Assembly: GCA_018268465.1 (NCBI GenBank)
Contig: JAFDWN010000049.1
Span: 45,199-109,198 of the forward strand
DNA from: Actinomycetota bacterium
Lineage (GTDB): Bacteria > Actinomycetota > Actinomycetes > Mycobacteriales > Mycobacteriaceae
Length of the DNA: 64,000 nucleotides
Reading direction: 5' to 3'
The translations under genes and the position numbers were made by a program. Below the pieces are notes generated by a model that saw nothing but the letters and a program-made list of their open reading frames with translations, was not told the origin of the DNA and searched no databases. This document shows positions 1 to 64,000 of this stretch, piece by piece. Within the stretch, counting starts at the first letter, position 1, and every line of letters starts with the position of its first letter.

Positions 1-1859
1 GCGAAGTAGAACTCGAATTTCAGCAGGTCACGCAGCCGCATCGCCCGCGACCAAAACGCCTCGAGCCGATCTCCGTCGACCCGTGCGGCGTGCGCCAGCG
101 CGAGTTCGACGATCGAGGTCTCCAGAAACGCATGGATCAGTGAGTTGCGGTAGAAGGCGGCCTGGTGTTCGTGCTCGCGGGCGATGTACCAGACGGGTTC
201 GCGCCCGCTGTCGACCCGGGTGACGGGGTGCCCGTTCGAAAGCGCATCGACCGCCGCACGCACACCGTCGACCGTGCGCAGCCGCAGCGCGCTGTTGGTG
301 ACGGGGGTCTTCTTGCGTTCCAGATAATCCAGCGCATCCTGCAGCGTGTGGTGCAGCTGGTGGGCGGTGAGGGCGACGCCCCGGGTGCTCAGCAGCAGCG
401 CCGACACCAGCCCGGTCGCGCTGACCGGGGTGGCCCGCAGGATGCGCCAGGCCACCTCGAACGCCATCTTCTGCATCGCCAGCCGTTTGGCGGGTTCGTC
501 CCCGGCGATCGGCCCCCCGGGTTCGCCGAGGTACTGGCGCATCGACACGGCCTCGGGGAAGCGCACATAGATCTTGCCGTAGCTGCGCTCACCCTGCGCT
601 TTGATGTAGTTGTAGAGCCAGCTCAATCCCTCGGGCGTCTTCTCGCCGCCACGGGCGTAGTCGGCGTACTCGGCGATCTCGTGCAGCTGGTCGAAACTGA
701 TCGATACCGGTTGCAGCAGAATGTCTTCGCTGCGTCCGGCCAGATAGGCGTCTGCGACGTAGGCGAGCAGTCCCAGTTTGGGTGAGAGCATCTTGCCGGT
801 GCGCGACCGGGTGCCCTCGATGGACCAGCTCAGGTTGAACCGCTTCTCGACCACGTAGCCGACGTACTCCTTGAGTACGTACTTGTACACCGGGTCGTCG
901 GTGATGTTGCGCCGGATGAAGATCACCCCGGAGCGGCGCATCAGCGGCCCCATGAATCCGAACGACAGGTTGATCCCGGCGAACATGTGCACCGGCGGAA
1001 GCCGGTTCTCCTGCATCGCGGCGGGTACGACTGCCCCGTCGAGGTAGGAGCGGTGGGAGAAGAGCAGTACCGCGGGATGGGTCTCCAATGCGCTTCGCAG
1101 CGAGTCGATCTCGGCGTAGTCGTAGTCGATCTGAGGGTCGAAGCCGCGTTTGAAGATCAGCCTGCTCAGGTTGGGGATGAGGTCGACCGACACCCGGCTC
1201 CAGCCCGTGGCGAGTTCGTCGAGCATCGCGCCCGCGTCCTCGAGCGTCGCGCCGGGGATCTTCTTCAGCCCCTCGCGGAATCGAGACGACGCCAGGATCT
1301 CCGGTTTGACCAGCCGCGGGGACTTGTACTCCGGGCCCAGCAGCCGGTACTCCACCCGCTCGATGGCCAGGATGGCTCGGCGGATGACGAATCGCGCGAA
1401 TTCCCGCGGGTTTTCGGCGACGGTGTTGTCACTCCACTGTTGGTACAGCTCGGACACCTTGGCCGGCTCACCGGCGACGACCCGTGCCCGCGACGGGTCC
1501 TTCTTGAGGATGCGGCGCTGCAGGATCTCGGGGGGACGGTAGGTGTCGCGTCCGGACACCAGGGCCACGACCTTCGACCGCGTCGGCAGGCCGCCGGGCA
1601 CCCAGAAGACCCGCACCGGTACCACCGACCGATCCGGATCCTGCTGGAGCTCTTCGACCAGACGTGCCAGCACTTCCGGTGGAGGGTTGTCGCCGGCGGG
1701 CAGCGCCAACACGTCCACACGGGAGTCGGGATGGGCCGCGCGCTGTGCGGCGAGCCAGTCGTCCAACAGTTCCCGTTCGGCTGGTGAGCACACCGCGGCG
1801 AGGACCAGCGCGTCGTCGGAGGTCGTGAAGCTGTCGACGCTGTCGGCGGAGGCCTTCAC
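1..1859 (-). CDS. plsB: Glycerol-3-phosphate acyltransferase PlsB (3' end cut off by window edge)
   Basis: Acylates sn-glycerol-3-phosphate at position 1 at the membrane, the first step of phospholipid and triacylglycerol synthesis. About 619 residues are visible from the GTG start at 1857-1859; the C-terminus lies left of the window. Seen: the HX4D catalytic motif HRSYLDG with His at about residue 269, then GVIFIRRN and EGTRSRTGK, the usual motif order of GPAT enzymes. The GTG overlaps the plsC stop by four bases (GTGA), so the two genes are probably translationally coupled. The order plsB-plsC-WS/DGAT matches M. tuberculosis Rv2482c-Rv2484c, where plsB2 is 789 residues. Family call is firm; numbering among plsB paralogues is inferred from gene order. 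Confidence 0.93.
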
Positions 1860-3478
1860 GGCCTGCCCTTGGCGGTGTGGCCGGACTCGCCGCTCGCGGC
1901 CGGGTTCGGCGGGGTGACGGCCTTGCCGGTCGCGGCCTTCCTGGTGCTCTTCCTGGCCGGCGGTTTCACACGCTCGTAGACGGCGGGTACCGGCAGGGTC
2001 TTATGCGGCCACGCTTTGAGGGTGTCCAGATAGATCTGGCGTACCTCGTCCATGCGCTCCTGCAGATTCTCCAATGTCCAGTCGTCCACCGGGATCGGCG
2101 GGAACACCGCGACGTCGACCAGACCCGGGTTGAACGTGCTCGAATTGCGTGCGGCGATCACCTCGGCATTGCGGATCACGATCGGCACGATGGGTATGCC
2201 CGCCGACATTGCGATGCGGAAGGCGCCCTTCTTGAACGGGCCGACCTCGGTGGTGTCCAAGCGGGTGCCCTCGGGCGCGATCAGGATCGAGATCCCTTTG
2301 CGCGCCAGCTCTTCCACCTTCTGCAGGCTTTCCAGGGCCGCCTTGGGGTCGTCGCGGTCGATGAACGCGGCGTCCATCACCTTGCCGAGGGTCCCCACGA
2401 TGGGATCCTTCTCCAGTTCCTTCTTGCCGACGCTGGTGAAGTTGTCGCGGATGAGGCTGGCCGCGATGATGGGGTCGACCTGGTTGCGGTGATTGAAGAT
2501 GAATACCGCGGGACGATGCGCGGTGAGGTTCTCCGCGCCGAGGACATTCAGGTCCACGCCGGCGGACAGCAGCAGGGTCCGGCCCCAGTTGGACGTGAAG
2601 AAGTTGACGCCGTTGCGGCGGTTTCGGGTGAGCAGGCCGACTCCGATCGCCCCGGCCGCGATCGGCATCATCGACGCCACGCCGGCGATCGTGCGCAGCT
2701 GCGAAATAGGGCTGCTGCCACTGCGACTGGTGAACCGTAACACCGGCCAGCCGCGTTTGGCCGCGACGGAGGCCAGCTTGCCGGCGGGGTTGGTCGGCCG
2801 GGGGTTGCCCACCAGATACATCAGTGCGACGTCTTCCTCACCGTCGGCGTAGAAGTAGCTCTTGGTCAGGTCGACGTCGTGGTCGGCAGAAAACGCCTGC
2901 ACGGCGTTGGCCTTGCCCGGGCCCCAGATGATCGGCCGCAGCACCTCGCCGGTGATCAGCCCGTCGTCGTCGGTCACGAACTTGTTGCTCAGCACATTGT
3001 CGATGCCCAGATACCGCGCGACGGGCTCCACCTGAACGGTCAGGGCCGACGAGCTGAGCACGACGGTGTGTCCGCGGGCCATGTGGGCACGCACCAGTTC
3101 ACGCATCTCCGGGTAGATGCGGTTCTGGATCTTCTGCACGAACAGCCGTTCGGCCAGTTCGTCGATGTCGATCAGCGAACTGCCGCGCAGCATTCTGGCG
3201 CCCTTGCCGATGAGGTCCTCGAACTCCGAGCGGCCGAGTTGATGGTTGAGGCCGGCCTGGACCATGCCGATGAATTCTCCAACACCCATCTGCCCGCGCC
3301 GCAACCGATCTCGCGTCATGACGACGCCGGTGAATCCGGCGACGAGGGTGCCGTCGAGATCAAAGAAGGCGCCGACTTGCGGACCCGGCGGGCTGGCGTC
3401 GATCTCGGCGACGGATCCGGGGAGTCGCAAGGTGCGCGGATTGGGGTTGTGGTCGGGCTGGCCGTTTGCCGAACTCAT
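1856..3478 (-). CDS. plsC: HAD-IB hydrolase/1-acylglycerol-3-phosphate acyltransferase fusion (PlsC-like)
   Basis: A two-domain protein of 540 residues. The N-terminal HAD domain begins with FFDLDGTLV at about residue 38 (DxDGT nucleophile motif), typical of HAD-IB phosphatases. The C-terminal half is a lysophosphatidate acyltransferase with NHRNQVDP (HX4D) and APEGTR. It probably makes phosphatidate from lysophosphatidate; the substrate of the HAD domain is unknown, though phosphatidate or lysophosphatidate dephosphorylation would fit a triacylglycerol pathway (inference). The ATG at 3476-3478 overlaps the upstream stop (ATGA). A longer reading from 3601 exists, but its first 41 residues look like out-of-frame arginine-rich sequence. 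Equivalent to Rv2483c by position. Confidence 0.92.
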
Positions 3479-4959
3479 TGTGGCGCACTCCCGTTGGATG
3501 AGGTGGAGGTGGTCTCTGCGATATCGGATCGGAACGAAGCCGGTACCGCGCGCCCGTCGCCACCCAGAGCGAGGACCTCGTCGAATCCGGCGAGCAGGCA
3601 TCGGGCGAAGAGCGCGGGATCGGTGATGGACGCGCGGTCGTAGCGGGCGGTGATGGTGCAGTACCCCGACCGCGACATCAGGACCACCATCATCGCCACT
3701 CCCGGCAGAGGCCCGATTCCATACTGGCGCAGGACCTTTGCCCCGGCGATGTAGGTATCGCCGGCGTAGACGGGGACGTTGCTGGCCTGGATGTCCGAGC
3801 TGACGATCGATCCCGCCATCGCTTCGAGGACGGTGTCGGGCATGAGACTCAGCACCGGCGCCATGGCGCCGACCATGTCCAGCGCACGCTCCTCGCGTTT
3901 ACGGGTCATCTGCGAACGGATCCGGCGGATGCGGGCGCTCGGGTTGACGATGCCCACCGGCGCTGCGAGGTTGATCCCGGCGAAGCGGTTCCCGCCGGCG
4001 GGGTCGGCCTCCGAGCGCAGGTTGACCGGCACCGCCATCGGCAGGGACCGGATGGGGACGCCGAGGGCTTCGTGGTAGAGCCGGAGCCCACCGCACAGGC
4101 CGGCGAGGTAGGCGTCGTTGATCGACCCGCCTGCCGCCTTGGCGGCGCGGTGCAGATCGCTGAGCGGGACGTAGATTGCCTCGGTTCGCGACGACAGACT
4201 GCGTCGCCGCAGCAGGGGCGACGGTTCGGCGACCGGGGCGATCACACGCGCACCCGACCGCGCGTAGTCCACGACCCCGCTGACGGCGCGGACGGGGTTG
4301 CTGATCAACCGCCAGTACGCCCGTCCCGCCCCGCCGACCGCGCCGCGCATTCCGCCGAGGATCGACCCGGGCAGCCGATTGATGCCCTTGCGCATGAGGT
4401 CGTTGGGTGAGAGATCCTCGGGGATGGGTAGCGGCGGCGGCGCCTGCGGGGGCGGATCGCGCTCGAGGTCGTAGAGGTTGGCGAACATCTCGACCCCGCC
4501 CACCCCGTCGGTGACGGCGTGGCTGAGGTGGACCATCGTCGCGGCGCGGCCTCCGGAAAGGCCCTCGACCAGGGTGGCCGTCCACAGCGGCCGGGAGATG
4601 TCGAGCGGGGACTGCAGGGCGACCTCGGCGAGGTCGAGGACCTCGCGCAGCGTTCCCGGTTCAGGGACGCGCACCCTGCGCACGTGGAAGTCCAGGTTGA
4701 AGTCGGGGTCGACGACCCAGCGCGGCGCCGCCGTCGGCAGCGTGGGCATCACCACTTTCTGGCGTAATCGCAGCACCTTGCGCGATGCGTTCTCGAACCT
4801 CGTGCGGAACCGTTCCCAGTCCGGGGTGACGTCGAGGATCTCGAGGGTCATGATGCCCGAACGCGTGCGCGGGTTGGCCTCGCCGCGGTGCAGTATCTGG
4901 TCGAATGCGCTGAGTTCCTCGGGCAACCCCGCCACATCCAGTTCCGGCACATCAGTCAT
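3475..4959 (-). CDS. Wax ester synthase/diacylglycerol O-acyltransferase (WS/DGAT)
   Basis: A 494-residue long-chain acyl-CoA:diacylglycerol or alcohol acyltransferase that makes storage triacylglycerol or wax esters. The active-site motif reads LSHAVTDGVGG near residue 145; the canonical motif is HHxxxDG, so the first His is replaced by Ser while the catalytic second His and DG remain. The C-terminal WES domain is present. It is the first gene of the leftward acyltransferase operon, coupled to plsC by ATGA. The operon order GPAT, LPAAT with phosphatase-like domain, then DGAT would allow a full Kennedy-type route. Corresponds by order to Rv2484c. Confidence 0.92.
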   Translation of the reverse strand: MTDVPELDVAGLPEELSAFDQILHRGEANPRTRSGIMTLEILDVTPDWERFRTRFENASRKVLRLRQKVVMPTLPTAAPRWVVDPDFNLDFHVRRVRVPEPGTLREVLDLAEVALQSPLDISRPLWTATLVEGLSGGRAATMVHLSHAVTDGVGGVEMFANLYDLERDPPPQAPPPLPIPEDLSPNDLMRKGINRLPGSILGGMRGAVGGAGRAYWRLISNPVRAVSGVVDYARSGARVIAPVAEPSPLLRRRSLSSRTEAIYVPLSDLHRAAKAAGGSINDAYLAGLCGGLRLYHEALGVPIRSLPMAVPVNLRSEADPAGGNRFAGINLAAPVGIVNPSARIRRIRSQMTRKREERALDMVGAMAPVLSLMPDTVLEAMAGSIVSSDIQASNVPVYAGDTYIAGAKVLRQYGIGPLPGVAMMVVLMSRSGYCTITARYDRASITDPALFARCLLAGFDEVLALGGDGRAVPASFRSDIAETTSTSSNGSAPQ

Positions 4960-5093
4960 CGCTCGTCTTGCCCCTCACAACTCACGCGGATTGCAGCCAC
5001 CACGCTAGTCGGCCGATCTGGGCGGGGGGCGAGGTTTAGTCGGCGTCGCACGATGGGGTGGCCGCGGACCCGCGATACACTCCCCCTTGCGCT

Positions 5094-5167
5094 GCCTCCG
5101 TAGCTCAGTTGGATAGAGCAAGGGCCTTCTAATCCCTAGGTCGCAGGTTCGATTCCTGCCGGGGGCG
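5094..5167 (+). tRNA. tRNA-Arg (anticodon UCU)
   Basis: Cloverleaf read directly. Acceptor 5094-5100 pairs with 5160-5166. D-stem is 5103-5106 with 5116-5119. Anticodon stem is 5121-5125 with 5133-5137 (one C-U mismatch at the loop end), and the anticodon TCT is at 5128-5130. T-stem 5143-5147 pairs with 5155-5159 around TTCGATT. The 3' CCA is not encoded. It reads AGA, a rare codon in such GC-rich genomes. No duplicated 3' end was seen nearby, so there is no sign of an element integrated here. Confidence 0.95.
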
Positions 5168-5455
5168 CAGACATTTTTCGCAGCTCAGAGCTTTTGGATA
5201 GGCGTGCTAGTGACTTTGCCGGCGGCGGCGCCCTCGTCCGGCACCTATTCGTTCGGTCGGGCACCCGACGCTCGCTTGGCGTCGGCATCCTCGCCTGGCG
5301 TCATCGTCGCGGCGACAGCACGGTCGTGGACCGTTCGAGGTCGCCGACGCCGGTATTGATCGCGCCGCCATCCGGTGAAAGTCTTGGGGCTGCAGCGACC
5401 ACGTCCCATGGCGTCGGTGTCGGTACGTGTAGGCGAACAGGATCCAGAGGTGGAG

Positions 5456-6286
5456 ATGCAATTCGGAATCTCGACATTCGTCAACGACGACACCATCGAT
5501 ACGGTGTCCCTGGCACGCGCGATCGAGGAACGGGGCTTCGACTCGCTGGCGATCGCGGAACACACCCACATCCCGGCGAGCCGTGAATCCGCCTATCCGC
5601 TTGGTGGCGATCTGCCACCGATGTATTACCGGACTCTCGATCCGTTCGTGACGCTCGCCGCAGCGGCCGCAGTCACGTCGAGGATCGCGCTCATCACGGG
5701 AATCGCGCTGCTGATCCAGCGCGATCCGATCATCACGGCCAAGGAGGCCGCAAGCATCGACCTGATCTCCGGTGGTCGCTTCGTCTTCGGGGTGGGGGCG
5801 GGCTGGAATATCGAGGAGCTCCGCCACCACGGCACCGACCCGAAAACCCGCGGCGCGTTGCTCGACGAGCGCATCGAGGCCATCAAGGCGCTGTGGACCG
5901 ACGAGCCCGCCGAATACCACGGCAAATACGTCGATTTCGACGCGTCGTATCTCAAGCCCAAGCCGGTGCAGAAACCGCACCCGCCCATCTACATCGGCGG
6001 AGATTCCGATGCCACGGTCAAGCGGGTGATCCGACACCACGCGGGCTGGATATCCAACCCCAACTCCACCGAAGCGCTCAAGAAGCGCATCGACCAATTG
6101 CAGGACGGCGCCGGCCATGACGTCCCCCTGCTGATGTTCGGCACACCCCCGAAACCCGACTATTGGAAGGCCGTCGACGACCTCGGATTCGGCCAGGTGG
6201 CACTCTTGCTGCCCACGGTGCCCAAGGATGAATCGCTCAGGCTGCTCGACGAGTACGCCGCCGCCGTCGAGCGATATCGCTCCTAG
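5456..6286 (+). CDS. LLM-class F420-dependent oxidoreductase
   Basis: A 276-residue luciferase-like TIM-barrel protein of the kind that uses coenzyme F420 in actinobacteria. The N-terminus MQFGISTFVNDD, the central GRFVFGVGAGWNIEEL and KPVQKPHPPIYIGG are family hallmarks. The ATG at 5456 was chosen because GAGGTGGAG lies just upstream and homologous proteins begin this way; a GTG at 5375 would add 27 unlikely residues. It stands alone downstream of tRNA-Arg and converges with the ridA-like gene across a strong hairpin. The substrate cannot be deduced. Confidence 0.85.
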   Translation: MQFGISTFVNDDTIDTVSLARAIEERGFDSLAIAEHTHIPASRESAYPLGGDLPPMYYRTLDPFVTLAAAAAVTSRIALITGIALLIQRDPIITAKEAASIDLISGGRFVFGVGAGWNIEELRHHGTDPKTRGALLDERIEAIKALWTDEPAEYHGKYVDFDASYLKPKPVQKPHPPIYIGGDSDATVKRVIRHHAGWISNPNSTEALKKRIDQLQDGAGHDVPLLMFGTPPKPDYWKAVDDLGFGQVALLLPTVPKDESLRLLDEYAAAVERYRS

Positions 6287-6310
6287 CCCCCACGCCCAGG
6301 TGCGAACTCC

Positions 6311-6340
6311 GTCGGCCGAGGCACCGGCGCCTCGGCCGAC
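6311..6340. terminator. Bidirectional terminator-like hairpin
   Basis: Perfect 12-bp inverted repeat GTCGGCCGAGGC (6311-6322) and its complement (6329-6340) with a 6-nt loop, between two convergent genes. There is no T-run, which is common for mycobacterial terminators. Confidence 0.7.
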
Positions 6341-6356
6341 GAAGACCCGCGGACAG

Positions 6357-6782
6357 TTACCGCACCGCGGTGGCCGTCAGTTCCAACTGCTGCTCCGGGT
6401 GGATGAGTCCGGCACAGCCCACCCAGGTGCTCGTCGGCGGATGCTCGCCCACCCAGTCCCTGAGGATGGGCGCGGCCGCCGCCAGCGCCGGCATGTCGGT
6501 GGTGTAGATCGTCCAGGCGACCAGCCCGCTGCGGTGCGCCCCGACCGCCTGCAGGGAACGCTCGAGAACGCCGAGGGTGTAGACGAGTTGGTCGGTGAAG
6601 ACGGTGCTGACGATGTCGAGCCCGTCGGCGCCGCCGGTCAGCGGGGCGATGCCCGAGACATAGACGGTGTCACCCGCCAGCACGGTCTGCACGATGCCCA
6701 GATCGGTGAACAGGTGCGGGTCGAGGTAGTCGATGTCGGGCACCGAACGCACGATGTCGGTGCCGGTCGATGGTGTGGTCAT
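6357..6782 (-). CDS. RidA/YjgF-family enamine deaminase-like protein
   Basis: A 141-residue RidA-family protein. These trimeric cytosolic proteins hydrolyse reactive enamine/imine intermediates to ketones and ammonia. Family landmarks seen are VYVSGIAPLTG, TLGVLERSLQAVGA and the C-terminal HPEQQLELTATAV. The Arg that binds the carboxylate in classical RidA is not obvious, so the activity may differ. The ATG at 6780-6782 overlaps the permease stop (ATGA). It is the last gene of the PhyH-permease-RidA operon, so it probably works on an amino-acid- or amine-derived intermediate (inference). Confidence 0.85.
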   Translation of the reverse strand: MTTPSTGTDIVRSVPDIDYLDPHLFTDLGIVQTVLAGDTVYVSGIAPLTGGADGLDIVSTVFTDQLVYTLGVLERSLQAVGAHRSGLVAWTIYTTDMPALAAAAPILRDWVGEHPPTSTWVGCAGLIHPEQQLELTATAVR

Positions 6783-8281
6783 AGCAGTGCGGCCTCTCGG
6801 GTGTGCGGATCTGGATCGGTCGACGGATCGGGGGGTTCGGGGTCGTGGACGATGCGGTGCGGGTCGAGACGGTCGGGGCGGCGGATGGCCAGATACGCCA
6901 GGATCACCAGCCCGATACCCCACCACCCGGCCACCCAGTAACCGGCCATACTCATCGGATACGACAGCGCGGCAACGAAACTGAACACGGTGATACCCGC
7001 ACCGGCGCAGAACGTGGGGAACAGGAACAGCAGCCCGAGCGCGGGCACCACCAGGTGAAGCACGATACGGAACTCCGAGCGCCGGTATCTCAAGTAGTAC
7101 ACGGGGCAGGCAACGCACACGGCCATGTAGATCGGCAGCACGCCGACGGTAAGGACCGTCCCCGTGAACATGAATCCCGACACCGGCCCGAACACCAGTC
7201 CCACGCCGAGGGTGACGACCACTGCGGCGGTGAACACCACAGCGATCGCGGCGATGGGCGACTTGAAGCGGGGGTGGGTCCGCTTCAGGAAGCCCGGCAG
7301 CGTCCCTGCCCTGCCCAATGCCCACGCGATTCGCGTGGACGCCATGCCCGCGCCGTTGGCTGACGCGAGACCGGAGCTGAGCAGGGTGATCAACAGGATG
7401 ACCCAGCCGGCGCCCCAGAACGTCTTGGTGATCTCCATCCAGGGATCGCCGTCGCCGTACTCGAGGAATCCGGCGTACCGGTCGGGTCCGAAGTACACCG
7501 CCGATGCGTAGGTGGTGATTACGAAGAAGACACCGACGAGCACAACCGAACCGATGACCGCCCACTTGATGGTGCGGCGCGGGTCGCGTGCCTCCTCGCC
7601 CAGGGGTGCGGCGGCGTCGAACCCGATGAACGCCAGGAAGGCGTATACGGCGCCCGCGAGGATGCCGCTCATCCCTTCGAATCCGTCGACGGTGGCGTGG
7701 GTGGTCCAGAACACCGACAGCGTGTTGCGCTCACCGGCAGCAACGATCATCCACACCGAAAGGATCAGCATGACAATGATTTCCAGGGCACCGAGCATCA
7801 TCCCGACGCGGGTGCCGAACTGCGCCCCGAGATAGTTCATCACCAGGGCCAGGCCGATACAGGCGACAGCACCGATGATCCACCACGCCGTGTATGCCAG
7901 GCCGAGTCGGCCGGCCAGGGACGCACCGAGCATGTTGCCGACCAGCAGCGCCAGGTACGGCAGCGCCGCGGCGTACACGAGCAGGGTTCCCCAGCCGGAC
8001 AGGAATCCCGCACCGCCGTGAAACGCCGCGGCCAGATAGGACGACATACCGGCGGCGGAGGTGACCCGCTTGGCCAGCTGACCGATGGCGATCGCGACGA
8101 AAACGCAACCCAGCAAGGCGAATACGACCGATGCCGGCAGCGCTCCCCCGGCGAAGCCCGCGCCGCTGATGACCGCGAACGCCGCTCCGACACCGGGCGC
8201 CATCGTGGCGATCGAGACGAACGTCGCCTCGCCCAGCGTCACACTGTTGCGGACGAGATCGTCGCTCCTGGCCGACGTCAC
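6779..8281 (-). CDS. APC-superfamily amino acid/amine permease
   Basis: A 500-residue integral membrane transporter with about 12 predicted hydrophobic helices. The start VTLGEATFVSIATMAPGVGA and the following GAGFAGGALPAS are typical of the first helix and loop of APC amino acid/polyamine permeases. It is coupled at both ends (ATGA with PhyH upstream and RidA downstream), so its substrate is probably the one processed by the PhyH oxygenase. The C-terminus is polar, with an Asp/Pro-rich tail. Substrate unknown. Confidence 0.87.
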   Translation of the reverse strand: MTSARSDDLVRNSVTLGEATFVSIATMAPGVGAAFAVISGAGFAGGALPASVVFALLGCVFVAIAIGQLAKRVTSAAGMSSYLAAAFHGGAGFLSGWGTLLVYAAALPYLALLVGNMLGASLAGRLGLAYTAWWIIGAVACIGLALVMNYLGAQFGTRVGMMLGALEIIVMLILSVWMIVAAGERNTLSVFWTTHATVDGFEGMSGILAGAVYAFLAFIGFDAAAPLGEEARDPRRTIKWAVIGSVVLVGVFFVITTYASAVYFGPDRYAGFLEYGDGDPWMEITKTFWGAGWVILLITLLSSGLASANGAGMASTRIAWALGRAGTLPGFLKRTHPRFKSPIAAIAVVFTAAVVVTLGVGLVFGPVSGFMFTGTVLTVGVLPIYMAVCVACPVYYLRYRRSEFRIVLHLVVPALGLLFLFPTFCAGAGITVFSFVAALSYPMSMAGYWVAGWWGIGLVILAYLAIRRPDRLDPHRIVHDPEPPDPSTDPDPHTREAALL

Positions 8282-9189
8282 AGCCGGGCACCGGCGGTGT
8301 CGGAGATGGCGTTCATCAGGGTGTTGGCGGAATCCTCACGGGAGACCGCCTGCTGCATATCGTCGATCGACAAGAACTGCTCGACGTCGTCGCGCAGCAC
8401 CGACATCGGGTCGGCGACGTCGCCCACATACCCGATCGCGAAGCAGCCGAGCTGGTAGCCCATCAGCTTGAGCAGGTCGTCGTCGAGGGTCCTGGCGAGT
8501 TCCAGCGGTGTGGAGAGGTACTGGTTCTCCTCCTGGCGCACCCAGCCCACCGCGTAGGTGATGTTGATGGCTTCACGCACCTTGTCCTGCGTCCTGTTGG
8601 CGCCGCCGCCGTGATAGATCTTGCCGTTGTAGAGCAGCACCGAGCCGCGCTCCATCTCGGCAGGCAACGAATCGGCCTCGGAGAACTTCTCGTTGTGGCC
8701 GAGGAGGTGGCTGCCGGGCACCACCCGGGTGGCGCCCATCTCGGCGGTGTAGTCGCTCATCGCCCAGAGGGTGTTGCATTGCACTTGGTAGTCGGCAGGG
8801 AACGGGAAGAAGTCCCAGGCCAGCTCGTCGCGATGCAGCGCCTGCGCCGGCGAGCCGGGCCCGATCGAGATGACCTGGGTCAGGTGCAACTGGAATTTCG
8901 ACGCATGGCTCAGGTAGTCGCCGGCCACGGCGAGGATCGTCGGATGTGCCACCAAGTCGCGCGCGGCGACCGACCGGGCGATCAACGATCCCGTGCGTTT
9001 GGTCCGCTTACCCAGGAACTCGTCGGCGCCGTAGGCCGTGCCTTCCACGTACGGAGCGAGTTCCTCGGCCACACGGTCCATCTGCGACCCCGAGACGAGG
9101 TTGTCGATGATGACGTACCCGTCCTCCCGCAAGCAACTGGTGATCTGTTCGGGGCGGGCAGTGGCGGGCAGATGGTTGAGCTCAGACAC
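8278..9189 (-). CDS. PhyH-family Fe(II)/2-oxoglutarate dioxygenase
   Basis: A 303-residue phytanoyl-CoA-dioxygenase-family protein. These non-heme iron enzymes hydroxylate a substrate while decarboxylating 2-oxoglutarate. The iron ligands are visible: His119 and Asp121 in LHRDELAW and His193 in IYHGGG, with Arg199 placed to bind 2-oxoglutarate. It is first in the leftward operon with an APC permease and a RidA protein, under a divergent TetR gene. The set suggests uptake and oxidation of a small amine or amino acid. PhyH members also include ectoine hydroxylase, but that gene context is absent here. Confidence 0.87.
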   Translation of the reverse strand: MSELNHLPATARPEQITSCLREDGYVIIDNLVSGSQMDRVAEELAPYVEGTAYGADEFLGKRTKRTGSLIARSVAARDLVAHPTILAVAGDYLSHASKFQLHLTQVISIGPGSPAQALHRDELAWDFFPFPADYQVQCNTLWAMSDYTAEMGATRVVPGSHLLGHNEKFSEADSLPAEMERGSVLLYNGKIYHGGGANRTQDKVREAINITYAVGWVRQEENQYLSTPLELARTLDDDLLKLMGYQLGCFAIGYVGDVADPMSVLRDDVEQFLSIDDMQQAVSREDSANTLMNAISDTAGARL

Positions 9190-9242
9190 GGTCGATGACT
9201 CCTAATTCGAAGGGGTGCCCCGCGGATGAACGGGCAATTTCC

Positions 9243-9315
9243 GACTCCAGTCTGAACTTGAGTCTGTTTCTAGTCGGAGTCATCGAGTAACAACGGGGTA
9301 AATCCGACTAGAGTC
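9243..9315. promoter_or_regulatory. Paired TetR operator candidates GACTnnAGTC
   Basis: Two 10-bp palindromes, GACTCCAGTC at 9243-9252 and GACTAGAGTC at 9306-9315, with centres 63 bp (about six helical turns) apart in the divergent PhyH/TetR intergenic region. Each is flanked by a CC before and a TGA-like T after. The right copy ends six bases before the TetR start, overlapping its ribosome-binding region, as expected for autorepression. Related half sites (GACTC, AGTCGGAGTC) lie between. Confidence 0.6.
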
Positions 9316-9321
9316 TGATTC

Positions 9322-9936
9322 GTGGCCGAAACAATGCGACGACTACCCGCACAGCGCCGCAGCCGAGAGACCGTGCAACGCATCCTGGACGCGGCCGACC
9401 AGCTGCTGGCCACCGTCGGGTACGACCGCGCCGTCGAATCGCCGGCGCTGCTCGTCGAATTGGCCGAGGTCAGTAAGGGCGCCTTCTACGCGTACTTCAC
9501 CAGTCCCGAGAACGCAATGGAGACGGTCGCGCTCGGATACATGGAGCGGGCGACGGCTATGGCCGACGATTTCGCCGCAGGCAAGTACGCACGCTGGCAG
9601 GACGTCGCCGCGCGAGCCATCGCGATGTACAGCGACTACTACCGCATTCCGGCGGTGCGTGAGCTGTGGCTCAACGGCCACCTGTCACCCGTGGCCGTGG
9701 CCGCCGACGAACGCACCAACCTTTATGTCGCCACGAAACTGTACGACGCGCTGATCCGGGTGGCGCCCGAGGCCGCCGCCCGGCTCGAGGTGCGGCACGG
9801 TTCGATCGCCGTCGAGATCCTCGACTATCTGTTGCGGTTCGCGTTCCGCCACCGCGCCGACGGTGATCCGTGGCTCATCGAGCAGGCGACCGTGGCGATG
9901 AACGCCTATCTCGCCGCGGCCATGCAGCGTCCCTGA
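9322..9936 (+). CDS. TetR-family transcriptional regulator of the PhyH operon
   Basis: A 204-residue TetR repressor with the N-terminal helix-turn-helix in residues 15-60 (RILDAADQLLATVGYDRAVE, then VSKGAFYAYFTSPENAM) and a helical ligand-binding C-terminal domain. It is divergent from the PhyH-permease-RidA operon and shares an intergenic region with two matching palindromes, so local and autoregulation are likely. The GTG start is placed after the second palindrome; no better start is seen. Ligand unknown, perhaps the transported substrate. Confidence 0.9.
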   Translation: MAETMRRLPAQRRSRETVQRILDAADQLLATVGYDRAVESPALLVELAEVSKGAFYAYFTSPENAMETVALGYMERATAMADDFAAGKYARWQDVAARAIAMYSDYYRIPAVRELWLNGHLSPVAVAADERTNLYVATKLYDALIRVAPEAAARLEVRHGSIAVEILDYLLRFAFRHRADGDPWLIEQATVAMNAYLAAAMQRP

Positions 9937-9950
9937 CGCATTCGTCTCAC

Positions 9951-10006
9951 CGAATGTGAACCTGTTGCGAAGAAGCGCGAAAACGTCGCACTACGTTTCA
10001 CATTCG
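9951..10006. repeat. Long-armed inverted repeat downstream of the TetR gene
   Basis: Perfect 10-bp arms CGAATGTGAA (9951-9960) and TTCACATTCG (9997-10006) separated by 36 nt. The loop is long for an intrinsic terminator and there is no T-run. It could fold as a transcript end or bind a regulator. Confidence 0.5.
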
Positions 10007-10168
10007 ACGAGCTGGGCCTGATCCCGACCGGCACAGCGGCAGAGCGGCTACGGGCCGACGGGATGATCGGGGCACGATCCTGCGTTGTGCGGAGTTGTTC
10101 CTGGCGGAGGACTGCGCCCCGGACCCGGGGATGCGGCCCAAGCACACGCGACACGATCGGAGATCGAC

Positions 10169-10684
10169 ATGGACGCCTGGGATGCGATACGGGCCCGCCG
10201 CAACGTGCGGAGCTACCGACCCGAAGCCATCTCCGAGGACCATCTCGACCGCATCGCCGAGGCGGGGTGGCGGGCGCCGTCGGCGAAGAACAACCAGCAC
10301 TGGGATTTCGTCATCGTCACCGATCCGGCACAACTCGAGCAGCTGTCCACGGTATGGCAGGGAGCACGCCACATCGCCTCGGCACCTGCGGCGATCGCCC
10401 TCGTCGTCCCGGAACCGCAGGACGAACGCACCAGACTGCTGGACCAGTACGACCTCGGCCAGGCGACGATGGCGATGACCATCGCGGCCACCGATCTGGG
10501 CATCGGCACCGGACATTCCTCGGTCGGCGACCAGGAGAAGGCGCGGGCGATCCTCGGCGTTCCCGACGACCATCTGGTGGCGTATCTGCTCGGAGTCGGC
10601 TATCCCGCCGACCGGCCGCTGGCCCCGATCCGCAGACCCGACCGGCGACCGTTCGACGCGGTGGTCCATCACGGGCAGTGGTGA
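10169..10684 (+). CDS. Nitroreductase-family FMN oxidoreductase
   Basis: A 171-residue protein of the nitroreductase/FMN-dependent family, which uses NAD(P)H to reduce nitro groups, quinones or similar compounds. The N-terminal RRNVRSYRPEAISEDHL and WRAPSAKNNQHWDF form the FMN phosphate-binding region; GIGTGHSSVGD is the second conserved block. The ATG at 10169 follows GGAGATCGAC; it was preferred over an upstream GTG at 10085, which would add 28 unrelated residues. It is short compared with the about 200-220 residues of most members. Stands alone; substrate unknown. Confidence 0.85.
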   Translation: MDAWDAIRARRNVRSYRPEAISEDHLDRIAEAGWRAPSAKNNQHWDFVIVTDPAQLEQLSTVWQGARHIASAPAAIALVVPEPQDERTRLLDQYDLGQATMAMTIAATDLGIGTGHSSVGDQEKARAILGVPDDHLVAYLLGVGYPADRPLAPIRRPDRRPFDAVVHHGQW

Positions 10685-10820
10685 CGGGAATGTCAGCGCG
10701 AGTGTCGCTGTTGACACGCGAACCAAACGACAGCGTGGACCGTTTCTCGATGTACGTGGACGGGTACTTCGATGGCCTGTGCACCCGTCCGGCGGATACG
10801 CAATTATCAAGGAGAGTGAA

Positions 10821-11117
10821 TTGACTGTTGACTATGACGCCCCGCGTCGCCGGGAGGTCGAAGACAACTCCGACGAGCCATTGGCCGATCTGGCGACGCG
10901 GCGTGGTGACGCCGCACAGACCGCGGCTGTGGACGTCGATGAGGACGCAGAAGATTTCGTCCTGCCGGACGCAGATCTCAGCGGCGAGGAACTGTCTGTT
11001 CGGGTGATCCCGATGCAGGCCAACGAGTTCACCTGCTCGAGCTGCTTCCTGGTGCACCACCGCAGCCAGCTGGCTCGCCAGGTCGGCGGCAGAATGGTCT
11101 GCGCGGACTGCGCCTGA
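10821..11117 (+). CDS. DUF4193 family zinc-ribbon-like protein
   Basis: A 98-residue acidic protein conserved in mycobacteria. The N-terminal two thirds are charged and likely disordered (TVDYDAPRRREVEDN onwards). The C-terminal third is SGEELSVRVIPMQANEFTCS with a CxxC then a terminal CxxC (CADC), a probable metal site. Start: AAGGAGAG at about 10809-10816 lies seven bases before TTG 10821, and homologous proteins start at this point, so the rare TTG is preferred to an upstream in-frame GTG. Function unknown; members are often abundant small proteins. Confidence 0.85.
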   Translation: MTVDYDAPRRREVEDNSDEPLADLATRRGDAAQTAAVDVDEDAEDFVLPDADLSGEELSVRVIPMQANEFTCSSCFLVHHRSQLARQVGGRMVCADCA

Positions 11118-11160
11118 GGACCTGCCGCCGGCCCGCACCGGCGTCGGGCCCACCGTGCAC

Positions 11161-12171
11161 TCAGCCGGCGCGGCTCAGATCGAGCGCGACGTCGACGATC
11201 ATGTCCTCCTGTCCGCCGACCAGCCCTCGACGACCCACTTCGACGAGGATGCTGCGCACATCAAGCCCATAACGGACCGCCGCTGATTCGGCATGCCGCA
11301 GGAAACTCGAGTAGACCCCGGCATAGCCCAGCGCCAACGTCTCGCGGTCAACGCGGACAGGACGATCCTGCAGCGGGCGGACCAGGTCGTCGGCGGCGTC
11401 TTGGAGCCTGAACAGATCACATCCGTGCGCAAACCCGTACAGGTCGGCCACGGCGACAAAGGCCTCCAATGGACAGTTTCCCGCGCCGGCGCCCTGCCCG
11501 GCCAGCGAAGCGTCTACCCGGTAGGCGCCCGCTTGCACGGCCACCACACTGTTCGCGACGGACAGCGAGAGGTTCTCGTGAGCATGGATGCCGATCTCCG
11601 TTGCCGCATCGAGCGCGTCGCGGTAGGCGCGAACCCGTTCACGTACCCCGTCCATGGTCAAGCGGCCACCCGAGTCGGTCACGTAAACGCATTGTGCACC
11701 ATAGGATTCCATCAGCCGCGCCTGACCAGCCAAAGTCTGCGGATCAACCAGATGACTCATCATGAGAAATCCGGATACGTCCATGCCGAGCTCACGTGCC
11801 TTGGCGATGTGCTGCGCCGAGACATCCGCCTCGGTGCAGTGGGTCGCGATGCGGATCGACCGGACACCGAGCCGGTACGCGTGTTCGAGGTCGGCGATCG
11901 TGCCAATCCCGGGCAGCAGGAGCGTCGTGAGCACGGCGCGATCGACATGAGCGGCGGCGGCCTCGATCCACTCCCAGTCGGTGTTGCTGCCGGGTCCGTA
12001 GTTCAGCGACCCGCCCGCCAGTCCGTCGCCGTGGGCGACCTCGATCGCATCGACACCCGCGGCCTCCAGCGCGGCGACGATGGTGCCGACATCGGCCGGG
12101 GTGATGCGGTGGCGAACGGCGTGCATGCCGTCGCGCAATGTCACGTCCTGGACGTAGATTTCGGTGCTCAT
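11161..12171 (-). CDS. mhpE: 4-hydroxy-2-oxovalerate aldolase (MhpE/DmpG type)
   Basis: Cleaves 4-hydroxy-2-oxovalerate to pyruvate and acetaldehyde, the last aldol step of meta-cleavage pathways. 336 residues with the DRE-TIM signature [25 protein letters not shown], a divalent-metal motif [11 protein letters not shown] and [11 protein letters not shown]. It normally forms a complex that channels acetaldehyde to the dehydrogenase encoded just upstream. The ATG at 12169-12171 lies in the last copy of a 32-bp sequence repeated three times, which places three 11-codon reading frames between the mhpF stop and this start. A TTG at 12195 would add eight residues and is less likely. Confidence 0.92.
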
Positions 12172-12264
12172 CGGGTTCCTCTGCTCTTCGCGCAAGCGCT
12201 CATCGGGTTCCTCTGCTCTTCGCGCAAGCGCTCATCGGGTTCCTCTGCTCTTCGCGCAAGCGCT
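12169..12264 (-). repeat. Three tandem 32-bp copies of a translation-start cassette
   Basis: Units 12169-12200, 12201-12232 and 12233-12264 are identical, followed by a five-base partial unit. Read on the minus strand each carries ATGAGCGCTTGCGCGAAGAG then an AGAGGAAC ribosome site. ATGs lie at 12267, 12235, 12203 and 12171. Because 32 is not a multiple of three, each of the first three ATGs opens an 11-codon frame ending in TGA that overlaps the next ATG (ATGA). The mhpF stop itself overlaps the first ATG. Ribosomes would have to restart four times in series to reach mhpE. Confidence 0.95.
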
Positions 12265-13241
12265 CATCGTGAAACCTCCACGGGTTGGCTTCGCGACGCC
12301 ACCAGCCGGCGGGCGATCGACTCCCCCGTTCGCAATGCCGCGGAGGTCATGATGTCGAGATTGCCCGCGTATGCGGGCAGGTAATGGGCGGCGCCCTCGA
12401 CCTCGAGGAACACCGACACCCTGGTGGTGACCGGACCCGCACCGGCGGGCAGCAGCGTATGCACCGGTTCGTCGGCGGCCACCGGGCTGAACTGCACGTC
12501 CTGCTTGAGCCGGTATCCAGGCACGTACTGGGCGACCTGTTCGGCCATGTCGGCGACCGAGGCCCGGATGGCGTCGTGATCGGCGGCACCGATGAGGGCC
12601 AGCACGGTGTCGCGCATCAGCAGCGGCGGTTCGGCGGGGTTCAGGATGATCACGGCCTTACCGCGACCGGCCCCGCCGACATGCTCGATGGCCTCGGCGG
12701 TGGTCTCGGTGAACTCGTCGATATTGGCCCGGGTGCCGGGCCCTGCCGACTTGGACGCGATGGACGCGACGATCTCGGCGTAGGGCACCGCGGTGATTCG
12801 CGCGATGGCAGCCACGATCGGGATGGTGGCCTGTCCACCGCAGGTGACCATGTTCACGTTGCCGGCATCCCGGTCGAGCAGGGCGTCGAGGTTGACCACC
12901 GGGACACAGAACGGGCCGATCGCCGCCGGGGTGAGGTCGACGAGTTTCTTGCCGAACGGTGCCAGTTTGGCGGCGTTGGCACGATGGGCGCCGGCCGACG
13001 TCGCGTCGAAGACGATGTCGATGTCGTCGAACCCGTCCATCGCGATGAGCCCGTCGACGCCGTCGGCGGTGGTCGGCACGCGCAGCCGCGCTGCCCGGGC
13101 CAACCCGTCGGAGTTCGGGTCGATGCCGACCATGGCGCCCATCGCCAGTACGTCGGAGTTGCGCAGGACCTTGATCATCAGATCGGTGCCGATATTGCCC
13201 GAGCCGATGATCGCGACACGGGTCCGGCCGGATTCACTCAT
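12264..13241 (-). CDS. mhpF: Acetaldehyde dehydrogenase (acylating), MhpF/DmpF type
   Basis: Oxidises acetaldehyde to acetyl-CoA with NAD and CoA, in complex with the aldolase. 325 residues. Seen: Rossmann motif [11 protein letters not shown] at about residue 11, the catalytic Cys in [10 protein letters not shown] at about residue 130, and LKQDVQFSP with the C-terminal [10 protein letters not shown]. The ATG at 13239-13241 overlaps the hydratase stop (ATGA) and has GGA upstream; longer readings add arginine-rich nonsense. Its own stop overlaps the first ATG of the repeated cassette before mhpE. Confidence 0.93.
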
Positions 13242-14062
13242 TCTGCAGTCCTTTCCTTCTCGGCGAACCGGGCCGAGACCGGCCCCAGCGTGGTCAGTTC
13301 GGCGCGCACGCTCGCGCCGGGCGGAACCGCCACCATGGGTCCCAGCGCACCGGACAGCACGATCTGCCCAGCGGTGAGCGGCTGGCCCAACTCGCGTGCC
13401 GTGCGCGCCAACCACGCCAGGGCTTCGAGCGGATCACCGAGGCAGGCCGCGCCGATGCCCTCGGAAACCAGTTCGTCGGCCCCGCCGGGGGTGCGCAGAA
13501 ACATCCGCATGGTGACCGCGCGCGGTGTCAACGCGGCCAGGGGCAGCCAGGTGTCCGACACCACGAACAGGCCGCTGGAGCCGTTGTCGGCCACGGTGTC
13601 GGTAATCGTGATGTCCCATCGGGCCACCCGGCTGTCGACGATCTCGATCGCGGCCGCCGCGCCGATGACCGCGTCGGCCACCGTGGCCGCCGTGAGCGGG
13701 CCGTCGGTGAGGTCCGAGCCGAGCCGGAAGGCGATCTCGGCCTCCGCCTTGGGCTGCAGCAACCGCCCGACGGGCACTTCGGGCATCGCCGAGACGTCCA
13801 TATCGTCGAGGAGCACGCCGAAATCCGGTTGGTCGACCCCGAGTTGGCGCTGCACCGCCGGCGAGGTCAATCCGATCTTGCGTCCGACGATGCGCGCCCC
13901 GGCGGCCACTCGCCGCTGGATCACAGTTTCCTGCACGGCGTAGGCGGACGCGATGTCGGTGGCCCCGAGAATGTCCCGGACCGGTGCGCAGCCGACTCCC
14001 GTCCGAGCGGCCAGTTCCAAGCGGTCGGCGGCGGCTTCGACCACGGTGTGCACGGCGGTCAT
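13238..14062 (-). CDS. mhpD: 2-keto-4-pentenoate hydratase (MhpD type)
   Basis: Adds water to 2-hydroxypenta-2,4-dienoate to give 4-hydroxy-2-oxovalerate. 274 residues of the fumarylacetoacetate-hydrolase-like fold. Characteristic stretches are [33 protein letters not shown] (metal ligands around the Glu residues), and [14 protein letters not shown]. It lies between mhpB and mhpF with four-base overlaps on both sides. Confidence 0.92.
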
Positions 14063-15006
14063 GTGAGCACCGCGGTGGTGACGGCGAACCCGGCGATGTA
14101 CTCCCGGATGGGACGGTAGAACTCGTAGGTCACCCGGTAGTCGCCGCAGGCACGCAAAGCGCTGTAGGCGGCGACCCAGGTCCGGATCTCATGGGACGAA
14201 TGGCCCGCGGCGGCGTCCATGTCGTCGGCGGTGTAGCCATCGAAGTCCTCGATCCGGCCGGAACGGCAGACGTCGAGGAAGGCGCGGTCCCACTGCGGGT
14301 TGAGGTCCATGATGCCGGCCTCGCCGGCCGCGAAACGATGCGCGGTCTCGATGGTGCGGGCCTGCCGCGCCGCGCGCGCCTCCGCGGTCGGGTGCCGTCC
14401 GGAGACCAGGAATCGGCGTTGCTCGTCGGTGGCGGTGTCGTATTGCGGCACCGGCGGATCGTGGGACAGTCCGCCCGACCCGAGGAACAGCACGCGTTCC
14501 CCGCGGCCACGGAAGAACTCACCGATCGCCGCGCCGAATGTGCGCACCCGAGACATCGGAACGAAGGGCCGTGCAACGGAATTGACGAATACGGGTACCA
14601 CCGGCCGGGCAGCCGCGTCGCCGTCGTAGAGGATCTCCATGGGTTGAACGGCGCCATGGTCGACCTCCATGCCGCGCGAGATGGCCAGGTCGATGTCACG
14701 GTCGATGACGAACTGCGCCAGCTCCTCGGTGAAGCCCGGTACGTCGAGGTCACCGGCAAACGAGTCGTAGTCTCCGGTACCCCGCGCCCGGAATCCCACA
14801 CAGAACGGGGGCATCAGGTCGTAGAAAAAGCCGTTGTAGTGGTCCGGCCCGAAGTTCACCACGACATCCGGATCGAACTCGTCGACGAACGACCGGGCCT
14901 GGTCGAACGCGGCCTGGACGGCGGCGACGACGTCAGCAGGCGGATGCGAGTGGTGCAGCAGCGGACTGTGTGACATGCAGATCAGCGCTTGGGGCACGGT
15001 GATCAC
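14059..15006 (-). CDS. mhpB: 2,3-dihydroxyphenylpropionate 1,2-dioxygenase (MhpB)
   Basis: Class III extradiol ring-cleavage dioxygenase that opens 2,3-dihydroxyphenylpropionate (or its cinnamate analogue) using Fe(II) and O2. 315 residues, the usual length. Landmarks: CMSHSPLLHH near the N-terminus, NFGPDHYNGFFYDLMPPFC, EVDHGAVQP and LGSGGLSHDPPVP, which supply the His ligands and acid/base residues. The GTG at 15004-15006 overlaps the mhpC stop; a longer reading adds 28 residues that do not look like the family. Confidence 0.94.
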   Translation of the reverse strand: MITVPQALICMSHSPLLHHSHPPADVVAAVQAAFDQARSFVDEFDPDVVVNFGPDHYNGFFYDLMPPFCVGFRARGTGDYDSFAGDLDVPGFTEELAQFVIDRDIDLAISRGMEVDHGAVQPMEILYDGDAAARPVVPVFVNSVARPFVPMSRVRTFGAAIGEFFRGRGERVLFLGSGGLSHDPPVPQYDTATDEQRRFLVSGRHPTAEARAARQARTIETAHRFAAGEAGIMDLNPQWDRAFLDVCRSGRIEDFDGYTADDMDAAAGHSSHEIRTWVAAYSALRACGDYRVTYEFYRPIREYIAGFAVTTAVLT

Positions 15007-15872
15007 CGACCCGCGCCGTGCCGGGCCAGATAACTGCCGACCACCTCGTTGAACTCGGCGGCCCGCTCGACCTGAGACCAGTGTCCGCATTGACTGAAGA
15101 TGTGTGCGTCGGCGTGCGGAATGACGTTGAGCAGTTCCCAGGTTCGCGACACCGGGATCACGACGTCCTGCACACCGTGGATCAGCAGCACGGGGATGTC
15201 CAAGCGGGCCAACACGTCGAAGTCCAGCGGTAGCTCGGTGCGGTCGCGGTCACGCGCGGACACGACCTGCCCCAGCCGCTCAGAGGCCGTATCGTTGAGT
15301 GCCGCCTGATAGCGAAGGGACACCAATTCCTCTGTCACAAGCGATGTGTCGACGACGAACTGCTCGAGGGTGGCGCGAACGCCCGCCTCGGTGAGGGTCG
15401 GGTTGGAATGACCCTTGAGTGCGCCCGTGAGCTTGGCGCCGCCCGTTCCCATCGAGACGATGCCGAGCAGCCGATCCGGGAAATCGATGGCGAACTGGAA
15501 TGCCAGCCAGCCGCCGAGCGAGTTGCCCACGATCCAGGTCTTCTCAATGCCCAGAGCGTCGAGCATCCGGACGGCGTGGCGGACCCATTCCCTGATGCCG
15601 TACTCGGTGCCGTCGGCAACGACCGACTGGCCGTAGCCGATCGAATCGATGGCGATGCAACGCCCGTAAGCGCTCAGCACCGGCAGGTTCAGCCACCAAT
15701 TGGCCGCCGCGGTGACGCCCGTCCCCGAGCCGTGCAGGAACAGAATCGGTGTTCCGGCGCCGAGTTCGTGGTAATGGGTGAGTTCGCCGTCGGCGGTCTG
15801 GATCCACTTGTCCTCCAGCGCGAAGAACGGATCGGTGCGGTAGTCGGGGATTTCGACGGTGAAGGCGGTCAT
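15003..15872 (-). CDS. mhpC: 2-hydroxy-6-oxonona-2,4-dienedioate hydrolase (MhpC)
   Basis: Alpha/beta-hydrolase that splits the ring-fission product to succinate and 2-hydroxypentadienoate. 289 residues. Triad by eye: Ser118 in VGNSLGG, Asp236 in HGVQDVVIP and His264 in CGHWSQVE; oxyanion motif HGSGTG at about residue 47. The start has GAGGAG eight bases upstream. Gene order A-C-B-D-F-E differs from E. coli mhpABCDFE only by the B/C swap. Confidence 0.93.
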   Translation of the reverse strand: MTAFTVEIPDYRTDPFFALEDKWIQTADGELTHYHELGAGTPILFLHGSGTGVTAAANWWLNLPVLSAYGRCIAIDSIGYGQSVVADGTEYGIREWVRHAVRMLDALGIEKTWIVGNSLGGWLAFQFAIDFPDRLLGIVSMGTGGAKLTGALKGHSNPTLTEAGVRATLEQFVVDTSLVTEELVSLRYQAALNDTASERLGQVVSARDRDRTELPLDFDVLARLDIPVLLIHGVQDVVIPVSRTWELLNVIPHADAHIFSQCGHWSQVERAAEFNEVVGSYLARHGAGR

Positions 15873-15896
15873 GTGATGCTCCTCGGTGGGTGGGCG

Positions 15897-17648
15897 CTAG
15901 GCCGATACGGCGACGGTGGGGGTGAGGGCCGACGAGGCGGGGGCGGCGTCTCTGCCTGTGAACGACATGGCGGTCAGGATCGCGTCGAGCGTCGCGGGCG
16001 CATCCTGAGCGAGGCACGCACCGGCCACAAACCGGTCGGGGCGCAGGAAGATCAGCGGTGTCGGGCGGTCGTCGAACCAGCGCTTCAGCGCACCGGTGTG
16101 GTCGCCGACCACGAGGACATCGCTCTCGGGAAACTTATCGGCCCAGTGCTTTTCGACCCACACCCGCTGGTTCTCCGGGACGACGGCGACGAGTCTGGCG
16201 CCCAGCACGGCGAGTTTGTCCAGCGATGCGGCGGGCAGCAGGTCACAGGGATTGTTGCCCCAGGCCAGGACCGCCCACCACGGCCCGATCACGTCGTCGA
16301 AGAGCACGTCGGCCCGGTCGGCGGTGGTCACCCGGGGCTGCGGAAATTGCACCCCGACCGGCGAGACCCTCGTGGTGGCGGTGCGCACCGGTATGAGCCG
16401 GCTGGTCAGCCGGGGTCCGGCGCGTCCGGGTGCCTGGGTCGTGGGGTCGGCCAACACACCGCGGGTGTAGCGCGGCATCGGCTTGAAACGCATATCCGCG
16501 AAATAACCCTTGACCGCGGGGAACAGGTTCAGTACCGAGGAAGCGACGTCACGGGCGTACGCGGCGACCGGATTGGTGATCTTGATGAGGCGACCGAATG
16601 TCAACGACAGGTCCACCATGGCTCGCGCATGTTCGCGGCGTTCGGTGGTGTAGGTGTCCAGGAGTCCGTCGCCGGCCTGGCCGGACAGCACCGTCGCGAG
16701 TTTCCAGCCCAGGTTTGTCGCGTCGCGCATACCCGAGTTCCAGCCCTGGCCCATCCACACCGGCATCAGGTGCGCGGCGTCACCGGCGATGATCTGGCGG
16801 CCCTTGCGGAAAGACGTGGCCACCCTGCCGTGGTGGGTGAACACCCGCCTGCGGATGAACGTGATGGTACTGGGATCCGGAACATGTTCGGCGAGAAGTT
16901 CATTGACGAACGCAGCGTCCGTAACGGCATCGTCGGCCTCGCCGTCGTGCAACATGAACTCGAACCGGCGCACCCCGTGCGGCAGCCCGATGGACACGTA
17001 CGGCCGACGGGGGTCGGCACCGAGGAAGACGTTGGGCGTGCCGAGCGGATCGTTGGCGACATCCACCACCAGCCAGCGGGTCGACGGTGATTCACCTTCG
17101 AAGCCGATGCCCAGCCGCTTGCGGGTCGGCGATTTGCCACCTTCGCATCCCACGAGATAGCGGGCCCGGAAGCGGCGTTCGGCGACCGACCCGTCCGGAC
17201 CGTCGACGAGCGCGACGGCAGTGACGGATTCGGCGTCCTCGACCACCGTCTCGACCCGGTGGCCGAATCGGACGTGCACCCTGTCGAATCGGGCCAGTCC
17301 CTCGAAGAGTGCGCGGTCCACGGCCGGCTGGATGAATCCGTGCTTGCGTTCCCAGCCGAACTCGACGGTCTGCGGGTCGTTGACCAGGATGACCTTGCCG
17401 GCGCCGTTGACCAGTCGCATGATGTGATGCGGATTCGTATGCGGCCGAACGGCGTCCACCAGCCCGACGGCCTGGATGGTGCGGAATGATTCGTCGTCGA
17501 GACCGACGCCGCGCGGATAGTCGATGAGGTCGTCGAGCGCCTCGAGCACCGTCACCGATCGTCCGTAGCTTCCCAGGATGTTGGCAAGCATCAGTCCGAC
17601 CGGACCCGCGCCGACGACGAGAACGTCGCTTACGTCAGTGGTGTCCAT
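15897..17648 (-). CDS. mhpA: 3-(3-hydroxyphenyl)propionate hydroxylase (MhpA)
   Basis: FAD monooxygenase that hydroxylates 3-(3-hydroxyphenyl)propionate to the catechol, using NADH and O2. 583 residues of the PheA/TfdB-like class A flavoprotein family. Seen: GAGPVG at residues 13-18, CEGGKSPTRK, and GDAAHLMPVWMGQGWNSG (FAD ribityl-binding), plus a C-terminal thioredoxin-like region. The start ATG at 17646-17648 is preceded by three short repeats of ACGGAGAC, any of which could act as a ribosome site; an upstream start would add 56 unlikely residues. First gene of the catabolic operon. Confidence 0.93.
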   Translation of the reverse strand: MDTTDVSDVLVVGAGPVGLMLANILGSYGRSVTVLEALDDLIDYPRGVGLDDESFRTIQAVGLVDAVRPHTNPHHIMRLVNGAGKVILVNDPQTVEFGWERKHGFIQPAVDRALFEGLARFDRVHVRFGHRVETVVEDAESVTAVALVDGPDGSVAERRFRARYLVGCEGGKSPTRKRLGIGFEGESPSTRWLVVDVANDPLGTPNVFLGADPRRPYVSIGLPHGVRRFEFMLHDGEADDAVTDAAFVNELLAEHVPDPSTITFIRRRVFTHHGRVATSFRKGRQIIAGDAAHLMPVWMGQGWNSGMRDATNLGWKLATVLSGQAGDGLLDTYTTERREHARAMVDLSLTFGRLIKITNPVAAYARDVASSVLNLFPAVKGYFADMRFKPMPRYTRGVLADPTTQAPGRAGPRLTSRLIPVRTATTRVSPVGVQFPQPRVTTADRADVLFDDVIGPWWAVLAWGNNPCDLLPAASLDKLAVLGARLVAVVPENQRVWVEKHWADKFPESDVLVVGDHTGALKRWFDDRPTPLIFLRPDRFVAGACLAQDAPATLDAILTAMSFTGRDAAPASSALTPTVAVSA

Positions 17649-17718
17649 ATGTCTCCGTATGTCTCCGTGTCTCCGTCCCGACGAGCGAAGGCCGCCCCGT
17701 GGCCCCGCCCGATCGGAG

Positions 17719-17752
17719 TGCAAATAGTGATGATCAACATTCGTTATTTGCA
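17719..17752. promoter_or_regulatory. Operator candidate upstream of mhpA
   Basis: Perfect 8-bp arms TGCAAATA (17719-17726) and TATTTGCA (17745-17752) separated by 18 nt, in the AT-richer gap between the IclR gene and mhpA. Placed 71 to 104 bases upstream of the mhpA start, a suitable site for an IclR activator. Confidence 0.55.
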
Positions 17753-17872
17753 CGTCTACGCGCACTATGTGAACACGAACACAGGGGGTGTTGTCAAGTG
17801 GTGGGGACAACCTCATACCGGGTCGCGGTCAAGCGAGCGGCTAAGACGCAGTTCAGCGGGCTTTGCCGCCGG

Positions 17873-18565
17873 TCAGTCCAGAAGCCGACCGAGATCGGCG
17901 GCCGCGGCGACCATGGCTACCACCGACGTGTCGACGACCTCTTTGGAGGCGCTGATCAAGGTCAGACATGACGCCGGTTCGGCGTCGGAGCGTCGCAGCG
18001 GTACGCCGAGTCCCCAATAGCCGCTGACGATTTCACCGAAGCTCGTCGCATACCCGACACGGCGCGCCTCGGCGACCCGGGGGTCCTCCCCTCGGCGGGC
18101 GGGAAGCGCGGCCAGCAGTGCGTATCCCGCGGCACCCCGATCAAGTGGATGGCGCGCACCCTCCCGGTAGGCGACGCGCACCGCGGCGCCGGAAGGTTCG
18201 GCCACTGTCACCGCGACGGCATCCTGCCCCTCCTCGACGAACAGCGCGACGCTTGAGCCGAGCCGGTTCGCGAGATCCTGCATCACCGGCTTTGCGACGT
18301 CACGCATGCCCGTGTAGACCTGCCGCGCCAGCGCCGTGAGCCCGCCGGCGGGCCGGTAGCGGCCGTCGGGGCCCCGGCTGACGAGGTGGAAATCGGCGAT
18401 CGTGGCCACCAGCCGTGTCGCGATGCTGCGGTGCACGCCGAGGCTGTCCGCCAGATCTTGAATTGTCAGTCCGCCAGGGGAATTCGCTATCAACTCCAGT
18501 GCACGCAAACCTCGTGCGAGAGTCTGCGTACCCGCGGCACGGCCGGGCACTTCGGAAGTGGCCAC
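17873..18565 (-). CDS. IclR-family regulator, probable MhpR-like controller of the mhp operon
   Basis: A 230-residue IclR regulator: winged helix-turn-helix in residues 15-70 (LTIQDLADSLGVHRSIATRL) and an effector-binding GAF-like domain. IclR proteins commonly activate aromatic catabolism in response to the substrate, and E. coli MhpR belongs to this family. It is transcribed in the same direction as mhpA, 224 bases upstream of it, and divergent from the MFS transporter gene. The C-terminal domain looks slightly shorter than usual. Confidence 0.88.
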   Translation of the reverse strand: MATSEVPGRAAGTQTLARGLRALELIANSPGGLTIQDLADSLGVHRSIATRLVATIADFHLVSRGPDGRYRPAGGLTALARQVYTGMRDVAKPVMQDLANRLGSSVALFVEEGQDAVAVTVAEPSGAAVRVAYREGARHPLDRGAAGYALLAALPARRGEDPRVAEARRVGYATSFGEIVSGYWGLGVPLRRSDAEPASCLTLISASKEVVDTSVVAMVAAAADLGRLLD

Positions 18566-18789
18566 GGTTCACCATAAGCCCGGCCGACCGCAGCGATCAC
18601 ACAACCCGCTGAGCCGGTGTGGTGCCGCGCGGCATTGACATCGACAGTGGGCCGTGTCACCGTTGTGCCGTCGCGAGCGAATCTGGAGCCCCGCCGGGCC
18701 GCCGCGGCCGTCACATTCGGAAGATGCGCGCCGATCGTTGCCGTCCCCCACATCGCCGGACGGGCCGATCCGAACCGCGCTTTCCCGAT

Positions 18790-18808
18790 AGCGCTGTGCC
18801 ACAGCGCT
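18790..18808. promoter_or_regulatory. 19-bp palindrome before the MFS transporter gene
   Basis: AGCGCTGTG-C-CACAGCGCT is a perfect 9+1+9 palindrome ending 46 bases before the transporter start, within the 289-base gap between the divergent IclR and MFS genes. The rest of that gap holds no recognisable gene. It is a plausible regulator site controlling one or both genes; it does not resemble the box before mhpA. Confidence 0.55.
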
Positions 18809-18854
18809 CTTCGAATATGTGATGCCGGCAGGCAATCAGCGTGAAAGGGCTCCC

Positions 18855-20219
18855 ATGGACATTCGAGAAGCGATTCGAACGCAGCCGATGCGTCGCTATC
18901 AGATCCGCACCATCGTGATCTGTTTCCTGCTCTGCATGGTCGACGGATTCGAGATCCTCATCATGGCATTCGTCGCCCCGTACCTCAGCAAGGAGTGGAA
19001 TCTCGACTCTGTGCAGATCGGATATCTGCTCAGCGCCGGCCTCGTCGGCATGGCGGTCGGCGCGTTCGGCCTCTCGCCGTTGGCCGATCGCTACGGCCGA
19101 CGGCGGATGATCATCGCCTGCCTGGTGGTCATCACCATCGGCATGGGGCTCTCGGCTGCCGCGACAGGGCCTACCGACCTGCTGGTCTACCGCGCGTTCG
19201 CCGGACTGGGCATCGGCGGCATCGTCGCCAACCTCAACATCCTGGTCTCGGAGAACAGCAACGATCAGCGGCGCGGCCTCGCATTGGGTATCTACGGCGC
19301 GGGCCTGCCCGGCGGCGTGGCGCTCGGCGGTGCCATTTCGGGGCTGCTGATCCCGGTCTTCGGCTGGCGTTCGGCGTTCATCTTCGGGACGGCGGTGACG
19401 GCAATTCTGCTCATCGTCGTGATCCGCGCCCTGCCCGAGTCGATCGAGTTCCTGGTCGAGAAGCGGCCGCATGGGGCCCTCGGGCGCTACAACGCGATCG
19501 CCGCGCGGCTTGGCTACCCGGCGTCGGAGCGGTTGCCCGATCCCAAGGCCGACGCGCATCTGCGCAGCGTGCGCGGCGGCCTCTTCTCCGGACTGATGGG
19601 CCTCCGCACGGCACTGCTGTGGCTGGGCTATTCGTGCCTGATGGCCGCCTTCTACTTCGCGAACAGCTGGACGCCCAAACTGCTGACCGACATCACGGGC
19701 AATGCCGGAATCGGGACGACGGCGGGGGTGCTCATCAACCTCGGCGGCGTGCTCGGAGCCTTGGTCTTCGCGGCGTTGACACTGGCCATCCGGCCGCGAC
19801 TGGTGAGCACCCTCCTGCTGATCTTCGGCGCCGGCATCTATGTCGCCTCAGCCAATGCCCTGCACCTCACAGCGGTGGCGATGGTCCTGTGCGTCATGCT
19901 CGGCGTCGCGGCCAACGGTGGCGTCGCGGCCTTCTACGCCATCAGCCCGTCGGTGTACCCGGCCGCCGTCCGCGCGACCGGGGTCGGATTGATGATCGGA
20001 GTGGGCAGGCTGGTATCGATCGTCGCCCCGATTCTCACCGGCTACCTGATCGGCGGGGGGTGGCACGCCGCCGACCTCTACGTGCTGTTCGGGGCAGTGC
20101 TGTTGGTCGCGGGGGCGTTCACGTACGCCCTCGACCGCACCTATCGGGGGCGCAGCGAGAATCCGGAGACCCCGACCGCGCGCAGCACGCCCGAAAGCGA
20201 TTCGACTGTCGCGGTCTGA
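18855..20219 (+). CDS. MFS transporter, aromatic acid:H+ symporter family (MhpT-like)
   Basis: A 454-residue 12-helix major facilitator. The first helix ends with MVDGFEILIMAFVAPYLSKEW, the loop 2-3 motif is GLSPLADRYGRRR, and a second copy lies in the middle; DGFE and the loop motif are typical of the aromatic acid:H+ symporter group (MhpT, PcaK). It probably brings 3-hydroxyphenylpropionate or a related acid into the cell for the mhp pathway. ATG 18855 was chosen with GAAAGGG upstream; 12 extra residues are possible from 18819. Confidence 0.88.
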   Translation: MDIREAIRTQPMRRYQIRTIVICFLLCMVDGFEILIMAFVAPYLSKEWNLDSVQIGYLLSAGLVGMAVGAFGLSPLADRYGRRRMIIACLVVITIGMGLSAAATGPTDLLVYRAFAGLGIGGIVANLNILVSENSNDQRRGLALGIYGAGLPGGVALGGAISGLLIPVFGWRSAFIFGTAVTAILLIVVIRALPESIEFLVEKRPHGALGRYNAIAARLGYPASERLPDPKADAHLRSVRGGLFSGLMGLRTALLWLGYSCLMAAFYFANSWTPKLLTDITGNAGIGTTAGVLINLGGVLGALVFAALTLAIRPRLVSTLLLIFGAGIYVASANALHLTAVAMVLCVMLGVAANGGVAAFYAISPSVYPAAVRATGVGLMIGVGRLVSIVAPILTGYLIGGGWHAADLYVLFGAVLLVAGAFTYALDRTYRGRSENPETPTARSTPESDSTVAV

Positions 20220-20250
20220 CGGCATCGCCACGCCTGAGACGAGGCTCTCA

Positions 20251-20304
20251 TATACCCCCGGTGGTATATCTCCGCTCACTGCTATACCATACCCCCTAGG
20301 GTAT
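20251..20304 (+). promoter_or_regulatory. Two CstR/CsoR-type operators before the sulfide operon
   Basis: Near-palindromes TATACCCCCGGTGGTATA (20251-20268) and ATACCCCCTAGGGTAT (20289-20304), centres about 37 bp apart, 41 bases or more before the start of the rhodanese fusion gene. The ATACCC...GGGTAT pattern is that bound by CsoR-family repressors, including the persulfide sensor CstR. No csoR or cstR gene is present in the window, so the repressor must act from elsewhere. Confidence 0.75.
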
Positions 20305-20344
20305 ATAAGCGGTCATCGGAGACCCGCCAGGAAGGACGAGAGCC

Positions 20345-21733
20345 ATGAAATTCATTCAGTACTATCTGGATTGCCTGTCCCACGCGTCATACCTCATCGG
20401 GGACGAAGCCTCGGGACGCGCCGTCGTCGTGGACCCCCAGCGCGACGTGTCGCAGTACCTCACCGACGCCGCGGAATACGGGCTGTCCATCGAACTCGTC
20501 ATCGAGACGCACTTCCACGCCGACTTCCTCTCGGGACACCTGGAGCTGGCCGAGGCGACGGGCGCCAAGATCGTGTACTCGTCCGTCGCAGAACCCGAGT
20601 TCGAGGTCATGGGGGTCGCCGACGGGCAGACCTATGCGCTCGGCGGCGACGACGGGGTCCGGCTGGAGTTCCTGCACACCCCGGGACACACTCCGGAATC
20701 GCTGAGCATCGTGGTCTACGAACACGGCGGCGACGGCGTGCCCTACGGGGTGCTCACCGGCGACACGCTGTTCATCGGCGACGTGGGCAGACCGGACCTG
20801 TTGGCCTCCATCGGTTTCACCCGCGACGAGCTGGCCGACAAGCTCTATGACTCGCTGCACAACAAGTTGATGCCACTGCCCGACCCGACCCGGGTCTATC
20901 CCGCGCACGGGGCCGGATCGGCGTGCGGCAAGAACTTGTCCACCGACCTGTGGTCGACGATGGGCGACCAGAAGGAGACCAACTACGCGCTGCGCGCGGC
21001 GGACCGGGCGACGTTCATGCGGCTGGTCACCGAGGGTCAGCCTCCCGCGCCGGGCTATTTCGTCTACGACGCGATCCTCAACCGCAAAGAGCGTGAACTG
21101 CTCGACGAGCACGAGGTTCCCGCCGCGATGACCTACCGACAGGTGCAGGACGCGCTCGACGCCGGCGCGGTGCTCGTCGACGGCCGCACCCCCGAGGAGT
21201 TCGCGCAGGGCCATCTCCCCCGGGCCGTCAACATCGGGCTGGACGGCCGGTACGCCGAATTCGCCGGTTCGGTGTTGCCCTCCGACGTCGACGTCGTGCT
21301 GTTCGTCGAGCCCGGACAGGAGACCGAAGCCAAGAATCGGCTGGCCAGAATCGGCTTCGACCGCGTGATCGGCCATCTCGAACGGCCCTATGAGGCGATG
21401 CTCGCACACCGCGACGACGTCCGGGTGGCGTCGCGCCTGACCGCCAAGGCCTTCGACGAGCGGGCGGCCGCGCTGGCCGACCTGCAGATCGTCGACGTGC
21501 GCAACCCGGGCGAGGCCGACGCGGGAATGATCCCCGGCGCCGTCAACATCCCGGTTGGGCAGCTGCCCGGCCGGATCGCCGAGCTCGACCCGGCGCGACC
21601 GACGGTCGTCTACTGCGCGGGCGGCTACCGCTCGTCGGTCGCGGCAAGCCTGCTGCGCCGGCACGGCTTCTCCGATGTCAGCGACATCCTGGGCGGCTAC
21701 AACGCCTGGGAGGCCACGGTCCAGAACGCCTGA
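20345..21733 (+). CDS. Metallo-beta-lactamase/double rhodanese protein (persulfide dioxygenase-like)
   Basis: A 462-residue fusion. Residues 1-240 form a persulfide-dioxygenase-type MBL domain (metal motif THFHADFLSGH at 55-65, GHTPESLS, TGDTLFIGDVGRPDL, YPAHGAGS). Two rhodanese domains follow. The first (about 265-355) lacks the catalytic Cys: the loop reads VVLFVEPGQ. The second (about 375-462) keeps Cys424 in VYCAGGYRSS. It probably oxidises or transfers sulfane sulfur from glutathione- or mycothiol-type persulfides made by the SQR encoded next. It is under CstR-like operators and followed after 26 bases by the SQR gene. Confidence 0.87.
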   Translation: MKFIQYYLDCLSHASYLIGDEASGRAVVVDPQRDVSQYLTDAAEYGLSIELVIETHFHADFLSGHLELAEATGAKIVYSSVAEPEFEVMGVADGQTYALGGDDGVRLEFLHTPGHTPESLSIVVYEHGGDGVPYGVLTGDTLFIGDVGRPDLLASIGFTRDELADKLYDSLHNKLMPLPDPTRVYPAHGAGSACGKNLSTDLWSTMGDQKETNYALRAADRATFMRLVTEGQPPAPGYFVYDAILNRKERELLDEHEVPAAMTYRQVQDALDAGAVLVDGRTPEEFAQGHLPRAVNIGLDGRYAEFAGSVLPSDVDVVLFVEPGQETEAKNRLARIGFDRVIGHLERPYEAMLAHRDDVRVASRLTAKAFDERAAALADLQIVDVRNPGEADAGMIPGAVNIPVGQLPGRIAELDPARPTVVYCAGGYRSSVAASLLRRHGFSDVSDILGGYNAWEATVQNA

Positions 21734-21759
21734 GCCAGACACGATCGGGAGAGACAGCC

Positions 21760-22959
21760 ATGATCACCGCAAAGCACCGGATCGTCATCGTCGGCGGCGG
21801 CACCGCAGGCATTACCGTCGCGGCCAGGCTGCTGCGCAAGGGATACGCCGATGTCGCCGTCATCGAACCGTCGGATAAGCACTACTACCAGGCGTTGTGG
21901 ACGCTCGTCGGGGCCGGCCAGGCCACGGCGGCAGCCACCGAACGGGCCGAGGCCTCGGTCATGCCGCAGTCGGCCACGTGGATCAGGAATCGCGCCGCCG
22001 CGGTCGACCCGGCCGACAACACCGTCACCTGTGAGGACGGAGCGACGTACGGCTACGACGTCCTCGTCGTGTGTCCGGGCATCCAGCTCGACTGGAACCG
22101 CACCGAGGGGCTGGTCGACACGCTCGGCCGCAACGGCGTGTCGTCGAACTACCGTTTCGACCTCGCGCCGCGCACCTGGGATCTCATCAAGAGCACCCGA
22201 TCGGGCACCGCTGTGTTCATGATGCCGTCCGGTCCGATCAAGTGTGCGGGCGCGCCGCAGAAGATCGCGTACCTGGCGGCAGATCACTGGCGGAAGGCGG
22301 GTGTACTCGGCAACATCGACGTACACCTCGTGGTCCCCACCCCGCGCATCTTCGGGATCCCCGCCATCGCGGACAGCCTGGACAAGGTCATCGCGGGCTA
22401 TGGCATCCACCTGCACACCAACTCCGAGGTGACTGCGGTCGACGGCAACGCTCGCAAGGTCGTCGTGTCGAGTGTGGGCGAGGGCGGTAGTGAAACCGCA
22501 CTCCCCTACGACATGCTGCACGTGGCGCCCCGACAGTCGGCGCCGGACTGGATCAAGGCCGGCCCGCTGTCCACCGGTGATGCCAATGGCTACGTCGACG
22601 TCGACAAGCACACCCTGCAGCACACCCGGTTCCCGAACGTCTTCGCCCTCGGCGACGCCGGTTCGACACCGAACTCCAAGACCGGCGCCGCAATTCGCAA
22701 ACAGGCCCCGGTGGTGGTTGCCAACATCGATGCGTTCCTCAAGGGCGAACCACCGAAGGCCCGCTACGACGGTTACGCGTCCTGCCCGCTGGTCACGTCG
22801 TCACATGACATGCTGCTGGCCGAGTTCGACTACTCGTTCCAGATGACGCCCACCTTCCCGGTGTTCGACCCGGCCAAACCGCACCGGGCGTACTGGTACC
22901 TCAAGAAGTACGGGCTGCCGTTCATGTACTGGAACCTGATGCTGCGCGGCCTGGCCTGA
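21760..22959 (+). CDS. Sulfide:quinone oxidoreductase-like flavoprotein
   Basis: A 399-residue FAD protein of the SQR family. FAD motif VGGGTAGITVAARLL at residues 11-25; the redox Cys pair is Cys162 in PIKCAGAPQKI and Cys342 in YASCPLVTS, matching the two-Cys pattern of SQRD-type enzymes; GDAGSTPNSKTGAA near residue 300 is the second FAD motif. It should oxidise sulfide to a persulfide and pass electrons to menaquinone at the membrane. GGGAGAGAC provides the ribosome site. Co-transcribed with the MBL-rhodanese gene. Confidence 0.87.
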   Translation: MITAKHRIVIVGGGTAGITVAARLLRKGYADVAVIEPSDKHYYQALWTLVGAGQATAAATERAEASVMPQSATWIRNRAAAVDPADNTVTCEDGATYGYDVLVVCPGIQLDWNRTEGLVDTLGRNGVSSNYRFDLAPRTWDLIKSTRSGTAVFMMPSGPIKCAGAPQKIAYLAADHWRKAGVLGNIDVHLVVPTPRIFGIPAIADSLDKVIAGYGIHLHTNSEVTAVDGNARKVVVSSVGEGGSETALPYDMLHVAPRQSAPDWIKAGPLSTGDANGYVDVDKHTLQHTRFPNVFALGDAGSTPNSKTGAAIRKQAPVVVANIDAFLKGEPPKARYDGYASCPLVTSSHDMLLAEFDYSFQMTPTFPVFDPAKPHRAYWYLKKYGLPFMYWNLMLRGLA

Positions 22960-22960
22960 C

Positions 22961-22999
22961 GGGAATGGCCGGCCAGCCCCCGGCTGACCGGCCATTCCC
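22961..22999 (+). terminator. Terminator hairpin after the sulfide operon
   Basis: Arms GGGAATGGCCGG (22961-22972) and CCGGCCATTCCC (22988-22999), with a further CAGCC/GGCTG pairing inside and a CCC loop, giving a nearly continuous 17-bp stem without a T-run. It closes the SQR operon before the LysR gene. Confidence 0.8.
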
Positions 23000-23156
23000 A
23001 TTGCCGTGAACACCTTTTGGCGGGCGGTCCGAGGCAATCCCGCATCGGCCGGCGTGCCGCCGCCGACGACCGGACACGCCCCAGGGAAGACAAATCCGGG
23101 TGCTCTCAAGCGATGCCGTGATCAGTGTTCTGGATCACGCGGAGTAGCCTGACCGG

Positions 23157-24101
23157 GTGCCGGGCGACATCCAGATCCGTCAATTGCAGTACCTCGTGGC
23201 GCTGGCGCGCGAACGTCACTTCGGCCGCGCCGCGGCGGCCTGTCACGCATCGCAACCCGCGCTGTCGGCGGCCCTACGGAAGCTGGAGACCGAGCTGGGT
23301 GTGACCATCGTCCAGCGCAAACAACGCTTCACCGGCTTTACACCCGAAGGCGAACAGGTGGTCGCCTGGGCCCATCGGATCCTCTCCGAGCGCGACGCGC
23401 TGCTCATCGACCTGGCCCGCATGCGGGAGGGGTTGACCGCGACGCTGCGAATCGGCGCCATCCCCACCGCGGTGCCGGTCGCGCCACTGTTGACGGGTCC
23501 GTTCTGCGACCGCCATCCGCTGGCGAGTGTCCGCCTCGACCTGTGCTCGTCGCGCGACATCGACCGCAGGCTGACCGAGTTCGACCTCGACGTGGCGTTG
23601 ACCTATCTGACGGGCGAGGACAGCGCCGACGTACACGAGCTACCGCTCTACACCGAGACCTATCTGCTTCTCACTCCCGCCGACAGCGAACTCGCCGAAC
23701 GGGATTCAGTCGGATGGGACGAAGCAGCCGACAAACGCCTGTGCGCACTCGGTCAGGAGATGCAGAGCCGGCGCATCCTCGACTCCACGATGGCCAGAGC
23801 CGGGGTGCAACTACGTCCCGTCATCGAAACCGGCACCGTCGGAGCACTTTTCGCGCACGTCGCCACGCGGCGGTTCAGCAGCATCATCGCCCACCCGTGG
23901 CTCTACGCGTTCGGCGTCCCCGACGGCATGCGGGTGGTGCGGCTGAACCCTCAGCCCCGCGGTCCCCGGGTCGGCATCCAATGGTCCGCCCAGCGCCACG
24001 AATCAGTGGTTGCGACGGCATTTTTCGAGGCGACGAGCGATGTCGACGTCGCGGGCCGACTCGACGCGGTACTCGAGAAAGCCCTCGCGCGCACCCCATG
24101 A
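23157..24101 (+). CDS. LysR-family transcriptional regulator
   Basis: A 314-residue LysR regulator. The winged HTH is in residues 6-65 (IRQLQYLVALARERHFGRAA, then SQPALSAALRKLETELG) and a periplasmic-binding-protein-like effector domain follows. The GTG start is followed by PGDIQIRQLQYL, the normal beginning of the family. It converges with the SDR gene 13 bases away, and a hairpin separates it from the SQR gene, so it is transcribed on its own. Its target is unclear; neighbouring operons already have their own candidates. Confidence 0.88.
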   Translation: MPGDIQIRQLQYLVALARERHFGRAAAACHASQPALSAALRKLETELGVTIVQRKQRFTGFTPEGEQVVAWAHRILSERDALLIDLARMREGLTATLRIGAIPTAVPVAPLLTGPFCDRHPLASVRLDLCSSRDIDRRLTEFDLDVALTYLTGEDSADVHELPLYTETYLLLTPADSELAERDSVGWDEAADKRLCALGQEMQSRRILDSTMARAGVQLRPVIETGTVGALFAHVATRRFSSIIAHPWLYAFGVPDGMRVVRLNPQPRGPRVGIQWSAQRHESVVATAFFEATSDVDVAGRLDAVLEKALARTP

Positions 24102-24113
24102 CGCGGGCTGAGG

Positions 24114-24875
24114 TCAGACCGCCGGCTGAGCGTAGAGGCTCTTTCCGCCGCACACGTAGAGCACCTGGCCGGTGACCGCCCCCGCCGTCGGGCCCGCCAG
24201 GAATCGCACGGCGTGCGCGACGTCGTCCGGTGAGCCCAGCGTCCCCATGGGTTGTGCGCGCAACAACCGTTGCATGACCTCGGCGGGTTCGGATCGCAGC
24301 AACGGGGTGTCGACGAGTCCGGGTGCCACACAGTTGACGGTGATGCCGTGCTTCGCGAGCTCGATCGCCAGGGCCCGCGTCGCCGACACCACACCGCCTT
24401 TCGACGAGGCATAGGACAGCTGCCCGAACCACCCCAGCCAGGCGCGCGAGGCGATGTTCACGATGCGGCCGGTCCGACGGGGCACCATGCTGCGAGCGGC
24501 CGCCTGCGAGCACAGGAACACCCCCGTCTGGTTGACCGCGATGGTCCTCTGCCAATCCTCGTCGGAGATCCGGCGTACACCGCGGTCGATGCTGATGCCC
24601 GCGTTGTTCACCATGACGTCCGCCGGCCCGAGACCCGCCTCGACCTTGCCGAACATCGCTTCGACCGCTTGGCGGTCGGTGACGTCGACGGGCACACCGA
24701 TCGCGACGCCGCCGTCCTCGACGATCGCCGCGGCCGCGGCGTCGGCCGCGTCTCCGGCGATGTCGGCCACCGCCACCGCGCCGCCCCGCGCCGCGAGTCC
24801 ACGCGCGATCGCCAAGCCGATGCCGCCGGCGGCTCCTGTGACGACGGCGACCTTACCCGAGAATTCCTTCGACAT
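24114..24875 (-). CDS. SDR alcohol dehydrogenase, active subunit (BbsD-like)
   Basis: A 253-residue classical short-chain dehydrogenase with TGAAGGIG at 13-20, NNAG at about 90 and the catalytic set Ser143, Tyr155 and Lys159 (SYASSK). In the proposed bbs-like pathway it would oxidise a 2-(1-hydroxyalkyl or hydroxybenzyl)succinyl-CoA to the 3-oxoacyl-CoA with NAD. The adjacent upstream gene is a degenerate SDR sharing the unusual WLGW stretch just before the active-site Tyr, so the two are probably paired subunits like BbsC/BbsD. Last gene of the operon. Confidence 0.85.
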   Translation of the reverse strand: MSKEFSGKVAVVTGAAGGIGLAIARGLAARGGAVAVADIAGDAADAAAAAIVEDGGVAIGVPVDVTDRQAVEAMFGKVEAGLGPADVMVNNAGISIDRGVRRISDEDWQRTIAVNQTGVFLCSQAAARSMVPRRTGRIVNIASRAWLGWFGQLSYASSKGGVVSATRALAIELAKHGITVNCVAPGLVDTPLLRSEPAEVMQRLLRAQPMGTLGSPDDVAHAVRFLAGPTAGAVTGQVLYVCGGKSLYAQPAV

Positions 24876-24890
24876 GCTCGTACTCCTTTG

Positions 24891-25541
24891 TCACACAGAC
24901 AGACTCGACAGCAGGCTGGCGCCCCCGCAACAGTGCAGGATCTGGCCAGTGATGTAGCCGCTGCGCGGGTCGAGGAAGAACGCGACCGACGCGGCGATGT
25001 CCTCGGCGCTGACCGGGACACCGGACAGCGGCACGGGCTCGTAGAGATGGGTTCCGGGTGCAGGCCCGTCGTCGCGCCGGGACGCCGCGTGCGCGGACAT
25101 GCCGACGACGGCGTTGACAGTGATACCGGCCTGGCCGTGGGCCAGCGCCAGGCTTCGCACTGTGGCGACCAGCGCCGCGGCTTGCGCGGCCACCCGGGGC
25201 CTGGTCGGCCAGCCCAGCCAGTCCCGGCTGCCGACCGCCACCACCCGGGCGCCGCCGTGCGCGGTCGGCGGCAGGTGCGGCCGCAGCGACCCCACCAACT
25301 GCAGCAGCGCCGTCGCCGGGTCGTAGCCGGCGTGCACCACGCCGTCGAGCAGACCGGGGACGTACACCACACCGTGCACCGGACGGTGCATCTCGGGCAG
25401 CGCGTCCGCAGCCGCATCGGCCTGCCCGCGTTCCAGCACGACGCCCCAGCCGTCGGCTTCGAGCGTGCGCACCACCGCGTCGGTGACGGCCGCGTCGCCG
25501 TGTGACAGCACGAAGACGCGGCCAACGCTGTCGTTGGACAT
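24891..25541 (-). CDS. Catalytically inactive SDR-like subunit (BbsC-like)
   Basis: A 216-residue protein with the overall SDR plan but without its active residues. The N-terminal glycine motif is replaced by VLSHGDAAVTDAVV, and aligning its SRDWLGW (105-111) with SRAWLGW of the next gene puts Val at the Tyr position and Ala at the Lys position. The C-terminal YITGQILHCCGGASLL is SDR-like. This mirrors BbsC, the pseudo-subunit of the BbsCD dehydrogenase of anaerobic toluene degradation. Probably structural; separated from the active gene by 15 bases. Confidence 0.8.
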   Translation of the reverse strand: MSNDSVGRVFVLSHGDAAVTDAVVRTLEADGWGVVLERGQADAAADALPEMHRPVHGVVYVPGLLDGVVHAGYDPATALLQLVGSLRPHLPPTAHGGARVVAVGSRDWLGWPTRPRVAAQAAALVATVRSLALAHGQAGITVNAVVGMSAHAASRRDDGPAPGTHLYEPVPLSGVPVSAEDIAASVAFFLDPRSGYITGQILHCCGGASLLSSLSV

Positions 25542-25550
25542 CTGATTCTC

Positions 25551-26693
25551 CTATCGGGTGGTGAGGATGTGGACCGAGCAGGCACCGTTGTCGACGCCGA
25601 AGATGCCGCCGCCGGTGACGTGCGTCAGGGCGACCCGCGCGCCGGGCACCTGCAGCGCTCCGGCCTGACCGGTGAGTTGCCAATAGCTTTCGCAGATCTG
25701 TGCGACACCGGTCGCCCCGACCGGATGTCCTCGGGACAGCAGGCCCCCGCTGGGGCTCACCGCGACCCGTCCGTCGCGGTCGAACTGACCGCCGGCGAGG
25801 GCCACATGGGCCTTGCCGCGCTCACTGATTCCCAGCGCTTCGGCATGCAACAATTCGGCGACGGCGAACGCATCGTGCAGTTCGACCAGGTCGAGATCGT
25901 CGGGGCCGAAACCCGACTGCCGATAAGCGGCGGCCGCCGTCCGCTCGGTGATCTCCGGCCACGCCATATCCCGGTATCCCGTCGAGAACCGTCCCGATGT
26001 GACGACGCTGGCTGCGATCCGGACATGCGGCCCGGCCAGCCGCCCGGCGAACCGCTCGGTGCACAGCAGCACGGCGGCGGCCCCGTCGCTGTTGGGGCAG
26101 CAGTGCAGCAGGCGTAGCGGATCGGCCACCGGGCGTGAGACCTCGACCTGTTCCGCGGTGATCCCGCTCTGGAAATGTGCGCGCGGGTTGTCGGCGCCGT
26201 TGCGCCGGTTCTTGATCGACACGTTGGTGAGGTCGTCGACCGAGGCGCCCCAGTCGTGCAGATACCGCTGGGCGCGCATGGCGTATGCGGCGGGCATGAC
26301 CATGCCCTGCCCGATCTCGACGTCGGCGGTGGTCAGCGGAAGGGTGCCCCCGCCGAACGACGACAGGTTCTCCGCGCCGAATGCCACGACACACTCGGCG
26401 AATCCGCCGGCGACGGCCTGCCAGGCCAGGTGGACCGCCGATGCCCCACTGGCGCAAGCATTCTCGACGGTGTACACCGGTTGGCCGGAGACCCCTGCGG
26501 CTTGCATAACCCGCTGCGCCAGCAACGACCCGCCGTAGACGGAGCCGCCGAAACCCGCGTCGACGTCCCCCGGGGCGATACCCGCGGTGGTCATCAGCTC
26601 GCTGACCGCGCGGTACCCGAGTTCGCCGGCCGGCGTGTCGCGGTGTTTGCCGAACGGGTGCACGGCCGCTGCGGCCAGGAACACCTCCCTCAT
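25551..26693 (-). CDS. SCP2-type thiolase (BbsB-like)
   Basis: A 380-residue thiolase-fold protein. Nucleophile Cys80 in ENACASGASA, the HDAF motif and the GHPVGATG His near residue 320 are present, as in SCP2-type thiolases. Its ATG overlaps the stop of a DUF35 gene; such thiolases work as complexes with DUF35 partners. By analogy with BbsAB it would split a 2-acylsuccinyl-CoA with CoA into succinyl-CoA and an acyl-CoA. A longer reading from 27212 would run through the DUF35 gene in another frame and is not real. Confidence 0.88.
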   Translation of the reverse strand: MREVFLAAAAVHPFGKHRDTPAGELGYRAVSELMTTAGIAPGDVDAGFGGSVYGGSLLAQRVMQAAGVSGQPVYTVENACASGASAVHLAWQAVAGGFAECVVAFGAENLSSFGGGTLPLTTADVEIGQGMVMPAAYAMRAQRYLHDWGASVDDLTNVSIKNRRNGADNPRAHFQSGITAEQVEVSRPVADPLRLLHCCPNSDGAAAVLLCTERFAGRLAGPHVRIAASVVTSGRFSTGYRDMAWPEITERTAAAAYRQSGFGPDDLDLVELHDAFAVAELLHAEALGISERGKAHVALAGGQFDRDGRVAVSPSGGLLSRGHPVGATGVAQICESYWQLTGQAGALQVPGARVALTHVTGGGIFGVDNGACSVHILTTR

Positions 26694-27106
26694 CGGTTGG
26701 CTCCCTGCGTGGTCGGCGCGACGCCGTAGGACATCACGGGGCCGTTGTCGTCGGAGCCGATGACGGTCAGGCGAAGCTGCACGGGTGTGCCCGGCGCCGG
26801 CGCCGAATCGCCTGCATAGTGCGCCAGTACGCGGATGTCGCCGATGTCGGTGTAGGTCAACACATAGGGTGCGCTGAAGCGGGCCGGCCCGATCCGCACG
26901 AGGGTCGAGGCGTACACGGTTCCCGTGTCGGCGCTCGGTTCCGGCGTCATATCGCCGGATGCGCATGCGGCGCATTGCGTGCGGGCGGGGAACCATGCGG
27001 TTCCGCAGGCGCGGCAGCGGGTGGTGTTGAGCACCGCGCGGATGCCGTCGGTGCGGAAGTCGCCGGCGCCGACGACATTGCCCGTCGGCTCGGTGAACGG
27101 GGTCAT
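26690..27106 (-). CDS. Zn-ribbon OB-fold (DUF35) thiolase partner (BbsA-like)
   Basis: A 138-residue protein with an N-terminal zinc ribbon (CRACGTAWFPARTQCAACAS: CxxC, then CxxC after 11 residues) and an OB-fold domain (VYASTLVRIG, VLTYTDIGDIRVLAHY). Such subunits stabilise and gate thiolases of the SCP2 class; BbsA is the known example in the benzylsuccinate pathway. Start: ATG 27106 follows AAAGGA by six bases; an ATG at 27133 overlapping the hydratase stop would add nine residues. Overlaps the thiolase start (ATGA). Confidence 0.87.
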   Translation of the reverse strand: MTPFTEPTGNVVGAGDFRTDGIRAVLNTTRCRACGTAWFPARTQCAACASGDMTPEPSADTGTVYASTLVRIGPARFSAPYVLTYTDIGDIRVLAHYAGDSAPAPGTPVQLRLTVIGSDDNGPVMSYGVAPTTQGANR

Positions 27107-27129
27107 TTGGGGTCCTTTGCTCTCGCGGG

Positions 27130-27936
27130 TCATCGACCCTGGTATTGCGGTGTGCGGCGTTCGGCGAACGCCGTCCGTCCCTCGACGCGGTCGCGGGTGT
27201 CGCGCAGGACACCCCACAACAGCTGTTCGAGTTCGACCGACCGGCTCAGCGGTAGGTCCTCGGTGCGGTGCGCGAGGGTCGTGATGCTGCGCACGGCCAG
27301 CGGCCCGTTGGATGCGATGCGGTGGGCGATCTGGTGTGCGCGGGCCATGAGGTCCTGCGGCGCGACGACCTCGCTGACCAGGCCGACCCGGTGGGCCTCG
27401 GTGGCGTCGACACGGTCGCCGGTGAGCAGCAGCTGCATGGCCACCGAACGGGGAACGGCCCGTAGCAGTTTGGACACTCCCCCGACTGCGGGGACGCTGG
27501 CCCAGCGCGCCTCGGGCAGGCCGAACGTCGCGGTGGTGCTGGCGATGCGAATATCGCAGTCCAGGGCGATCTCGGCGCCCCCGCCGAGCGCATGCCCGTT
27601 CACCGCCGCGATCAGCGGCTTGTCGATGCCCAGTTCTCCGAGAGTGATGGCGCGGACGTACAAGCCGGCGTCGACGCTGTGGGCGTAGGGCTGGAAGTAC
27701 GTTTCGGCGAACCCGGACTCGGCGGGCATGGTGCGTTTCAGGTCGGCTCCGGTGCAGAAGGCCCGTTCGCCTGTCCCGGTGATGATCGCGACGAACAGGT
27801 CGGGGTCGTCGCGGAATTCGCGCATGGCCGCGTTCAGCGCGGCCATCGAATCGACGTCGAGCGCGTTGAGCGCGTCGGGCCGGTTGATCCGTACCACGAA
27901 TATCCTTGACTCACGCTGGGTTTCGATGGTGTCCAT
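27130..27936 (-). CDS. Enoyl-CoA hydratase/isomerase (BbsH-like position)
   Basis: A 268-residue crotonase. Oxyanion-hole segments ERAFCTGADL and NGHALGGGAEIAL and both catalytic glutamates (in GAEIAL and FGLPEARW) are present, so a real hydratase is likely. In the operon it would add water to an alkylidene- or arylidene-succinyl-CoA made by the CoA-transferases. The ATG sits one base after the stop of the CoA-transferase gene, with AAGGAG upstream. Confidence 0.88.
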   Translation of the reverse strand: MDTIETQRESRIFVVRINRPDALNALDVDSMAALNAAMREFRDDPDLFVAIITGTGERAFCTGADLKRTMPAESGFAETYFQPYAHSVDAGLYVRAITLGELGIDKPLIAAVNGHALGGGAEIALDCDIRIASTTATFGLPEARWASVPAVGGVSKLLRAVPRSVAMQLLLTGDRVDATEAHRVGLVSEVVAPQDLMARAHQIAHRIASNGPLAVRSITTLAHRTEDLPLSRSVELEQLLWGVLRDTRDRVEGRTAFAERRTPQYQGR

Positions 27937-27937
27937 A

Positions 27938-29158
27938 TCAGCCAACTGCTCCTTCCAGTTCCAGGGCTTCATAGGCGGCCTCGGGGACGCCGAGGAGGTC
28001 GACGCAGACGTCGCGGGTGTCGGCGCCGAGCAGCGGTGCCGGCGAACGCAGCCTGCCGGGGGTTCGCGACAATCGGTAGGGAATGCCGTCGTAGACACTG
28101 CGGCCCATGACGGGATGGTCGAGGGTGACCCAGTGCCGACGTGCGCCGAGTTGGGGATCGCTGCGCAGCAGCGTGTCGGCGGTCATCACGGCCGAGGCCG
28201 CAACGCCGCGTCGGGTCAGCTCGTCGGCCAGCCGGCCGGCGTCCCACGCCCGGGCGGCGGCAGCCACCAGGTCGTCGACCAACCCGGCGCACCGCCGTCG
28301 GCCGTCGGCGGTGTCCAGCTCCGGATAGCGATCCCAGGCCTGCGACCGGAGTACGGATCGTATTGCGGCCCATTGCTCGTCGCCGAAGACCGCGATCGCG
28401 CACCACTGGTCGTCGCCGGCGCAGCGGTACACCCCGTGCGGAGCCGCCGCCGCGTCGGCATTGCCGTTGCGGGTCGGCGCCGCCCCGGCGGCCGCAGCCA
28501 CGACAGCGGGGCCGATCGCGTTGACCGTCGACTCCAGCTGAGCCAGCTCGATGTATTCGCCCTGGCCTGTCCTCTTACGCTTGCGCAGCGCGGCCAGCAC
28601 CGCCACCGCACCGTGCAGCGGGTTGGGCACGTGGTCGGGATAGTTGGTTCCGGTACCGACCGGGGGCAGGTCGGGGTACCCGGTGAGGCCGAGCATCCCG
28701 CCGGCCGCGGCGATCGTCAGGCCGTACCCGCGGCAGTCGCGATGCGGTCCTTCGGTTCCCATCATCGGCATCTCGAGGTAGATCACGTCGGGGCGGACGG
28801 CCCGCGCGGCGTCGTAGCCCAGGCCGAGCCGGTCCATGGTGCCAGGGCTGAAGTTGTTCACCACGATGTCGCTGACTTCGATGAGGCGCAGTGCGAGCGC
28901 ACGGCCGCGCGGATGTTTCAGGTCGAGGCAGATGGAGCGCTTGCTCGAATTCCGGTTGGCGAAGTATCCGCTGCGCTCCACACCGGTGACGCCGTCGCGG
29001 AACGGTGCCATCGACCGGACCGGGTCGGCGCGCCGGCGGGACTCGACCTTCACGACGTCGGCGCCGTGATCGGCCAGTGGTTTGGTGAGGAACGGACCGG
29101 CCCCGACCCAGGAGAAGTCGGCGACGCGGATTCCGCTCAGGGGTAGCGATGCGGTCAT
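27938..29158 (-). CDS. Family III CoA-transferase, probable active subunit (BbsF-like)
   Basis: A 406-residue CaiB/BaiF-type CoA-transferase. The N-terminal LSGIRVADFSWVGAGPFLTK and DVVKVES form the CoA-binding Rossmann part. Asp175 in TNYPDHVPNP lies where the family's catalytic Asp is expected. Fused gene neighbours (ATGA overlap upstream, one-base gap downstream) pair it with a second, shorter CaiB protein. In BbsEF a heteromeric pair moves CoA from succinyl-CoA to benzylsuccinate. Substrate here is unknown; a substituted succinate is the natural inference. Confidence 0.86.
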   Translation of the reverse strand: MTASLPLSGIRVADFSWVGAGPFLTKPLADHGADVVKVESRRRADPVRSMAPFRDGVTGVERSGYFANRNSSKRSICLDLKHPRGRALALRLIEVSDIVVNNFSPGTMDRLGLGYDAARAVRPDVIYLEMPMMGTEGPHRDCRGYGLTIAAAGGMLGLTGYPDLPPVGTGTNYPDHVPNPLHGAVAVLAALRKRKRTGQGEYIELAQLESTVNAIGPAVVAAAAGAAPTRNGNADAAAAPHGVYRCAGDDQWCAIAVFGDEQWAAIRSVLRSQAWDRYPELDTADGRRRCAGLVDDLVAAAARAWDAGRLADELTRRGVAASAVMTADTLLRSDPQLGARRHWVTLDHPVMGRSVYDGIPYRLSRTPGRLRSPAPLLGADTRDVCVDLLGVPEAAYEALELEGAVG

Positions 29159-30264
29159 GATCGGCTCCGGTTCGTCTCGTGGGGCGTCGGCCTCGGACCG
29201 ACGTCGGAGGTGCGGAATCGGTACGGCGGTCCGGGCAGCGTGACCTCCTGCCCGTCGATGTCGACGGTGCGGAAGTAGTCGCGCGCCACGAGTTGGGGGT
29301 CGTTGATCAGGTCGTCGGGTGTGGCCACCGGCGCGACGCTGATTCCGCGTTTCTGGCCCGATGCGAACAGTTCGGATTTGTCCCTGCGCCCGGCGAATTC
29401 GTCGAACAGCTCCCGGAATCGCCGTCCGGCCTCCGGCGATCGGCGCCACTGGGGATCGTGCCAGACCGCGGCGCCGAGTTCGGCGGCTTCGGCTATCCCG
29501 CCGTCGACGAGCCAGGCGACGATGTCGGCCCAGGCAAGTGGGCTGCCGCCGAGGCCGCCGACGAGGTAGATCCACCCGTCTTCGCAGCGGAACAGGCCGG
29601 TGCCGGCCTCCCGTGGGCCGGCCCCGCCGCGGCGGCGTACGACGCCCTCGAGGTCGGCGTACTGGGCGGCGTTCTCCAGCGAATGCGCGACGGCCTCCTG
29701 CGCCGACAGGTCGACGATCTGCCCGCCGCCGTCGGTTTCGAGGACGTGCAGCGCAATCAGCGCTGCGACGGCGGCGTGTGCGCCGGCGATTATCGCGGTC
29801 TGCTCACCCCAGGCCCGGACCGGCTCCCGGTCGGGTTCTCCGGCCAGCGCCAGCAACCCCCCCGCGGCCAGCAGGGTGAGATCGCTGGCCGGCCGGTCCG
29901 CGTAGGGCCCGGTCAGGCCGAACGGGCTGATCGACACATGGACGAGCCCGGGGTGCGCCGTCGTGACGTCCGCGGGGTGCAGGCCCCGCGCCCGTAGGGC
30001 GGCGGGCCCCTCGCTGGTGAGCAGCAGGTCGGCACCGCCGAGCGACACGGCAACCGCGTCGTCGCCGGAGGCGACCGGGTGGATCTGCTTGCCTGCGTTC
30101 ATGAATGCCCGGCGGTGCGGGTCGGTATGGTCCGGACGACCGAATCGGGTGACCTCGGCGCCGAGGTCGGCCAGCAAGCGCCCGGTGTACTCACCCAACG
30201 CGGTGGTGGCGTCCAGGACGATGACACCCGAGAGCGGAGCGCTCCGATCGACTGTGGTGGTCAT
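29155..30264 (-). CDS. Family III CoA-transferase, probable non-catalytic partner (BbsE-like)
   Basis: A 369-residue CaiB-type protein, LSGVIVLDATTALGEYTGRL at the N-terminus and DLTLLAAGGLLALAGEP before the usual active-site position. Where the partner has Asp175 this protein reads AWGEQTAIIAG, with no Asp, so it may not form the acyl-anhydride intermediate. It is coupled to the partner by ATGA and follows the transporter gene after four bases. A catalytic/non-catalytic pair is consistent with BbsEF-like heteromers. Confidence 0.83.
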   Translation of the reverse strand: MTTTVDRSAPLSGVIVLDATTALGEYTGRLLADLGAEVTRFGRPDHTDPHRRAFMNAGKQIHPVASGDDAVAVSLGGADLLLTSEGPAALRARGLHPADVTTAHPGLVHVSISPFGLTGPYADRPASDLTLLAAGGLLALAGEPDREPVRAWGEQTAIIAGAHAAVAALIALHVLETDGGGQIVDLSAQEAVAHSLENAAQYADLEGVVRRRGGAGPREAGTGLFRCEDGWIYLVGGLGGSPLAWADIVAWLVDGGIAEAAELGAAVWHDPQWRRSPEAGRRFRELFDEFAGRRDKSELFASGQKRGISVAPVATPDDLINDPQLVARDYFRTVDIDGQEVTLPGPPYRFRTSDVGPRPTPHETNRSRS

Positions 30265-30268
30265 CGTG

Positions 30269-31576
30269 TCACCAACCCGGCAGGACGAAGAGCGCCCAGG
30301 TGATCAGCGGCGCGGCAGCGACCAGGCTGAAGCCCCAGATCATCAGGCCGCGGTACACCATGAGGTCTTTGCCCTTGGGTGCGTTGGCGACGACGAGCGC
30401 GCCGTTGGTGGAGAACGGACTCGAGTCGACCACCGAGGACGAAATCGACAGCGCGGCAACCAGTGCGACCGCGCCGAGCTCTCCGGCAGCCAGCAGCGGC
30501 ACCGCCAATGGGATCAGCGCACCCAGGATTCCGGTGGTGGACGCGAACGCCGACACGACCGCGCCGACGAACAGCAGCACCAGGGCCGCCAGCAGCGGTG
30601 AGGACACCGACGCGATTCCCTCACCGATGTAGTCGACGGTGCCCATCGCCTCCAGCAGCCCGACGTAGGTGACGATGCCGCAGATGAGAAGGACGACACC
30701 CCAACTGATTTCCGCGGTGGCGGCTTTGGCGGTAGCCGGTGACATGAGGGCGAGGACACCTGCGACGGCCATCGCGGTGAGGCCGATGTTGAGATCGAAG
30801 ACCAGTGCCCCGACGGCGAGCAGTGCCAGCCCGGTGACCGTCGCCACGCGGTCGCGCTGTTCGATCCGGCTCGTGACGCCGGGCGCACGGGTCTTGACCG
30901 CCACACCGCCGGTACCTTCGGTCGGCTCGTCGGCCGGCGCAGCCTCCTCGGCCGCGCACCGTCCGCCCGCCCGCAGCAGGCGCAGACCGCCGAAGGCGAC
31001 GTAGATGACAACGGCCAGCGCGACGTTGAACGCGAGGTTGGCCAGGAACAGGGTGGTGGGGCTGCCGGGAAGTCCGCTGCGGTCCACGATGCCGTTGGTG
31101 ATCACGCCGAGCACACCCAGCGGTGAGAAGTTCCCGGCCGCCGACCCGTGGATCACCATCAAGCCCATCAGCAGCGGATTGATCCCGTACCGCGCGGCGA
31201 ACGCCATGCCGATCGGTGCGATGATCGCCACCGCCGCCGGGCTCAACGCGCCGAGCGCCACCAGGGCCGCGCTGAGGACGAACATCACCCACGGGAGCGC
31301 GGCAACGCGGCCCCGCACCGCCCGGACCGCACCGCCGACCAGCCAGTCGACCGTGCCGTTTCGTTTGGCGATGGCGAACAGGAATGTGACCCCGACCAGG
31401 ATCACGAACAGATCCGCGGGGAAGTCGGCGAGCACGTCGGCGGTCGAGACGCCGAAGACCCACGTCCCCACCCCGAACGCCCCGACGAGGGCGAGAACGC
31501 CCAGGTTGACCGAGCGCACGGTGCCCAGCAGGAAGACGCCGACAAGAACGAGTATCGCGATGAGATGAGGTGACAT
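30269..31576 (-). CDS. SLC13/MatC-like dicarboxylate-type permease
   Basis: A 435-residue membrane protein with about 11-12 hydrophobic segments (LIAILVLVGVFLLGTV at the start) and a charged central loop around residues 200-235. The overall plan, with GSAAGNFSPLGVLGVI and a matching SVVDSSPFSTNGALVV repeat, is that of the ion-transporter superfamily that includes SLC13, CitM and malonate MatC carriers. It is the promoter-proximal gene of the operon, so it probably imports the pathway substrate, in keeping with a dicarboxylate. Confidence 0.83.
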   Translation of the reverse strand: MSPHLIAILVLVGVFLLGTVRSVNLGVLALVGAFGVGTWVFGVSTADVLADFPADLFVILVGVTFLFAIAKRNGTVDWLVGGAVRAVRGRVAALPWVMFVLSAALVALGALSPAAVAIIAPIGMAFAARYGINPLLMGLMVIHGSAAGNFSPLGVLGVITNGIVDRSGLPGSPTTLFLANLAFNVALAVVIYVAFGGLRLLRAGGRCAAEEAAPADEPTEGTGGVAVKTRAPGVTSRIEQRDRVATVTGLALLAVGALVFDLNIGLTAMAVAGVLALMSPATAKAATAEISWGVVLLICGIVTYVGLLEAMGTVDYIGEGIASVSSPLLAALVLLFVGAVVSAFASTTGILGALIPLAVPLLAAGELGAVALVAALSISSSVVDSSPFSTNGALVVANAPKGKDLMVYRGLMIWGFSLVAAAPLITWALFVLPGW

Positions 31577-31600
31577 GCCGTCTCCCGGGTCGACACAACT

Positions 31601-31633
31601 TCGCAGTTGCGATGTGAGCTTCGTATTTCCGAA
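31601..31633. promoter_or_regulatory. IclR operator candidates between the transporter and regulator genes
   Basis: TCGCAGTTGCGA (31601-31612), a 5+2+5 palindrome, followed by TTCGTATTTCCGAA (31620-31633). An imperfect copy, TCCGCATTTTCG, lies near 31692-31703, closer to the IclR start. A box of the same CGCAnnTGCG form occurs at 35110-35121 before the formate dehydrogenase gene. Confidence 0.55.
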
Positions 31634-31718
31634 ACCATAGGGTGGCTGCGGTCACACCGTCAAGTCCATCTTTCAGATTTGCGAAATTAACTCCGCATTT
31701 TCGTGGCACCATGCAGGT

Positions 31719-32525
31719 ATGAATCCCGCACGCCTCGATCGGGCTCTCAAGATCCTCGAGTACCTGGCCAGTCACCAGGAGGGCAGTGCACTCAAGCCCA
31801 TGTGCGAGCAGCTGGGGATGCCGATGAGCAGCGCGCACGACCTCGTCAGCGCGTTGCTGGAGCTCGACGCGGTCCGGCAGAACGATGCGAAGACCTACGT
31901 GCTGGGGCCACGGTCGCTGGTGATGGCGCTGTCGATCATCGACTCGGTCGACCTGCGCCAGGTCAGCCGCCCGTTCCTGCTGCAACTCTGCGAAACGGTC
32001 AACGAGAACACCTACCTGGCGCTGCGCAGCGGTAACACCGTCACCTATGCCGACCGCTACGAGGCCGGCCAGAACCTGTCGGTGGTGATGAAACTGGGCG
32101 GCTCACGCCCGCTGCACGGCACCAGCATCGGCAAACTGTTCTCGGCGTTCAACCCGGACCTGGAGGCACGAGTCCTCGGCGCGGACACCCTCGATCCGCT
32201 GACACCGCTCACCCTGACCGACCGGGACAACCTGGCGCGCGAATTCGAGGCCATCCGCGACCGCGGCTACAGCGTCAGCGACGGCGAAAGCGTGGAGGGC
32301 ATCGTCGCCCTGGCAACCCCGATTTTCGACGCGACCGATACCGTGCAAGCCGCCGTGCACATTTCGGCTCCGCGGGGCCGCCTCTCCCCCGAACGGCGCC
32401 CGATCGTCCTGACCGAGATGCTGCGCACCGGGGCGGCGATCTCCGAACAACTAGGTGCCACCGGCAGCTCGATCACCGTCCGATCCCTGGACGAGATCGT
32501 CGCGCTGGAGAACACCCGCCGGTAG
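31719..32525 (+). CDS. IclR-family regulator of the bbs-like operon
   Basis: A 268-residue IclR regulator with a winged HTH in residues 5-65 (LDRALKILEYLASHQEGSAL, MPMSSAHDLVSALLE) and an effector domain ending in CoA-ester/carboxylate-sensing type sequences. It is divergent from the transporter-CoA-transferase operon and shares a 142-base intergenic region containing palindromes. Local control of the operon is the simplest reading. It is followed after 15 bases by an alpha/beta-hydrolase gene in the same direction. Confidence 0.9.
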   Translation: MNPARLDRALKILEYLASHQEGSALKPMCEQLGMPMSSAHDLVSALLELDAVRQNDAKTYVLGPRSLVMALSIIDSVDLRQVSRPFLLQLCETVNENTYLALRSGNTVTYADRYEAGQNLSVVMKLGGSRPLHGTSIGKLFSAFNPDLEARVLGADTLDPLTPLTLTDRDNLAREFEAIRDRGYSVSDGESVEGIVALATPIFDATDTVQAAVHISAPRGRLSPERRPIVLTEMLRTGAAISEQLGATGSSITVRSLDEIVALENTRR

Positions 32526-32540
32526 CTACGCTGGCGGAAG

Positions 32541-33452
32541 ATGACACGAGTATTCGAAAGCCACAGTGACCTGATCGTCGCCGGCGGACCGGTACGCATG
32601 TACCGATCCGGCAACTACGGACCACCCGTGCTGCTGCTGCACGGCGGTGCGCTCGATACCGCCGAAGGTGTTTGGCACGACGTCGTCCCCGCCCTGTCGG
32701 CGGACTTCCGGGTGTACGCGATCGACTTCCCGCGCCATGGCGCCAGCCGGCCCTGGCCAGCCGGGCCGGGGTGCGAGAACCGGCGCGTTCGCCTCGACGC
32801 CGAGTTCTTCGACGGCTTCCTCGACGAGTTGCTCGACCGCCTCGCGCTACCGCAGACGGCGATCGTCGGTCTGTCCATGGGGGCAGGAGTCGGCATCGGC
32901 TACGCCCTGCTGCGGCCCCACCGGGTCAGCGCGCTCGTTGCGATCGGCCCCGGTGGAATCGGCGCCAAACGCAAAGCGCAGTTCGCGACCTGGCTGATGC
33001 TGCGGACGCCGGGGCTGTTGCGGCTCGCCAGCGGCTATCTGGCCCGCCGCCCGCAGGCATTGCGAAAATCGCTGAGCCGCAACCTCACCGCCGGCGAGGC
33101 GACCGAAGGATTCGAGAGGATCCTGACGCAGACCAGGGCGGAGGCGAAAGCCAAAGCCGCACACCGTGAACGGATCCTCGACGATTGGATGATCGAGGCG
33201 TACGGCCCGTTACGCATGCGGCTGAACTATCTCCCTGCACTGCCCGGACTTCGAGTGCGCAGCCTATGGATCCGCGGCGAACAGGACCCACTCGTCGGTC
33301 GTGCGGAGGTCGCCGCCGCGGCAGCGGCCGCACGCGCACCAGTGGTCACCATCCCCGACGCAGGACACGTCGTCACCCTCGATCAGCCCGCGGATGTCGC
33401 ACGGGTGGCGCGTCGTTTTCTGTCGACGAGCGGCGAGGCGCCCGCCCGCTGA
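32541..33452 (+). CDS. Alpha/beta-hydrolase
   Basis: A 303-residue alpha/beta-hydrolase. Oxyanion motif LLHGGALD at about residue 33, nucleophile Ser in GLSMGAG, acid in RGEQDPLVG, and His in DAGHVVTLDQP. An Arg/Lys-rich cap region lies between. Probably co-transcribed with the IclR gene. Could be an esterase or a thioesterase/lactonase serving the neighbouring pathway; the substrate cannot be read from the sequence. Converges with the formate dehydrogenase gene across a strong hairpin. Confidence 0.85.
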   Translation: MTRVFESHSDLIVAGGPVRMYRSGNYGPPVLLLHGGALDTAEGVWHDVVPALSADFRVYAIDFPRHGASRPWPAGPGCENRRVRLDAEFFDGFLDELLDRLALPQTAIVGLSMGAGVGIGYALLRPHRVSALVAIGPGGIGAKRKAQFATWLMLRTPGLLRLASGYLARRPQALRKSLSRNLTAGEATEGFERILTQTRAEAKAKAAHRERILDDWMIEAYGPLRMRLNYLPALPGLRVRSLWIRGEQDPLVGRAEVAAAAAAARAPVVTIPDAGHVVTLDQPADVARVARRFLSTSGEAPAR

Positions 33453-33532
33453 CGACCGGGGCGGCGACTCGGGCCGAACGGTGCCTCCGGCAGTGCGGCG
33501 GCACGACGGCCGGCGACTGGGTATGACAAAGA

Positions 33533-33566
33533 GGCGAGGGCGCAGGGGGAACGCTGCGCCCTCGCC
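33533..33566. terminator. Bidirectional terminator between hydrolase and formate dehydrogenase
   Basis: Perfect 13-bp stem: GGCGAGGGCGCAG (33533-33545) with CTGCGCCCTCGCC (33554-33566), 8-nt loop, in the gap between convergent genes. It overlaps no coding sequence. Confidence 0.8.
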
Positions 33567-33577
33567 GTAATCCGGTG

Positions 33578-34780
33578 TCAGCCGACCTTGAACTTCGCGG
33601 CCTCTTCCGAACCGCCGGTGGCATTGCCCTCGCTGTAGGAGTGCGCGCCGACACCGGCCAACGCTCCACCCTGGACGATGAGGTACTCGTCGCGGATCGG
33701 CGTGCCGTCGAAGAAGGCTTCGAGGATTTCGCGCGTACCCGCGGCATAACGCGCCTGCGCCGACAAGGACGTGCCGGAGATGTGCGGCGTCATCGCGTTG
33801 TGCGGCGCCGTACGCCACGGGTGGTCCTTCGGTGCCGGCTGCGGGAACCAGACGTCCCCGCCGTAACCGGCGAGCTGCCCGCTCTCCAGCGCCCGAACGA
33901 TCGCATCCCGGTCGGTCAGCTTGCCGCGGGCCGTGTTGACCAGGTACGCGCCCCGCTTGAACAGCTTGAGCGTGTCCTCGTTGACCATGTGCTCGGTCTC
34001 GGGGTGCAGCGGGCAGTTGAGCGTGACCACGTCGCAGACCGGGTACATGTCCTGCGGGGTCTCGTGCCAGATGAGGTCCAACTCCCGTTCGACCTCGAGC
34101 GGCAGCCGGTGCCGATCGGTGTAGTGCAGGTGCGTGCCGAACGGCTTGAGCCGACGAAGCACCGCCAGGCCGATACGACCCGCCGCGACGGTGCCCACGT
34201 GCATACCCTCGAGGTCGTAGGACCGGGTGACGCAGTCGGCGATGTTCCAGCCGCCATTGATCGCCCACTCGTGCGACGGGACGAAGTTGCGCACCAGGTC
34301 CAGGATCGTCATCACCACGTGCTCGGCGACGCTGATCGAGTTGCAGAAGGTGACCTCGGCGACGGTGATGCCCCGGTCGATTGCGGCCTGCAGGTCGACA
34401 TGGTCCGAACCAATGCCCGCAGTCAGCGCCAGCTTGAGGTTCTCCGCCTTGGCAATCCGCTCCGGCGTCAGGTATGCGGGCCAGAACGGCTGGGAGATCA
34501 CGACATCGGCGTCTACCAGCTCGCGCTCGAACTCGGAGTCCTCGCCATCCTTGTCGGAGGTCACCACGAGGGTATGACCGTTCGACTCAAGGTATTTGCG
34601 CAGCCCGAGTTCGCCGGACACACTGCCGAGCAGGGTGCCGGGCACGAAGTCGATCGCCTTCGGCGTCGGCAGAGTCTGCCCGTCGCCGTAGCCCTCGATA
34701 ACGGGCAGGTCGTCACGAGCGTAGGACGTCGGCATACCGTCGACCGGGTCGTCGTAGAGAACACACAGGACCTTGGCCAT
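33578..34780 (-). CDS. fdh: NAD-dependent formate dehydrogenase
   Basis: Oxidises formate to CO2 with NAD; cytosolic, metal-free. 400 residues, the same length as the Pseudomonas sp. 101 enzyme, with matching residues by eye: NAD fold GTVAAGRIG at 197-205, NAD-selecting Asp222 in HYTDRHRLP, Arg285 in NTARGK, Gln314 in PQPAPKDHPW and His333 in HISGTSLS. AAAGGAATC lies just before the ATG. It is transcribed alone, with a 483-base leader/upstream gap holding an operator-like box and a large hairpin. It may serve C1 clearance for the neighbouring bbs-like operon (inference). Confidence 0.95.
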   Translation of the reverse strand: MAKVLCVLYDDPVDGMPTSYARDDLPVIEGYGDGQTLPTPKAIDFVPGTLLGSVSGELGLRKYLESNGHTLVVTSDKDGEDSEFERELVDADVVISQPFWPAYLTPERIAKAENLKLALTAGIGSDHVDLQAAIDRGITVAEVTFCNSISVAEHVVMTILDLVRNFVPSHEWAINGGWNIADCVTRSYDLEGMHVGTVAAGRIGLAVLRRLKPFGTHLHYTDRHRLPLEVERELDLIWHETPQDMYPVCDVVTLNCPLHPETEHMVNEDTLKLFKRGAYLVNTARGKLTDRDAIVRALESGQLAGYGGDVWFPQPAPKDHPWRTAPHNAMTPHISGTSLSAQARYAAGTREILEAFFDGTPIRDEYLIVQGGALAGVGAHSYSEGNATGGSEEAAKFKVG

Positions 34781-35064
34781 GGGAGATTCCTTTCGATGTG
34801 GTGCTGACGGTCCGGCGATGGACCGCAGCGGTAAGTGAGATGGCACTGCTGACCGGAACTTCCGAGTCCGATGCCGAGAGTGTCTGCCGAACAACGCTTC
34901 TCAAGGTCGGACCGGACTTGCTGCTGACTCCTTTCTGCGCACGCAGCGATCAATGGATGCGTGTGGTGGCGCACGACCGCGCGCCAACTGATTCGGCAAC
35001 GTCGCTCCAGCACCCCGATCAACCCGGGACCTCGCCAGGCGAGGCAGCGCGGAGGTGATGCAAA

Positions 35065-35121
35065 GACCGCGCCGGACCCTGGTCCAGACAGCGCGGTCGT
35101 TGCGCAACTCCGCATTTGCGG
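35065..35121 (-). promoter_or_regulatory. CGCAnnTGCG box and nested hairpin upstream of fdh
   Basis: In the 483-base gap 34781-35263 no gene is evident. CCGCATTTGCGG (35110-35121) is a 5+2+5 palindrome of the same form as TCGCAGTTGCGA at 31601. Next to it GACCGCGC (35065-35072) pairs with GCGCGGTC (35091-35098), enclosing GGACC-CT-GGTCC. Read leftward the hairpin ends in TTT, so it may also end the bkd transcript. Confidence 0.5.
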
Positions 35122-35263
35122 TCGGCGACGGTCGCCGTGAACTGAATCTAAGGAGATGTGTGATCGGGGTCAAAGAGTGATAATCGATTGCCCGATAAGC
35201 GACGTCGATCAACTCCTGACTGCCTCGGCCGCGTCAAGGCGGTCCGTCCGCGACCGTGATGGA

Positions 35264-36484
35264 TCACAGGTCGAGCAGTGCCCGCTCCGGGGATTCGATG
35301 AGATCACGCAACTCACCGAGGAACGCCGCGACGTGCGCGCCGTCGGCGATGCGGTGGTCGAAGGCGCACGTCAGCGACATCGTCGGGCGAGCAACCACGG
35401 CGTCGTCGACCACCACCGGGCGCGGTTTGAGCGAACCGAGTCCCAGGATCGCGGCCTCCGGATAGTTGATCACCGGCACGCCCTCGTCGACGCCGAGCGC
35501 GCCGAAGTTGGACACGGTGAACGTCGACCCGGTGAGGTCCGCGGGCACGAGTGTGCCGGCCCGAGCGCCGGCGATCAGCGTGGACACCGCCACCGCCAGA
35601 TCGCGGGTCGACTTGTCCTGGGCATCCTTGACGACGGGCACCAACAGCCCACGGGGTGCCGCTACCCCGAACCCGAGGTGGACGGCGGCATGCCGGTGGA
35701 TCTGCGGCCCGGCAGGGGTGTCCACCCAGGTCGAGTTGAGCAGTGGATGGTGACGCAGGGCGATCGTCAGCAGGCGCAGGGTCAGCACGAACGGGGTAAC
35801 CGGCACTCCCTCCCCCACGGCGCCGGCCGCGACGTCGCGCCATCGCAGCAGCCCGGTACCGTCGACCTGCACCGACGCGTGAGCATCGGGGATCTCCCTG
35901 CGCGACAAAGCCATTCGGCGGGCCATCGCCGCGTGCACGCCACGCACCGGCATCGTGTCGGCGCCGGGAGCCGCCGCTCCGAAGGCCAGTACGTCGTCGC
36001 GGGTGATGATTCCGTCCGGCCCGGATCCCGGTGTGAGGGCGGTCAGCTCCACGTTGAGTTCAGCGGCCAGTTTGCGGACCGCCGGTTTCGCCCGCGGCCG
36101 AGCCGACGGCGCGCCGGGAACTCTTCTGCTGGCGTCCATTCCGTCGTCGGTTCCGTAGCCGACCAGCACCGGCTTGCGGATGGGAGCGGGGGCATCCGCC
36201 GAATCGGGTACGTCCGCAACAGAATGGCCTGCCGCGCTGGTTGATTCCGCCTCCGTTGCGATGCGCACCAACACCGCGCCGACGGCCAGCGTCTCGCCCT
36301 CGGCCCCACCGAGTTCCACGATACGACCGGCATACGGACTCGGAATGTCGACTTGGGCCTTGTTCGTCTCCACCGTGCAAAGGGTCTGGTTCAGTTCGAC
36401 CACGTCGCCCGGGGCGACGTTCCAGCTGGTTATCGTCGCGTCTTCCAGGCCTTCGCCCAGGTCGGGAACGAGGAAGTCCCTCAC
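35264..36484 (-). CDS. bkdC: Branched-chain 2-oxo acid dehydrogenase E2 (dihydrolipoyl acyltransferase)
   Basis: A 406-residue E2 core protein. One lipoyl domain at the N-terminus with the lipoylated Lys42 in [12 protein letters not shown], a peripheral-subunit-binding domain around residues 130-165 ([15 protein letters not shown]... [11 protein letters not shown]), and a C-terminal acyltransferase domain ending with [18 protein letters not shown] 36484 overlaps the E1-beta stop (GTGA); longer readings are not lipoyl-like. With bkdA and bkdB it makes acyl-CoAs from leucine, isoleucine and valine keto acids. Corresponds to Rv2495c. Confidence 0.94.
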
Positions 36485-37542
36485 GGCTGTTCCATCGTCC
36501 GCTCGACGCAGTCCAGCAGCCGGTCCGGCCCCGGCAGCCACAATTTCTCCAGCCGCGCGGGCGGATAGGGTGTGTCGAAACCGGTGGCGCGCAACACCGG
36601 TGCCTCCAGGTCGTAGAACAGCTCCTCCTGGATACGCGCGGCGAGCTCGGCGCCGAATCCGAGGGTGCGCGGCCCCTCGTGCATCACCACGGCGCGGCCC
36701 GTCTTGCGCACCGACGCGGCGACGGTGTCGAAGTCCAGCGGGTTGAGCGAACGCAGATCGACAACCTCGAGATCCCACCCGAACCGGTCGGCGGCCAGGC
36801 CGGCCGCACTCAGCGCGGTGGCGACGAGCGAACCGTAGGTCAGTACCGTGACGTGCTCTCCGGTGCGCCGCACCGCGGCCCGCCCGATCGGCAGACCACG
36901 CACGGTGGTGTCGACGACCTCGCGCGCCCAGTAACGCCGCTTGGGCTCCAGGTAGATCACCGGGTCGGGGCTGGCTATGGCCTCGCGCAGCAGCCAGTAC
37001 GCATCCGATGCGCTCGCGGGCACCACCACTTTGAGCCCCGCGGTGTGCACCCAGTAGCTCTCGGTGGACTCCGAATGGTGTTCCACCGCACCGATTCCGC
37101 CGAACGACGGGATACGCACCGTCACCGGCATATCCACGTCACCGTGGGTGCGCATACGGTACTTGGCCAGGTGGCTGACCATCTGGTCGAACGCCGGGGC
37201 GGCAAAGCCGTCGAACTGGATCTCGGGAACCGGAACGAATCCCCGGATCGCCATACCGACCGCGATGCCGATGATGGCCGACTCCGCCAGCGGAGTGTCG
37301 AAACACCGCTGGCTGCCGAAGGCGCCGGACAGCCCGTCGGTGACCCGGAAGACACCACCGAGAGTGGCGACATCCTCACCGAAGACGAGAACGCGGTCGT
37401 CTGCGGCCATCGCGTCGTGCAGCGCGAGGTTGATCGCCTGCGCCATCGTCAGCTCGGCCACCCTCGGCGGGACGACGCGCGGGGGGCCGGGTTCGGGGGC
37501 ATCGTCGCCGTGGGTGGGTGGCCGTTCGATGAGTTGGGTCAT
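36481..37542 (-). CDS. bkdB: Branched-chain 2-oxo acid dehydrogenase E1 beta
   Basis: A 353-residue E1-beta subunit of the thiamine-diphosphate decarboxylase. Typical stretches are [50 protein letters not shown] and the C-terminal [15 protein letters not shown]. The N-terminal 30 residues are Pro-rich and variable. ATG 37542 sits one base after the bkdA stop. Corresponds to Rv2496c. Confidence 0.94.
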
Positions 37543-37543
37543 G

Positions 37544-38632
37544 TCACGCCTCCTTGGCCAACTCGGCGAGCAACTGCTCACGCTGCGCCGCCAAGTCCGG
37601 TGTGATGTCGTGGTAGACGGTGTCGAACACCTCGGCCACGTCGAAGTCCGCCGCGCCGACGATGGCGTCACGCAACTCGGTGCGCAGCCGCTGCGACTTC
37701 GCCGCGACCCGCTCCTCGAGACGGTCGTTCCACACCTGCTCGGCCTGCAGGTACGCGCGGAACCGCGGAATCGGATCCAGCTCGAGCCAGTGCTCCACTT
37801 CGTCTCGGCTGCGATACCGCGTCGGGTCGTCGGAGGTCGTGTGGGGGCCGAGCCGGTAGGTGATCGCTTCGATGAGTGTCGGGCCACCGCCCTCCCGCGC
37901 CCGCTCGGCGGCCTGCGCCATCACCGCGTAGCAGGCCAGCACGTCGTTGCCATCCACCCTGATCCCGGGCATCCCGTAGCCGACGGCGCGGTGCGCGATC
38001 GACGGGGCCGCGAGCTGGTTGCGCACCGGCACCGATATCGCCCACTGGTTGTTCTGAACGAAGAACACACACGGCGCGTTGAACACCGCCGCCAGATTCA
38101 TCGCCTCATGCGCGTCGCCCTCGCTGGTGGCGCCGTCACCGAGGAATGCCACCGTCACCGAATCCTCACCGAGTCGCTGCGCGGCCACGGCCGCGCCGAC
38201 CGCGTGCAATCCGTGCGTCCCGATGGGGATCGCGATCGGCGCGCAGCACCTGCGGGTGAACTCCAGTCCGCCGTGCCACGCGCCGCGCCACACCGCACCC
38301 ATCTGCGCGGGGGTGATGCCCCGCAGCAGGAACGCACCGATCTCGCGGTACTGCGGGAACAGCCAGTCCGTCTTACGCAGGCAGGCGACCGCCCCGATCT
38401 GGGCGGCTTCCTGGCCGCGGCACGACGCGTACAGCGCCAACTCACCCTGGCGCTGCAGGTTGACGAATTCGGTGTCGAGGTCGCGGGTGACGACCATCAT
38501 TTCGTAGAGCCAGCCCAGCGTCTCGGGCGGCAGATCACGGCTGAACCGGTCCTCGGATGTCGGTGCGCCGTCCGCACGGACGAGTTGCACCGGTTCCAGG
38601 TCGACGGTCCACGCACGCGGAACCTCAGCCAT
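37544..38632 (-). CDS. bkdA: Branched-chain 2-oxo acid dehydrogenase E1 alpha
   Basis: A 362-residue E1-alpha subunit. The thiamine-diphosphate motif runs from GDG at 165-167 to NN at 194-195 (GDGATSEGDAHEAMNL). YRLGPHTTSDDPTRYR is the conserved phosphorylation-loop region. It has no obvious E1-beta fusion. First of three genes bkdA-bkdB-bkdC, with a 103-base gap from citE that could hold a second promoter. Corresponds to Rv2497c. Confidence 0.94.
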   Translation of the reverse strand: MAEVPRAWTVDLEPVQLVRADGAPTSEDRFSRDLPPETLGWLYEMMVVTRDLDTEFVNLQRQGELALYASCRGQEAAQIGAVACLRKTDWLFPQYREIGAFLLRGITPAQMGAVWRGAWHGGLEFTRRCCAPIAIPIGTHGLHAVGAAVAAQRLGEDSVTVAFLGDGATSEGDAHEAMNLAAVFNAPCVFFVQNNQWAISVPVRNQLAAPSIAHRAVGYGMPGIRVDGNDVLACYAVMAQAAERAREGGGPTLIEAITYRLGPHTTSDDPTRYRSRDEVEHWLELDPIPRFRAYLQAEQVWNDRLEERVAAKSQRLRTELRDAIVGAADFDVAEVFDTVYHDITPDLAAQREQLLAELAKEA

Positions 38633-38735
38633 CGGGCCTCCTTACAGGTCACGTTGAGGCATGTTCCGCCTCGAGACCTCCAGGTCTGCCCCAGCACGGG
38701 ACGAGTAGCGCCAACCCCTGGGTAAGGGGCTTCGG

Positions 38736-39557
38736 CTAGTCACCCGGGTCAGGTGCCAGCCGAACGATCCGCTCCGCTCGTCGTAGCACTGGTGCATCCA
38801 CCATTATGCCCTCGAACTGGAACACCCCCCGTTGATCGCGGGCGGCGGCAAGAACGTGTCGCGCCCACAGGGCCTGCTCGGCGGACGGCCGGTGGGCCGC
38901 GCGGATGACGGCCACCTGGACGGGATGGATGGCGACCTTGGCGTCGAAGCCGACCGCGACCGCGTCGTCGGCTTCGGCCCGTAAACCCTCGAGGTCCGTG
39001 ATGTCGAGGTACACCGAGTCCAGCGCCATCCGCCCGTGCGCCTTCGCGGCGAGCAGGGCCTGGGAGCGGACGTGGCGCGCCACATCGCGATAGCTGCCGT
39101 CGGCATGGCGGTTGGCGGTTCCGCCCAGCGCGGCGAACAGGTCCTCGGCCCCCCACATCACCGCGACCGTGTTGTCCGCGCCCGCGGCATCGGCCACCGC
39201 CAGCGCGCCACGCGGAGTTTCGACGAGGACGACGACAGCCAGGGGTGCCAGCGCACGAACCTGCTGTGCGGATTCGGCTTTGGGCAGCATCACGGTCGTG
39301 TAGGCCGTACGCGCCAGCGCCCGTAGATCGAGGTCATGGTCGCCCGTTCCGGAGGGATTGACCCGCACCACCGTTCGCTGCGGATCCAGCGGGGTGCTCA
39401 CCAACGCGGTCCGTGCGGCGTCGCGGTCGGCGGCCGCGACGCCGTCCTCGAGGTCGAGGATCACCGTGTCGGCGACCGCGGCCGCCTTGGCGAACCGCTC
39501 GGGTCGATCAGCCGGGCAGAACAGCCACGCCGGACCGGCCGATCCCGGCGCTGTCAC
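38736..39557 (-). CDS. CitE-like beta-hydroxyacyl-CoA lyase
   Basis: A 273-residue HpcH/HpaI-aldolase-fold lyase, the same length as M. tuberculosis Rv2498c, which is described as a stereospecific beta-hydroxyacyl-CoA lyase acting on (R)-HMG-CoA and citramalyl-CoA in leucine and itaconate breakdown. Seen: WLFCPADRPERFAKA, DTVILDLEDGVAAADRD (metal Asp/Glu), VVLVETPRGALAVAD and MWGAEDLFAALGG. The GTG at 39555-39557 overlaps the MaoC stop. It fits the downstream end of leucine catabolism here. Confidence 0.92.
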   Translation of the reverse strand: MTAPGSAGPAWLFCPADRPERFAKAAAVADTVILDLEDGVAAADRDAARTALVSTPLDPQRTVVRVNPSGTGDHDLDLRALARTAYTTVMLPKAESAQQVRALAPLAVVVLVETPRGALAVADAAGADNTVAVMWGAEDLFAALGGTANRHADGSYRDVARHVRSQALLAAKAHGRMALDSVYLDITDLEGLRAEADDAVAVGFDAKVAIHPVQVAVIRAAHRPSAEQALWARHVLAAARDQRGVFQFEGIMVDAPVLRRAERIVRLAPDPGD

Positions 39558-40135
39558 CCCTGCCCCACGGGCCGCATCCGCACCATCGTCTTGCGAACCG
39601 CCGTGGCGACCACATCGCCGTGTTGGTTGCGGCCGGTGTGGGCCAGTGTCACCACACCCGCACCGGGCCGGCTGCGCGATTCGCGCTTTCCGGTGACCAG
39701 CGTCTCGGCGTACAGGGTGTCGCCGTGGAAAAGCGGTTTCGGGAAGGCGATCTCGCCGAATCCGAGGTTGGCCACGATGGTGCCCTGGGTGAGCTGGGCG
39801 ACCGACAGACCCACCAGGGTGGACAGGGTGAGCATCGAGTTGACCAGGCGCCGGTGAAACGGCGCCTGAGCGTCGGCGAATGCCGCATCGAGGTGTAGCG
39901 CTTGGGTGTTCATCGTCAGCGTGGTGAACAGCACGTTGTCGGCCTCGGTGAGGGTCCGGCCCGGCCGGTGCACGTACGTGGTGCCCGGCTCGAACTCCTC
40001 GAACCACAGTCCGCGCTGTTCGACCACCGCGCCCGCTTCGCTCCCTCCACTCACAGAAGCCCGATCGTTCGTGTCGCTCGCTCCACTCACAGAAGCCCGA
40101 TCGTTCGTGTCGCTCGCTTCGCTCCCTCCACTCAC
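39554..40135 (-). CDS. MaoC-type hotdog dehydratase, with a repeat-extended N-terminus
   Basis: A 193-residue hotdog-fold hydratase/dehydratase of the MaoC type: FEEFEPGTTYVHRPGRTLTE, LTMNTQALHLDAAFA and ANLGFGEIAFPKPLFHGDTL with the catalytic Asp/His area. The first 27 residues are two copies of a Ser/Asp/Arg-rich segment encoded by a tandem DNA repeat; each copy begins with an in-frame GTG (40135, 40090, 40054). The native start may be 40054, giving 166 residues. The first GTG overlaps the acyl-CoA dehydrogenase stop. Corresponds to Rv2499c. Confidence 0.88.
   Translation of the reverse strand: MSGGSEASDTNDRASVSGASDTNDRASVSGGSEAGAVVEQRGLWFEEFEPGTTYVHRPGRTLTEADNVLFTTLTMNTQALHLDAAFADAQAPFHRRLVNSMLTLSTLVGLSVAQLTQGTIVANLGFGEIAFPKPLFHGDTLYAETLVTGKRESRSRPGAGVVTLAHTGRNQHGDVVATAVRKTMVRMRPVGQG
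40035..40135 (-). repeat. Tandem repeat spanning the MaoC translation start
   Basis: A 36-bp unit occurs at 40045-40080 and 40081-40116, flanked on both sides by a shared CGCTTCGCTCCCTCCACTCA block (40035 onward and 40115 onward). Each unit carries a GTGAGTGGAG start in frame. Unit length is a multiple of three, so the repeat lengthens the protein rather than creating mini-frames, unlike the 32-bp repeat before mhpE. Confidence 0.9.
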
Positions 40136-41292
40136 AGGCCGGCCTCCCTGGCAATCAGCATCAGCTGCACTTCCGTTGTGCCCTCGCCGATCTCGAGGAT
40201 CTTGCTGTCCCGGTAGTGCCGGGCCACGGTGTACTCGTTCATGAAGCCGTAGCCGCCGAAGACCTGGGTGGCGTCACGGGCGTTGTCCATCGCGGCCTCG
40301 CTGGCGACTAGCTTGGCGATCGCCGCCTGCTTCTTGAACGGCTTACCCGCCAGCATCAGCGCGGCCGCGTCGTAATAGGCGGTGCGCGCGACGTGGGCCC
40401 GTGCCTCCATCCTGGCGATCTTGAACGCGACGGCCTGATTGGCGCCGATCGGTCTGCCGAAGGCCTCCCTCTCCTTGGCGTAGCGCACGCTCTCGTCCAC
40501 GCAACCCTGCGCCGCGCCGACCGACAGGGCAGCGATCGCAATGCGTCCCTCGTCGAGAATGCGCAGGAAATTGGCGTAGCCGCGGCCCCGCTCGCCCAGC
40601 AGGTTGTCCTCGGGCACCCGCACGTCGTCGAAACTCAGCGGGTGGGTGTCCGACGCATTCCAGCCGACCTTGTTGTAGGCCGGTTCCGCGGTGAAACCCG
40701 GTGTGGGGACGGGCACGAGGATCGTCGAGATCTCTTTGCGGCCGGCGTTCTCCCCCGTCACCGCCGTGACCGTCACCAGCCGAGTGATGTCGGTGCCCGA
40801 GTTGGTGATGAACTGTTTGCTCCCGTTGATCACCCAGTGCTCGTCGTCCAGGCGTGCCGTCGTCCTGGTCGCCCCCGCGTCGCTGCCGCCGCCGGCCTCG
40901 GTCAGCCCGAACGCCGCCAACGCCGTGCCGCCGGTCAACTGCGGTAGCCATTGCTGTTTCTGGGTCTCGCTGCCGAAGCGGTACACCGGCATCGCACCCA
41001 GCGACACGCCGGCCTCCAGCGTGATCGCCACGCTCTGGTCGACCTTGCCGAGCTCCTCCAGCGCGAGGCACAGCGCGAAGTAGTCACCGCCCATCCCGCC
41101 GTACTCCTCGGGGAACGGCAGGCCGAACAGGCCCATGTCTGCCATCCCCGCGACCACCTCGTACGGGAAGGTGTGCTCGGCGTCGTGAACCGCCGCCACC
41201 GGCGCCACGACACTGCGCGCGAAGTCGCGCACCGTCTTGGCCAGCTGCTCATAGTGGTCGGGCAGTACACCCGTGGCTAGGAAATCTGTCAT
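40132..41292 (-). CDS. Acyl-CoA dehydrogenase (FadE19/isovaleryl-CoA dehydrogenase-like)
   Basis: A 386-residue FAD acyl-CoA dehydrogenase. Signature blocks: [27 protein letters not shown], the FAD/ETF region [17 protein letters not shown] and [16 protein letters not shown], with the Glu of EGT where medium/short-chain enzymes keep the catalytic base. In this operon it probably desaturates isovaleryl- or related branched acyl-CoA. ATG 41292 overlaps the accA stop (ATGA). Corresponds to Rv2500c. Confidence 0.93.
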
Positions 41293-43280
41293 GGTCGGGG
41301 CTCCTCGGTAGCGGTAATCCGGGCCAGCACCTGGCCCACCTTGACTTGCTCGCCCGGACGCGCAATCAGCTCCACGACACCGTCGATCGGCGCGGAGAGT
41401 GTGTGCTCCATCTTCATCGCCTCCACCGTCACCACGACGGTGCCCGCCGTGACCGTCGCGCCGTCCTCGACACCGACCGCGACCACCACGCCGGGCATCG
41501 GGCTGGTCAGTTCGGCATCGCCGCTGTGCGCGTCGTCGGGCCGCACCGGCGCTTCCTGCACCTCGTCGATGCGCAGGACACGTTCGTCACCCGCCAGCCA
41601 TATGTGGGTGCCGGCATCGCCCACCGTGTAGCAGGTGCGCAGACCGTCGACGACGACGGTCAGCAGATCGCCATCCAGCGTTGCGGCCAACGTTCTGGGA
41701 GCGCCGCCCTCCACAGCCGCCGTCGCCCGCTGCGGGGTGCCGCAGAGCAGGACGTGGTCGGTGCGCTCACCCGAGCGCAACCGCACGGGGATCGGCGCGT
41801 GCCCGGCGACACGCCACCCCGACGGCACCGCCCAGAGGCTCGACGGTGCCGCCGGCCAGGACCGCATCCAGCGATACGCGGCGGCGGCGATCAGGGCATC
41901 GTCACCGGCCGGGGCCGGTGCGAAGTCCGGGGTGCGGCGATCCAGCAGCCCGGTATCGAGGCGGCCGGCCCGCACGTCGGGGTCGGCAAGCAGGAAACGC
42001 AGGAATTCGACGTTGGTGGTCACCCCGAGTACCGCGAAACCGGCCAACGCCGTGTCGATCCTGCGCAGCGCCCCTTCGCGATCCGCCGCATGGGCGATGA
42101 CCTTGGCGAGCATCGGGTCGTAATCGCTTCCGACGACGACGCCTCTGTCCAGCCCGGAATCCACCCGCACCCCTGGGCCGTGCGGATGCGAAAGATTCAG
42201 CACGGTCCCGCCGGTCGGCAGAAAACCGCGGGCGGGATCCTCTGCGTACACCCGCGCCTCGATGGCGTGGCCATCCAGGTGAACATCGTCCTGCCCCAAC
42301 GGCAGTCGCTCCCCCGCGGCGATGCGGACCTGAAGCTCGACAAGGTCCAATCCGGTAACCATCTCGGTGACCGGGTGTTCCACCTGCAGACGGGTGTTCA
42401 TCTCCATGAAGAAGAATTCGTCGGGACGGTCGGCGGAGACGATGAACTCGACGGTCCCTGCGCCGGTGTAGTCGACACTGCGCGCGGTGTCACACGCGGC
42501 CGCGCCGATGCGGGCCCGGGTCGCGGTGTCCAGCAGCGGCGACGGCGCCTCCTCGATCACCTTCTGGTGGCGTCGCTGCAGACTGCACTCGCGTTCGCCG
42601 AGGTGAATGACATTGCCATGGGCGTCGCCAAGCACCTGCACCTCGATGTGCCGGGGGTTCGCCACGAACCGCTCCAGGAACAGCGCGTCGTCACCGAACG
42701 CCGACGCGGCCTCACGACGCGCCGAGACCAGGGCAGCCGGAAGCCCCGAGGCGTCGTGTACGACGCGCATCCCCTTGCCGCCGCCGCCCGCCGAGGGCTT
42801 GACGAGCACCGGGAACCCGACCTCGGATGCACCGTCGATCAGGTCCCGGTCGGTGAGGCCGGGTCGCGAGACGCCGGGGACGACGGGAACTCCGAACGCA
42901 GCGACGGTGTCCTTGGCGGCGATCTTGTCACCCATCGTCTGGATGGCCTTGACCGGCGGGCCGATGAACACCACGCCCGCGTCCTCCAGAGCTCCGGCGA
43001 ATTGTGCGTTCTCCGAGAGGAATCCGTAGCCGGGATGCACCGCTTGCGCCCCGGTTCGCGCGACCGCGGCCAGCACGGCGTCGATCGACAGGTAGCTCTG
43101 CCGGGCGGGCGCCGGCCCGAGGCGGACGGCGGCGTCGGCGTATTTGACGTGCCGGGCGTCGGCGTCGGCGTCGCTGAACACTGCCACCGAGCGGATCCCC
43201 ATCGCCCGTAGGCTGCGGATGACGCGGACCGCGATCTCCCCGCGGTTGGCGACCAGGACGGTGTCGAAGAGTTGTGTCAT
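41289..43280 (-). CDS. accA1: Acyl-CoA carboxylase alpha subunit (biotin carboxylase + BCCP)
   Basis: A 663-residue two-part protein. The N-terminal biotin carboxylase has [15 protein letters not shown], the ATP-grasp loop GGGGKGMR and [14 protein letters not shown]; the C-terminal carrier domain carries the biotinyl Lys in [10 protein letters not shown]. With accD1 it carboxylates 3-methylcrotonyl-CoA in leucine catabolism (known for the Rv2501c/Rv2502c pair). Six bases separate it from the accD gene. Confidence 0.94.
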
Positions 43281-43286
43281 ATCCCG

Positions 43287-44834
43287 TCACATCCTGAACA
43301 CGCCGTAGGACACCGCTTCCAGTGGCGCCTGCGCTGTCACCGAGAGCGCCAGCCCGACAACGGTTCTGGTATCGGCCGGATCGATGACACCGTCATCCCA
43401 CAGCCGCGCGGTCGAGTAGTACGGATTGCCCTGCGCCTCGTACTGCGCACGGATCGGCGCCTTGAACGCCTCACCCTCCTCGGCTGTCATCTCCCCGCGA
43501 ACCGTCGCGAGCACCGACGCGGCCTGCTCACCGCCCATCACCGAGATCCTGGCGTTCGGCCACATCCACAGGAATCGCGGCGAATACGCCCGGCCGCACA
43601 TCGAGTAGTTGCCGGCACCGTAGGAGCCGCCGATCACCACGGTCAGTTTCGGCACCCTGGCACAGGCGACCGCCGTGACCATCTTGGCGCCGTGTTTGGC
43701 GATGCCCGCCGCCTCGTAGTCCCGACCCACCATGAACCCGGAAATGTTCTGCAGGAACAACAACGGCGTCACGCGCTGATCGCACAGTTCGATGAAGTGT
43801 GCACCTTTGAGGGCGGATTCGCCGAACAGCACACCGTTGTTGGCGACGATGCCGACAGGATGTCCGTGGATGCGCGCGAACCCGGTGACCAGCGTGGCGC
43901 CGTATTCTGCTTTGAACTCGGCGAATTCACCACCGTCGACGATGCGGGTAATCACCTCGTGGACGTCGTAGGGGACCCGCGGGTCCACCGGCACCACGTC
44001 GTACAGCTCGGACTGATCCGCCGCCTCGACGGTCGGCGCCACATCCCACGGCGGTGCGCTGCGCGGGCCGAAAGTGGCGACGATCCGGCGCACAATGCGC
44101 AGCGCGTCGCGATCGTCGTGCGCGAGATGGTCAGTCACACCGGACTTTCGGGAGTGCAGGTCACCGCCGCCCAGCTCCTCGGCGCTGACCACTTCGCCGG
44201 TCGCGGCCTTCACCAGCGGCGGCCCTCCGAGGAATATCGTGCCCTGGTTGCGCACGATCACGGCCTCGTCGCTCATGGCGGGCACATAGGCACCGCCGGC
44301 CGTGCACGAGCCGAGCACGGCTGCGATCTGTGGGATTCCCCTGGCGCTGAGGGTGGCCTGGTTGTAGAAGATGCGGCCGAAGTGCTCGCGGTCGGGGAAC
44401 ACCTCGTCCTGGCGCGGCAGGAAGGCCCCGCCCGAGTCCACCAGATACAGGCATGGCAGTCGGTTCTGGCCCGCAATCTCCTGGGCACGGAGGTGCTTCT
44501 TGACCGTGATCGGGTAGTACGTACCGCCTTTGACCGTCGCGTCATTGGCCACGATCATGCATTCGCGTCCAGAGACCCGGCCGATTCCGGCGATCAGGCC
44601 CGCGCCGGGCGACTCGTCGTCATACATCCCGTTCGCGGCCAGCGGCGCCAGCTCCAAGAACGGGCTGCCGGGATCGAGCAGCCCGTCGACCCGGGCCCGA
44701 GGCAGCAATTTGCCCCGGCTCATGTGCCGCTCCCGCGCGGCGGCAGGGCCGCCCAACGCGGCGACGGCGAGTTTCTCCCGCAATTGCCCCACCAGCGTGA
44801 GGTGCTCGTCGCGATGCGACGCCCGCGGTGCCAT
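43287..44834 (-). CDS. accD1: Acyl-CoA carboxylase beta subunit (carboxyltransferase)
   Basis: A 515-residue carboxyltransferase of the methylcrotonyl-CoA type. Oxyanion and CoA-binding features: [54 protein letters not shown] and [20 protein letters not shown]. First gene of the long leftward operon accD-accA-fadE-MaoC-citE, immediately downstream of paired operators shared with the divergent TetR gene. Corresponds to Rv2502c. Confidence 0.94.
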
Positions 44835-44854
44835 CGTTACGCCCGTCCTAATTT

Positions 44855-44898
44855 GAGTTAATGACGACTAACTCATGGTAGGTTAGTCACCATTAACC
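44855..44898. promoter_or_regulatory. Two TetR operators between accD1 and its regulator
   Basis: Palindromes GAGTTAATGACGACTAACTC (44855-44874) and GGTTAGTCACCATTAACC (44881-44898) share the form GTTARTnnnnAYTAAC. They nearly fill the 95-base divergent promoter region, so binding would block both directions. Confidence 0.75.
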
Positions 44899-44929
44899 GA
44901 AATGTCCACCACGGTTCTCGAGAGGCGCC

Positions 44930-45556
44930 ATGACCTCGGCGACGCCGAAACCCGCAGCCACACGCCGCAGCCGGGCCAAGTCGGACCGGCGCTCACAGCT
45001 GGTCGCCGCCGCCGAGCGGCTCATTGCCGAGCGGGGGTACCTCGCCGTGCGCCTGGAGGACATCGGGTCGGCGGCAGGCGTGAGCGGGCCGGCGATCTAC
45101 CGGCACTTCCCGAACAAGGAAGCCCTGCTGGTCGACTTGCTGGTGGGGATCAGCACGAGGTTGCTCGACGGCGCACGCGGCGTCGTCGACGCCGGCGCCG
45201 ACCCGGAATCGGCGCTCGACGACCTCATCGATTTCCACCTCGACTTCGCCCTCGGGGAGTCCGACCTCATCCGGATCCAGGACCGCGATCTGGGCTACCT
45301 GCCCGATGCGGCGAAACGCCAGGTCCGCCGGGCCCAGCGGCAGTACGTGGAACTCTGGGTCGACGTGCTGTGCCGGGTGCACGAACGTCTGCCGGATGGC
45401 GAAGCCCGGCTGATGGCCCACGCGGTGTTCGGGCTGCTCAACTCCACGCCGCACAGCGTCAAGTCGTCCGCGCCAACAAAACCGGCCGAGGCCAGCTCGC
45501 GTGCCGTCCTGCGAAAGATGACGGTCGCCGCGCTGGCCTCGGCCGGCGGAAACTAG
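44930..45556 (+). CDS. TetR-family regulator of the leucine/acyl-CoA operon
   Basis: A 208-residue TetR repressor. HTH in residues 20-65 (LVAAAERLIAERGYLAVRLE, then GVSGPAIYRHFPNKEALL) and a helical ligand domain. The N-terminus is basic (TRRSRAKSDRR). It is divergent from accD1 with two matching palindromes between; by position it corresponds to Rv2506. Acyl-CoA ligands are typical of such operon-specific regulators. Confidence 0.92.
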   Translation: MTSATPKPAATRRSRAKSDRRSQLVAAAERLIAERGYLAVRLEDIGSAAGVSGPAIYRHFPNKEALLVDLLVGISTRLLDGARGVVDAGADPESALDDLIDFHLDFALGESDLIRIQDRDLGYLPDAAKRQVRRAQRQYVELWVDVLCRVHERLPDGEARLMAHAVFGLLNSTPHSVKSSAPTKPAEASSRAVLRKMTVAALASAGGN

Positions 45557-45569
45557 CCCAGAGGGCTAG
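45553..45569. terminator. Hairpin holding the stop codons of two convergent genes
   Basis: CTAGCCC-AGA-GGGCTAG is a perfect 7-bp stem with a 3-nt loop. The TAG of the TetR gene (45554-45556) lies in one arm and the TAG of the small membrane gene (45566-45568) in the other. Confidence 0.7.
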
Positions 45570-45721
45570 TACCAGACTTTGCGGCCGCCGATGGGGCGTC
45601 CGGCCGCACCCAGCACCCAGAACACGGCGCCGATGACCAGAAGGATCACGCCGATATAGGTGAGGATCGAGATTCCGAGGATCAACCCGAGGATGAGCAG
45701 GATTGCTCCGAGGACAATCAT
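45566..45721 (-). CDS. DUF6131-type small membrane protein
   Basis: A 51-residue hydrophobic protein beginning MIVLGAILLILGLILG and ending GRPIGGRKVWY. Two short transmembrane segments (about residues 2-18 and 22-40) are joined by a turn; the positive C-terminus is probably cytosolic. The sequence is the pattern of the small DUF6131 family of mycobacteria. GAGTGGCC precedes the ATG, and GC-rich codon use supports a real gene. Function unknown. Confidence 0.8.
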   Translation of the reverse strand: MIVLGAILLILGLILGISILTYIGVILLVIGAVFWVLGAAGRPIGGRKVWY

Positions 45722-45766
45722 GGCCACTCCATTTCTCTACTGTGTGAATTGTTTACCGCCAGTAGG

Positions 45767-45970
45767 TCACTGGCTGGGCTCCGGAAGGTTGCAGTCGGTC
45801 ACCTTCGGGTTGACTCCCGCGTAGTTCAGCGGCCCGACGACCACGGTCAGCGCAATGCTCCCCGCTGTGGCGCAGTTGGTTTCGTTGCTGGTGAAGTAAT
45901 CGCGCTGGTACGCAGCGAACACGCCGATAAGCAGCCAGACGAGCACAATGACTCCGAGAATCCCTCGCAT
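45767..45970 (-). CDS. Small single-pass membrane protein, conserved hypothetical
   Basis: A 67-residue protein: one N-terminal hydrophobic helix (ILGVIVLVWLLIGVFAAYQ, residues 4-22) then a polar, probably external domain with two Cys (NCATAGS and TDCNLP) that could form a disulfide. ATG 45970 follows GGAGG by six bases; a longer reading from 46009 would include the ribosome site. I do not recognise the family beyond its mycobacterial look. Confidence 0.75.
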   Translation of the reverse strand: MRGILGVIVLVWLLIGVFAAYQRDYFTSNETNCATAGSIALTVVVGPLNYAGVNPKVTDCNLPEPSQ

Positions 45971-46060
45971 GCCACGCCTCCATCTCTCGTTGCGCCGCGT
46001 CGGCGCCACACGGGTTTACCCGGAGGGCAATATCTCCAAACCTGCCCCGCGGGGGGCGTT

Positions 46061-47935
46061 TCAGACGCTCGGCGAAGCGGCGAACGCGGAGGTGAGCCAC
46101 CGCTGCATGGCGGTGACCAGGGCGGCACGGTTCTCCCGCTTGACGATCTCGTGACCGTCGTCGTCGAACACCAGCAGGTCGGCGGTCCGGCCGGCGGCAC
46201 GGACCGCGTCGTACATCTGCCGGGATTCACTGGGCGGGACATTCGTGTCGTTGCCGCCGTGCACCAGCAGAAGTGGCCCGGTGACCGCGGCGGCGTACGT
46301 CAAGGGTGACAACCGCTCCAGCAGGTCGCGGTCACCGACGGGGTGCCCGTACTTGGGGTAGGCAGCGGCGGCGATCCAGGGTTCGGTGTTGCGGTAAAAG
46401 GAGTTCAGATCGCTCATCCCGCAGATGCTGATGCCCGCGGCGAACAGGTCCGGATGGAACGCCAGGGCGGCCTGGGTGAGGTAACCACCGTACGACCAAC
46501 CGCTGCAAGCGATCCGGCCGGGCCGAGACAGCCCGCGGTCGACGAGGAAGTGCACGCAGTCGGCGACGTCGTCGATGGCGCCGAACCTCAACTCCCGGTC
46601 GTCGGCGTGCATGAAGCGCCGCCCGAAACCGCCCGAACCGCGAACGTTGGGCGCCAGCACCACGATCCCCGCCTCCAGCAACGGCGGGAAGAACTCGCTG
46701 TGCCCCGGCCTGGACTGGCCTTCCGGTCCACCGTGCAGGTAGATCAGCGCCCCCATCGGCGTAACGCCCGGCGGCGGGCAGTAGAGCCACGCCGTGAACT
46801 CCAGTCCGTCGCGGGCGGTGATCCGTTCCAGCGACGGCGCACCGGCGTGTGGTCCGTGACTGGGCTCGCGATCGATCCGTTCCCACTGCCCCGTGCGCGG
46901 GTCGACGAGTTCGACGGTCGGCGGCAACGCGGGACCTTCGACGGTCATCGCCACCAGCGATCCGCCCGCGCTGATGCTGAGTTGACTGGCCACCGGGCCC
47001 GGCAGCGGGATGGGCTCATCCAGCGTTCCGTCCACGTACCGCAAGATCTGCAGTTCGCTGCGGCCGTCGATGTTCCACAACAGCGCCACCGTGGACAGGT
47101 CGTCGCTGACGGCGAATTCGTCAAGATCGTGACCGGGCCGCTCGGCGACGACGTGATACGAGACGCCTTCGGGGGTGGCGCTCACCTCCAGGAGACGGGC
47201 GTGTTCGGCGCCGTTGTCGCTGCGGATGAGGGCCCGGACGTAGCCCTCGTTGCTGTTGACGCCGTGGGTCTTGCCCGGGTGGTAGAGCGCGGGCTCCCCG
47301 TCGATTCCGGCACGTACCCGCCTGGATTGGTGGTCGTCGAGAATCACCCCCGCGTCCGTGGTAGACCCGGGATCGTATGGCAGCAAGGCGAATTCGGTCA
47401 ATCCACGCAACATGATCAGGTCGCGGTAGCCGCGGGGGCCGACCCTGACCAGCGACGCCCCTGCCCACGCGTCGACCAGTCGGCCGCCGGTCCTGCGGTC
47501 CAGCACCACAACGTCCCCGCCGGCCGGGTCGATCAGGCAGGAACTGCCCACACCGTCCTCGCCCGTGAGGATCGCCGCCACCCGGGCGCCGTCCCAGCCG
47601 ATCAGTTCTGCAGTGCCCTCCGGCGTACCCGGGGGCCAGTAGTCGACGCGGCGGGCGTCGCGGTCGTCGGGATCGGTCGTCACCATCCAGATCTGGCTGC
47701 GCGTCCCACCCTCCGGGGCGACCTCGCACGCCAGCCAATGACCGTCCGCAGAGTGGATCACCCGCGTGACGGGGCCCTCCACGGGAAGTTCGACGTCACG
47801 CGACAGGCTCGCCCGCCGGCCCCGCAGGAAGCGCTGAACCGCGCGCGGATAACCGCCGTCGTCGACCAGGTGTGCGAACGCCGTCGCGTCCGGGGACAGC
47901 GACGCACCATAGTTGACCCGTACGTGCCCTCCCAC
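46061..47935 (-). CDS. S9-family serine peptidase (prolyl oligopeptidase/acylaminoacyl-peptidase like)
   Basis: A 624-residue protein with an N-terminal beta-propeller-like region (repeated strands with D-x-D/W turns, residues 1-370) and a C-terminal alpha/beta-hydrolase domain. Triad by count: Ser481 in GWSYGGY, Asp563 in HGGNDTNVP, His595 in DDGHEIVK. No signal peptide is seen, so probably cytosolic. The GTG start at 47935 has only a weak ribosome site, but residues from there fit the propeller pattern. Likely cleaves short peptides or esters. Confidence 0.87.
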   Translation of the reverse strand: MGGHVRVNYGASLSPDATAFAHLVDDGGYPRAVQRFLRGRRASLSRDVELPVEGPVTRVIHSADGHWLACEVAPEGGTRSQIWMVTTDPDDRDARRVDYWPPGTPEGTAELIGWDGARVAAILTGEDGVGSSCLIDPAGGDVVVLDRRTGGRLVDAWAGASLVRVGPRGYRDLIMLRGLTEFALLPYDPGSTTDAGVILDDHQSRRVRAGIDGEPALYHPGKTHGVNSNEGYVRALIRSDNGAEHARLLEVSATPEGVSYHVVAERPGHDLDEFAVSDDLSTVALLWNIDGRSELQILRYVDGTLDEPIPLPGPVASQLSISAGGSLVAMTVEGPALPPTVELVDPRTGQWERIDREPSHGPHAGAPSLERITARDGLEFTAWLYCPPPGVTPMGALIYLHGGPEGQSRPGHSEFFPPLLEAGIVVLAPNVRGSGGFGRRFMHADDRELRFGAIDDVADCVHFLVDRGLSRPGRIACSGWSYGGYLTQAALAFHPDLFAAGISICGMSDLNSFYRNTEPWIAAAAYPKYGHPVGDRDLLERLSPLTYAAAVTGPLLLVHGGNDTNVPPSESRQMYDAVRAAGRTADLLVFDDDGHEIVKRENRAALVTAMQRWLTSAFAASPSV

Positions 47936-48050
47936 GGCTCAATTCTGCACATCGGGCCAACGCGGCGTCCCGCGGGCGGCCACGCCGTCACGCTGCGCCC
48001 CGAGCCCTGGCAGAGGCCGTGCCGGGTACCCTCGCAGCCATGAGGCGGGT

Positions 48051-48830
48051 ATGACCGATTCACCGCGGCGTGACGGAAGCGAGCCAACCCAGCCATTGGG
48101 CAACGGCTATTCCGGCTATCCGGGCACCGATCCCGCGTACGCCAGCCAGGCGCCCTATGGGCAGGCATACCGGGCCCCCGGCGCGATGAACCCCACCGAG
48201 CAGCTCCCCGCGTACGCCCCCTACGGCTACGACCCCTACTCGCCGTACACCACCGGCCAGCACGGCCAGGGCGGACCGCCCCCGCCCCCGGGAGGGCCCC
48301 GCACACCCCGGTGGTTGTGGCTGGTCGCCGGGGTGGCCGTGGTGGTCGTCATCGCCCTGATCATCGCTTTGGTGATCGTCAACAGCTCACAACAGGACAC
48401 CCTCGTGGCGCCGCCTCCGTCAGCGCCCGAACCGACCTTGAGTACCCCCACCACCACTGCACCGACCACCACGCCCAGGCCGACCCCGACGACCACTCCG
48501 TCACCGGCGCCGATCGTGCCCGCCCCCACCACCACCGCGCCGACCGAATCGGCGACGCCCGGCGCGACGGACACCGTCGTCTACACCGTGGAGGGCAGGG
48601 GCAGGGCCATCAACCTCACCTACGTGGCCGACGGTCCCGTGATGCAGACCGAGTTCAACGTGATGCTGCCGTGGAGCAAGGAGGTGGAGTTGCCCCGGCC
48701 CGCGACGGGCAGCGCCAGCATCAGCATTCTCAACGTCGGCCGCGAAGTCACCTGCACGGTGACGGTCAACGGCGTCGTCGTGCAGCAGAGTTCCGGCACG
48801 GGCATGACGATCTGCGTCGGTTCCCGCTAA
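48051..48830 (+). CDS. Proline-rich membrane-anchored protein with MmpS-like domain
   Basis: A 259-residue protein. Residues 1-85 are a cytosolic Pro/Tyr/Gly-rich tail, residues about 88-110 a transmembrane helix (WLVAGVAVVVVIALIIALVI), then a Thr/Pro linker (115-165) and a beta-rich C-terminal domain (VVYTVEGRGRAINLTYVADG) like the extracytoplasmic domain of MmpS proteins. ATG 48051 was chosen since upstream sequence to 47913 is arginine-rich. By order it matches Rv2507. It overlaps the convergent MFS gene by four bases. Confidence 0.83.
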   Translation: MTDSPRRDGSEPTQPLGNGYSGYPGTDPAYASQAPYGQAYRAPGAMNPTEQLPAYAPYGYDPYSPYTTGQHGQGGPPPPPGGPRTPRWLWLVAGVAVVVVIALIIALVIVNSSQQDTLVAPPPSAPEPTLSTPTTTAPTTTPRPTPTTTPSPAPIVPAPTTTAPTESATPGATDTVVYTVEGRGRAINLTYVADGPVMQTEFNVMLPWSKEVELPRPATGSASISILNVGREVTCTVTVNGVVVQQSSGTGMTICVGSR

Positions 48831-50167
48831 ACGTCGGGGCTCGGCGCCGGCGACGACGCGGCATGCGGTCCGGCTGCTCCGCCGGCCCGCGCCGGCGGGC
48901 GCACCGGAAGCATCGCCGCCAGGCCCACCGCCAGCACCACACACAGCCCGCCCATACCCGCGCGGTCGGTGCCGAACACGTCGATGAAGGTGAAGAACAG
49001 CCACGGAGCCAGGAACGACACCGCCCGGCCCGTCGTCGTGTAGAGGCCGAACGCCACCCCCTCCTTACCGTCGGCGGCCATCCGCAGCATCAACGTCCGC
49101 GCCGCCGACTGCGTGGGCCCGATGAACAGCGACAGCATCAGCCCACACACCCAGAACGCCGCGGGACCCGACAGCGTGAGCAGCGTCAGGCCGACCACGA
49201 TCATCGTCGCCAATGAGCCCACGATGACGGGTTTGGGCCCCAGCCGGTCGTCGGCGAGGCCGCCCGCGATCGCTCCGAGGGCGGCCACCAGGCTGGCGCT
49301 GACACCGAACAGCAGCACATCGGCCTCGGACACCCCGTAGACACCGACCCCGAGCACCGCCCCGAACGCGAACACCCCGGCCAGCCCGTCGCGGAACACC
49401 GCGCTGGCCATCAGGTAGTAGACGACATTGCGGTCACGGCGCCATTCGGCGCGGATCTCGGTCCACAGTTTGCGGTACGCGCCGAGGAGCCCCAGGGGCT
49501 GCCCGGGCGGGTCGGCCGCATCCACCCGCGGTGGGGCCACCAGCAGCGGCAGCGCGAACAGCGTGAACCATGCGGCGGCCAGCAGCATCACCGCCCGCAC
49601 GTTCTGGCCGTTGTCCACCGGGATGCCCAACAGCCCCCGGGTGTCGCCGTCGCCGGAGATGAATCCGACGAACACCACCAGCAGGAGGAACACGCTGCCG
49701 AAATAGCCCATGGCCCAGCCGAATCCGGACACCCGGCCGGAGTTGTGCGGGTTGGACAGCTGCCGCAGCATCGCGTTGTAGGGGACGGTGGCCAACTCGC
49801 TGCACGCGGCGGTGCAGGCCAGCAGCACCAGACCGGGCAGCAAGTAGTGGTAGTCGTCGGCGATCAGACTCATCGCCGAGGTCTGCAGCACCACCAGCCC
49901 GGTGAGCACCGCAAGCACCCGGCGGCGCCGTCGGGGGGCCTCTACCCACACCCCGGTGACCGGGGCCAACAGCGCCACCACGAGCCCGGATGCGGCCAGC
50001 GCACGTCCCAGCCAGCTCGCCGGTGTGATGTCGCCAGGTAAATCGGCTCCGACGGTGCCCGTCAGATATACCGAGAACACGAAGGTGACGACGATCGCGT
50101 TCAGGCCTGTCGAACCGCAGTCCCACAGCGCCCACGCCAGCACCCGCGAGCGCGGGGGGTTGGTCAT
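48827..50167 (-). CDS. MFS transporter (UMF1/Atg22-like)
   Basis: A 446-residue membrane protein with about 12 helices. The N-terminal RVLAWALWDCGSTGLNAIVVTFVF is characteristic of UMF1-type MFS proteins, and VEAPRRRRRVLAVLTG is the loop 2-3 region. Start: ATG 50167 has AGGGTG upstream; a GTG at 50176 would add three residues. Substrate unknown. Corresponds to Rv2508c by position. Confidence 0.85.
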   Translation of the reverse strand: MTNPPRSRVLAWALWDCGSTGLNAIVVTFVFSVYLTGTVGADLPGDITPASWLGRALAASGLVVALLAPVTGVWVEAPRRRRRVLAVLTGLVVLQTSAMSLIADDYHYLLPGLVLLACTAACSELATVPYNAMLRQLSNPHNSGRVSGFGWAMGYFGSVFLLLVVFVGFISGDGDTRGLLGIPVDNGQNVRAVMLLAAAWFTLFALPLLVAPPRVDAADPPGQPLGLLGAYRKLWTEIRAEWRRDRNVVYYLMASAVFRDGLAGVFAFGAVLGVGVYGVSEADVLLFGVSASLVAALGAIAGGLADDRLGPKPVIVGSLATMIVVGLTLLTLSGPAAFWVCGLMLSLFIGPTQSAARTLMLRMAADGKEGVAFGLYTTTGRAVSFLAPWLFFTFIDVFGTDRAGMGGLCVVLAVGLAAMLPVRPPARAGGAAGPHAASSPAPSPDV

Positions 50168-50190
50168 GACCGACACCCTACGATGGCCCC

Positions 50191-50997
50191 ATGCCAGTAC
50201 CAGCTCCCAGCCCGGACGCCCGTGCCGTCGTCACCGGCGCCTCGCAGAACATCGGCGAGGCGCTCGCCACCGAGCTCGCCGCGCGGGGACACCACCTGAT
50301 CGTCACCGCCAGGCGCGAGGACGTACTGACCTCCCTGGCGTCTCGGCTGACCGACCGGTACGGGGTGACCGTCGAGGTCCGCGCCGTCGACCTCGTCGAT
50401 CCGGCCCAACGTGCTACTCTCGCCGGCGAACTCGCGTCGCGGACCATCTCCGTGCTGTGCGCCAACGCAGGCACGGCGACCTTCGGCCCGGTCTCGTCGC
50501 TGGATCCGGCCGCCGAGAAGGCCCAGGTTCAGCTGAATGTCCTTGGCGTGCATGACCTCGTGCTGGCGGTGCTGCCCGGGATGGTCGCGCGACGCGCCGG
50601 GGGCATCCTCATTTCCGGTTCGGTGGCCGGTAATTCGCCCATCCCCAACAATGCGACCTATGCGGCGACCAAAGCGTTCGCCAACACCTTCAGCGAGTCG
50701 CTGCGAGGTGAGCTGAAGGGGTCCGGTGTCCACGTGACCGTGCTGGCGCCCGGGCCGGTGCGCACCGAACTGCCCGATCCTTCCGAACAGTCCCTGGTGG
50801 AGAAGCTGATCCCGGATTTCCTCTGGATCTCCACCGAACACACCGCCAAGCTGTCGCTGGAAGGCTTGGAGCACAACAAGATGCGCGTCGTGCCCGGCGT
50901 CACCTCCAAGGCGATGTCGGTGGCCAGCGGCTACCCTCCCCGCGCCATCGTGACCCCGATCGTCGGAGCTGTCTACAAGCGCCTCGGCGGCGGCTGA
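50191..50997 (+). CDS. cmrA: Mycolate-type ketoreductase CmrA (SDR)
   Basis: A 268-residue short-chain reductase: TGASQNIG at residues 15-22, ISGSVAG with Ser144, and Tyr157/Lys161 (TYAATK). By order it is Rv2509, described in Corynebacterineae as the reductase that converts the 3-oxo product of mycolic condensation to the mature mycolate. The C-terminal 60 residues, with a basic hydrophobic end (AIVTPIVGAVYKRLGGG), may contact the membrane. Supports the organism being mycolic-acid producing. Confidence 0.9.
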   Translation: MPVPAPSPDARAVVTGASQNIGEALATELAARGHHLIVTARREDVLTSLASRLTDRYGVTVEVRAVDLVDPAQRATLAGELASRTISVLCANAGTATFGPVSSLDPAAEKAQVQLNVLGVHDLVLAVLPGMVARRAGGILISGSVAGNSPIPNNATYAATKAFANTFSESLRGELKGSGVHVTVLAPGPVRTELPDPSEQSLVEKLIPDFLWISTEHTAKLSLEGLEHNKMRVVPGVTSKAMSVASGYPPRAIVTPIVGAVYKRLGGG

Positions 50998-51009
50998 GCC
51001 CTCCTTCCC

Positions 51010-51071
51010 GCCGAACGAGAAGTCTGGGTCGCTGCGCGCGGTGTTTGGCAGCCAAGACTTCTGGTTCGGCG
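51010..51071. repeat. Long inverted repeat between cmrA and the HerA-like gene
   Basis: Left arm CGCCGAACGAGAAGTCTGGG (from 51010) and right arm CCAAGACTTCTGGTTCGGCG (51052-51071) pair over about 18 bases with two mismatches, around a 22-nt loop. It lies between convergent genes and likely ends both transcripts. Confidence 0.6.
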
Positions 51072-51092
51072 CGGCTTTGGTCCGGCGCGCGG

Positions 51093-52670
51093 TCAGCGGC
51101 GGCGGCGACCCGTGCCGAAGATACTGCGGGTGATCTCACGGCCGATGACGGTGCCCGCCGACCGCATCGCACTCTTGAACGCGGGATTGGCCATCATCTT
51201 GTCGAAGATGCCCGGCTCGGGCGGCGCCGCGGGTGCGGGCATCGGCGGCACCTCGATCTGCTGCGGGACGGGTGGCAGGCCGGCGGGCGGGGGCGGCACC
51301 GCGGGGGGCGGCGCCAGCCGCGCGGCCAACCGCTCGTACGCCGAATCGCGGTCGATGGTCTGGCCGTACTCGGCCTGCAGCGGACTGGCTTTGGCCGCGG
51401 CGGCGATCGCCTCGGGGCCGATGGTGTCCATCAGCGATCGCGGCGCCCGCATGCGCGTCCACGCCACCGGTGTCGGCGCACCCCGCTCGGAGAGCACCGT
51501 GACGATCGCCTCCCCCGTCCCCAGCGACGTCAGCGCCGACTCGAGTTCGTAGACAGCGGTTTTCGGGTAGGTGCGCACCGTCCTGGACAGCGCCTTCTGG
51601 TCGTCGGGGGTGAAGGCCCGCAGCGCGTGCTGGATGCGGGCCCCGAGTTGGCTCAGCACATTGTTGGGGACGTCGGTGGGCAGCTGGGTGCAGAAGAACA
51701 CGCCGACGCCCTTGGAGCGGATCAGTTTGACGGTCTGCTCGACCTGCTCGAGGAACGCCTTCGAGGCGTCGGTGAACAACAGATGTGCCTCGTCGAAGAA
51801 GAACACCAGCTTGGGTTTGTCCAGATCGCCGACTTCGGGAAGCGTGGTGAACAGGTCGGCGAGCACCCACATCAGGAAGGTCGAGAACATCACCGGGCGG
51901 GCGGCCTGGGTGCCGAGCTCCAACAGGGTGACGACGCCGCGGCCGTCGGCAGCCACCCGCAGCAGATCCTTGGGTTCCAATTCGGGTTCACCGAAGAATG
52001 TGTCGGCACCCTCGGCCTCCAGATTGACCAGCGCCCGCAGGATCACCCCGGCGGTGGTCGGCGACACGGCGCCGAGGGCTTTGAGTTCGGGCTTACCTTC
52101 GTCACCGGTGAGGAACTGGATGACCGACCGCAGATCCTTAAGATCCAGCAGCGGCAGCCCCTTCTGGTCGGCCCAGTGGAAGATCAGGCCCAGGGTCGAC
52201 TCCTGAGTCGCGTTCAGCCCCAACACTTTCGACAACAGGATCGGGCCGAAGCTGGAGATCGTGGCCCGCACCGGAACGCCGATACCGTCGGTGCCCAAGG
52301 ACAGGAACTCCACCGGATAGGCCGTCGGCGTCCACGTGTCGCCGGTGTCGGCCGCGCGCTGGGCGACCTTGTCGTTGGTCGCGCCCGGCCGTGACAGGCC
52401 GGAAAGATCGCCCTTCACGTCGGCCATCAGCACCGGCACCCCCGCGGCCGACAGCTGTTCGGCGATCACCTGCAGAGATTTGGTCTTGCCGGTGCCCGTC
52501 GCCCCCGCGACCAGTCCGTGACGGTTGACGGTGGCCAGCGGAATCCGCACCACCGCGGACGGGTCGACGGCGCCGTCGACCACGACGGTGCCCAATTCCA
52601 GCGCCTGCCCCTCGACGGCGTAGCCCGCCGCGATCTCCTGCGCGGGCGTGGGGGTCGCTTCGGTGGTCAT
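51093..52670 (-). CDS. HerA-like ATPase (DUF853)
   Basis: A 525-residue HerA/FtsK-superfamily ATPase. Walker [11 protein letters not shown] at about residue 59, Walker [13 protein letters not shown], and the arginine-finger region [17 protein letters not shown] Pro-rich linker (about residues 440-475) leads to a short basic C-terminal tail (FGTGRRRR). DUF853 proteins are widespread; their biological role is not established, though related HerA proteins act on DNA. ATG 52670 was preferred to a start 18 residues upstream. Corresponds to Rv2510c. Confidence 0.88.
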
Positions 52671-52803
52671 CCCGATCCTCTCTGGCGCACACGGGTCATC
52701 CGTCTCGGCCGCGCGGCCGGGCACATTGAGACCCTACTGGCCGGTCACCCTCGTGGAGGGTTACCGCGGCCGGTTGGCGACGGTACGCATACTGTGGACA
52801 CCT

Positions 52804-53451
52804 GTGCGGGACGAACTGGTGTGGATTGACTGTGAGATGACGGGCCTGGATCTCAAGTCCGACCGACTCATCGAGATCGCGGCGCTGGTCACCGACGCGG
52901 ACCTGAACATCCTCGGCGAGGGCATCGACGTGGTCATCCACGCCCCCGACGACGCGCTGTCCTCGATGATCGAGGTGGTGGCGCGGATGCACGCCCGCTC
53001 CGGGCTGGTCGAGGAAGTGCGGGCGTCGACGGTCGACCTGGCAACGGCCGAGCAGATGGTGCTCGACTACATCCGCGGCCATGTGAAGGCGGCCAAGACG
53101 GCACCGCTCGCCGGCAACTCGATCGCCACTGACCGCGGCTTCATCGCCAGGGACATGCCCAAGCTGGACGACTTCCTGCACTACCGAATGATCGACGTGA
53201 GTTCGATCAAGGAGCTGTGCCGGCGGTGGTACCCGCGGATCTACTTCGGGCAGCCGGAGAAGGGGCTGGCGCACCGCGCGCTGGCCGACATCGTCGAGTC
53301 CATCCGGGAGTTGAAGTACTACCGCCAGACGGCGTTCGTGACCCCGCCCGGGCCGTCGACCAGCGAAATCGCCGCAATCGCGGTCGGCCTGGCGGGTTCG
53401 GCGGAAACGCCGGAGGAAACCGATTCGGCTGCGGAGCGTTCGAGCGGCTAG
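52804..53451 (+). CDS. orn: Oligoribonuclease
   Basis: A 215-residue DEDDh 3'-5' exoribonuclease that degrades di- to pentanucleotides, including pGpG. Seen: [10 protein letters not shown] (Asp and Glu metal ligands), [24 protein letters not shown] and the HRALADI His/Asp pair near residue 158. The GTG at 52804 gives the length of the M. tuberculosis protein (215). The Glu/Ser-rich tail after residue 195 is variable. The gene lies 41 bases before tRNA-His, as in related genomes. Confidence 0.95.
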
Positions 53452-53492
53452 TATCGACGACGCCGCTAATGTCTTCGGGCCAGGCGGCGATG

Positions 53493-53565
53493 GTGGCTGT
53501 AGTTCAGTTGGTAGAGCACCAGGTTGTGATCCTGGCTGTCGCGGGTTCGAGTCCCGTCAGCCACC
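53493..53565 (+). tRNA. tRNA-His (anticodon GUG); integration site of the islet
   Basis: Acceptor 53493-53499 pairs with 53558-53564, and a G at 53492 supplies the usual tRNA-His extra 5' G. Anticodon stem CCAGG/CCTGG encloses the GTG anticodon at 53526-53528; T-stem 53541-53545 pairs with 53553-53557. From the anticodon to three bases past the tRNA end the sequence is repeated exactly at 55622-55664, so the gene has been rebuilt by integration of a 2.1-kb element. Confidence 0.96.
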
Positions 53566-53570
53566 CCGCA

Positions 53571-53598
53571 GGTGGGAGGGCTTTTTGGCCCTCCCACC
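53571..53598 (+). terminator. Intrinsic terminator after the rebuilt tRNA-His
   Basis: GGTGGGAGGGC (53571-53581) pairs with GCCCTCCCACC (53588-53598), six-nt loop, followed by TTTCTTTCT. It lies inside the islet just past the left repeat, so the islet brings its own terminator for the tRNA. Confidence 0.85.
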
Positions 53599-53798
53599 TT
53601 TCTTTCTCATTCGTTTTGGTGCTTACACCCTTAGCGCAACCTTGAACTGTGCCCGCAGAAGCCGCCGCGCCACCGGCGCGGAGACAAACGCACTCGCGAC
53701 TCAATACCACGCCGCCGGCAAGCCGACCGCCGTGGCCAATCGTCCCGTAGGGTGAGCTCCGGCATTGCGATCGCCACAAGCAGCACATGGGGGGGAAA

Positions 53799-54392
53799 AT
53801 GGCGATATTCGACGTCGAACACCTTACATGGCCGTTCATATTCTTTCCCGGTGTGTGCGTCGCTGCTTTGATCGCTATTGACAATAAATTCCGTGGACCG
53901 TATTTCGCCTTGCCAAATGCTGTGTTCGGCGATATTGATAGCGGACTTTCGCTTCTGGATATGCAGATTATTCGCGCGCTCGGCCGCCGTGCTATATACC
54001 TCTTCGGTACCGGCATGTTTCTAAAAGTACTCGACTATCAGAATTTGGACATTGTTGCCGTTCTTTCTATTGGTGGATTCCTAGTAATCTGGCCAACGTT
54101 CTTCAAGCCGTTGCCCCAATACGTAAAACGTTCAGATTGGGAGGTGATGTGCCTCTACCTTTTATACATCGTGAGCTTCCCACTCTTCGGAGTTATCGGG
54201 GCTGCAACGCCGCGATTGGTGCTCGCCGCCACAAGGCAAACAGTCCCCGAGCTCATGAGAGACAACCTCGCGACTCTGATCGTTTGGGCACCAATCGGCG
54301 TCCTTGCTCTTACGATGCTGTTCTTCATTAAGAAGATGCTCAGGAACAAGATCGACCAGCGGGCGACAGAACTAGGCACGGAATTGTTGTGA
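53799..54392 (+). CDS. Islet gene 1: multi-pass membrane protein of unknown family
   Basis: A 197-residue protein with about five hydrophobic segments: near 8-27 (WPFIFFPGVCVAALIAI), 60-78, 85-103 (IVAVLSIGGFLVIWPTFF), 118-138 (VMCLYLLYIVSFPLFGVIG) and 160-180 (LIVWAPIGVLALTMLFFI), ending in a basic tail. ATG 53799 follows GGGGGGA directly; an ATG at 53787 would contain that ribosome site. The composition is AT-richer than the neighbours, a sign of transfer. The stop overlaps the GTG of the next gene, so the two products are probably made together and may interact. I do not recognise the family. Confidence 0.8.
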   Translation: MAIFDVEHLTWPFIFFPGVCVAALIAIDNKFRGPYFALPNAVFGDIDSGLSLLDMQIIRALGRRAIYLFGTGMFLKVLDYQNLDIVAVLSIGGFLVIWPTFFKPLPQYVKRSDWEVMCLYLLYIVSFPLFGVIGAATPRLVLAATRQTVPELMRDNLATLIVWAPIGVLALTMLFFIKKMLRNKIDQRATELGTELL

Positions 54393-54898
54393 GTGACCGC
54401 CGGCGCCTCACCGATGACGACATTGCTTCGCGGCTCGGTTGCTTATCCTTGTCGAGGTCGTACCAGAGAAAACTTCGGGCTATCCTTGAGAAAGAGCTCT
54501 CGTTCGACGCCTGCGCGAAAGTCGACGCATCTGTTTTGATAGGCGCGATACTCTTGGTCGAGATGCATGAACGCCCCGGTCCAGTTAGGGCGGTAGAGTG
54601 GCTCGTTTCGCTTCTTGTTCCGCGAGCGGTGCGATCGCCTCTCACACGTGGACCCCTGCAGATAGCCGATGGGCCTTGGCACTTCGCCGACGCAATTGAC
54701 ATCGCACATCACGTACTGGGCATCGCAGTGCGTGATGCAACGACCCATGCCACCGCAATTCGTCACGCTTCCGCATGTTGGAGCGGGGCGGCGAATCGCC
54801 AACCGGGATCGATGTACGGCTACTCGGAGGTACTGCGCGAATCATACTTGATCGCCCATCGAGGGCTCACAAAATTGCGGCTTGCGTCTGGCGCTTAG
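54389..54898 (+). CDS. Islet gene 2: possible lysozyme/transglycosylase-like protein
   Basis: A 169-residue protein starting at a GTG that overlaps the previous stop (GTGA). Features resembling the lysozyme-like fold: a Glu in a buried helix (VLIGAILLVEMHERP, about residues 49-63), a downstream GPLQIADG (about 88-95) like the G-x-M/L-Q-I motif of lytic transglycosylases, and ACWSGAANRQPGSMYGYSEV near 128-147, in the place of the usual YNxG region. There is no signal peptide, so if it cuts cell wall it needs help to cross the membrane, perhaps from gene 1. This is motif reading by eye and moderately uncertain. Confidence 0.65.
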   Translation: MSDRRRLTDDDIASRLGCLSLSRSYQRKLRAILEKELSFDACAKVDASVLIGAILLVEMHERPGPVRAVEWLVSLLVPRAVRSPLTRGPLQIADGPWHFADAIDIAHHVLGIAVRDATTHATAIRHASACWSGAANRQPGSMYGYSEVLRESYLIAHRGLTKLRLASGA

Positions 54899-55621
54899 CG
54901 CAATTGTGGCCCGCCCCGAGGGCAGCCTGTTGACGACGGACGCGTACATCTAGCCAAGCGCGATTGCATACCGTCACACTTGCGTAAAGGCCCCAACCCT
55001 GGCGAGTGACACTCTTAGGCCCCACGCTCTGTGGGAATCATCTTTCATCCGACGCTCGAACATCTGAAGGCTCGATCGCAAGGTTTGATTTGGGCCTCAC
55101 GTTGAGCGTCGCATGCCTTTTCAACGTCTGTCCCCAAGGCTCGGTGCTGATGACCGCCACGCGGATGACGATGACGAGTCCCACTATCAACAATTCGAAC
55201 GACTTGGCAGTTCCGGGGTTCAAGCCCCGCAACTACACGGCGAAACCGTAAGGCGCTTGCTGACCGCGTCACGCGGCCGCCTTATGGCAGCCACTTGACG
55301 TTAGCTGGCGACCGGAGTCGCGTATAGGGGTGGCGGTGCCGACTGAGCCGGTGGCGGTGGTGACCTCACACGTCGGTGGCGGTGGTGACCTGTCAGGCGA
55401 TCGGCCCAGTGACTGCCGCCCAATAACCCGAGTTCCCATCGCGGCCCGGCGACGGATACCACCCCGGCAGCGTCCAGTCCTCCCCACATCGGCCGGAGCA
55501 TATTTGCAGCGGAAGTCAAGATCGTCATCAATTCGCTCCGCGAATCAAATGTCCCGAGTTTGCCGAGATCTCTAGCATAACCGGCCTTGACGTGGGCGTA
55601 TAGCATTTTCTACTTAAAACA
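54899..55621 (+). other. Right part of the islet: no supported gene; short direct repeats
   Basis: No convincing coding sequence was found here; open frames of up to 81 codons lack ribosome sites. An 18-bp sequence CGGTGGCGGTGGTGACCT occurs at 55349-55366 and 55374-55391 (25-bp period), with a degenerate copy just before. Such short repeats next to an attachment site could be accessory recombination or replication sites. The 3' end runs into the right direct repeat. Confidence 0.45.
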
Positions 55622-55667
55622 GTGATCCTGGCTGTCGCGGGTTCGAGTCCCGTCAGCCACCCCGAAC

Positions 55668-55700
55668 AAGTCAGGGGGCCCATTCCGGGCCCCCTGACTT
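55668..55700. terminator. Strong terminator beyond the right direct repeat
   Basis: AAGTCAGGGGGCCC (55668-55681) pairs with GGGCCCCCTGACTT (55687-55700), five-nt loop, then TTT on the plus strand. It was probably the original tRNA-His terminator and also ends the convergent L,D-transpeptidase gene. Confidence 0.85.
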
Positions 55701-55721
55701 TTTGGTTGGTGCGGACAGCGC

Positions 55722-56942
55722 TCAGATGCTGGCGTTGCCGGCTTTCCACTGCTCCCACGGGATGTTCCAATCGCCGAGCCCGTCGGTGCCCGGCAGCGTG
55801 GAGCCGACCGTGTTGACGACCTCGACGATGTCGCCGCGCTTGCTGTTGTCGTAGAACCAGCGGCCGTTGCTCGTGCTCACGTTGATGCAGCCGTGGCTGA
55901 CGTTGCTGTAGCCCTGGCTGCCGACCGACCACGGCGCGGCGTGCACGTAGATGCCGCTGTACGAGATCTGGGTGGCCCATTCGACCTCGGTGCGATAGCC
56001 GTTGGGCGAGTTGACGGGCACCCCGTAGGTCGACGAATCCATCACCATCTCCGAACGGCGATCCCCGACGATGTAGGTGCCGACGTTGGTCGGGGTGCTG
56101 TTCTTGCCCATCGACACCGGCATGGTCTTGATGACCTCGCCGTTGCGTTTGACGGTCAGCGTCTTGGTGTTGTCGTCGACGGTCGTGACGACGGCGTCGC
56201 CGATGGTGAAGTGGGTGGTGACGTTGTCCTGGCCGAACAGTCCGTCACCCAGGTCGACGCCGTAGGTGTTGATCTCGACCTCGACCTTGGTTCCGGGTTT
56301 CCAGTACTCGGCGGGCCGCCAGCGCACCTCGCGGTTGCTCAGCCAGTAGAACGCTCCCTCGACGGGCGGTTCGGTAGTGATCGTGATGGCCTTCTGGGCG
56401 GCCAGGCGGTTGGGGATGCTCTCGTCGAACCGGATCGCCACCGGCTGGCCGATGCCGACGACCTCACCCTCGCTGGGCACGACGTAGGGCATCGTCAGGT
56501 TGTCGGGCGAATGCGTCTGGAACGTCATCTGGCGGGTGGTCACGCCGCCTAGACCCAACGACTGGGCATTCAGCGTGTAGCGCTCGTTGTACCCGAGCGG
56601 ATCCGTCGTCGACCAGGTCAGGCCGTCCTTGCTCAGCTCGCCGGCTACCGGGGCGCCGTCCTCGTCGACCATCGTCACGGCGCCGAGCACGCCGTCCTCG
56701 GCACTGACCGTGACCGGTGCGGCAACGGCGACACCCACGGCGCCGTCGGTCACCGATGCGGTCAGCTTGGGCACCAACAGGTCGCCGAACGGCGTGCCCT
56801 TGTCGGCGATGACCGCCGGCTGAGGCGATGCGGAGTTAGCGGAGCACGCGCTCAGCGCGAGTACGGCAGCGGGAACCAGCGCCAGCGCGGCCCACCGGCT
56901 CTGGTTCCGACGCGGACGGGCCACCGAACGGACCTGCCACAT
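55722..56942 (-). CDS. L,D-transpeptidase lipoprotein (LdtB/LppS-like)
   Basis: A 406-residue cell-wall enzyme that makes 3-3 peptidoglycan cross-links. An N-terminal signal peptide ends in the lipobox LSAC (Cys33). Two Ig-like domains follow (about 50-250), then the YkuD catalytic domain with IYVHAAPWS and SHGCINVS, catalytic Cys352. Start: ATG 56942 is followed by [13 protein letters not shown], a normal signal n-region; longer readings add 43 residues before it. By order it corresponds to Rv2518c. Divergent from tRNA-Lys. Confidence 0.93.
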
Positions 56943-57105
56943 AACTTTGCTCCCACCCTCACGACATCTGCTGACCGACGAACGGTTTTCTTGGCAACAG
57001 TCTAAGGGCTTCTCCGACACCGGGCGCGCCACCGCAAACGCGCCCCGGAACCGGCGGCACACGGATTTCACTGTCGGCGGTGGGGCCTGTTATCGTCTCA
57101 CACGC

Positions 57106-57181
<76 letters not shown>

Positions 57182-57198
57182 CACATCGATAGCAGGCG

Positions 57199-57220
57199 AT
57201 CGGGTCGGAAACGGCCCGAT
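57199..57220 (+). terminator. Terminator after tRNA-Lys
   Basis: ATCGGGTCG (57199-57207) pairs with CGGCCCGAT (57212-57220), one U-G pair, GAAA tetraloop, followed by TTCGTCGTTT. Confidence 0.75.
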
Positions 57221-57547
57221 TTCGTCGTTTCCGGGGCAGTTGGGGTTGGCCGCACGCCCCGAGTCCCAGCCAACAACGGCGGGTTTCGGCAACATCTCCG
57301 CCGTTGCAGGTGACGTTTGCGACAATTTTTCGCCGGATGCGCCACCGATTTCGTTGTTGTGTGCTGTGGGCCCGTGCGGCGCGGACGTGGCCGTTTCGCC
57401 CGTCGACCCCTTTTCGGGTTGCGAGCAGCGATCAGCACTTCGGTTCAAGCTGCATAGATGCGCGCAGCCATGTTAGAGTCGAGTTAGCTGTACATCCCCG
57501 GCGGCAGGCCGGGACCGGCGTCTGAGATAAGGAACGAGGCGTAGCTG
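57221..57547. other. Non-coding gap with no recognised gene
   Basis: About 330 bases between the tRNA-Lys terminator and the small open frame at 57548. No frame with a ribosome site and normal codon use was found on either strand. It probably contains a promoter for what follows; nothing definite is seen. Confidence 0.4.
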
Positions 57548-57718
57548 ATGTTGACCGGAGGCGCATCACGCTCGACGGGTTCATCCGGCACCGATCGCCA
57601 CGACGCCGTTACTGCGCAATCTCCGATCGCGGTCCGCAGCTGTAATCGACTCGGACGCAGCGCCAACCCGCCGCGATTGACGCTGACGGACTGGCTGCTG
57701 TTCGGGCGGCGGGGCTGA
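57548..57718 (+). CDS. Possible small protein, 56 residues
   Basis: An ATG frame preceded by AAGGAACGAGG about 12 bases upstream, coding a Ser/Arg-rich N-terminus and an ending LTLTDWLLFGRRG. It converges with the DUF3618 gene seven bases away. Codon bias is typical, but the protein resembles nothing I know, and the ribosome-site spacing is loose. It may be a non-coding leader instead. Confidence 0.3.
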   Translation: MLTGGASRSTGSSGTDRHDAVTAQSPIAVRSCNRLGRSANPPRLTLTDWLLFGRRG

Positions 57719-57724
57719 CCCGAG

Positions 57725-57949
57725 TCAGCGCCGCCTGATCCGGCGGACCGTCACGACGATGACGAGCAGGCCGACTCCCGCCAGCGACACCGCCACCACC
57801 GGCTGTTGAACGAACCGCACGACCGCAGCCCTGGCGTCGTCGGCGATTCGTTGAGGGTTGGCCCGCTCGGCGAGGGAATCGACCGTCGACGCCAACTGGT
57901 CGCGCGCCTGATCGATGTCCCGCTTGATGGTCTCGGGGTCCCTGTCCGC
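57725..57949 (-). CDS. DUF3618 small membrane protein
   Basis: A 74-residue protein: acidic/basic amphipathic N-terminal half (ADRDPETIKRDIDQARDQLA, ERANPQRIADDAR) and a single C-terminal transmembrane helix (VVAVSLAGVGLLVIVVTV) followed by RRIRRR, so it is probably tail-anchored facing the cytosol. GTG 57949 has GGAGGGC upstream and gives the family length (Rv2520c is 75). Function unknown. Confidence 0.87.
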   Translation of the reverse strand, partial: ADRDPETIKRDIDQARDQLASTVDSLAERANPQRIADDARAAVVRFVQQPVVAVSLAGVGLLVIVVTVRRIRRR

Positions 57950-58080
57950 CACTGCGCCCTCCACGGCCGTCCACGTCGCTCGCGTCACCCCACGCTGTGC
58001 GGGGCGGCCGCCTTGCCGAACTACCCTAGTTCAGCCGGGTTCCATCGGAGGGCCCCGGTCGACGAGAAGGGAAGACAACG

Positions 58081-58563
58081 GTGGCACAGACCCCACGCCT
58101 GGAGGTCGGCGACAACGCCCCCGCGTTCAGCCTGCCCGATGCCGACGGCAATACGGTGACGCTGTCGGATTACCGGGGCCGCAAGGTCATCGTGTACTTC
58201 TACCCCGCCGCCTCCACCCCGGGCTGCACGAAACAGGCGTGCGACTTCCGCGACAACCTCAGCGCACTCAACGACGCGGGGCTCGCCGTCATCGGCATCT
58301 CGCCCGACAAACCCGCCAAACTCGCCAAATTCCGCGACGATCAGGGCCTGACGTTTCCGTTGCTGTCCGACTCGGACAAATCGGTGCTCACCGCGTGGGG
58401 CGCCTTCGGCGAGAAGACGATGTACGGCAAGACGGTGCAGGGCGTGATCCGCTCGACGTTCGTGGTCGATGAGGAGGGCAAGATCGCCGAGGCACAGTAC
58501 AACGTCAAGGCTGCACACACGACAACAAAGATCCAGAAGTTGCTGACGGCTTTCGGGCCTTAG
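58081..58563 (+). CDS. bcp: Thiol peroxidase Bcp (PrxQ-type peroxiredoxin)
   Basis: A 160-residue peroxiredoxin that reduces hydroperoxides with thioredoxin. The peroxidatic Cys49 in STPGCTKQAC and the resolving Cys54 five residues later define the Bcp/PrxQ class. GTG start. Corresponds to Rv2521; it is the last recognisable chromosomal gene before the phage-like island. Confidence 0.94.
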   Translation: MAQTPRLEVGDNAPAFSLPDADGNTVTLSDYRGRKVIVYFYPAASTPGCTKQACDFRDNLSALNDAGLAVIGISPDKPAKLAKFRDDQGLTFPLLSDSDKSVLTAWGAFGEKTMYGKTVQGVIRSTFVVDEEGKIAEAQYNVKAAHTTTKIQKLLTAFGP

Positions 58564-58590
58564 CGACCTCCCCCCGGATAGGAGAGATAC

Positions 58591-58827
58591 GTGAACGTAG
58601 GTTCGCTGCCCTTTGAAGTTGCCCGTCCCTGCTGGCTCATCGCAACCGGAGGCCCCGAGCGCGTAGAGGTGTCTCGGAGTCCGCTCGTAGGCGACACGGA
58701 CAAGTGGTATCAGCCGGTTCGCCGGTACATCGCGGATCACGGTCTCGTGCTGGCGTCCCGCGAGACGTTCGATGATGCGGATTGGATGTTCGGCGCAGTC
58801 GAGATGTCCGTATACGTGGCGGCGTAA
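58591..58827 (+). CDS. Small protein of unknown function at the island edge
   Basis: A 78-residue protein from a GTG with GGAGAG six bases upstream, beginning MNVGSLPFEVARPCW and ending EMSVYVAA. It looks like a compact alpha/beta domain without metal or membrane motifs. It lies 27 bases after bcp but reads like phage accessory sequence and is followed by its own terminator. I do not recognise it. Confidence 0.55.
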   Translation: MNVGSLPFEVARPCWLIATGGPERVEVSRSPLVGDTDKWYQPVRRYIADHGLVLASRETFDDADWMFGAVEMSVYVAA

Positions 58828-58851
58828 CCCGCGCGCCTACTCCCCCGGCAG

Positions 58852-58883
58852 AACCCCCGCTGAGTTGATCAGCGGGGGTTTTG
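58852..58883 (+). terminator. Intrinsic terminator after the first island gene
   Basis: AACCCCCGCTGA (58852-58863) pairs with TCAGCGGGGGTT (58869-58880), five-nt loop, followed by TTTG. Confidence 0.88.
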
Positions 58884-58903
58884 TCGTGCCAGGGGGTTGC
58901 TAG

Positions 58904-58993
58904 TCAGTCCTGTTGCAGGTTGTCTAGGTAGTCCTCGGGAAAGGTAGGTGTGTGCCACTTTTGCGGGGGCGCAACCGGTGTGTTCAGCAACAC
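58904..58993 (-). CDS. Possible 29-residue peptide
   Basis: A short minus-strand frame from GTG 58993 ends in PPQKWHTPTFPEDYLDNLQQD, a sequence that looks protein-like. There is no ribosome site at a normal distance (GGAGG lies about 18 bases upstream). It could be the remnant of a larger gene or a tiny phage peptide. Confidence 0.25.
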   Translation of the reverse strand: MLLNTPVAPPQKWHTPTFPEDYLDNLQQD

Positions 58994-59040
58994 TAGTGTC
59001 GCGGCGTCGGGACCTCCGCGTGTGTATGCGCTGACGTTAG

Positions 59041-59444
59041 GTGAGGTACGTCACACAGCAGACAATTCCGGTAAAAGATACATCTACTACTAAGTGGGAG
59101 AGGGATTAATGCTTTACGGCCTTTTCTTCGAATTGAAGAAGAGCACTCAGCGTCTGTACGCAACGCAGAGGCACGAACGAGCACTACCGGGCACGTCCGT
59201 ACCCCCTAAACGCTCTACGGTCTTCTCAGCCCGTGTTGCATGTAAAGGTGAAGTACGTCACACTAGTGGGGTTTTCTTGCCAATACTAATCTACTACTGG
59301 TGGGAGAGGGAGACGTAAATCGCTCCCCCGATTCTTTTGCAGGCTTGAGAGCGCACCGGTTGCTGCAACTCGCCGCGAGAGAGTGAAGTGCGTCACACGT
59401 CACGTAGTTTCCCGACAATTCGCATCTACTACTGAGGGGGAGGG
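59041..59444 (+). repeat. Three copies of a ~63-nt element with a palindrome at one end
   Basis: Copies at 59041-59104, 59248-59310 and 59383-59444. Each starts with a 14-bp near-palindrome (GTGAGGTACGTCAC, GTGAAGTACGTCAC, GTGAAGTGCGTCAC), then a variable stretch of about 25 nt, then ATCTACTACT and a purine-rich end (GTGGGAGAGGG type). They occupy an otherwise gene-poor leader. They look like repeated control units: an operator followed by a promoter or ribosome-site-like end. Confidence 0.8.
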
Positions 59445-59833
59445 CACTCCTCCCAATCTGAGACTTTGCGTGTTTGAGCGCCGCATACGTTGAATGCGCC
59501 TCACACGCAAGCGGGTGGCTACTCTCCTGCCGCCCGGTACGGTCGGTTGTTTGCTCCTCCCGACCGTAAGACTTCCGTTGGCAGTCAGCAACCAGCGGTG
59601 AGCCGTCCGATAGAGATACCGGATGGATAAGGGATGCCTTGGCCGGTGTCCCGACCTTTTGGTTATTTGAGTCCCCTCGGTTCGGAGCCCATGAGGCCCG
59701 GCTGGGGGGTCTCTTTTTCAACCTGAATCGGATCAACTACAGCCCAACCAAGAAAAACGAAATCTCGTCTGTGGCGAGATGCCATCTCAAGATGAGGAGT
59801 CGTCTGTGGCGATTCCAGAAGGTAGACAACCAA
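59445..59833. other. Gene-poor leader of the island
   Basis: About 390 bases between the last repeat and the first zinc-motif gene. No gene is supported on either strand; the longest minus-strand frame runs through two of the repeats. A GTCGTCTGTGGCGA-like sequence appears twice near 59766 and 59808. Composition is AT-richer than the chromosome. Confidence 0.4.
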
Positions 59834-59992
59834 ATGCACGGGAATTCCTGCACACGACACGACCGGCGGCACGTGCGGCCCGATGGCCGCTGCGGAGAAT
59901 GCCGCCGAGCCTCCGCACGCCGTTACGCGGCCAAGTGCCGAGCGGAACTACGGCAATACCGCGAGATACAGCGGCTAATAGGTGCCGCGTGA
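59834..59992 (+). CDS. Small Cys/His-motif phage protein
   Basis: A 52-residue basic protein with CTRHDRRHVRPDGRCGECRR near the N-terminus (a Cys...His...CxxC arrangement, perhaps a zinc finger) and an Arg/Ala-rich helix after it. GAAGG lies about ten bases before the ATG. Its stop overlaps the GTG of the DinD-like gene. Similar short zinc-motif proteins are common in actinobacteriophage early regions; function unknown. Confidence 0.65.
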   Translation: MHGNSCTRHDRRHVRPDGRCGECRRASARRYAAKCRAELRQYREIQRLIGAA

Positions 59993-60261
59993 ACGTCATC
60001 AAGGGGATCGATGACGGCGGACAGGAGTTCTGGTCTGCGCGGGACCTGATGAAGGCCGTCGAGTACGACAACTGGCAGAACTTTGAGAAGGCCATCATCC
60101 GAGCAAGGACATCAGCGGACAACATCGGTGCAGGTCACGGCGCGTTTACTGACGTCAGTGAGCGCGTACCGGCTGGGATTGGGTACACCACCAGAAATGA
60201 CGTCCTCCTGACGCGCTTCGGTGCTTACCTCGTCGTGATGAACGGCGACCCGCGCTCGTAG
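59989..60261 (+). CDS. Truncated DinD-like/antirepressor N-terminal domain
   Basis: A 90-residue protein matching the first half of DinD-type proteins: GQEFWSARDLMKAVEYDNWQ, FEKAIIRARTS and RNDVLLTRFGAYLVVMNGDP. In full-length proteins this last block continues with a K-P-E/V-I-A-A-A-Q type sequence; here a stop follows at once (NGDPRS). The stop falls in the loop of a hairpin (60249-60256 with 60266-60273). It may be a shortened functional regulator of lysogeny or a broken gene. Confidence 0.7.
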   Translation: MNVIKGIDDGGQEFWSARDLMKAVEYDNWQNFEKAIIRARTSADNIGAGHGAFTDVSERVPAGIGYTTRNDVLLTRFGAYLVVMNGDPRS

Positions 60262-60368
60262 CGTAAGCGCGGGCCAGAGCAAAACAGACTTTCCCCTAGG
60301 CAATCCGCTTGGGGGACAACAGAAGCGCGGATAGATGCCGCGTCCATTACCCAAAGGGAGGAACACCC

Positions 60369-60635
60369 ATGATCGACCAGACCGCACAGCTCCACGAGCT
60401 GCCTGACTACTGGCAGGCTCAGATACGAAAACTCCGGTCGGAGAATTACGAATTGCGTTCGCGGCTGAAAGGCAACGGCATCAGCGCCTCTGCCGATCTG
60501 GACGAGCTACCCAATTACTGGCGAAAGACGATTGTCGACCTCCGCAAGGAGAACGGAAAATACCGCACCGACCGCCGAGAACTACAGACCGAGGTCGAAG
60601 CTCTCCGCACTGAGCTTGGTGCTCAGGACAAGTGA
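60369..60635 (+). CDS. Coiled-coil protein with an internal repeat
   Basis: An 88-residue protein from an ATG with AGGGAGGAA upstream. Two similar blocks, LHELPDYWQAQIRKLRSENY (about 8-27) and LDELPNYWRKTIVDLRKENG (about 43-62), each lead into a charged coiled coil. The protein therefore looks like a duplicated helical hairpin module. It overlaps the helicase gene start (GTGA), so it may be a partner of the replication protein. I do not recognise the family. Confidence 0.7.
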   Translation: MIDQTAQLHELPDYWQAQIRKLRSENYELRSRLKGNGISASADLDELPNYWRKTIVDLRKENGKYRTDRRELQTEVEALRTELGAQDK

Positions 60636-61945
60636 CTGCCCAACTGGACTACTGCGAGCACTGCGACCGGATGCCGTGCGAGTGCGACTCAATGGAAGTC
60701 AATCCGCGGTTCCTGCAAGGCAACGTCGACCACGAATCGCTGAACGGGTTCAACACGCCGTACTGGGCCGATGCCGTCCTGGCCGATGGCCCGATCCGAG
60801 TGGACCCGGTGTCTGACGCCTTCTGGTCGTATGACGGCGGTGTGTGGCGCGAAGACCGCAAGGTGGTATCGCGTCGACTTCCCGTGAAGATGGGGCGCAC
60901 GTTCCGAAACGGGAACATCGCACACGTCAGCGCCTACCTATACGCGCGACTGCTCCGAGATGGCAAGACCATCCGGCCCGACGAGCCCGAGACCAGATTC
61001 GTGTCCGTGCCGTCAGGTCTGTTCGACGTATCCGCCGGCGAGATAGTCCCGCACGATCCCGACGTGTTGACCACCTACCAACTTCAAGTAGATCCCGAGT
61101 TCGACAGTCCGACAACGGAATTTAACGACTTCGTGAACAGCGTCGTCCACCACGACGACCGAGCGCGAGTGCTAGACATACTCGCTTATCTGCTGCTGCC
61201 AGGGAATCCCGAACAGCGAGCGGTCATGTTGTGCGGCGCAGGCCGCAACGGCAAGGGCGTGTTGCTCTCCGTAGTTGAGTCCATCATCGGCACCCAGAAC
61301 GCAGCGCACGTCTCGTTGCAAGAGATGTCTCGGCAGTTCGCCGCTGCGGAGATCTACGGTAAGCCTGTCAACATCGTCGGGGACATCGACGGTGATCACA
61401 TCGCCCACACTGGCAAGTTCAAGCAGATGACCGGCGACGACACCGTGAGAATGGACGTCAAGCACGCAACCGCCTTCGCCGCCAAGGTCTGGGCAGTTCC
61501 CGTGTTCTCCGCCAATCAAATCCCGACCTCGGCGGACACCTCACACGGCTACCTGCGCCGATGGGAAGTTGTTGAGTTCCCGAACACGTTCGACGGGTCC
61601 GACACCGGGCTACGGGACCGGCTCAGGGCGGAGCTGCCCGCCATCGCGGGGAGGCTGCTGCGCCGAGCGCATGAGCACCCTTACCGGATTTCGACATCGG
61701 AATCGGGCACCCGCGCACACGACATGTTCGCCCGCAGATCTGACCCGGTGCGAACCTGGCTGGACGAGACCGAGTTGACCGGATTCGCGGAGCGCAAAGA
61801 CGCATACGCCGACTATCGCGACTGGATCGAGGACGGCAACGGCAAGACCGCGTTGACCAAAGGCAACTTCTACACCCGCGTTACTGCGGTGATGGGAGAC
61901 CCGAAGACCGTCAAGGGCACCCGAGGGTGGCAGTTCGGAAACTGA
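60632..61945 (+). CDS. D5/P4-family SF3 helicase (satellite replication protein)
   Basis: A 437-residue replication protein. N-terminal Cys cluster CEHCDRMPCEC (8-18, likely zinc), a D5_N-like region (FWSYDGGVWR, LPGNPEQRAVML), then the SF3 core: Walker A GAGRNGKGVLL at 202-212, Walker B-like VNIVGDIDGD near 250, and sensor/finger region SANQIPTSADTSHGYLRRW. There is no recognisable primase (TOPRIM or AEP) domain, so priming may come from elsewhere. It is followed directly by iterons, the expected origin. Confidence 0.87.
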   Translation: MTAQLDYCEHCDRMPCECDSMEVNPRFLQGNVDHESLNGFNTPYWADAVLADGPIRVDPVSDAFWSYDGGVWREDRKVVSRRLPVKMGRTFRNGNIAHVSAYLYARLLRDGKTIRPDEPETRFVSVPSGLFDVSAGEIVPHDPDVLTTYQLQVDPEFDSPTTEFNDFVNSVVHHDDRARVLDILAYLLLPGNPEQRAVMLCGAGRNGKGVLLSVVESIIGTQNAAHVSLQEMSRQFAAAEIYGKPVNIVGDIDGDHIAHTGKFKQMTGDDTVRMDVKHATAFAAKVWAVPVFSANQIPTSADTSHGYLRRWEVVEFPNTFDGSDTGLRDRLRAELPAIAGRLLRRAHEHPYRISTSESGTRAHDMFARRSDPVRTWLDETELTGFAERKDAYADYRDWIEDGNGKTALTKGNFYTRVTAVMGDPKTVKGTRGWQFGN

Positions 61946-62062
61946 GTTTTGCACCCTGCAGGGGCAGTTTTGCACCCTGATTGGTGAGTTTTGCACCCCC
62001 ATTTGCACCCCGTTTCTAGGTATACACGCAGGTCGCGGATAGCCAGGGTGCAAAAGGTGCAA
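61945..62062. other. Iteron array: probable replication origin of the island
   Basis: AGTTTTGCACCC occurs at 61945-61956, 61966-61977 and 61987-61998, spaced exactly 21 bp (two helical turns), with a shortened copy TTTGCACCC at 62002-62010. The complement GGGTGCAAAA follows at 62046-62055, and another half site at 62056. The first copy shares its first base with the stop codon of the helicase gene. Iterons next to an SF3 helicase gene are characteristic of satellite and plasmid origins. Confidence 0.8.
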
Positions 62063-62174
62063 TTCTCGCCAACTTGGCTAGGGGTATGGACGGTCTGCCG
62101 CCCCGAGCGAAGCGAGGGGTTAGAGGAGAACAACAAGATATTTCCCGAGCCGCGCAGCGGTGAGGGGTTACACC

Positions 62175-62202
62175 GGCCTCAGCCAACCGGCTGGGGCCTT
62201 TT
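62175..62202 (+). terminator. Intrinsic terminator after the origin region
   Basis: GGCCTCAGCC (62175-62184) pairs with GGCTGGGGCC (62189-62198), AACC loop, then TTTT. It separates replication from structural genes. Confidence 0.82.
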
Positions 62203-62246
62203 CCATGTCACGACCGGCAACCACCGGATCAAGAGGAGCAAAACAC

Positions 62247-62405
62247 ATGAGCGACCGTATTTCCGATGCCATCGAACGAGCTGCCACGGACGGCGCACCC
62301 CCGAAAACCTGGCTCGTCGGCCCTGACGCCGATGTGGATTTCGGCGCGGCGGGTCAGGGACATCCTTTCGATGGCCTGACGATCACCCACTGGACCCGCG
62401 ATTGA
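62247..62405 (+). CDS. Small acidic island protein, 52 residues
   Basis: ATG with AAGAGGAGC upstream; sequence begins MSDRISDAIERAATDGAPP and ends DGLTITHWTRD. It resembles the small proteins at the head of phage structural operons. Its stop overlaps the TTG start of the next gene. Function unknown. Confidence 0.6.
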   Translation: MSDRISDAIERAATDGAPPKTWLVGPDADVDFGAAGQGHPFDGLTITHWTRD

Positions 62406-62692
62406 GCGACAAAGTCTGCAAGGATTGCCGCTCACGGCAGCCGGTCACCGAGTTCCCCACCGACAAGTGGGGCCGGCCCGACACGCGCCAGTGCCTGCAA
62501 TGCGTGGATGAGCACACACCCCTACTGATGACCCGCGCCGAGGCTGCTAGGCACCTCGGCATCACACAGAACGAGTTCGACCGTCTGAGCCTGCCGGTGG
62601 TGGGCACATACAGCCCGCCGAACGGCGTTTCGGTTGCACTGTTCGCACGAACCAATTTCCCCACACAGAAAGCGCAGGTAGAGGCTGCATGA
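62402..62692 (+). CDS. Zinc-finger protein with excisionase-like helix
   Basis: A 96-residue protein: CKDCRSRQPVTEFPTDKW then CLQC gives a CxxC...CxxC zinc ribbon (residues 6-34), followed by MTRAEAARHLGITQNEFDRL, like the helix-turn-helix of MerR/Xis-type DNA binders. It starts at TTG 62402, overlapping the previous stop, and ends in an ATGA overlap with the scaffold-like gene. It may be a DNA-binding regulator or a packaging accessory. Confidence 0.65.
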   Translation: MSDKVCKDCRSRQPVTEFPTDKWGRPDTRQCLQCVDEHTPLLMTRAEAARHLGITQNEFDRLSLPVVGTYSPPNGVSVALFARTNFPTQKAQVEAA

Positions 62693-63138
62693 GTTCCGAA
62701 ACCACCCCGGCAGGATCGACAGTGACCGGCACCGCGATAGACGTGCCCGCCGACGAGCCGCAGAACGGCTCTGAGCCTGCCCCGAAGGGCAACCGCGAAG
62801 CTCGGTACCGAGTGGAACGGAACGAGGCACGCGACCAGCTCTCTGCGGCGAACGCTCGCATCGAACGGATGCAGCGGGCCGAGGTTCAACGGCTCGCCTC
62901 AGATGGTCTGAGCCATCCGGAAGACCTGTTCAGCCTCAGCGGCAACGACGTAGCCGACTACCTGACCGAGACCGGGGACATAGACGCCGCGAAGGTGGCC
63001 GCCGATGTCGCTGAGATCCTGGCCGAGCGGCCGGGTCTGCGGAAGAACGCCCCGGCGTTCGATCCGTCGCAGGGTCGTGGCGGTAAAACACCCCCTCCGC
63101 AGCGTGAACCGTCGTGGTCGGACCTTCTTAAGAGCTAG
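62689..63138 (+). CDS. Scaffold-like protein
   Basis: A 149-residue, highly charged protein with a coiled-coil middle (YRVERNEARDQLSAANARIE, about residues 39-65) and a C-terminal PPPQREPSWSDLLKS tail, directly before the capsid gene. Size, charge and position are those of phage head scaffolding proteins. Sequence alone does not prove it; the role is inferred from position. Confidence 0.65.
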   Translation: MSSETTPAGSTVTGTAIDVPADEPQNGSEPAPKGNREARYRVERNEARDQLSAANARIERMQRAEVQRLASDGLSHPEDLFSLSGNDVADYLTETGDIDAAKVAADVAEILAERPGLRKNAPAFDPSQGRGGKTPPPQREPSWSDLLKS

Positions 63139-63296
63139 GCGCAAGCCTTGAGCCAGACGGTCGTCTGTGTCGACTGACTGGCTCACCAACGCCTCAGCGA
63201 GGCACACAAGATCCGAGCCCGTGGCTCGGGTCACGCTAGGCCCTCTCGGGTCTGCTTCGGCGGGCTACTTCACCGCCCGCTCACCTATCCACTCAG

Positions 63297-63324
63297 GGCC
63301 CCTGACGCCGCGTCAGGGGCCTTT
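63297..63324 (+). terminator. Terminator-like hairpin before the capsid gene
   Basis: GGCCCCTGAC (63297-63306) pairs with GTCAGGGGCC (63312-63321), five-nt loop, followed by TTTCTC. It lies 48 bases before the capsid ATG, within a 233-base gap that otherwise contains no gene, so capsid expression may need read-through or its own promoter. Confidence 0.75.
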
Positions 63325-63371
63325 CTCATCGCTAGGCACGGTCCTAGCCCAGTCCATAGGAGGACAAACAC

Positions 63372-64000
63372 ATGGCTATGAATCATCCGGGTACTAACGA
63401 CGCCTTCACGCCGGTCGAGTTCGGCAAGCTCCTGAACAAGGCGCTTCAGTCCGAGTCTGTGGCCTTGCAGGCCACGACCGTCGTTCAGACTGACAAGGTC
63501 GGTGTGACGTTCCCGCTCTGGGAGTCTGACCCGGCAGTGAACTGGCTTGCCGAGCTTGCGACGATCACGGCGACGGACGGCGCTACCTCCGGTGTGCCGG
63601 TGACCCCGAGCAAGGTAGGCGGCATCACCCGTCTGTCCAACGAGCTGGCCGAGGACTCCAGCCCCGCTGTCGCAGAGTTGGCGGTCGGCGGTCTGGTGAA
63701 TCAGATTGCTCACGCGATCGATACCGCGTTCGTCGGCAACACCGTCACCAACGGCCCATCGGGTCTGCTCAGCACCGCCTACTCGGCGGTTGACACCGGC
63801 GCCAGCATCTCCAGCTTGGACCCGTTTATCGCTGCGGTCTACAAGGCCCGGTCGGTCGGGGCAAAGCTGACTTCGTGGGTCATGGACCCGTCTGTCGCCG
63901 AAGCTGTGCAGAAGATCAAGCGGGCTACCGGATCGAATGAGACCTTGATCGACTTCACCGCCAACGGCGATTTGTCTGTCCGTGGCCATGAAAAAGTACC
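63372..64000 (+). CDS. Major capsid protein (HK97 fold), 3' end outside the window
   Basis: About 209 residues are visible from an ATG with AGGAGG nine bases upstream. Features fit the HK97-type actinophage capsid: VQTDKVGVTFPLWESDPAVN, GGITRLSNELAEDS, LVNQIAHAIDTAFVGNT and SWVMDPSVAEAVQKIKRATG. No separate protease or delta-domain is visible; the scaffold-like gene precedes it. Confidence 0.85.
   Translation, partial: MAMNHPGTNDAFTPVEFGKLLNKALQSESVALQATTVVQTDKVGVTFPLWESDPAVNWLAELATITATDGATSGVPVTPSKVGGITRLSNELAEDSSPAVAELAVGGLVNQIAHAIDTAFVGNTVTNGPSGLLSTAYSAVDTGASISSLDPFIAAVYKARSVGAKLTSWVMDPSVAEAVQKIKRATGSNETLIDFTANGDLSVRGHEKV

Follow-up and report, generated by a model that had tools for sequence, protein, structure and literature searches.

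The 64,000-nucleotide stretch of DNA analysed here (the window), which comes from a mycobacterium in the broad sense, carries an operon that is probably a catabolic module for already unsaturated 2-substituted succinates and that would use Bbs chemistry minus the BbsG step. We file it as a variant of the Bbs type and not as bbs itself. The operon consists of eight closely packed minus-strand genes (positions 24114–31576, Table 1) in the order T-E-F-H-A-B-C-D from the promoter, with 4-nt overlaps at E/F and A/B and remaining intergenic gaps of 1–23 nt. A preliminary description of this DNA had claimed a bbs-like gene set and order, and this claim holds: the eight genes are as described and the best PDB match of B, D, E and F is in each case a Bbs protein. 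The carrier gene T was found in 9 of 17 clustered loci, and MatC and TctC carriers occur both here and in related clusters. Judged by base composition there is no sign of horizontal transfer, as the GC content of the operon is only slightly higher than that of its flanks.

Table 1. Features of the operon and its upstream region (numbers after accessions and domain names are E-values)
Feature	Position	Strand	Evidence
T: MatC_N/CitMHS dicarboxylate carrier, 435 aa	30269..31576	-	MatC_N 2.9e-55, CitMHS 8.2e-25
E: BbsE-type CoA-transferase III subunit without Asp, 369 aa	29155..30264	-	PDB 9fn0_A 6.5e-53
F: BbsF-type CoA-transferase III subunit with active-site Asp, 406 aa	27938..29158	-	PDB 9fn0_B 3.1e-98
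H: BbsH-type enoyl-CoA hydratase, 268 aa	27130..27936	-	ECH_1
A: BbsA-type DUF35 Zn-ribbon/OB protein, 138 aa	26690..27106	-	OB_ChsH2_C, zf-ChsH2; NF053627
B: BbsB-type thiolase, 380 aa	25551..26693	-	PDB 7pxp_C 7e-79; NF053628
C: short degenerate SDR, BbsC-type pseudo-subunit, 216 aa	24891..25541	-	partial SDR; lost motifs; BbsC-like tail
D: BbsD-type SDR, predicted catalytic hydroxyacyl-CoA dehydrogenase subunit, 253 aa	24114..24875	-	PDB 7pcs_B 1.2e-65
Tandem operator TTCGN6CGAA-N7-YCGN6CGAA, between IclR gene and operon	31600..31633	-	exact in 8/8 T-E-F-H-A-B-C-D loci
Divergent IclR-family regulator, 268 aa	31719..32525	+	IclR_C 1.7e-38

The two CoA-transferase subunits were assigned by their matches to the respective BbsEF chains in the PDB. 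The best match of each is its own chain of benzylsuccinate CoA-transferase, followed at a distance by the next matches (7e-47 for F and 2.3e-22 for E). Asp175 of F lies within a conserved NYPDHV motif, and across the sequences compared the active-site Asp is present in 36/36 F rows and in 0/36 E rows. A heteromeric EF enzyme with the Asp in F alone is a feature of the bbs operon and is found here as well. Identity to the anaerobe-type proteins is 38–46% for F and 32–39% for E.

The best PDB match of thiolase B is BbsB, with the next match at 1.5e-59; B retains the thiolase Cys and the HDAF and GHP motifs, is 37–48% identical to anaerobe-type B and in a tree groups with Bbs-type thiolases, apart from the paralogues in its own genome (best 36%). 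A thiolase match was also seen on the Mycobacterium branderi plasmid NZ_AP022607.1. Among NCBIfam models B best matches NF053628 (BbsB) and A matches solely NF053627 (BbsA), but both miss the equivalog cut-offs widely (300.8 of 750 bits and 48 of 250 bits, respectively), so that the R group of the substrate may differ from that of benzylsuccinate. DUF35 protein A falls just below the Pfam cut-offs for both OB_ChsH2_C and zf-ChsH2, and in the PDB it matches the DUF35 protein 6esq_E (1.9e-8) slightly better than BbsA (7pxp_A, 1.2e-7). A steroid Ltp2/ChsH2 aldolase pair was rejected as an identity for AB, since B keeps its catalytic motifs and matches BbsB best, the lipid-transfer protein 6ok1 reaching just 1.3e-26. 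Hydratase H is 40–49% identical to H of anaerobe-type loci versus 35–42% to its own-genome paralogues, and its tree places it with anaerobe-type H, apart from eight own paralogues, by a split of weak support (75) that has the H of other clusters on the same side.

SDR protein D likewise has BbsD as its best PDB match (next, 1.8e-56), retains the SRAWLG and YxxxK motifs and falls together with 14 further actinobacterial D proteins in a clade with a support of 97. The best PDB matches of C are BbsD and then BbsC in 7pcs (4.5e-15 and 1.4e-9). Its glycine motif is gone, as are the Tyr and Lys, which are absent from C in all 15 clade loci; C ends in SSLSV, a BbsC-like tail common to proteins in the BbsC position. 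Conserved position and tail in 15/15 loci rule out an artefact or an unrelated SDR. Searches with C as query in 61 genomes (its own and 60 relatives) returned nothing above 46 bits beyond its own genome, and those hits looked like ordinary SDRs. By PDB matches, motifs, tail and position, the pairing of a catalytic D with an accessory C, a feature of bbs operons, thus recurs here. The outgroup split of the SDR tree has a support of just 35, and C has no reliable place in that tree; the C/D assignment therefore leans mainly on PDB match, motifs and tail. The preliminary description had considered that the CoA-transferases, the SDR pair and the thiolase might group with unrelated families; this was not seen for B nor, at the lower support given above, for H, and E and F match the BbsEF chains.

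Trees place the related loci in a distinct actinobacterial clade whose proteins are not nested within the toluene-degrader sequences. Compared with the bbs operon of anaerobic toluene degraders (BbsEFGHABCD; Aromatoleum, the Geobacter group and Desulfosporosinus), the paired EF with Asp in F only, H, AB and CD with the common C tail are alike, at about 32–50% identity. The order in the Geobacter group, E-F-(G)-H..A-B-C-D, is the order found here minus G and minus the genes between H and A. In contrast to the bbs operon, the module has neither BbsG nor a glycyl-radical enzyme, possesses its own MatC carrier and IclR/operator, and has a C more degenerate than that of Bacillota or the Geobacter group. 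DUF35 protein, thiolase (48–49% identical to B), SDR and hydratase are also combined in proteobacterial clusters that have one SDR (Variovorax SRS16, Cupriavidus necator N-1 pBB2, Novosphingobium pLA3 and Salipiger pTPRO5). Three of them encode just one CoA-transferase, which is distantly related, and Salipiger has no adjacent one; transport genes of the TTT or ABC type occur in three and a PrpF-type isomerase in two. PrpF is also encoded in the own genome, unlinked to the operon. No aerobic bbs-like operon was recognised among the open-access PMC articles that the literature searches listed.

Loci with the full T-E-F-H-A-B-C-D arrangement (type I) are distinguished from type II clusters (R. 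opacus pLP414/pLPS8, Amycolatopsis deserti, Prauserella and genome G526), which have orthologous F-H-A-B-C-D, E and IclR genes and similar operator half-sites but in which E stands apart, adjoining IclR, and a TcuA-ALDH-2-hydroxyacid-dehydrogenase-family block is added. The TcuA-like flavoprotein, which resembles tricarballylate dehydrogenase, adjoins the module in four type II loci, and in a further locus (L174) a TcuA-like protein adjoins E/F. Type I loci have no linked TcuA-like gene, and the own genome has no good match (best, 67 bits).

The matching tandem operator is exact in 8/8 type I loci; in the 6.88 Mb genome a single exact copy was found, at positions 31600–31633. Allowing up to two mismatches, there are 52 strand-wise matches in the genome versus seven for a reversed-pattern control. 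Relatives of the IclR protein (55–78% identical) occur in 12 other loci. We propose from these sequence patterns that the operon is under putative IclR control. Type II loci have similar half-sites also upstream of the TcuA-like flavoprotein block; half-sites with one mismatch are common (15–33 per locus of 19.5–25 kb), so that a type II regulon is well supported only at exact sites.

The preliminary description was also right that acyl-CoA dehydrogenase G and benzylsuccinate synthase are missing. No BbsG orthologue was found in the window, in the own genome or in the related clade loci (0/16, window included, one locus being a fragment that lacks E-F-H). When the window was searched with three BbsG queries, the sole match was an acyl-CoA dehydrogenase at about 40.1–41.3 kb, 26–28% identical. 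Likewise, the glycyl-radical family PF02901 (benzylsuccinate synthase type) was not found in the own genome, which is 99.87% complete; the control for this search was positive in 3 of 14 genomes.

From these genes we infer the direction, order and products of the reactions as follows. The substrates would be of the class R-CH=C(COOH)-CH2-COOH, that is, alkylidene- or arylidene-succinates, with T predicted to import the diacid. EF would transfer CoA from succinyl-CoA to the carboxyl beside the double bond, H would hydrate this bond and D, with its dead subunit C, would oxidise the resulting alcohol to a 3-oxo ester. AB would then cleave 2-acylsuccinyl-CoA to R-CO-CoA and succinyl-CoA, the latter presumably being released and returning to activation. 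These steps are consistent with the Bbs reactions as given in PMC10818641. Among type II relatives the unsaturated compound is probably produced as a free diacid by the TcuA-like flavoprotein, along with the aldehyde dehydrogenase and the further dehydrogenase, and this flavoprotein is a plausible free-acid substitute for BbsG there. Its position beside the type II module lends indirect support to the claim of the preliminary description that the substrate is an already unsaturated substituted succinate.

There is a lesser but real chance that the module instead starts from a saturated 2-substituted succinate, such as benzylsuccinate, and that a generic unlinked acyl-CoA dehydrogenase performs the G step after EF. 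Catabolic acyl-CoA dehydrogenases are often unlinked, and among the own-genome matches to BbsG listed at E<=1e-15 there are 21 (26–37% identical; best 171 bits, 34%) that could replace G; moreover, a more distant actinobacterial E-F locus outside the clade (L067, Geodermatophilus) retains a G of 44–48% identity. Against this, G is absent from all 14 clade loci holding E and F but present in all 10 anaerobe-type loci tested, and the type II flavoprotein points to desaturation of the free acid.

It is unlikely that the substrate is a 2-substituted diacid differing strongly in size or function, such as a terpenoid fragment or a tricarboxylate, and that the Bbs likeness reflects shared 2-acylsuccinyl-CoA logic only. 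The moderate identities of B, F and E to anaerobe-type proteins, the missed equivalog cut-offs, the likeness of the type II flavoprotein to tricarballylate dehydrogenase and the MatC and TctC carriers would all fit such a substrate, but no observation points to one directly, and in locus L055 an aromatic-acid-symporter-like MFS protein (TIGR00895, below cut-off), with a relative in L064, adjoins the TcuA block. Operation in the biosynthetic direction, from acyl-CoA and succinyl-CoA to alkylidene- or alkylsuccinate, is very improbable. According to PMC10818641, E. coli carrying the whole bbs operon of G. metallireducens did make benzylsuccinate with the pathway operating in reverse, but the carrier gene and divergent IclR gene of our operon look catabolic and no biosynthetic genes are found among the annotated flanking genes. 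The reading as an ordinary beta-oxidation operon for fatty acids or steroid side chains, mistaken for Bbs, can be dismissed by best matches and key residues: although thiolases, hydratases and SDRs belong to widespread families and steroid enzymes have DUF35 partners too (ChsH2, 6ok1), the paired EF, the pseudo-SDR with its BbsC tail, the Bbs best matches and the greater distance of the own thiolase paralogues leave it scarcely any likelihood.

In its known role, benzylsuccinate beta-oxidation forms the second half of hydrocarbon degradation in anaerobes, and the actinobacterial hosts are known as aerobes. Speculatively, and with rather low confidence, the Bbs set might be a general 2-substituted-succinate module that did not arise for toluene. 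The G-less form might serve aerobic actinobacteria in degrading plant-derived benzylidene- or benzylsuccinates (for example, 8-8'-diferulate-type or oxidised lignan-type diacids) to yield aroyl-CoA and succinyl-CoA, with type II TcuA-like flavoproteins and alcohol/aldehyde dehydrogenases preparing the diacid, and toluene degraders might have extended the module by adding G and benzylsuccinate synthase. The pinoresinol pathway in PMC12607616 was considered as support and none was gained, the terms CoA, succin- and thiolase being absent from the part of that article available.

If an unsaturated-succinate module is the correct reading, the occurrence in soil actinobacteria of a conserved G-less version with its own regulation would give this chemistry another, perhaps wider, role in carbon cycling, and anaerobic toluene degradation could not safely be deduced from bbs-like genes alone. 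Handles for finding the substrate are offered by the operator and by the association with TcuA, and the module may provide enzymes from aerobic hosts to make or degrade 2-substituted succinates.

Eight closely packed genes, lettered T (a carrier), E, F, H, A, B, C and D after their Bbs counterparts, lie between divergent IclR and converging LysR genes. With 4-nt overlaps at E/F and A/B and gaps of 1–23 nt elsewhere, a single transcript is likely. Gene calls and Pfam agree with the coordinates and gene order of the preliminary description, and the Bbs-type enzyme set that it claimed is borne out by PDB sequences, where the top match is a Bbs protein for each of B (BbsB 7pxp, 7e-79; runner-up 1.5e-59), D (BbsD 7pcs, 1.2e-65; runner-up 1.8e-56), F (one chain of benzylsuccinate CoA-transferase 9fn0, 3.1e-98; runner-up 7e-47) and E (the other chain of 9fn0, 6.5e-53; runner-up 2.3e-22). 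C matches BbsD first and BbsC second; for A, the DUF35 protein of 6esq is a marginally better match than BbsA. In NCBIfam, BbsA is the sole match of A (48 bits vs a cut-off of 250) and BbsB the top match of B (300.8 bits vs 750); equivalog cut-offs are missed throughout, and no match of E, F, C or D is named BbsE, BbsF, BbsC or BbsD. Step assignments of the Bbs enzymes follow part of PMC10818641.

Features of the window and of relatives' loci
Feature	Locus	Position (strand)	Content
Operon	window	31576 to 24114 (-)	T-E-F-H-A-B-C-D
T	window		MatC_N/CitMHS (Pfam)
E, F	window		CoA-transferase III (Pfam)
H	window		enoyl-CoA hydratase (Pfam)
A	window		OB/zinc-ribbon (DUF35), slightly below Pfam cut-offs
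B	window		thiolase (Pfam)
C	window		only second half of SDR matched (Pfam)
D	window		complete SDR (Pfam)
IclR gene	window	31719-32525	divergent from operon
Tandem site	window	31600-31633	sole exact copy in the 6.88-Mb genome
LysR gene	window	23157-24101	converging on operon
Gene pair, perhaps for sulfide oxidation	window	20345-22959	MBL-rhodanese protein, then pyridine-nucleotide-disulphide oxidoreductase; adjoins LysR gene
Cluster, presumably mhp-like	window	14059-20219	LigB dioxygenase, alpha/beta hydrolase, FAD_binding_3 hydroxylase, IclR gene (IclR_C matched in part only), MFS carrier
Generic acyl-CoA dehydrogenase	window	40.1-41.3 kb	26-28% identical to BbsG queries
Gap with sites	L059 (Arthrobacter ISL-28)	4884-4994	second exact tandem site, one more half-site; 685 bp before SDR gene
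SDR gene	L059	3387-4199 (-)
ABC transporter operon	L060 (Arthrobacter Y81)	12324-15322	NMT1-type binding protein; exact half-site 69 bp upstream
Clusters with PrpF isomerase	L039; L040 (proteobacterial)	8307-14901; 9627-17603	DUF35, thiolase, SDR, hydratase, CoA-transferase, TctC-type proteins
Loci with variant thiolase-like protein	L067 (Geodermatophilus); L111 (Chloroflexi)	6893-13841; 8784-13567	E, F, H beside it; YDNF, ESY in place of HDAF, GHP
TPP-dependent, acetolactate-synthase-like enzymes	L104; L111; L175	13-2196; 6003-7847; 12580-14421	near Bbs-type CoA-transferase genes

Identity to loci of the kind found in toluene degraders (anaerobe-type) is 37–48% for B, 40–49% for H, 38–46% for F and 32–39% for E. 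The closest thiolase to B elsewhere in the genome containing the window is 36% identical. Hydratase paralogues there are 35–42% identical to H, a range that meets the anaerobe-type one, and by this comparison H is the least certain orthologue of the operon.

B is found at E<=1e-90 in four of 297 same-genus genomes (one just 47% identical) and in five of 397 genomes of the order, and F at E<=1e-100 in three of 394 genomes of the class (the other two 45–52% identical), own genome included each time. An F-alignment scan of species genomes gave 128 confirmed relatives, of which the best 80 were kept. The window belongs to a clade of actinobacterial loci with two main layouts. Type I, with IclR divergent from T-E-F-H-A-B-C-D, comprises eight loci: the window, genomes G101 and G600, Arthrobacter ISL-28 (two copies, L059 and L061), Arthrobacter Y81, Nocardioides and Kribbella; the Streptomyces albiflavescens locus is similar without T. 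Type II, in R. opacus, Amycolatopsis deserti, Prauserella and genome G526, has F-H-A-B-C-D grouped and E adjoining IclR. A Mycolicibacterium contig and the G065 locus are broken off by contig ends, and the G330 locus has diverged further, its E/F-like genes being 29–39% identical. Most anaerobe-type loci run A-B-C-D-E-F-G-H, G being the acyl-CoA dehydrogenase BbsG; in the Geobacter group E-F-G-H is followed about 4 kb further by A-B-C-D, an order that the window repeats without G and without the intervening genes. Literature searches within open-access PMC turned up no aerobic bbs-like operon.

Two palindrome-like sites, spaced 20 bp apart, occur in the IclR/T spacer. Their tandem pattern, TTCGN6CGAA-N7-YCGN6CGAA, is exact in all eight type-I loci and recurs with two mismatches in Streptomyces. 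Forty Markov windows of 64 kb, read on both strands, gave 0, 2 and 22 tandem matches at 0, 1 and 2 mismatches, and the own genome has 52 strand-wise matches with up to two mismatches vs seven for the reversed pattern. Type-II loci carry half-sites before F, before E/IclR and before a 2HADH-ALDH-TcuA block. R. opacus has five exact half-sites in 25 kb, four of them at or within 52 bp of where MFS-PaaI-MBL, 2HADH-ALDH-TcuA, F and E/IclR start. Amycolatopsis has three exact sites, one each at 2HADH, F and E/IclR, and both organisms probably have a single regulon. In L055 and L056 the site closest to 2HADH has one mismatch, and the link is weaker there because one-mismatch half-sites are frequent (15–33 per locus).

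Residue comparisons covered 36 rows each of E and F (15 clade, 15 anaerobe-type, six other). Asp D175 of F (NYPDHV/NYTDHV), which we take from the CoA-transferase family to be the active-site Asp, stands in 36/36 F rows and at the same position in 0/36 E rows. Every clade row that covers them retains the Cys, HDAF and GHP thiolase motifs of B, and D has its Ser, Tyr and Lys in 15 of 15. From C the Tyr/Lys pair is missing in all 15 clade rows, and the glycine motif in all ten with full cover (two are partly covered, three not). In the 15 anaerobe-type rows the motifs of C vary: three Bacillota have them intact, the Geobacter group shows partial decay and Aromatoleum has lost them. The accessory subunit thus appears to have degenerated in parallel. 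At L068–L071 (Bacillota) the first SDR between B and E, the BbsC position, keeps all SDR motifs. The C-terminal [SFY]-S-[LM]-S-x of C recurs in 15/15 clade loci, as it does in each of the 16 anaerobe-type loci with two SDRs that were compared; the C-terminus of D is unlike it, and in four proteobacterial clusters the lone SDR has SSPSV or SSASV-like tails. By shared tail and position, not by the tree, where it sits undecided on a long branch, C is taken as the putative BbsC orthologue.

The absence of G and benzylsuccinate synthase from the window, reported earlier, also held more widely: three BbsG queries found no BbsG-like gene in 16 clade loci (L053, a fragment, does not extend to E-F-H), their only match there being the generic dehydrogenase of the window, and no PFL-family gene was found in the own genome. 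The same queries matched strongly in 10/10 anaerobe-type controls, found G at 44–74% in L066 (betaproteobacterial MAG), L068 (Bacillota MAG) and L067, an actinobacterium outside the clade, and did not find it in L076, L104 or L111.

What may replace the desaturation is suggested by neighboring genes. The flavoprotein beside type-II modules reaches 329–350 bits (cut-off 369) against the model of TcuA, tricarballylate dehydrogenase, and is a putative TcuA-like enzyme; TcuA desaturates carboxymethylsuccinate to aconitate. In L174 a relative (45%) lies beside E/F, a zinc alcohol dehydrogenase and an ALDH, in 19.5 kb that yielded none of H, A, B, C and D, and a PrpF-type isomerase occurs in two proteobacterial single-SDR clusters. 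Together these suggest that the entry substrate may be an unsaturated 2-substituted succinate formed at the free-acid level. No TcuA-like or PrpF-type gene was found linked to type-I modules, and in the own genome no TcuA match is good (best 67 bits) and the one PrpF is unlinked to the operon; the simplest reading is thus that type-I hosts would import a ready-made unsaturated diacid. A generic acyl-CoA dehydrogenase could conceivably supply the G step instead; BbsG queries find at best a 171-bit match (34%) in the own genome, and another reaches 37%. As to the substrate, aryl substituents are weakly favored by an aromatic-acid-symporter-like MFS in L055 (171 bits vs a cut-off of 418.55), which has a relative in L064. 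The L039 and L040 clusters may encode a parallel pathway for acids of the substituted itaconate/maleate type. The L067 and L111 loci, the former with G, possibly represent a retro-aldol variant, their thiolase-like protein presumably being Ltp2-like, and the TPP-dependent enzymes may give such pathways an entry from 2-oxoacids.

In quick maximum-likelihood trees a single branch (B 100*, H 92, D 97*, C 99*; starred supports are less trustworthy with long rows) sets off the 15 clade rows from anaerobe-type and most proteobacterial single-SDR rows. Adjoining them are three outside H rows and single L104 rows (B, D); three outside SDRs group with C. Support for separation from paralogues is low for H (75) and very low for the SDRs (35). 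The conserved, regulated, G-less Bbs-type module is real, and, with its rows set apart in this way, it looks like an old sister lineage rather than something copied recently from a toluene operon.
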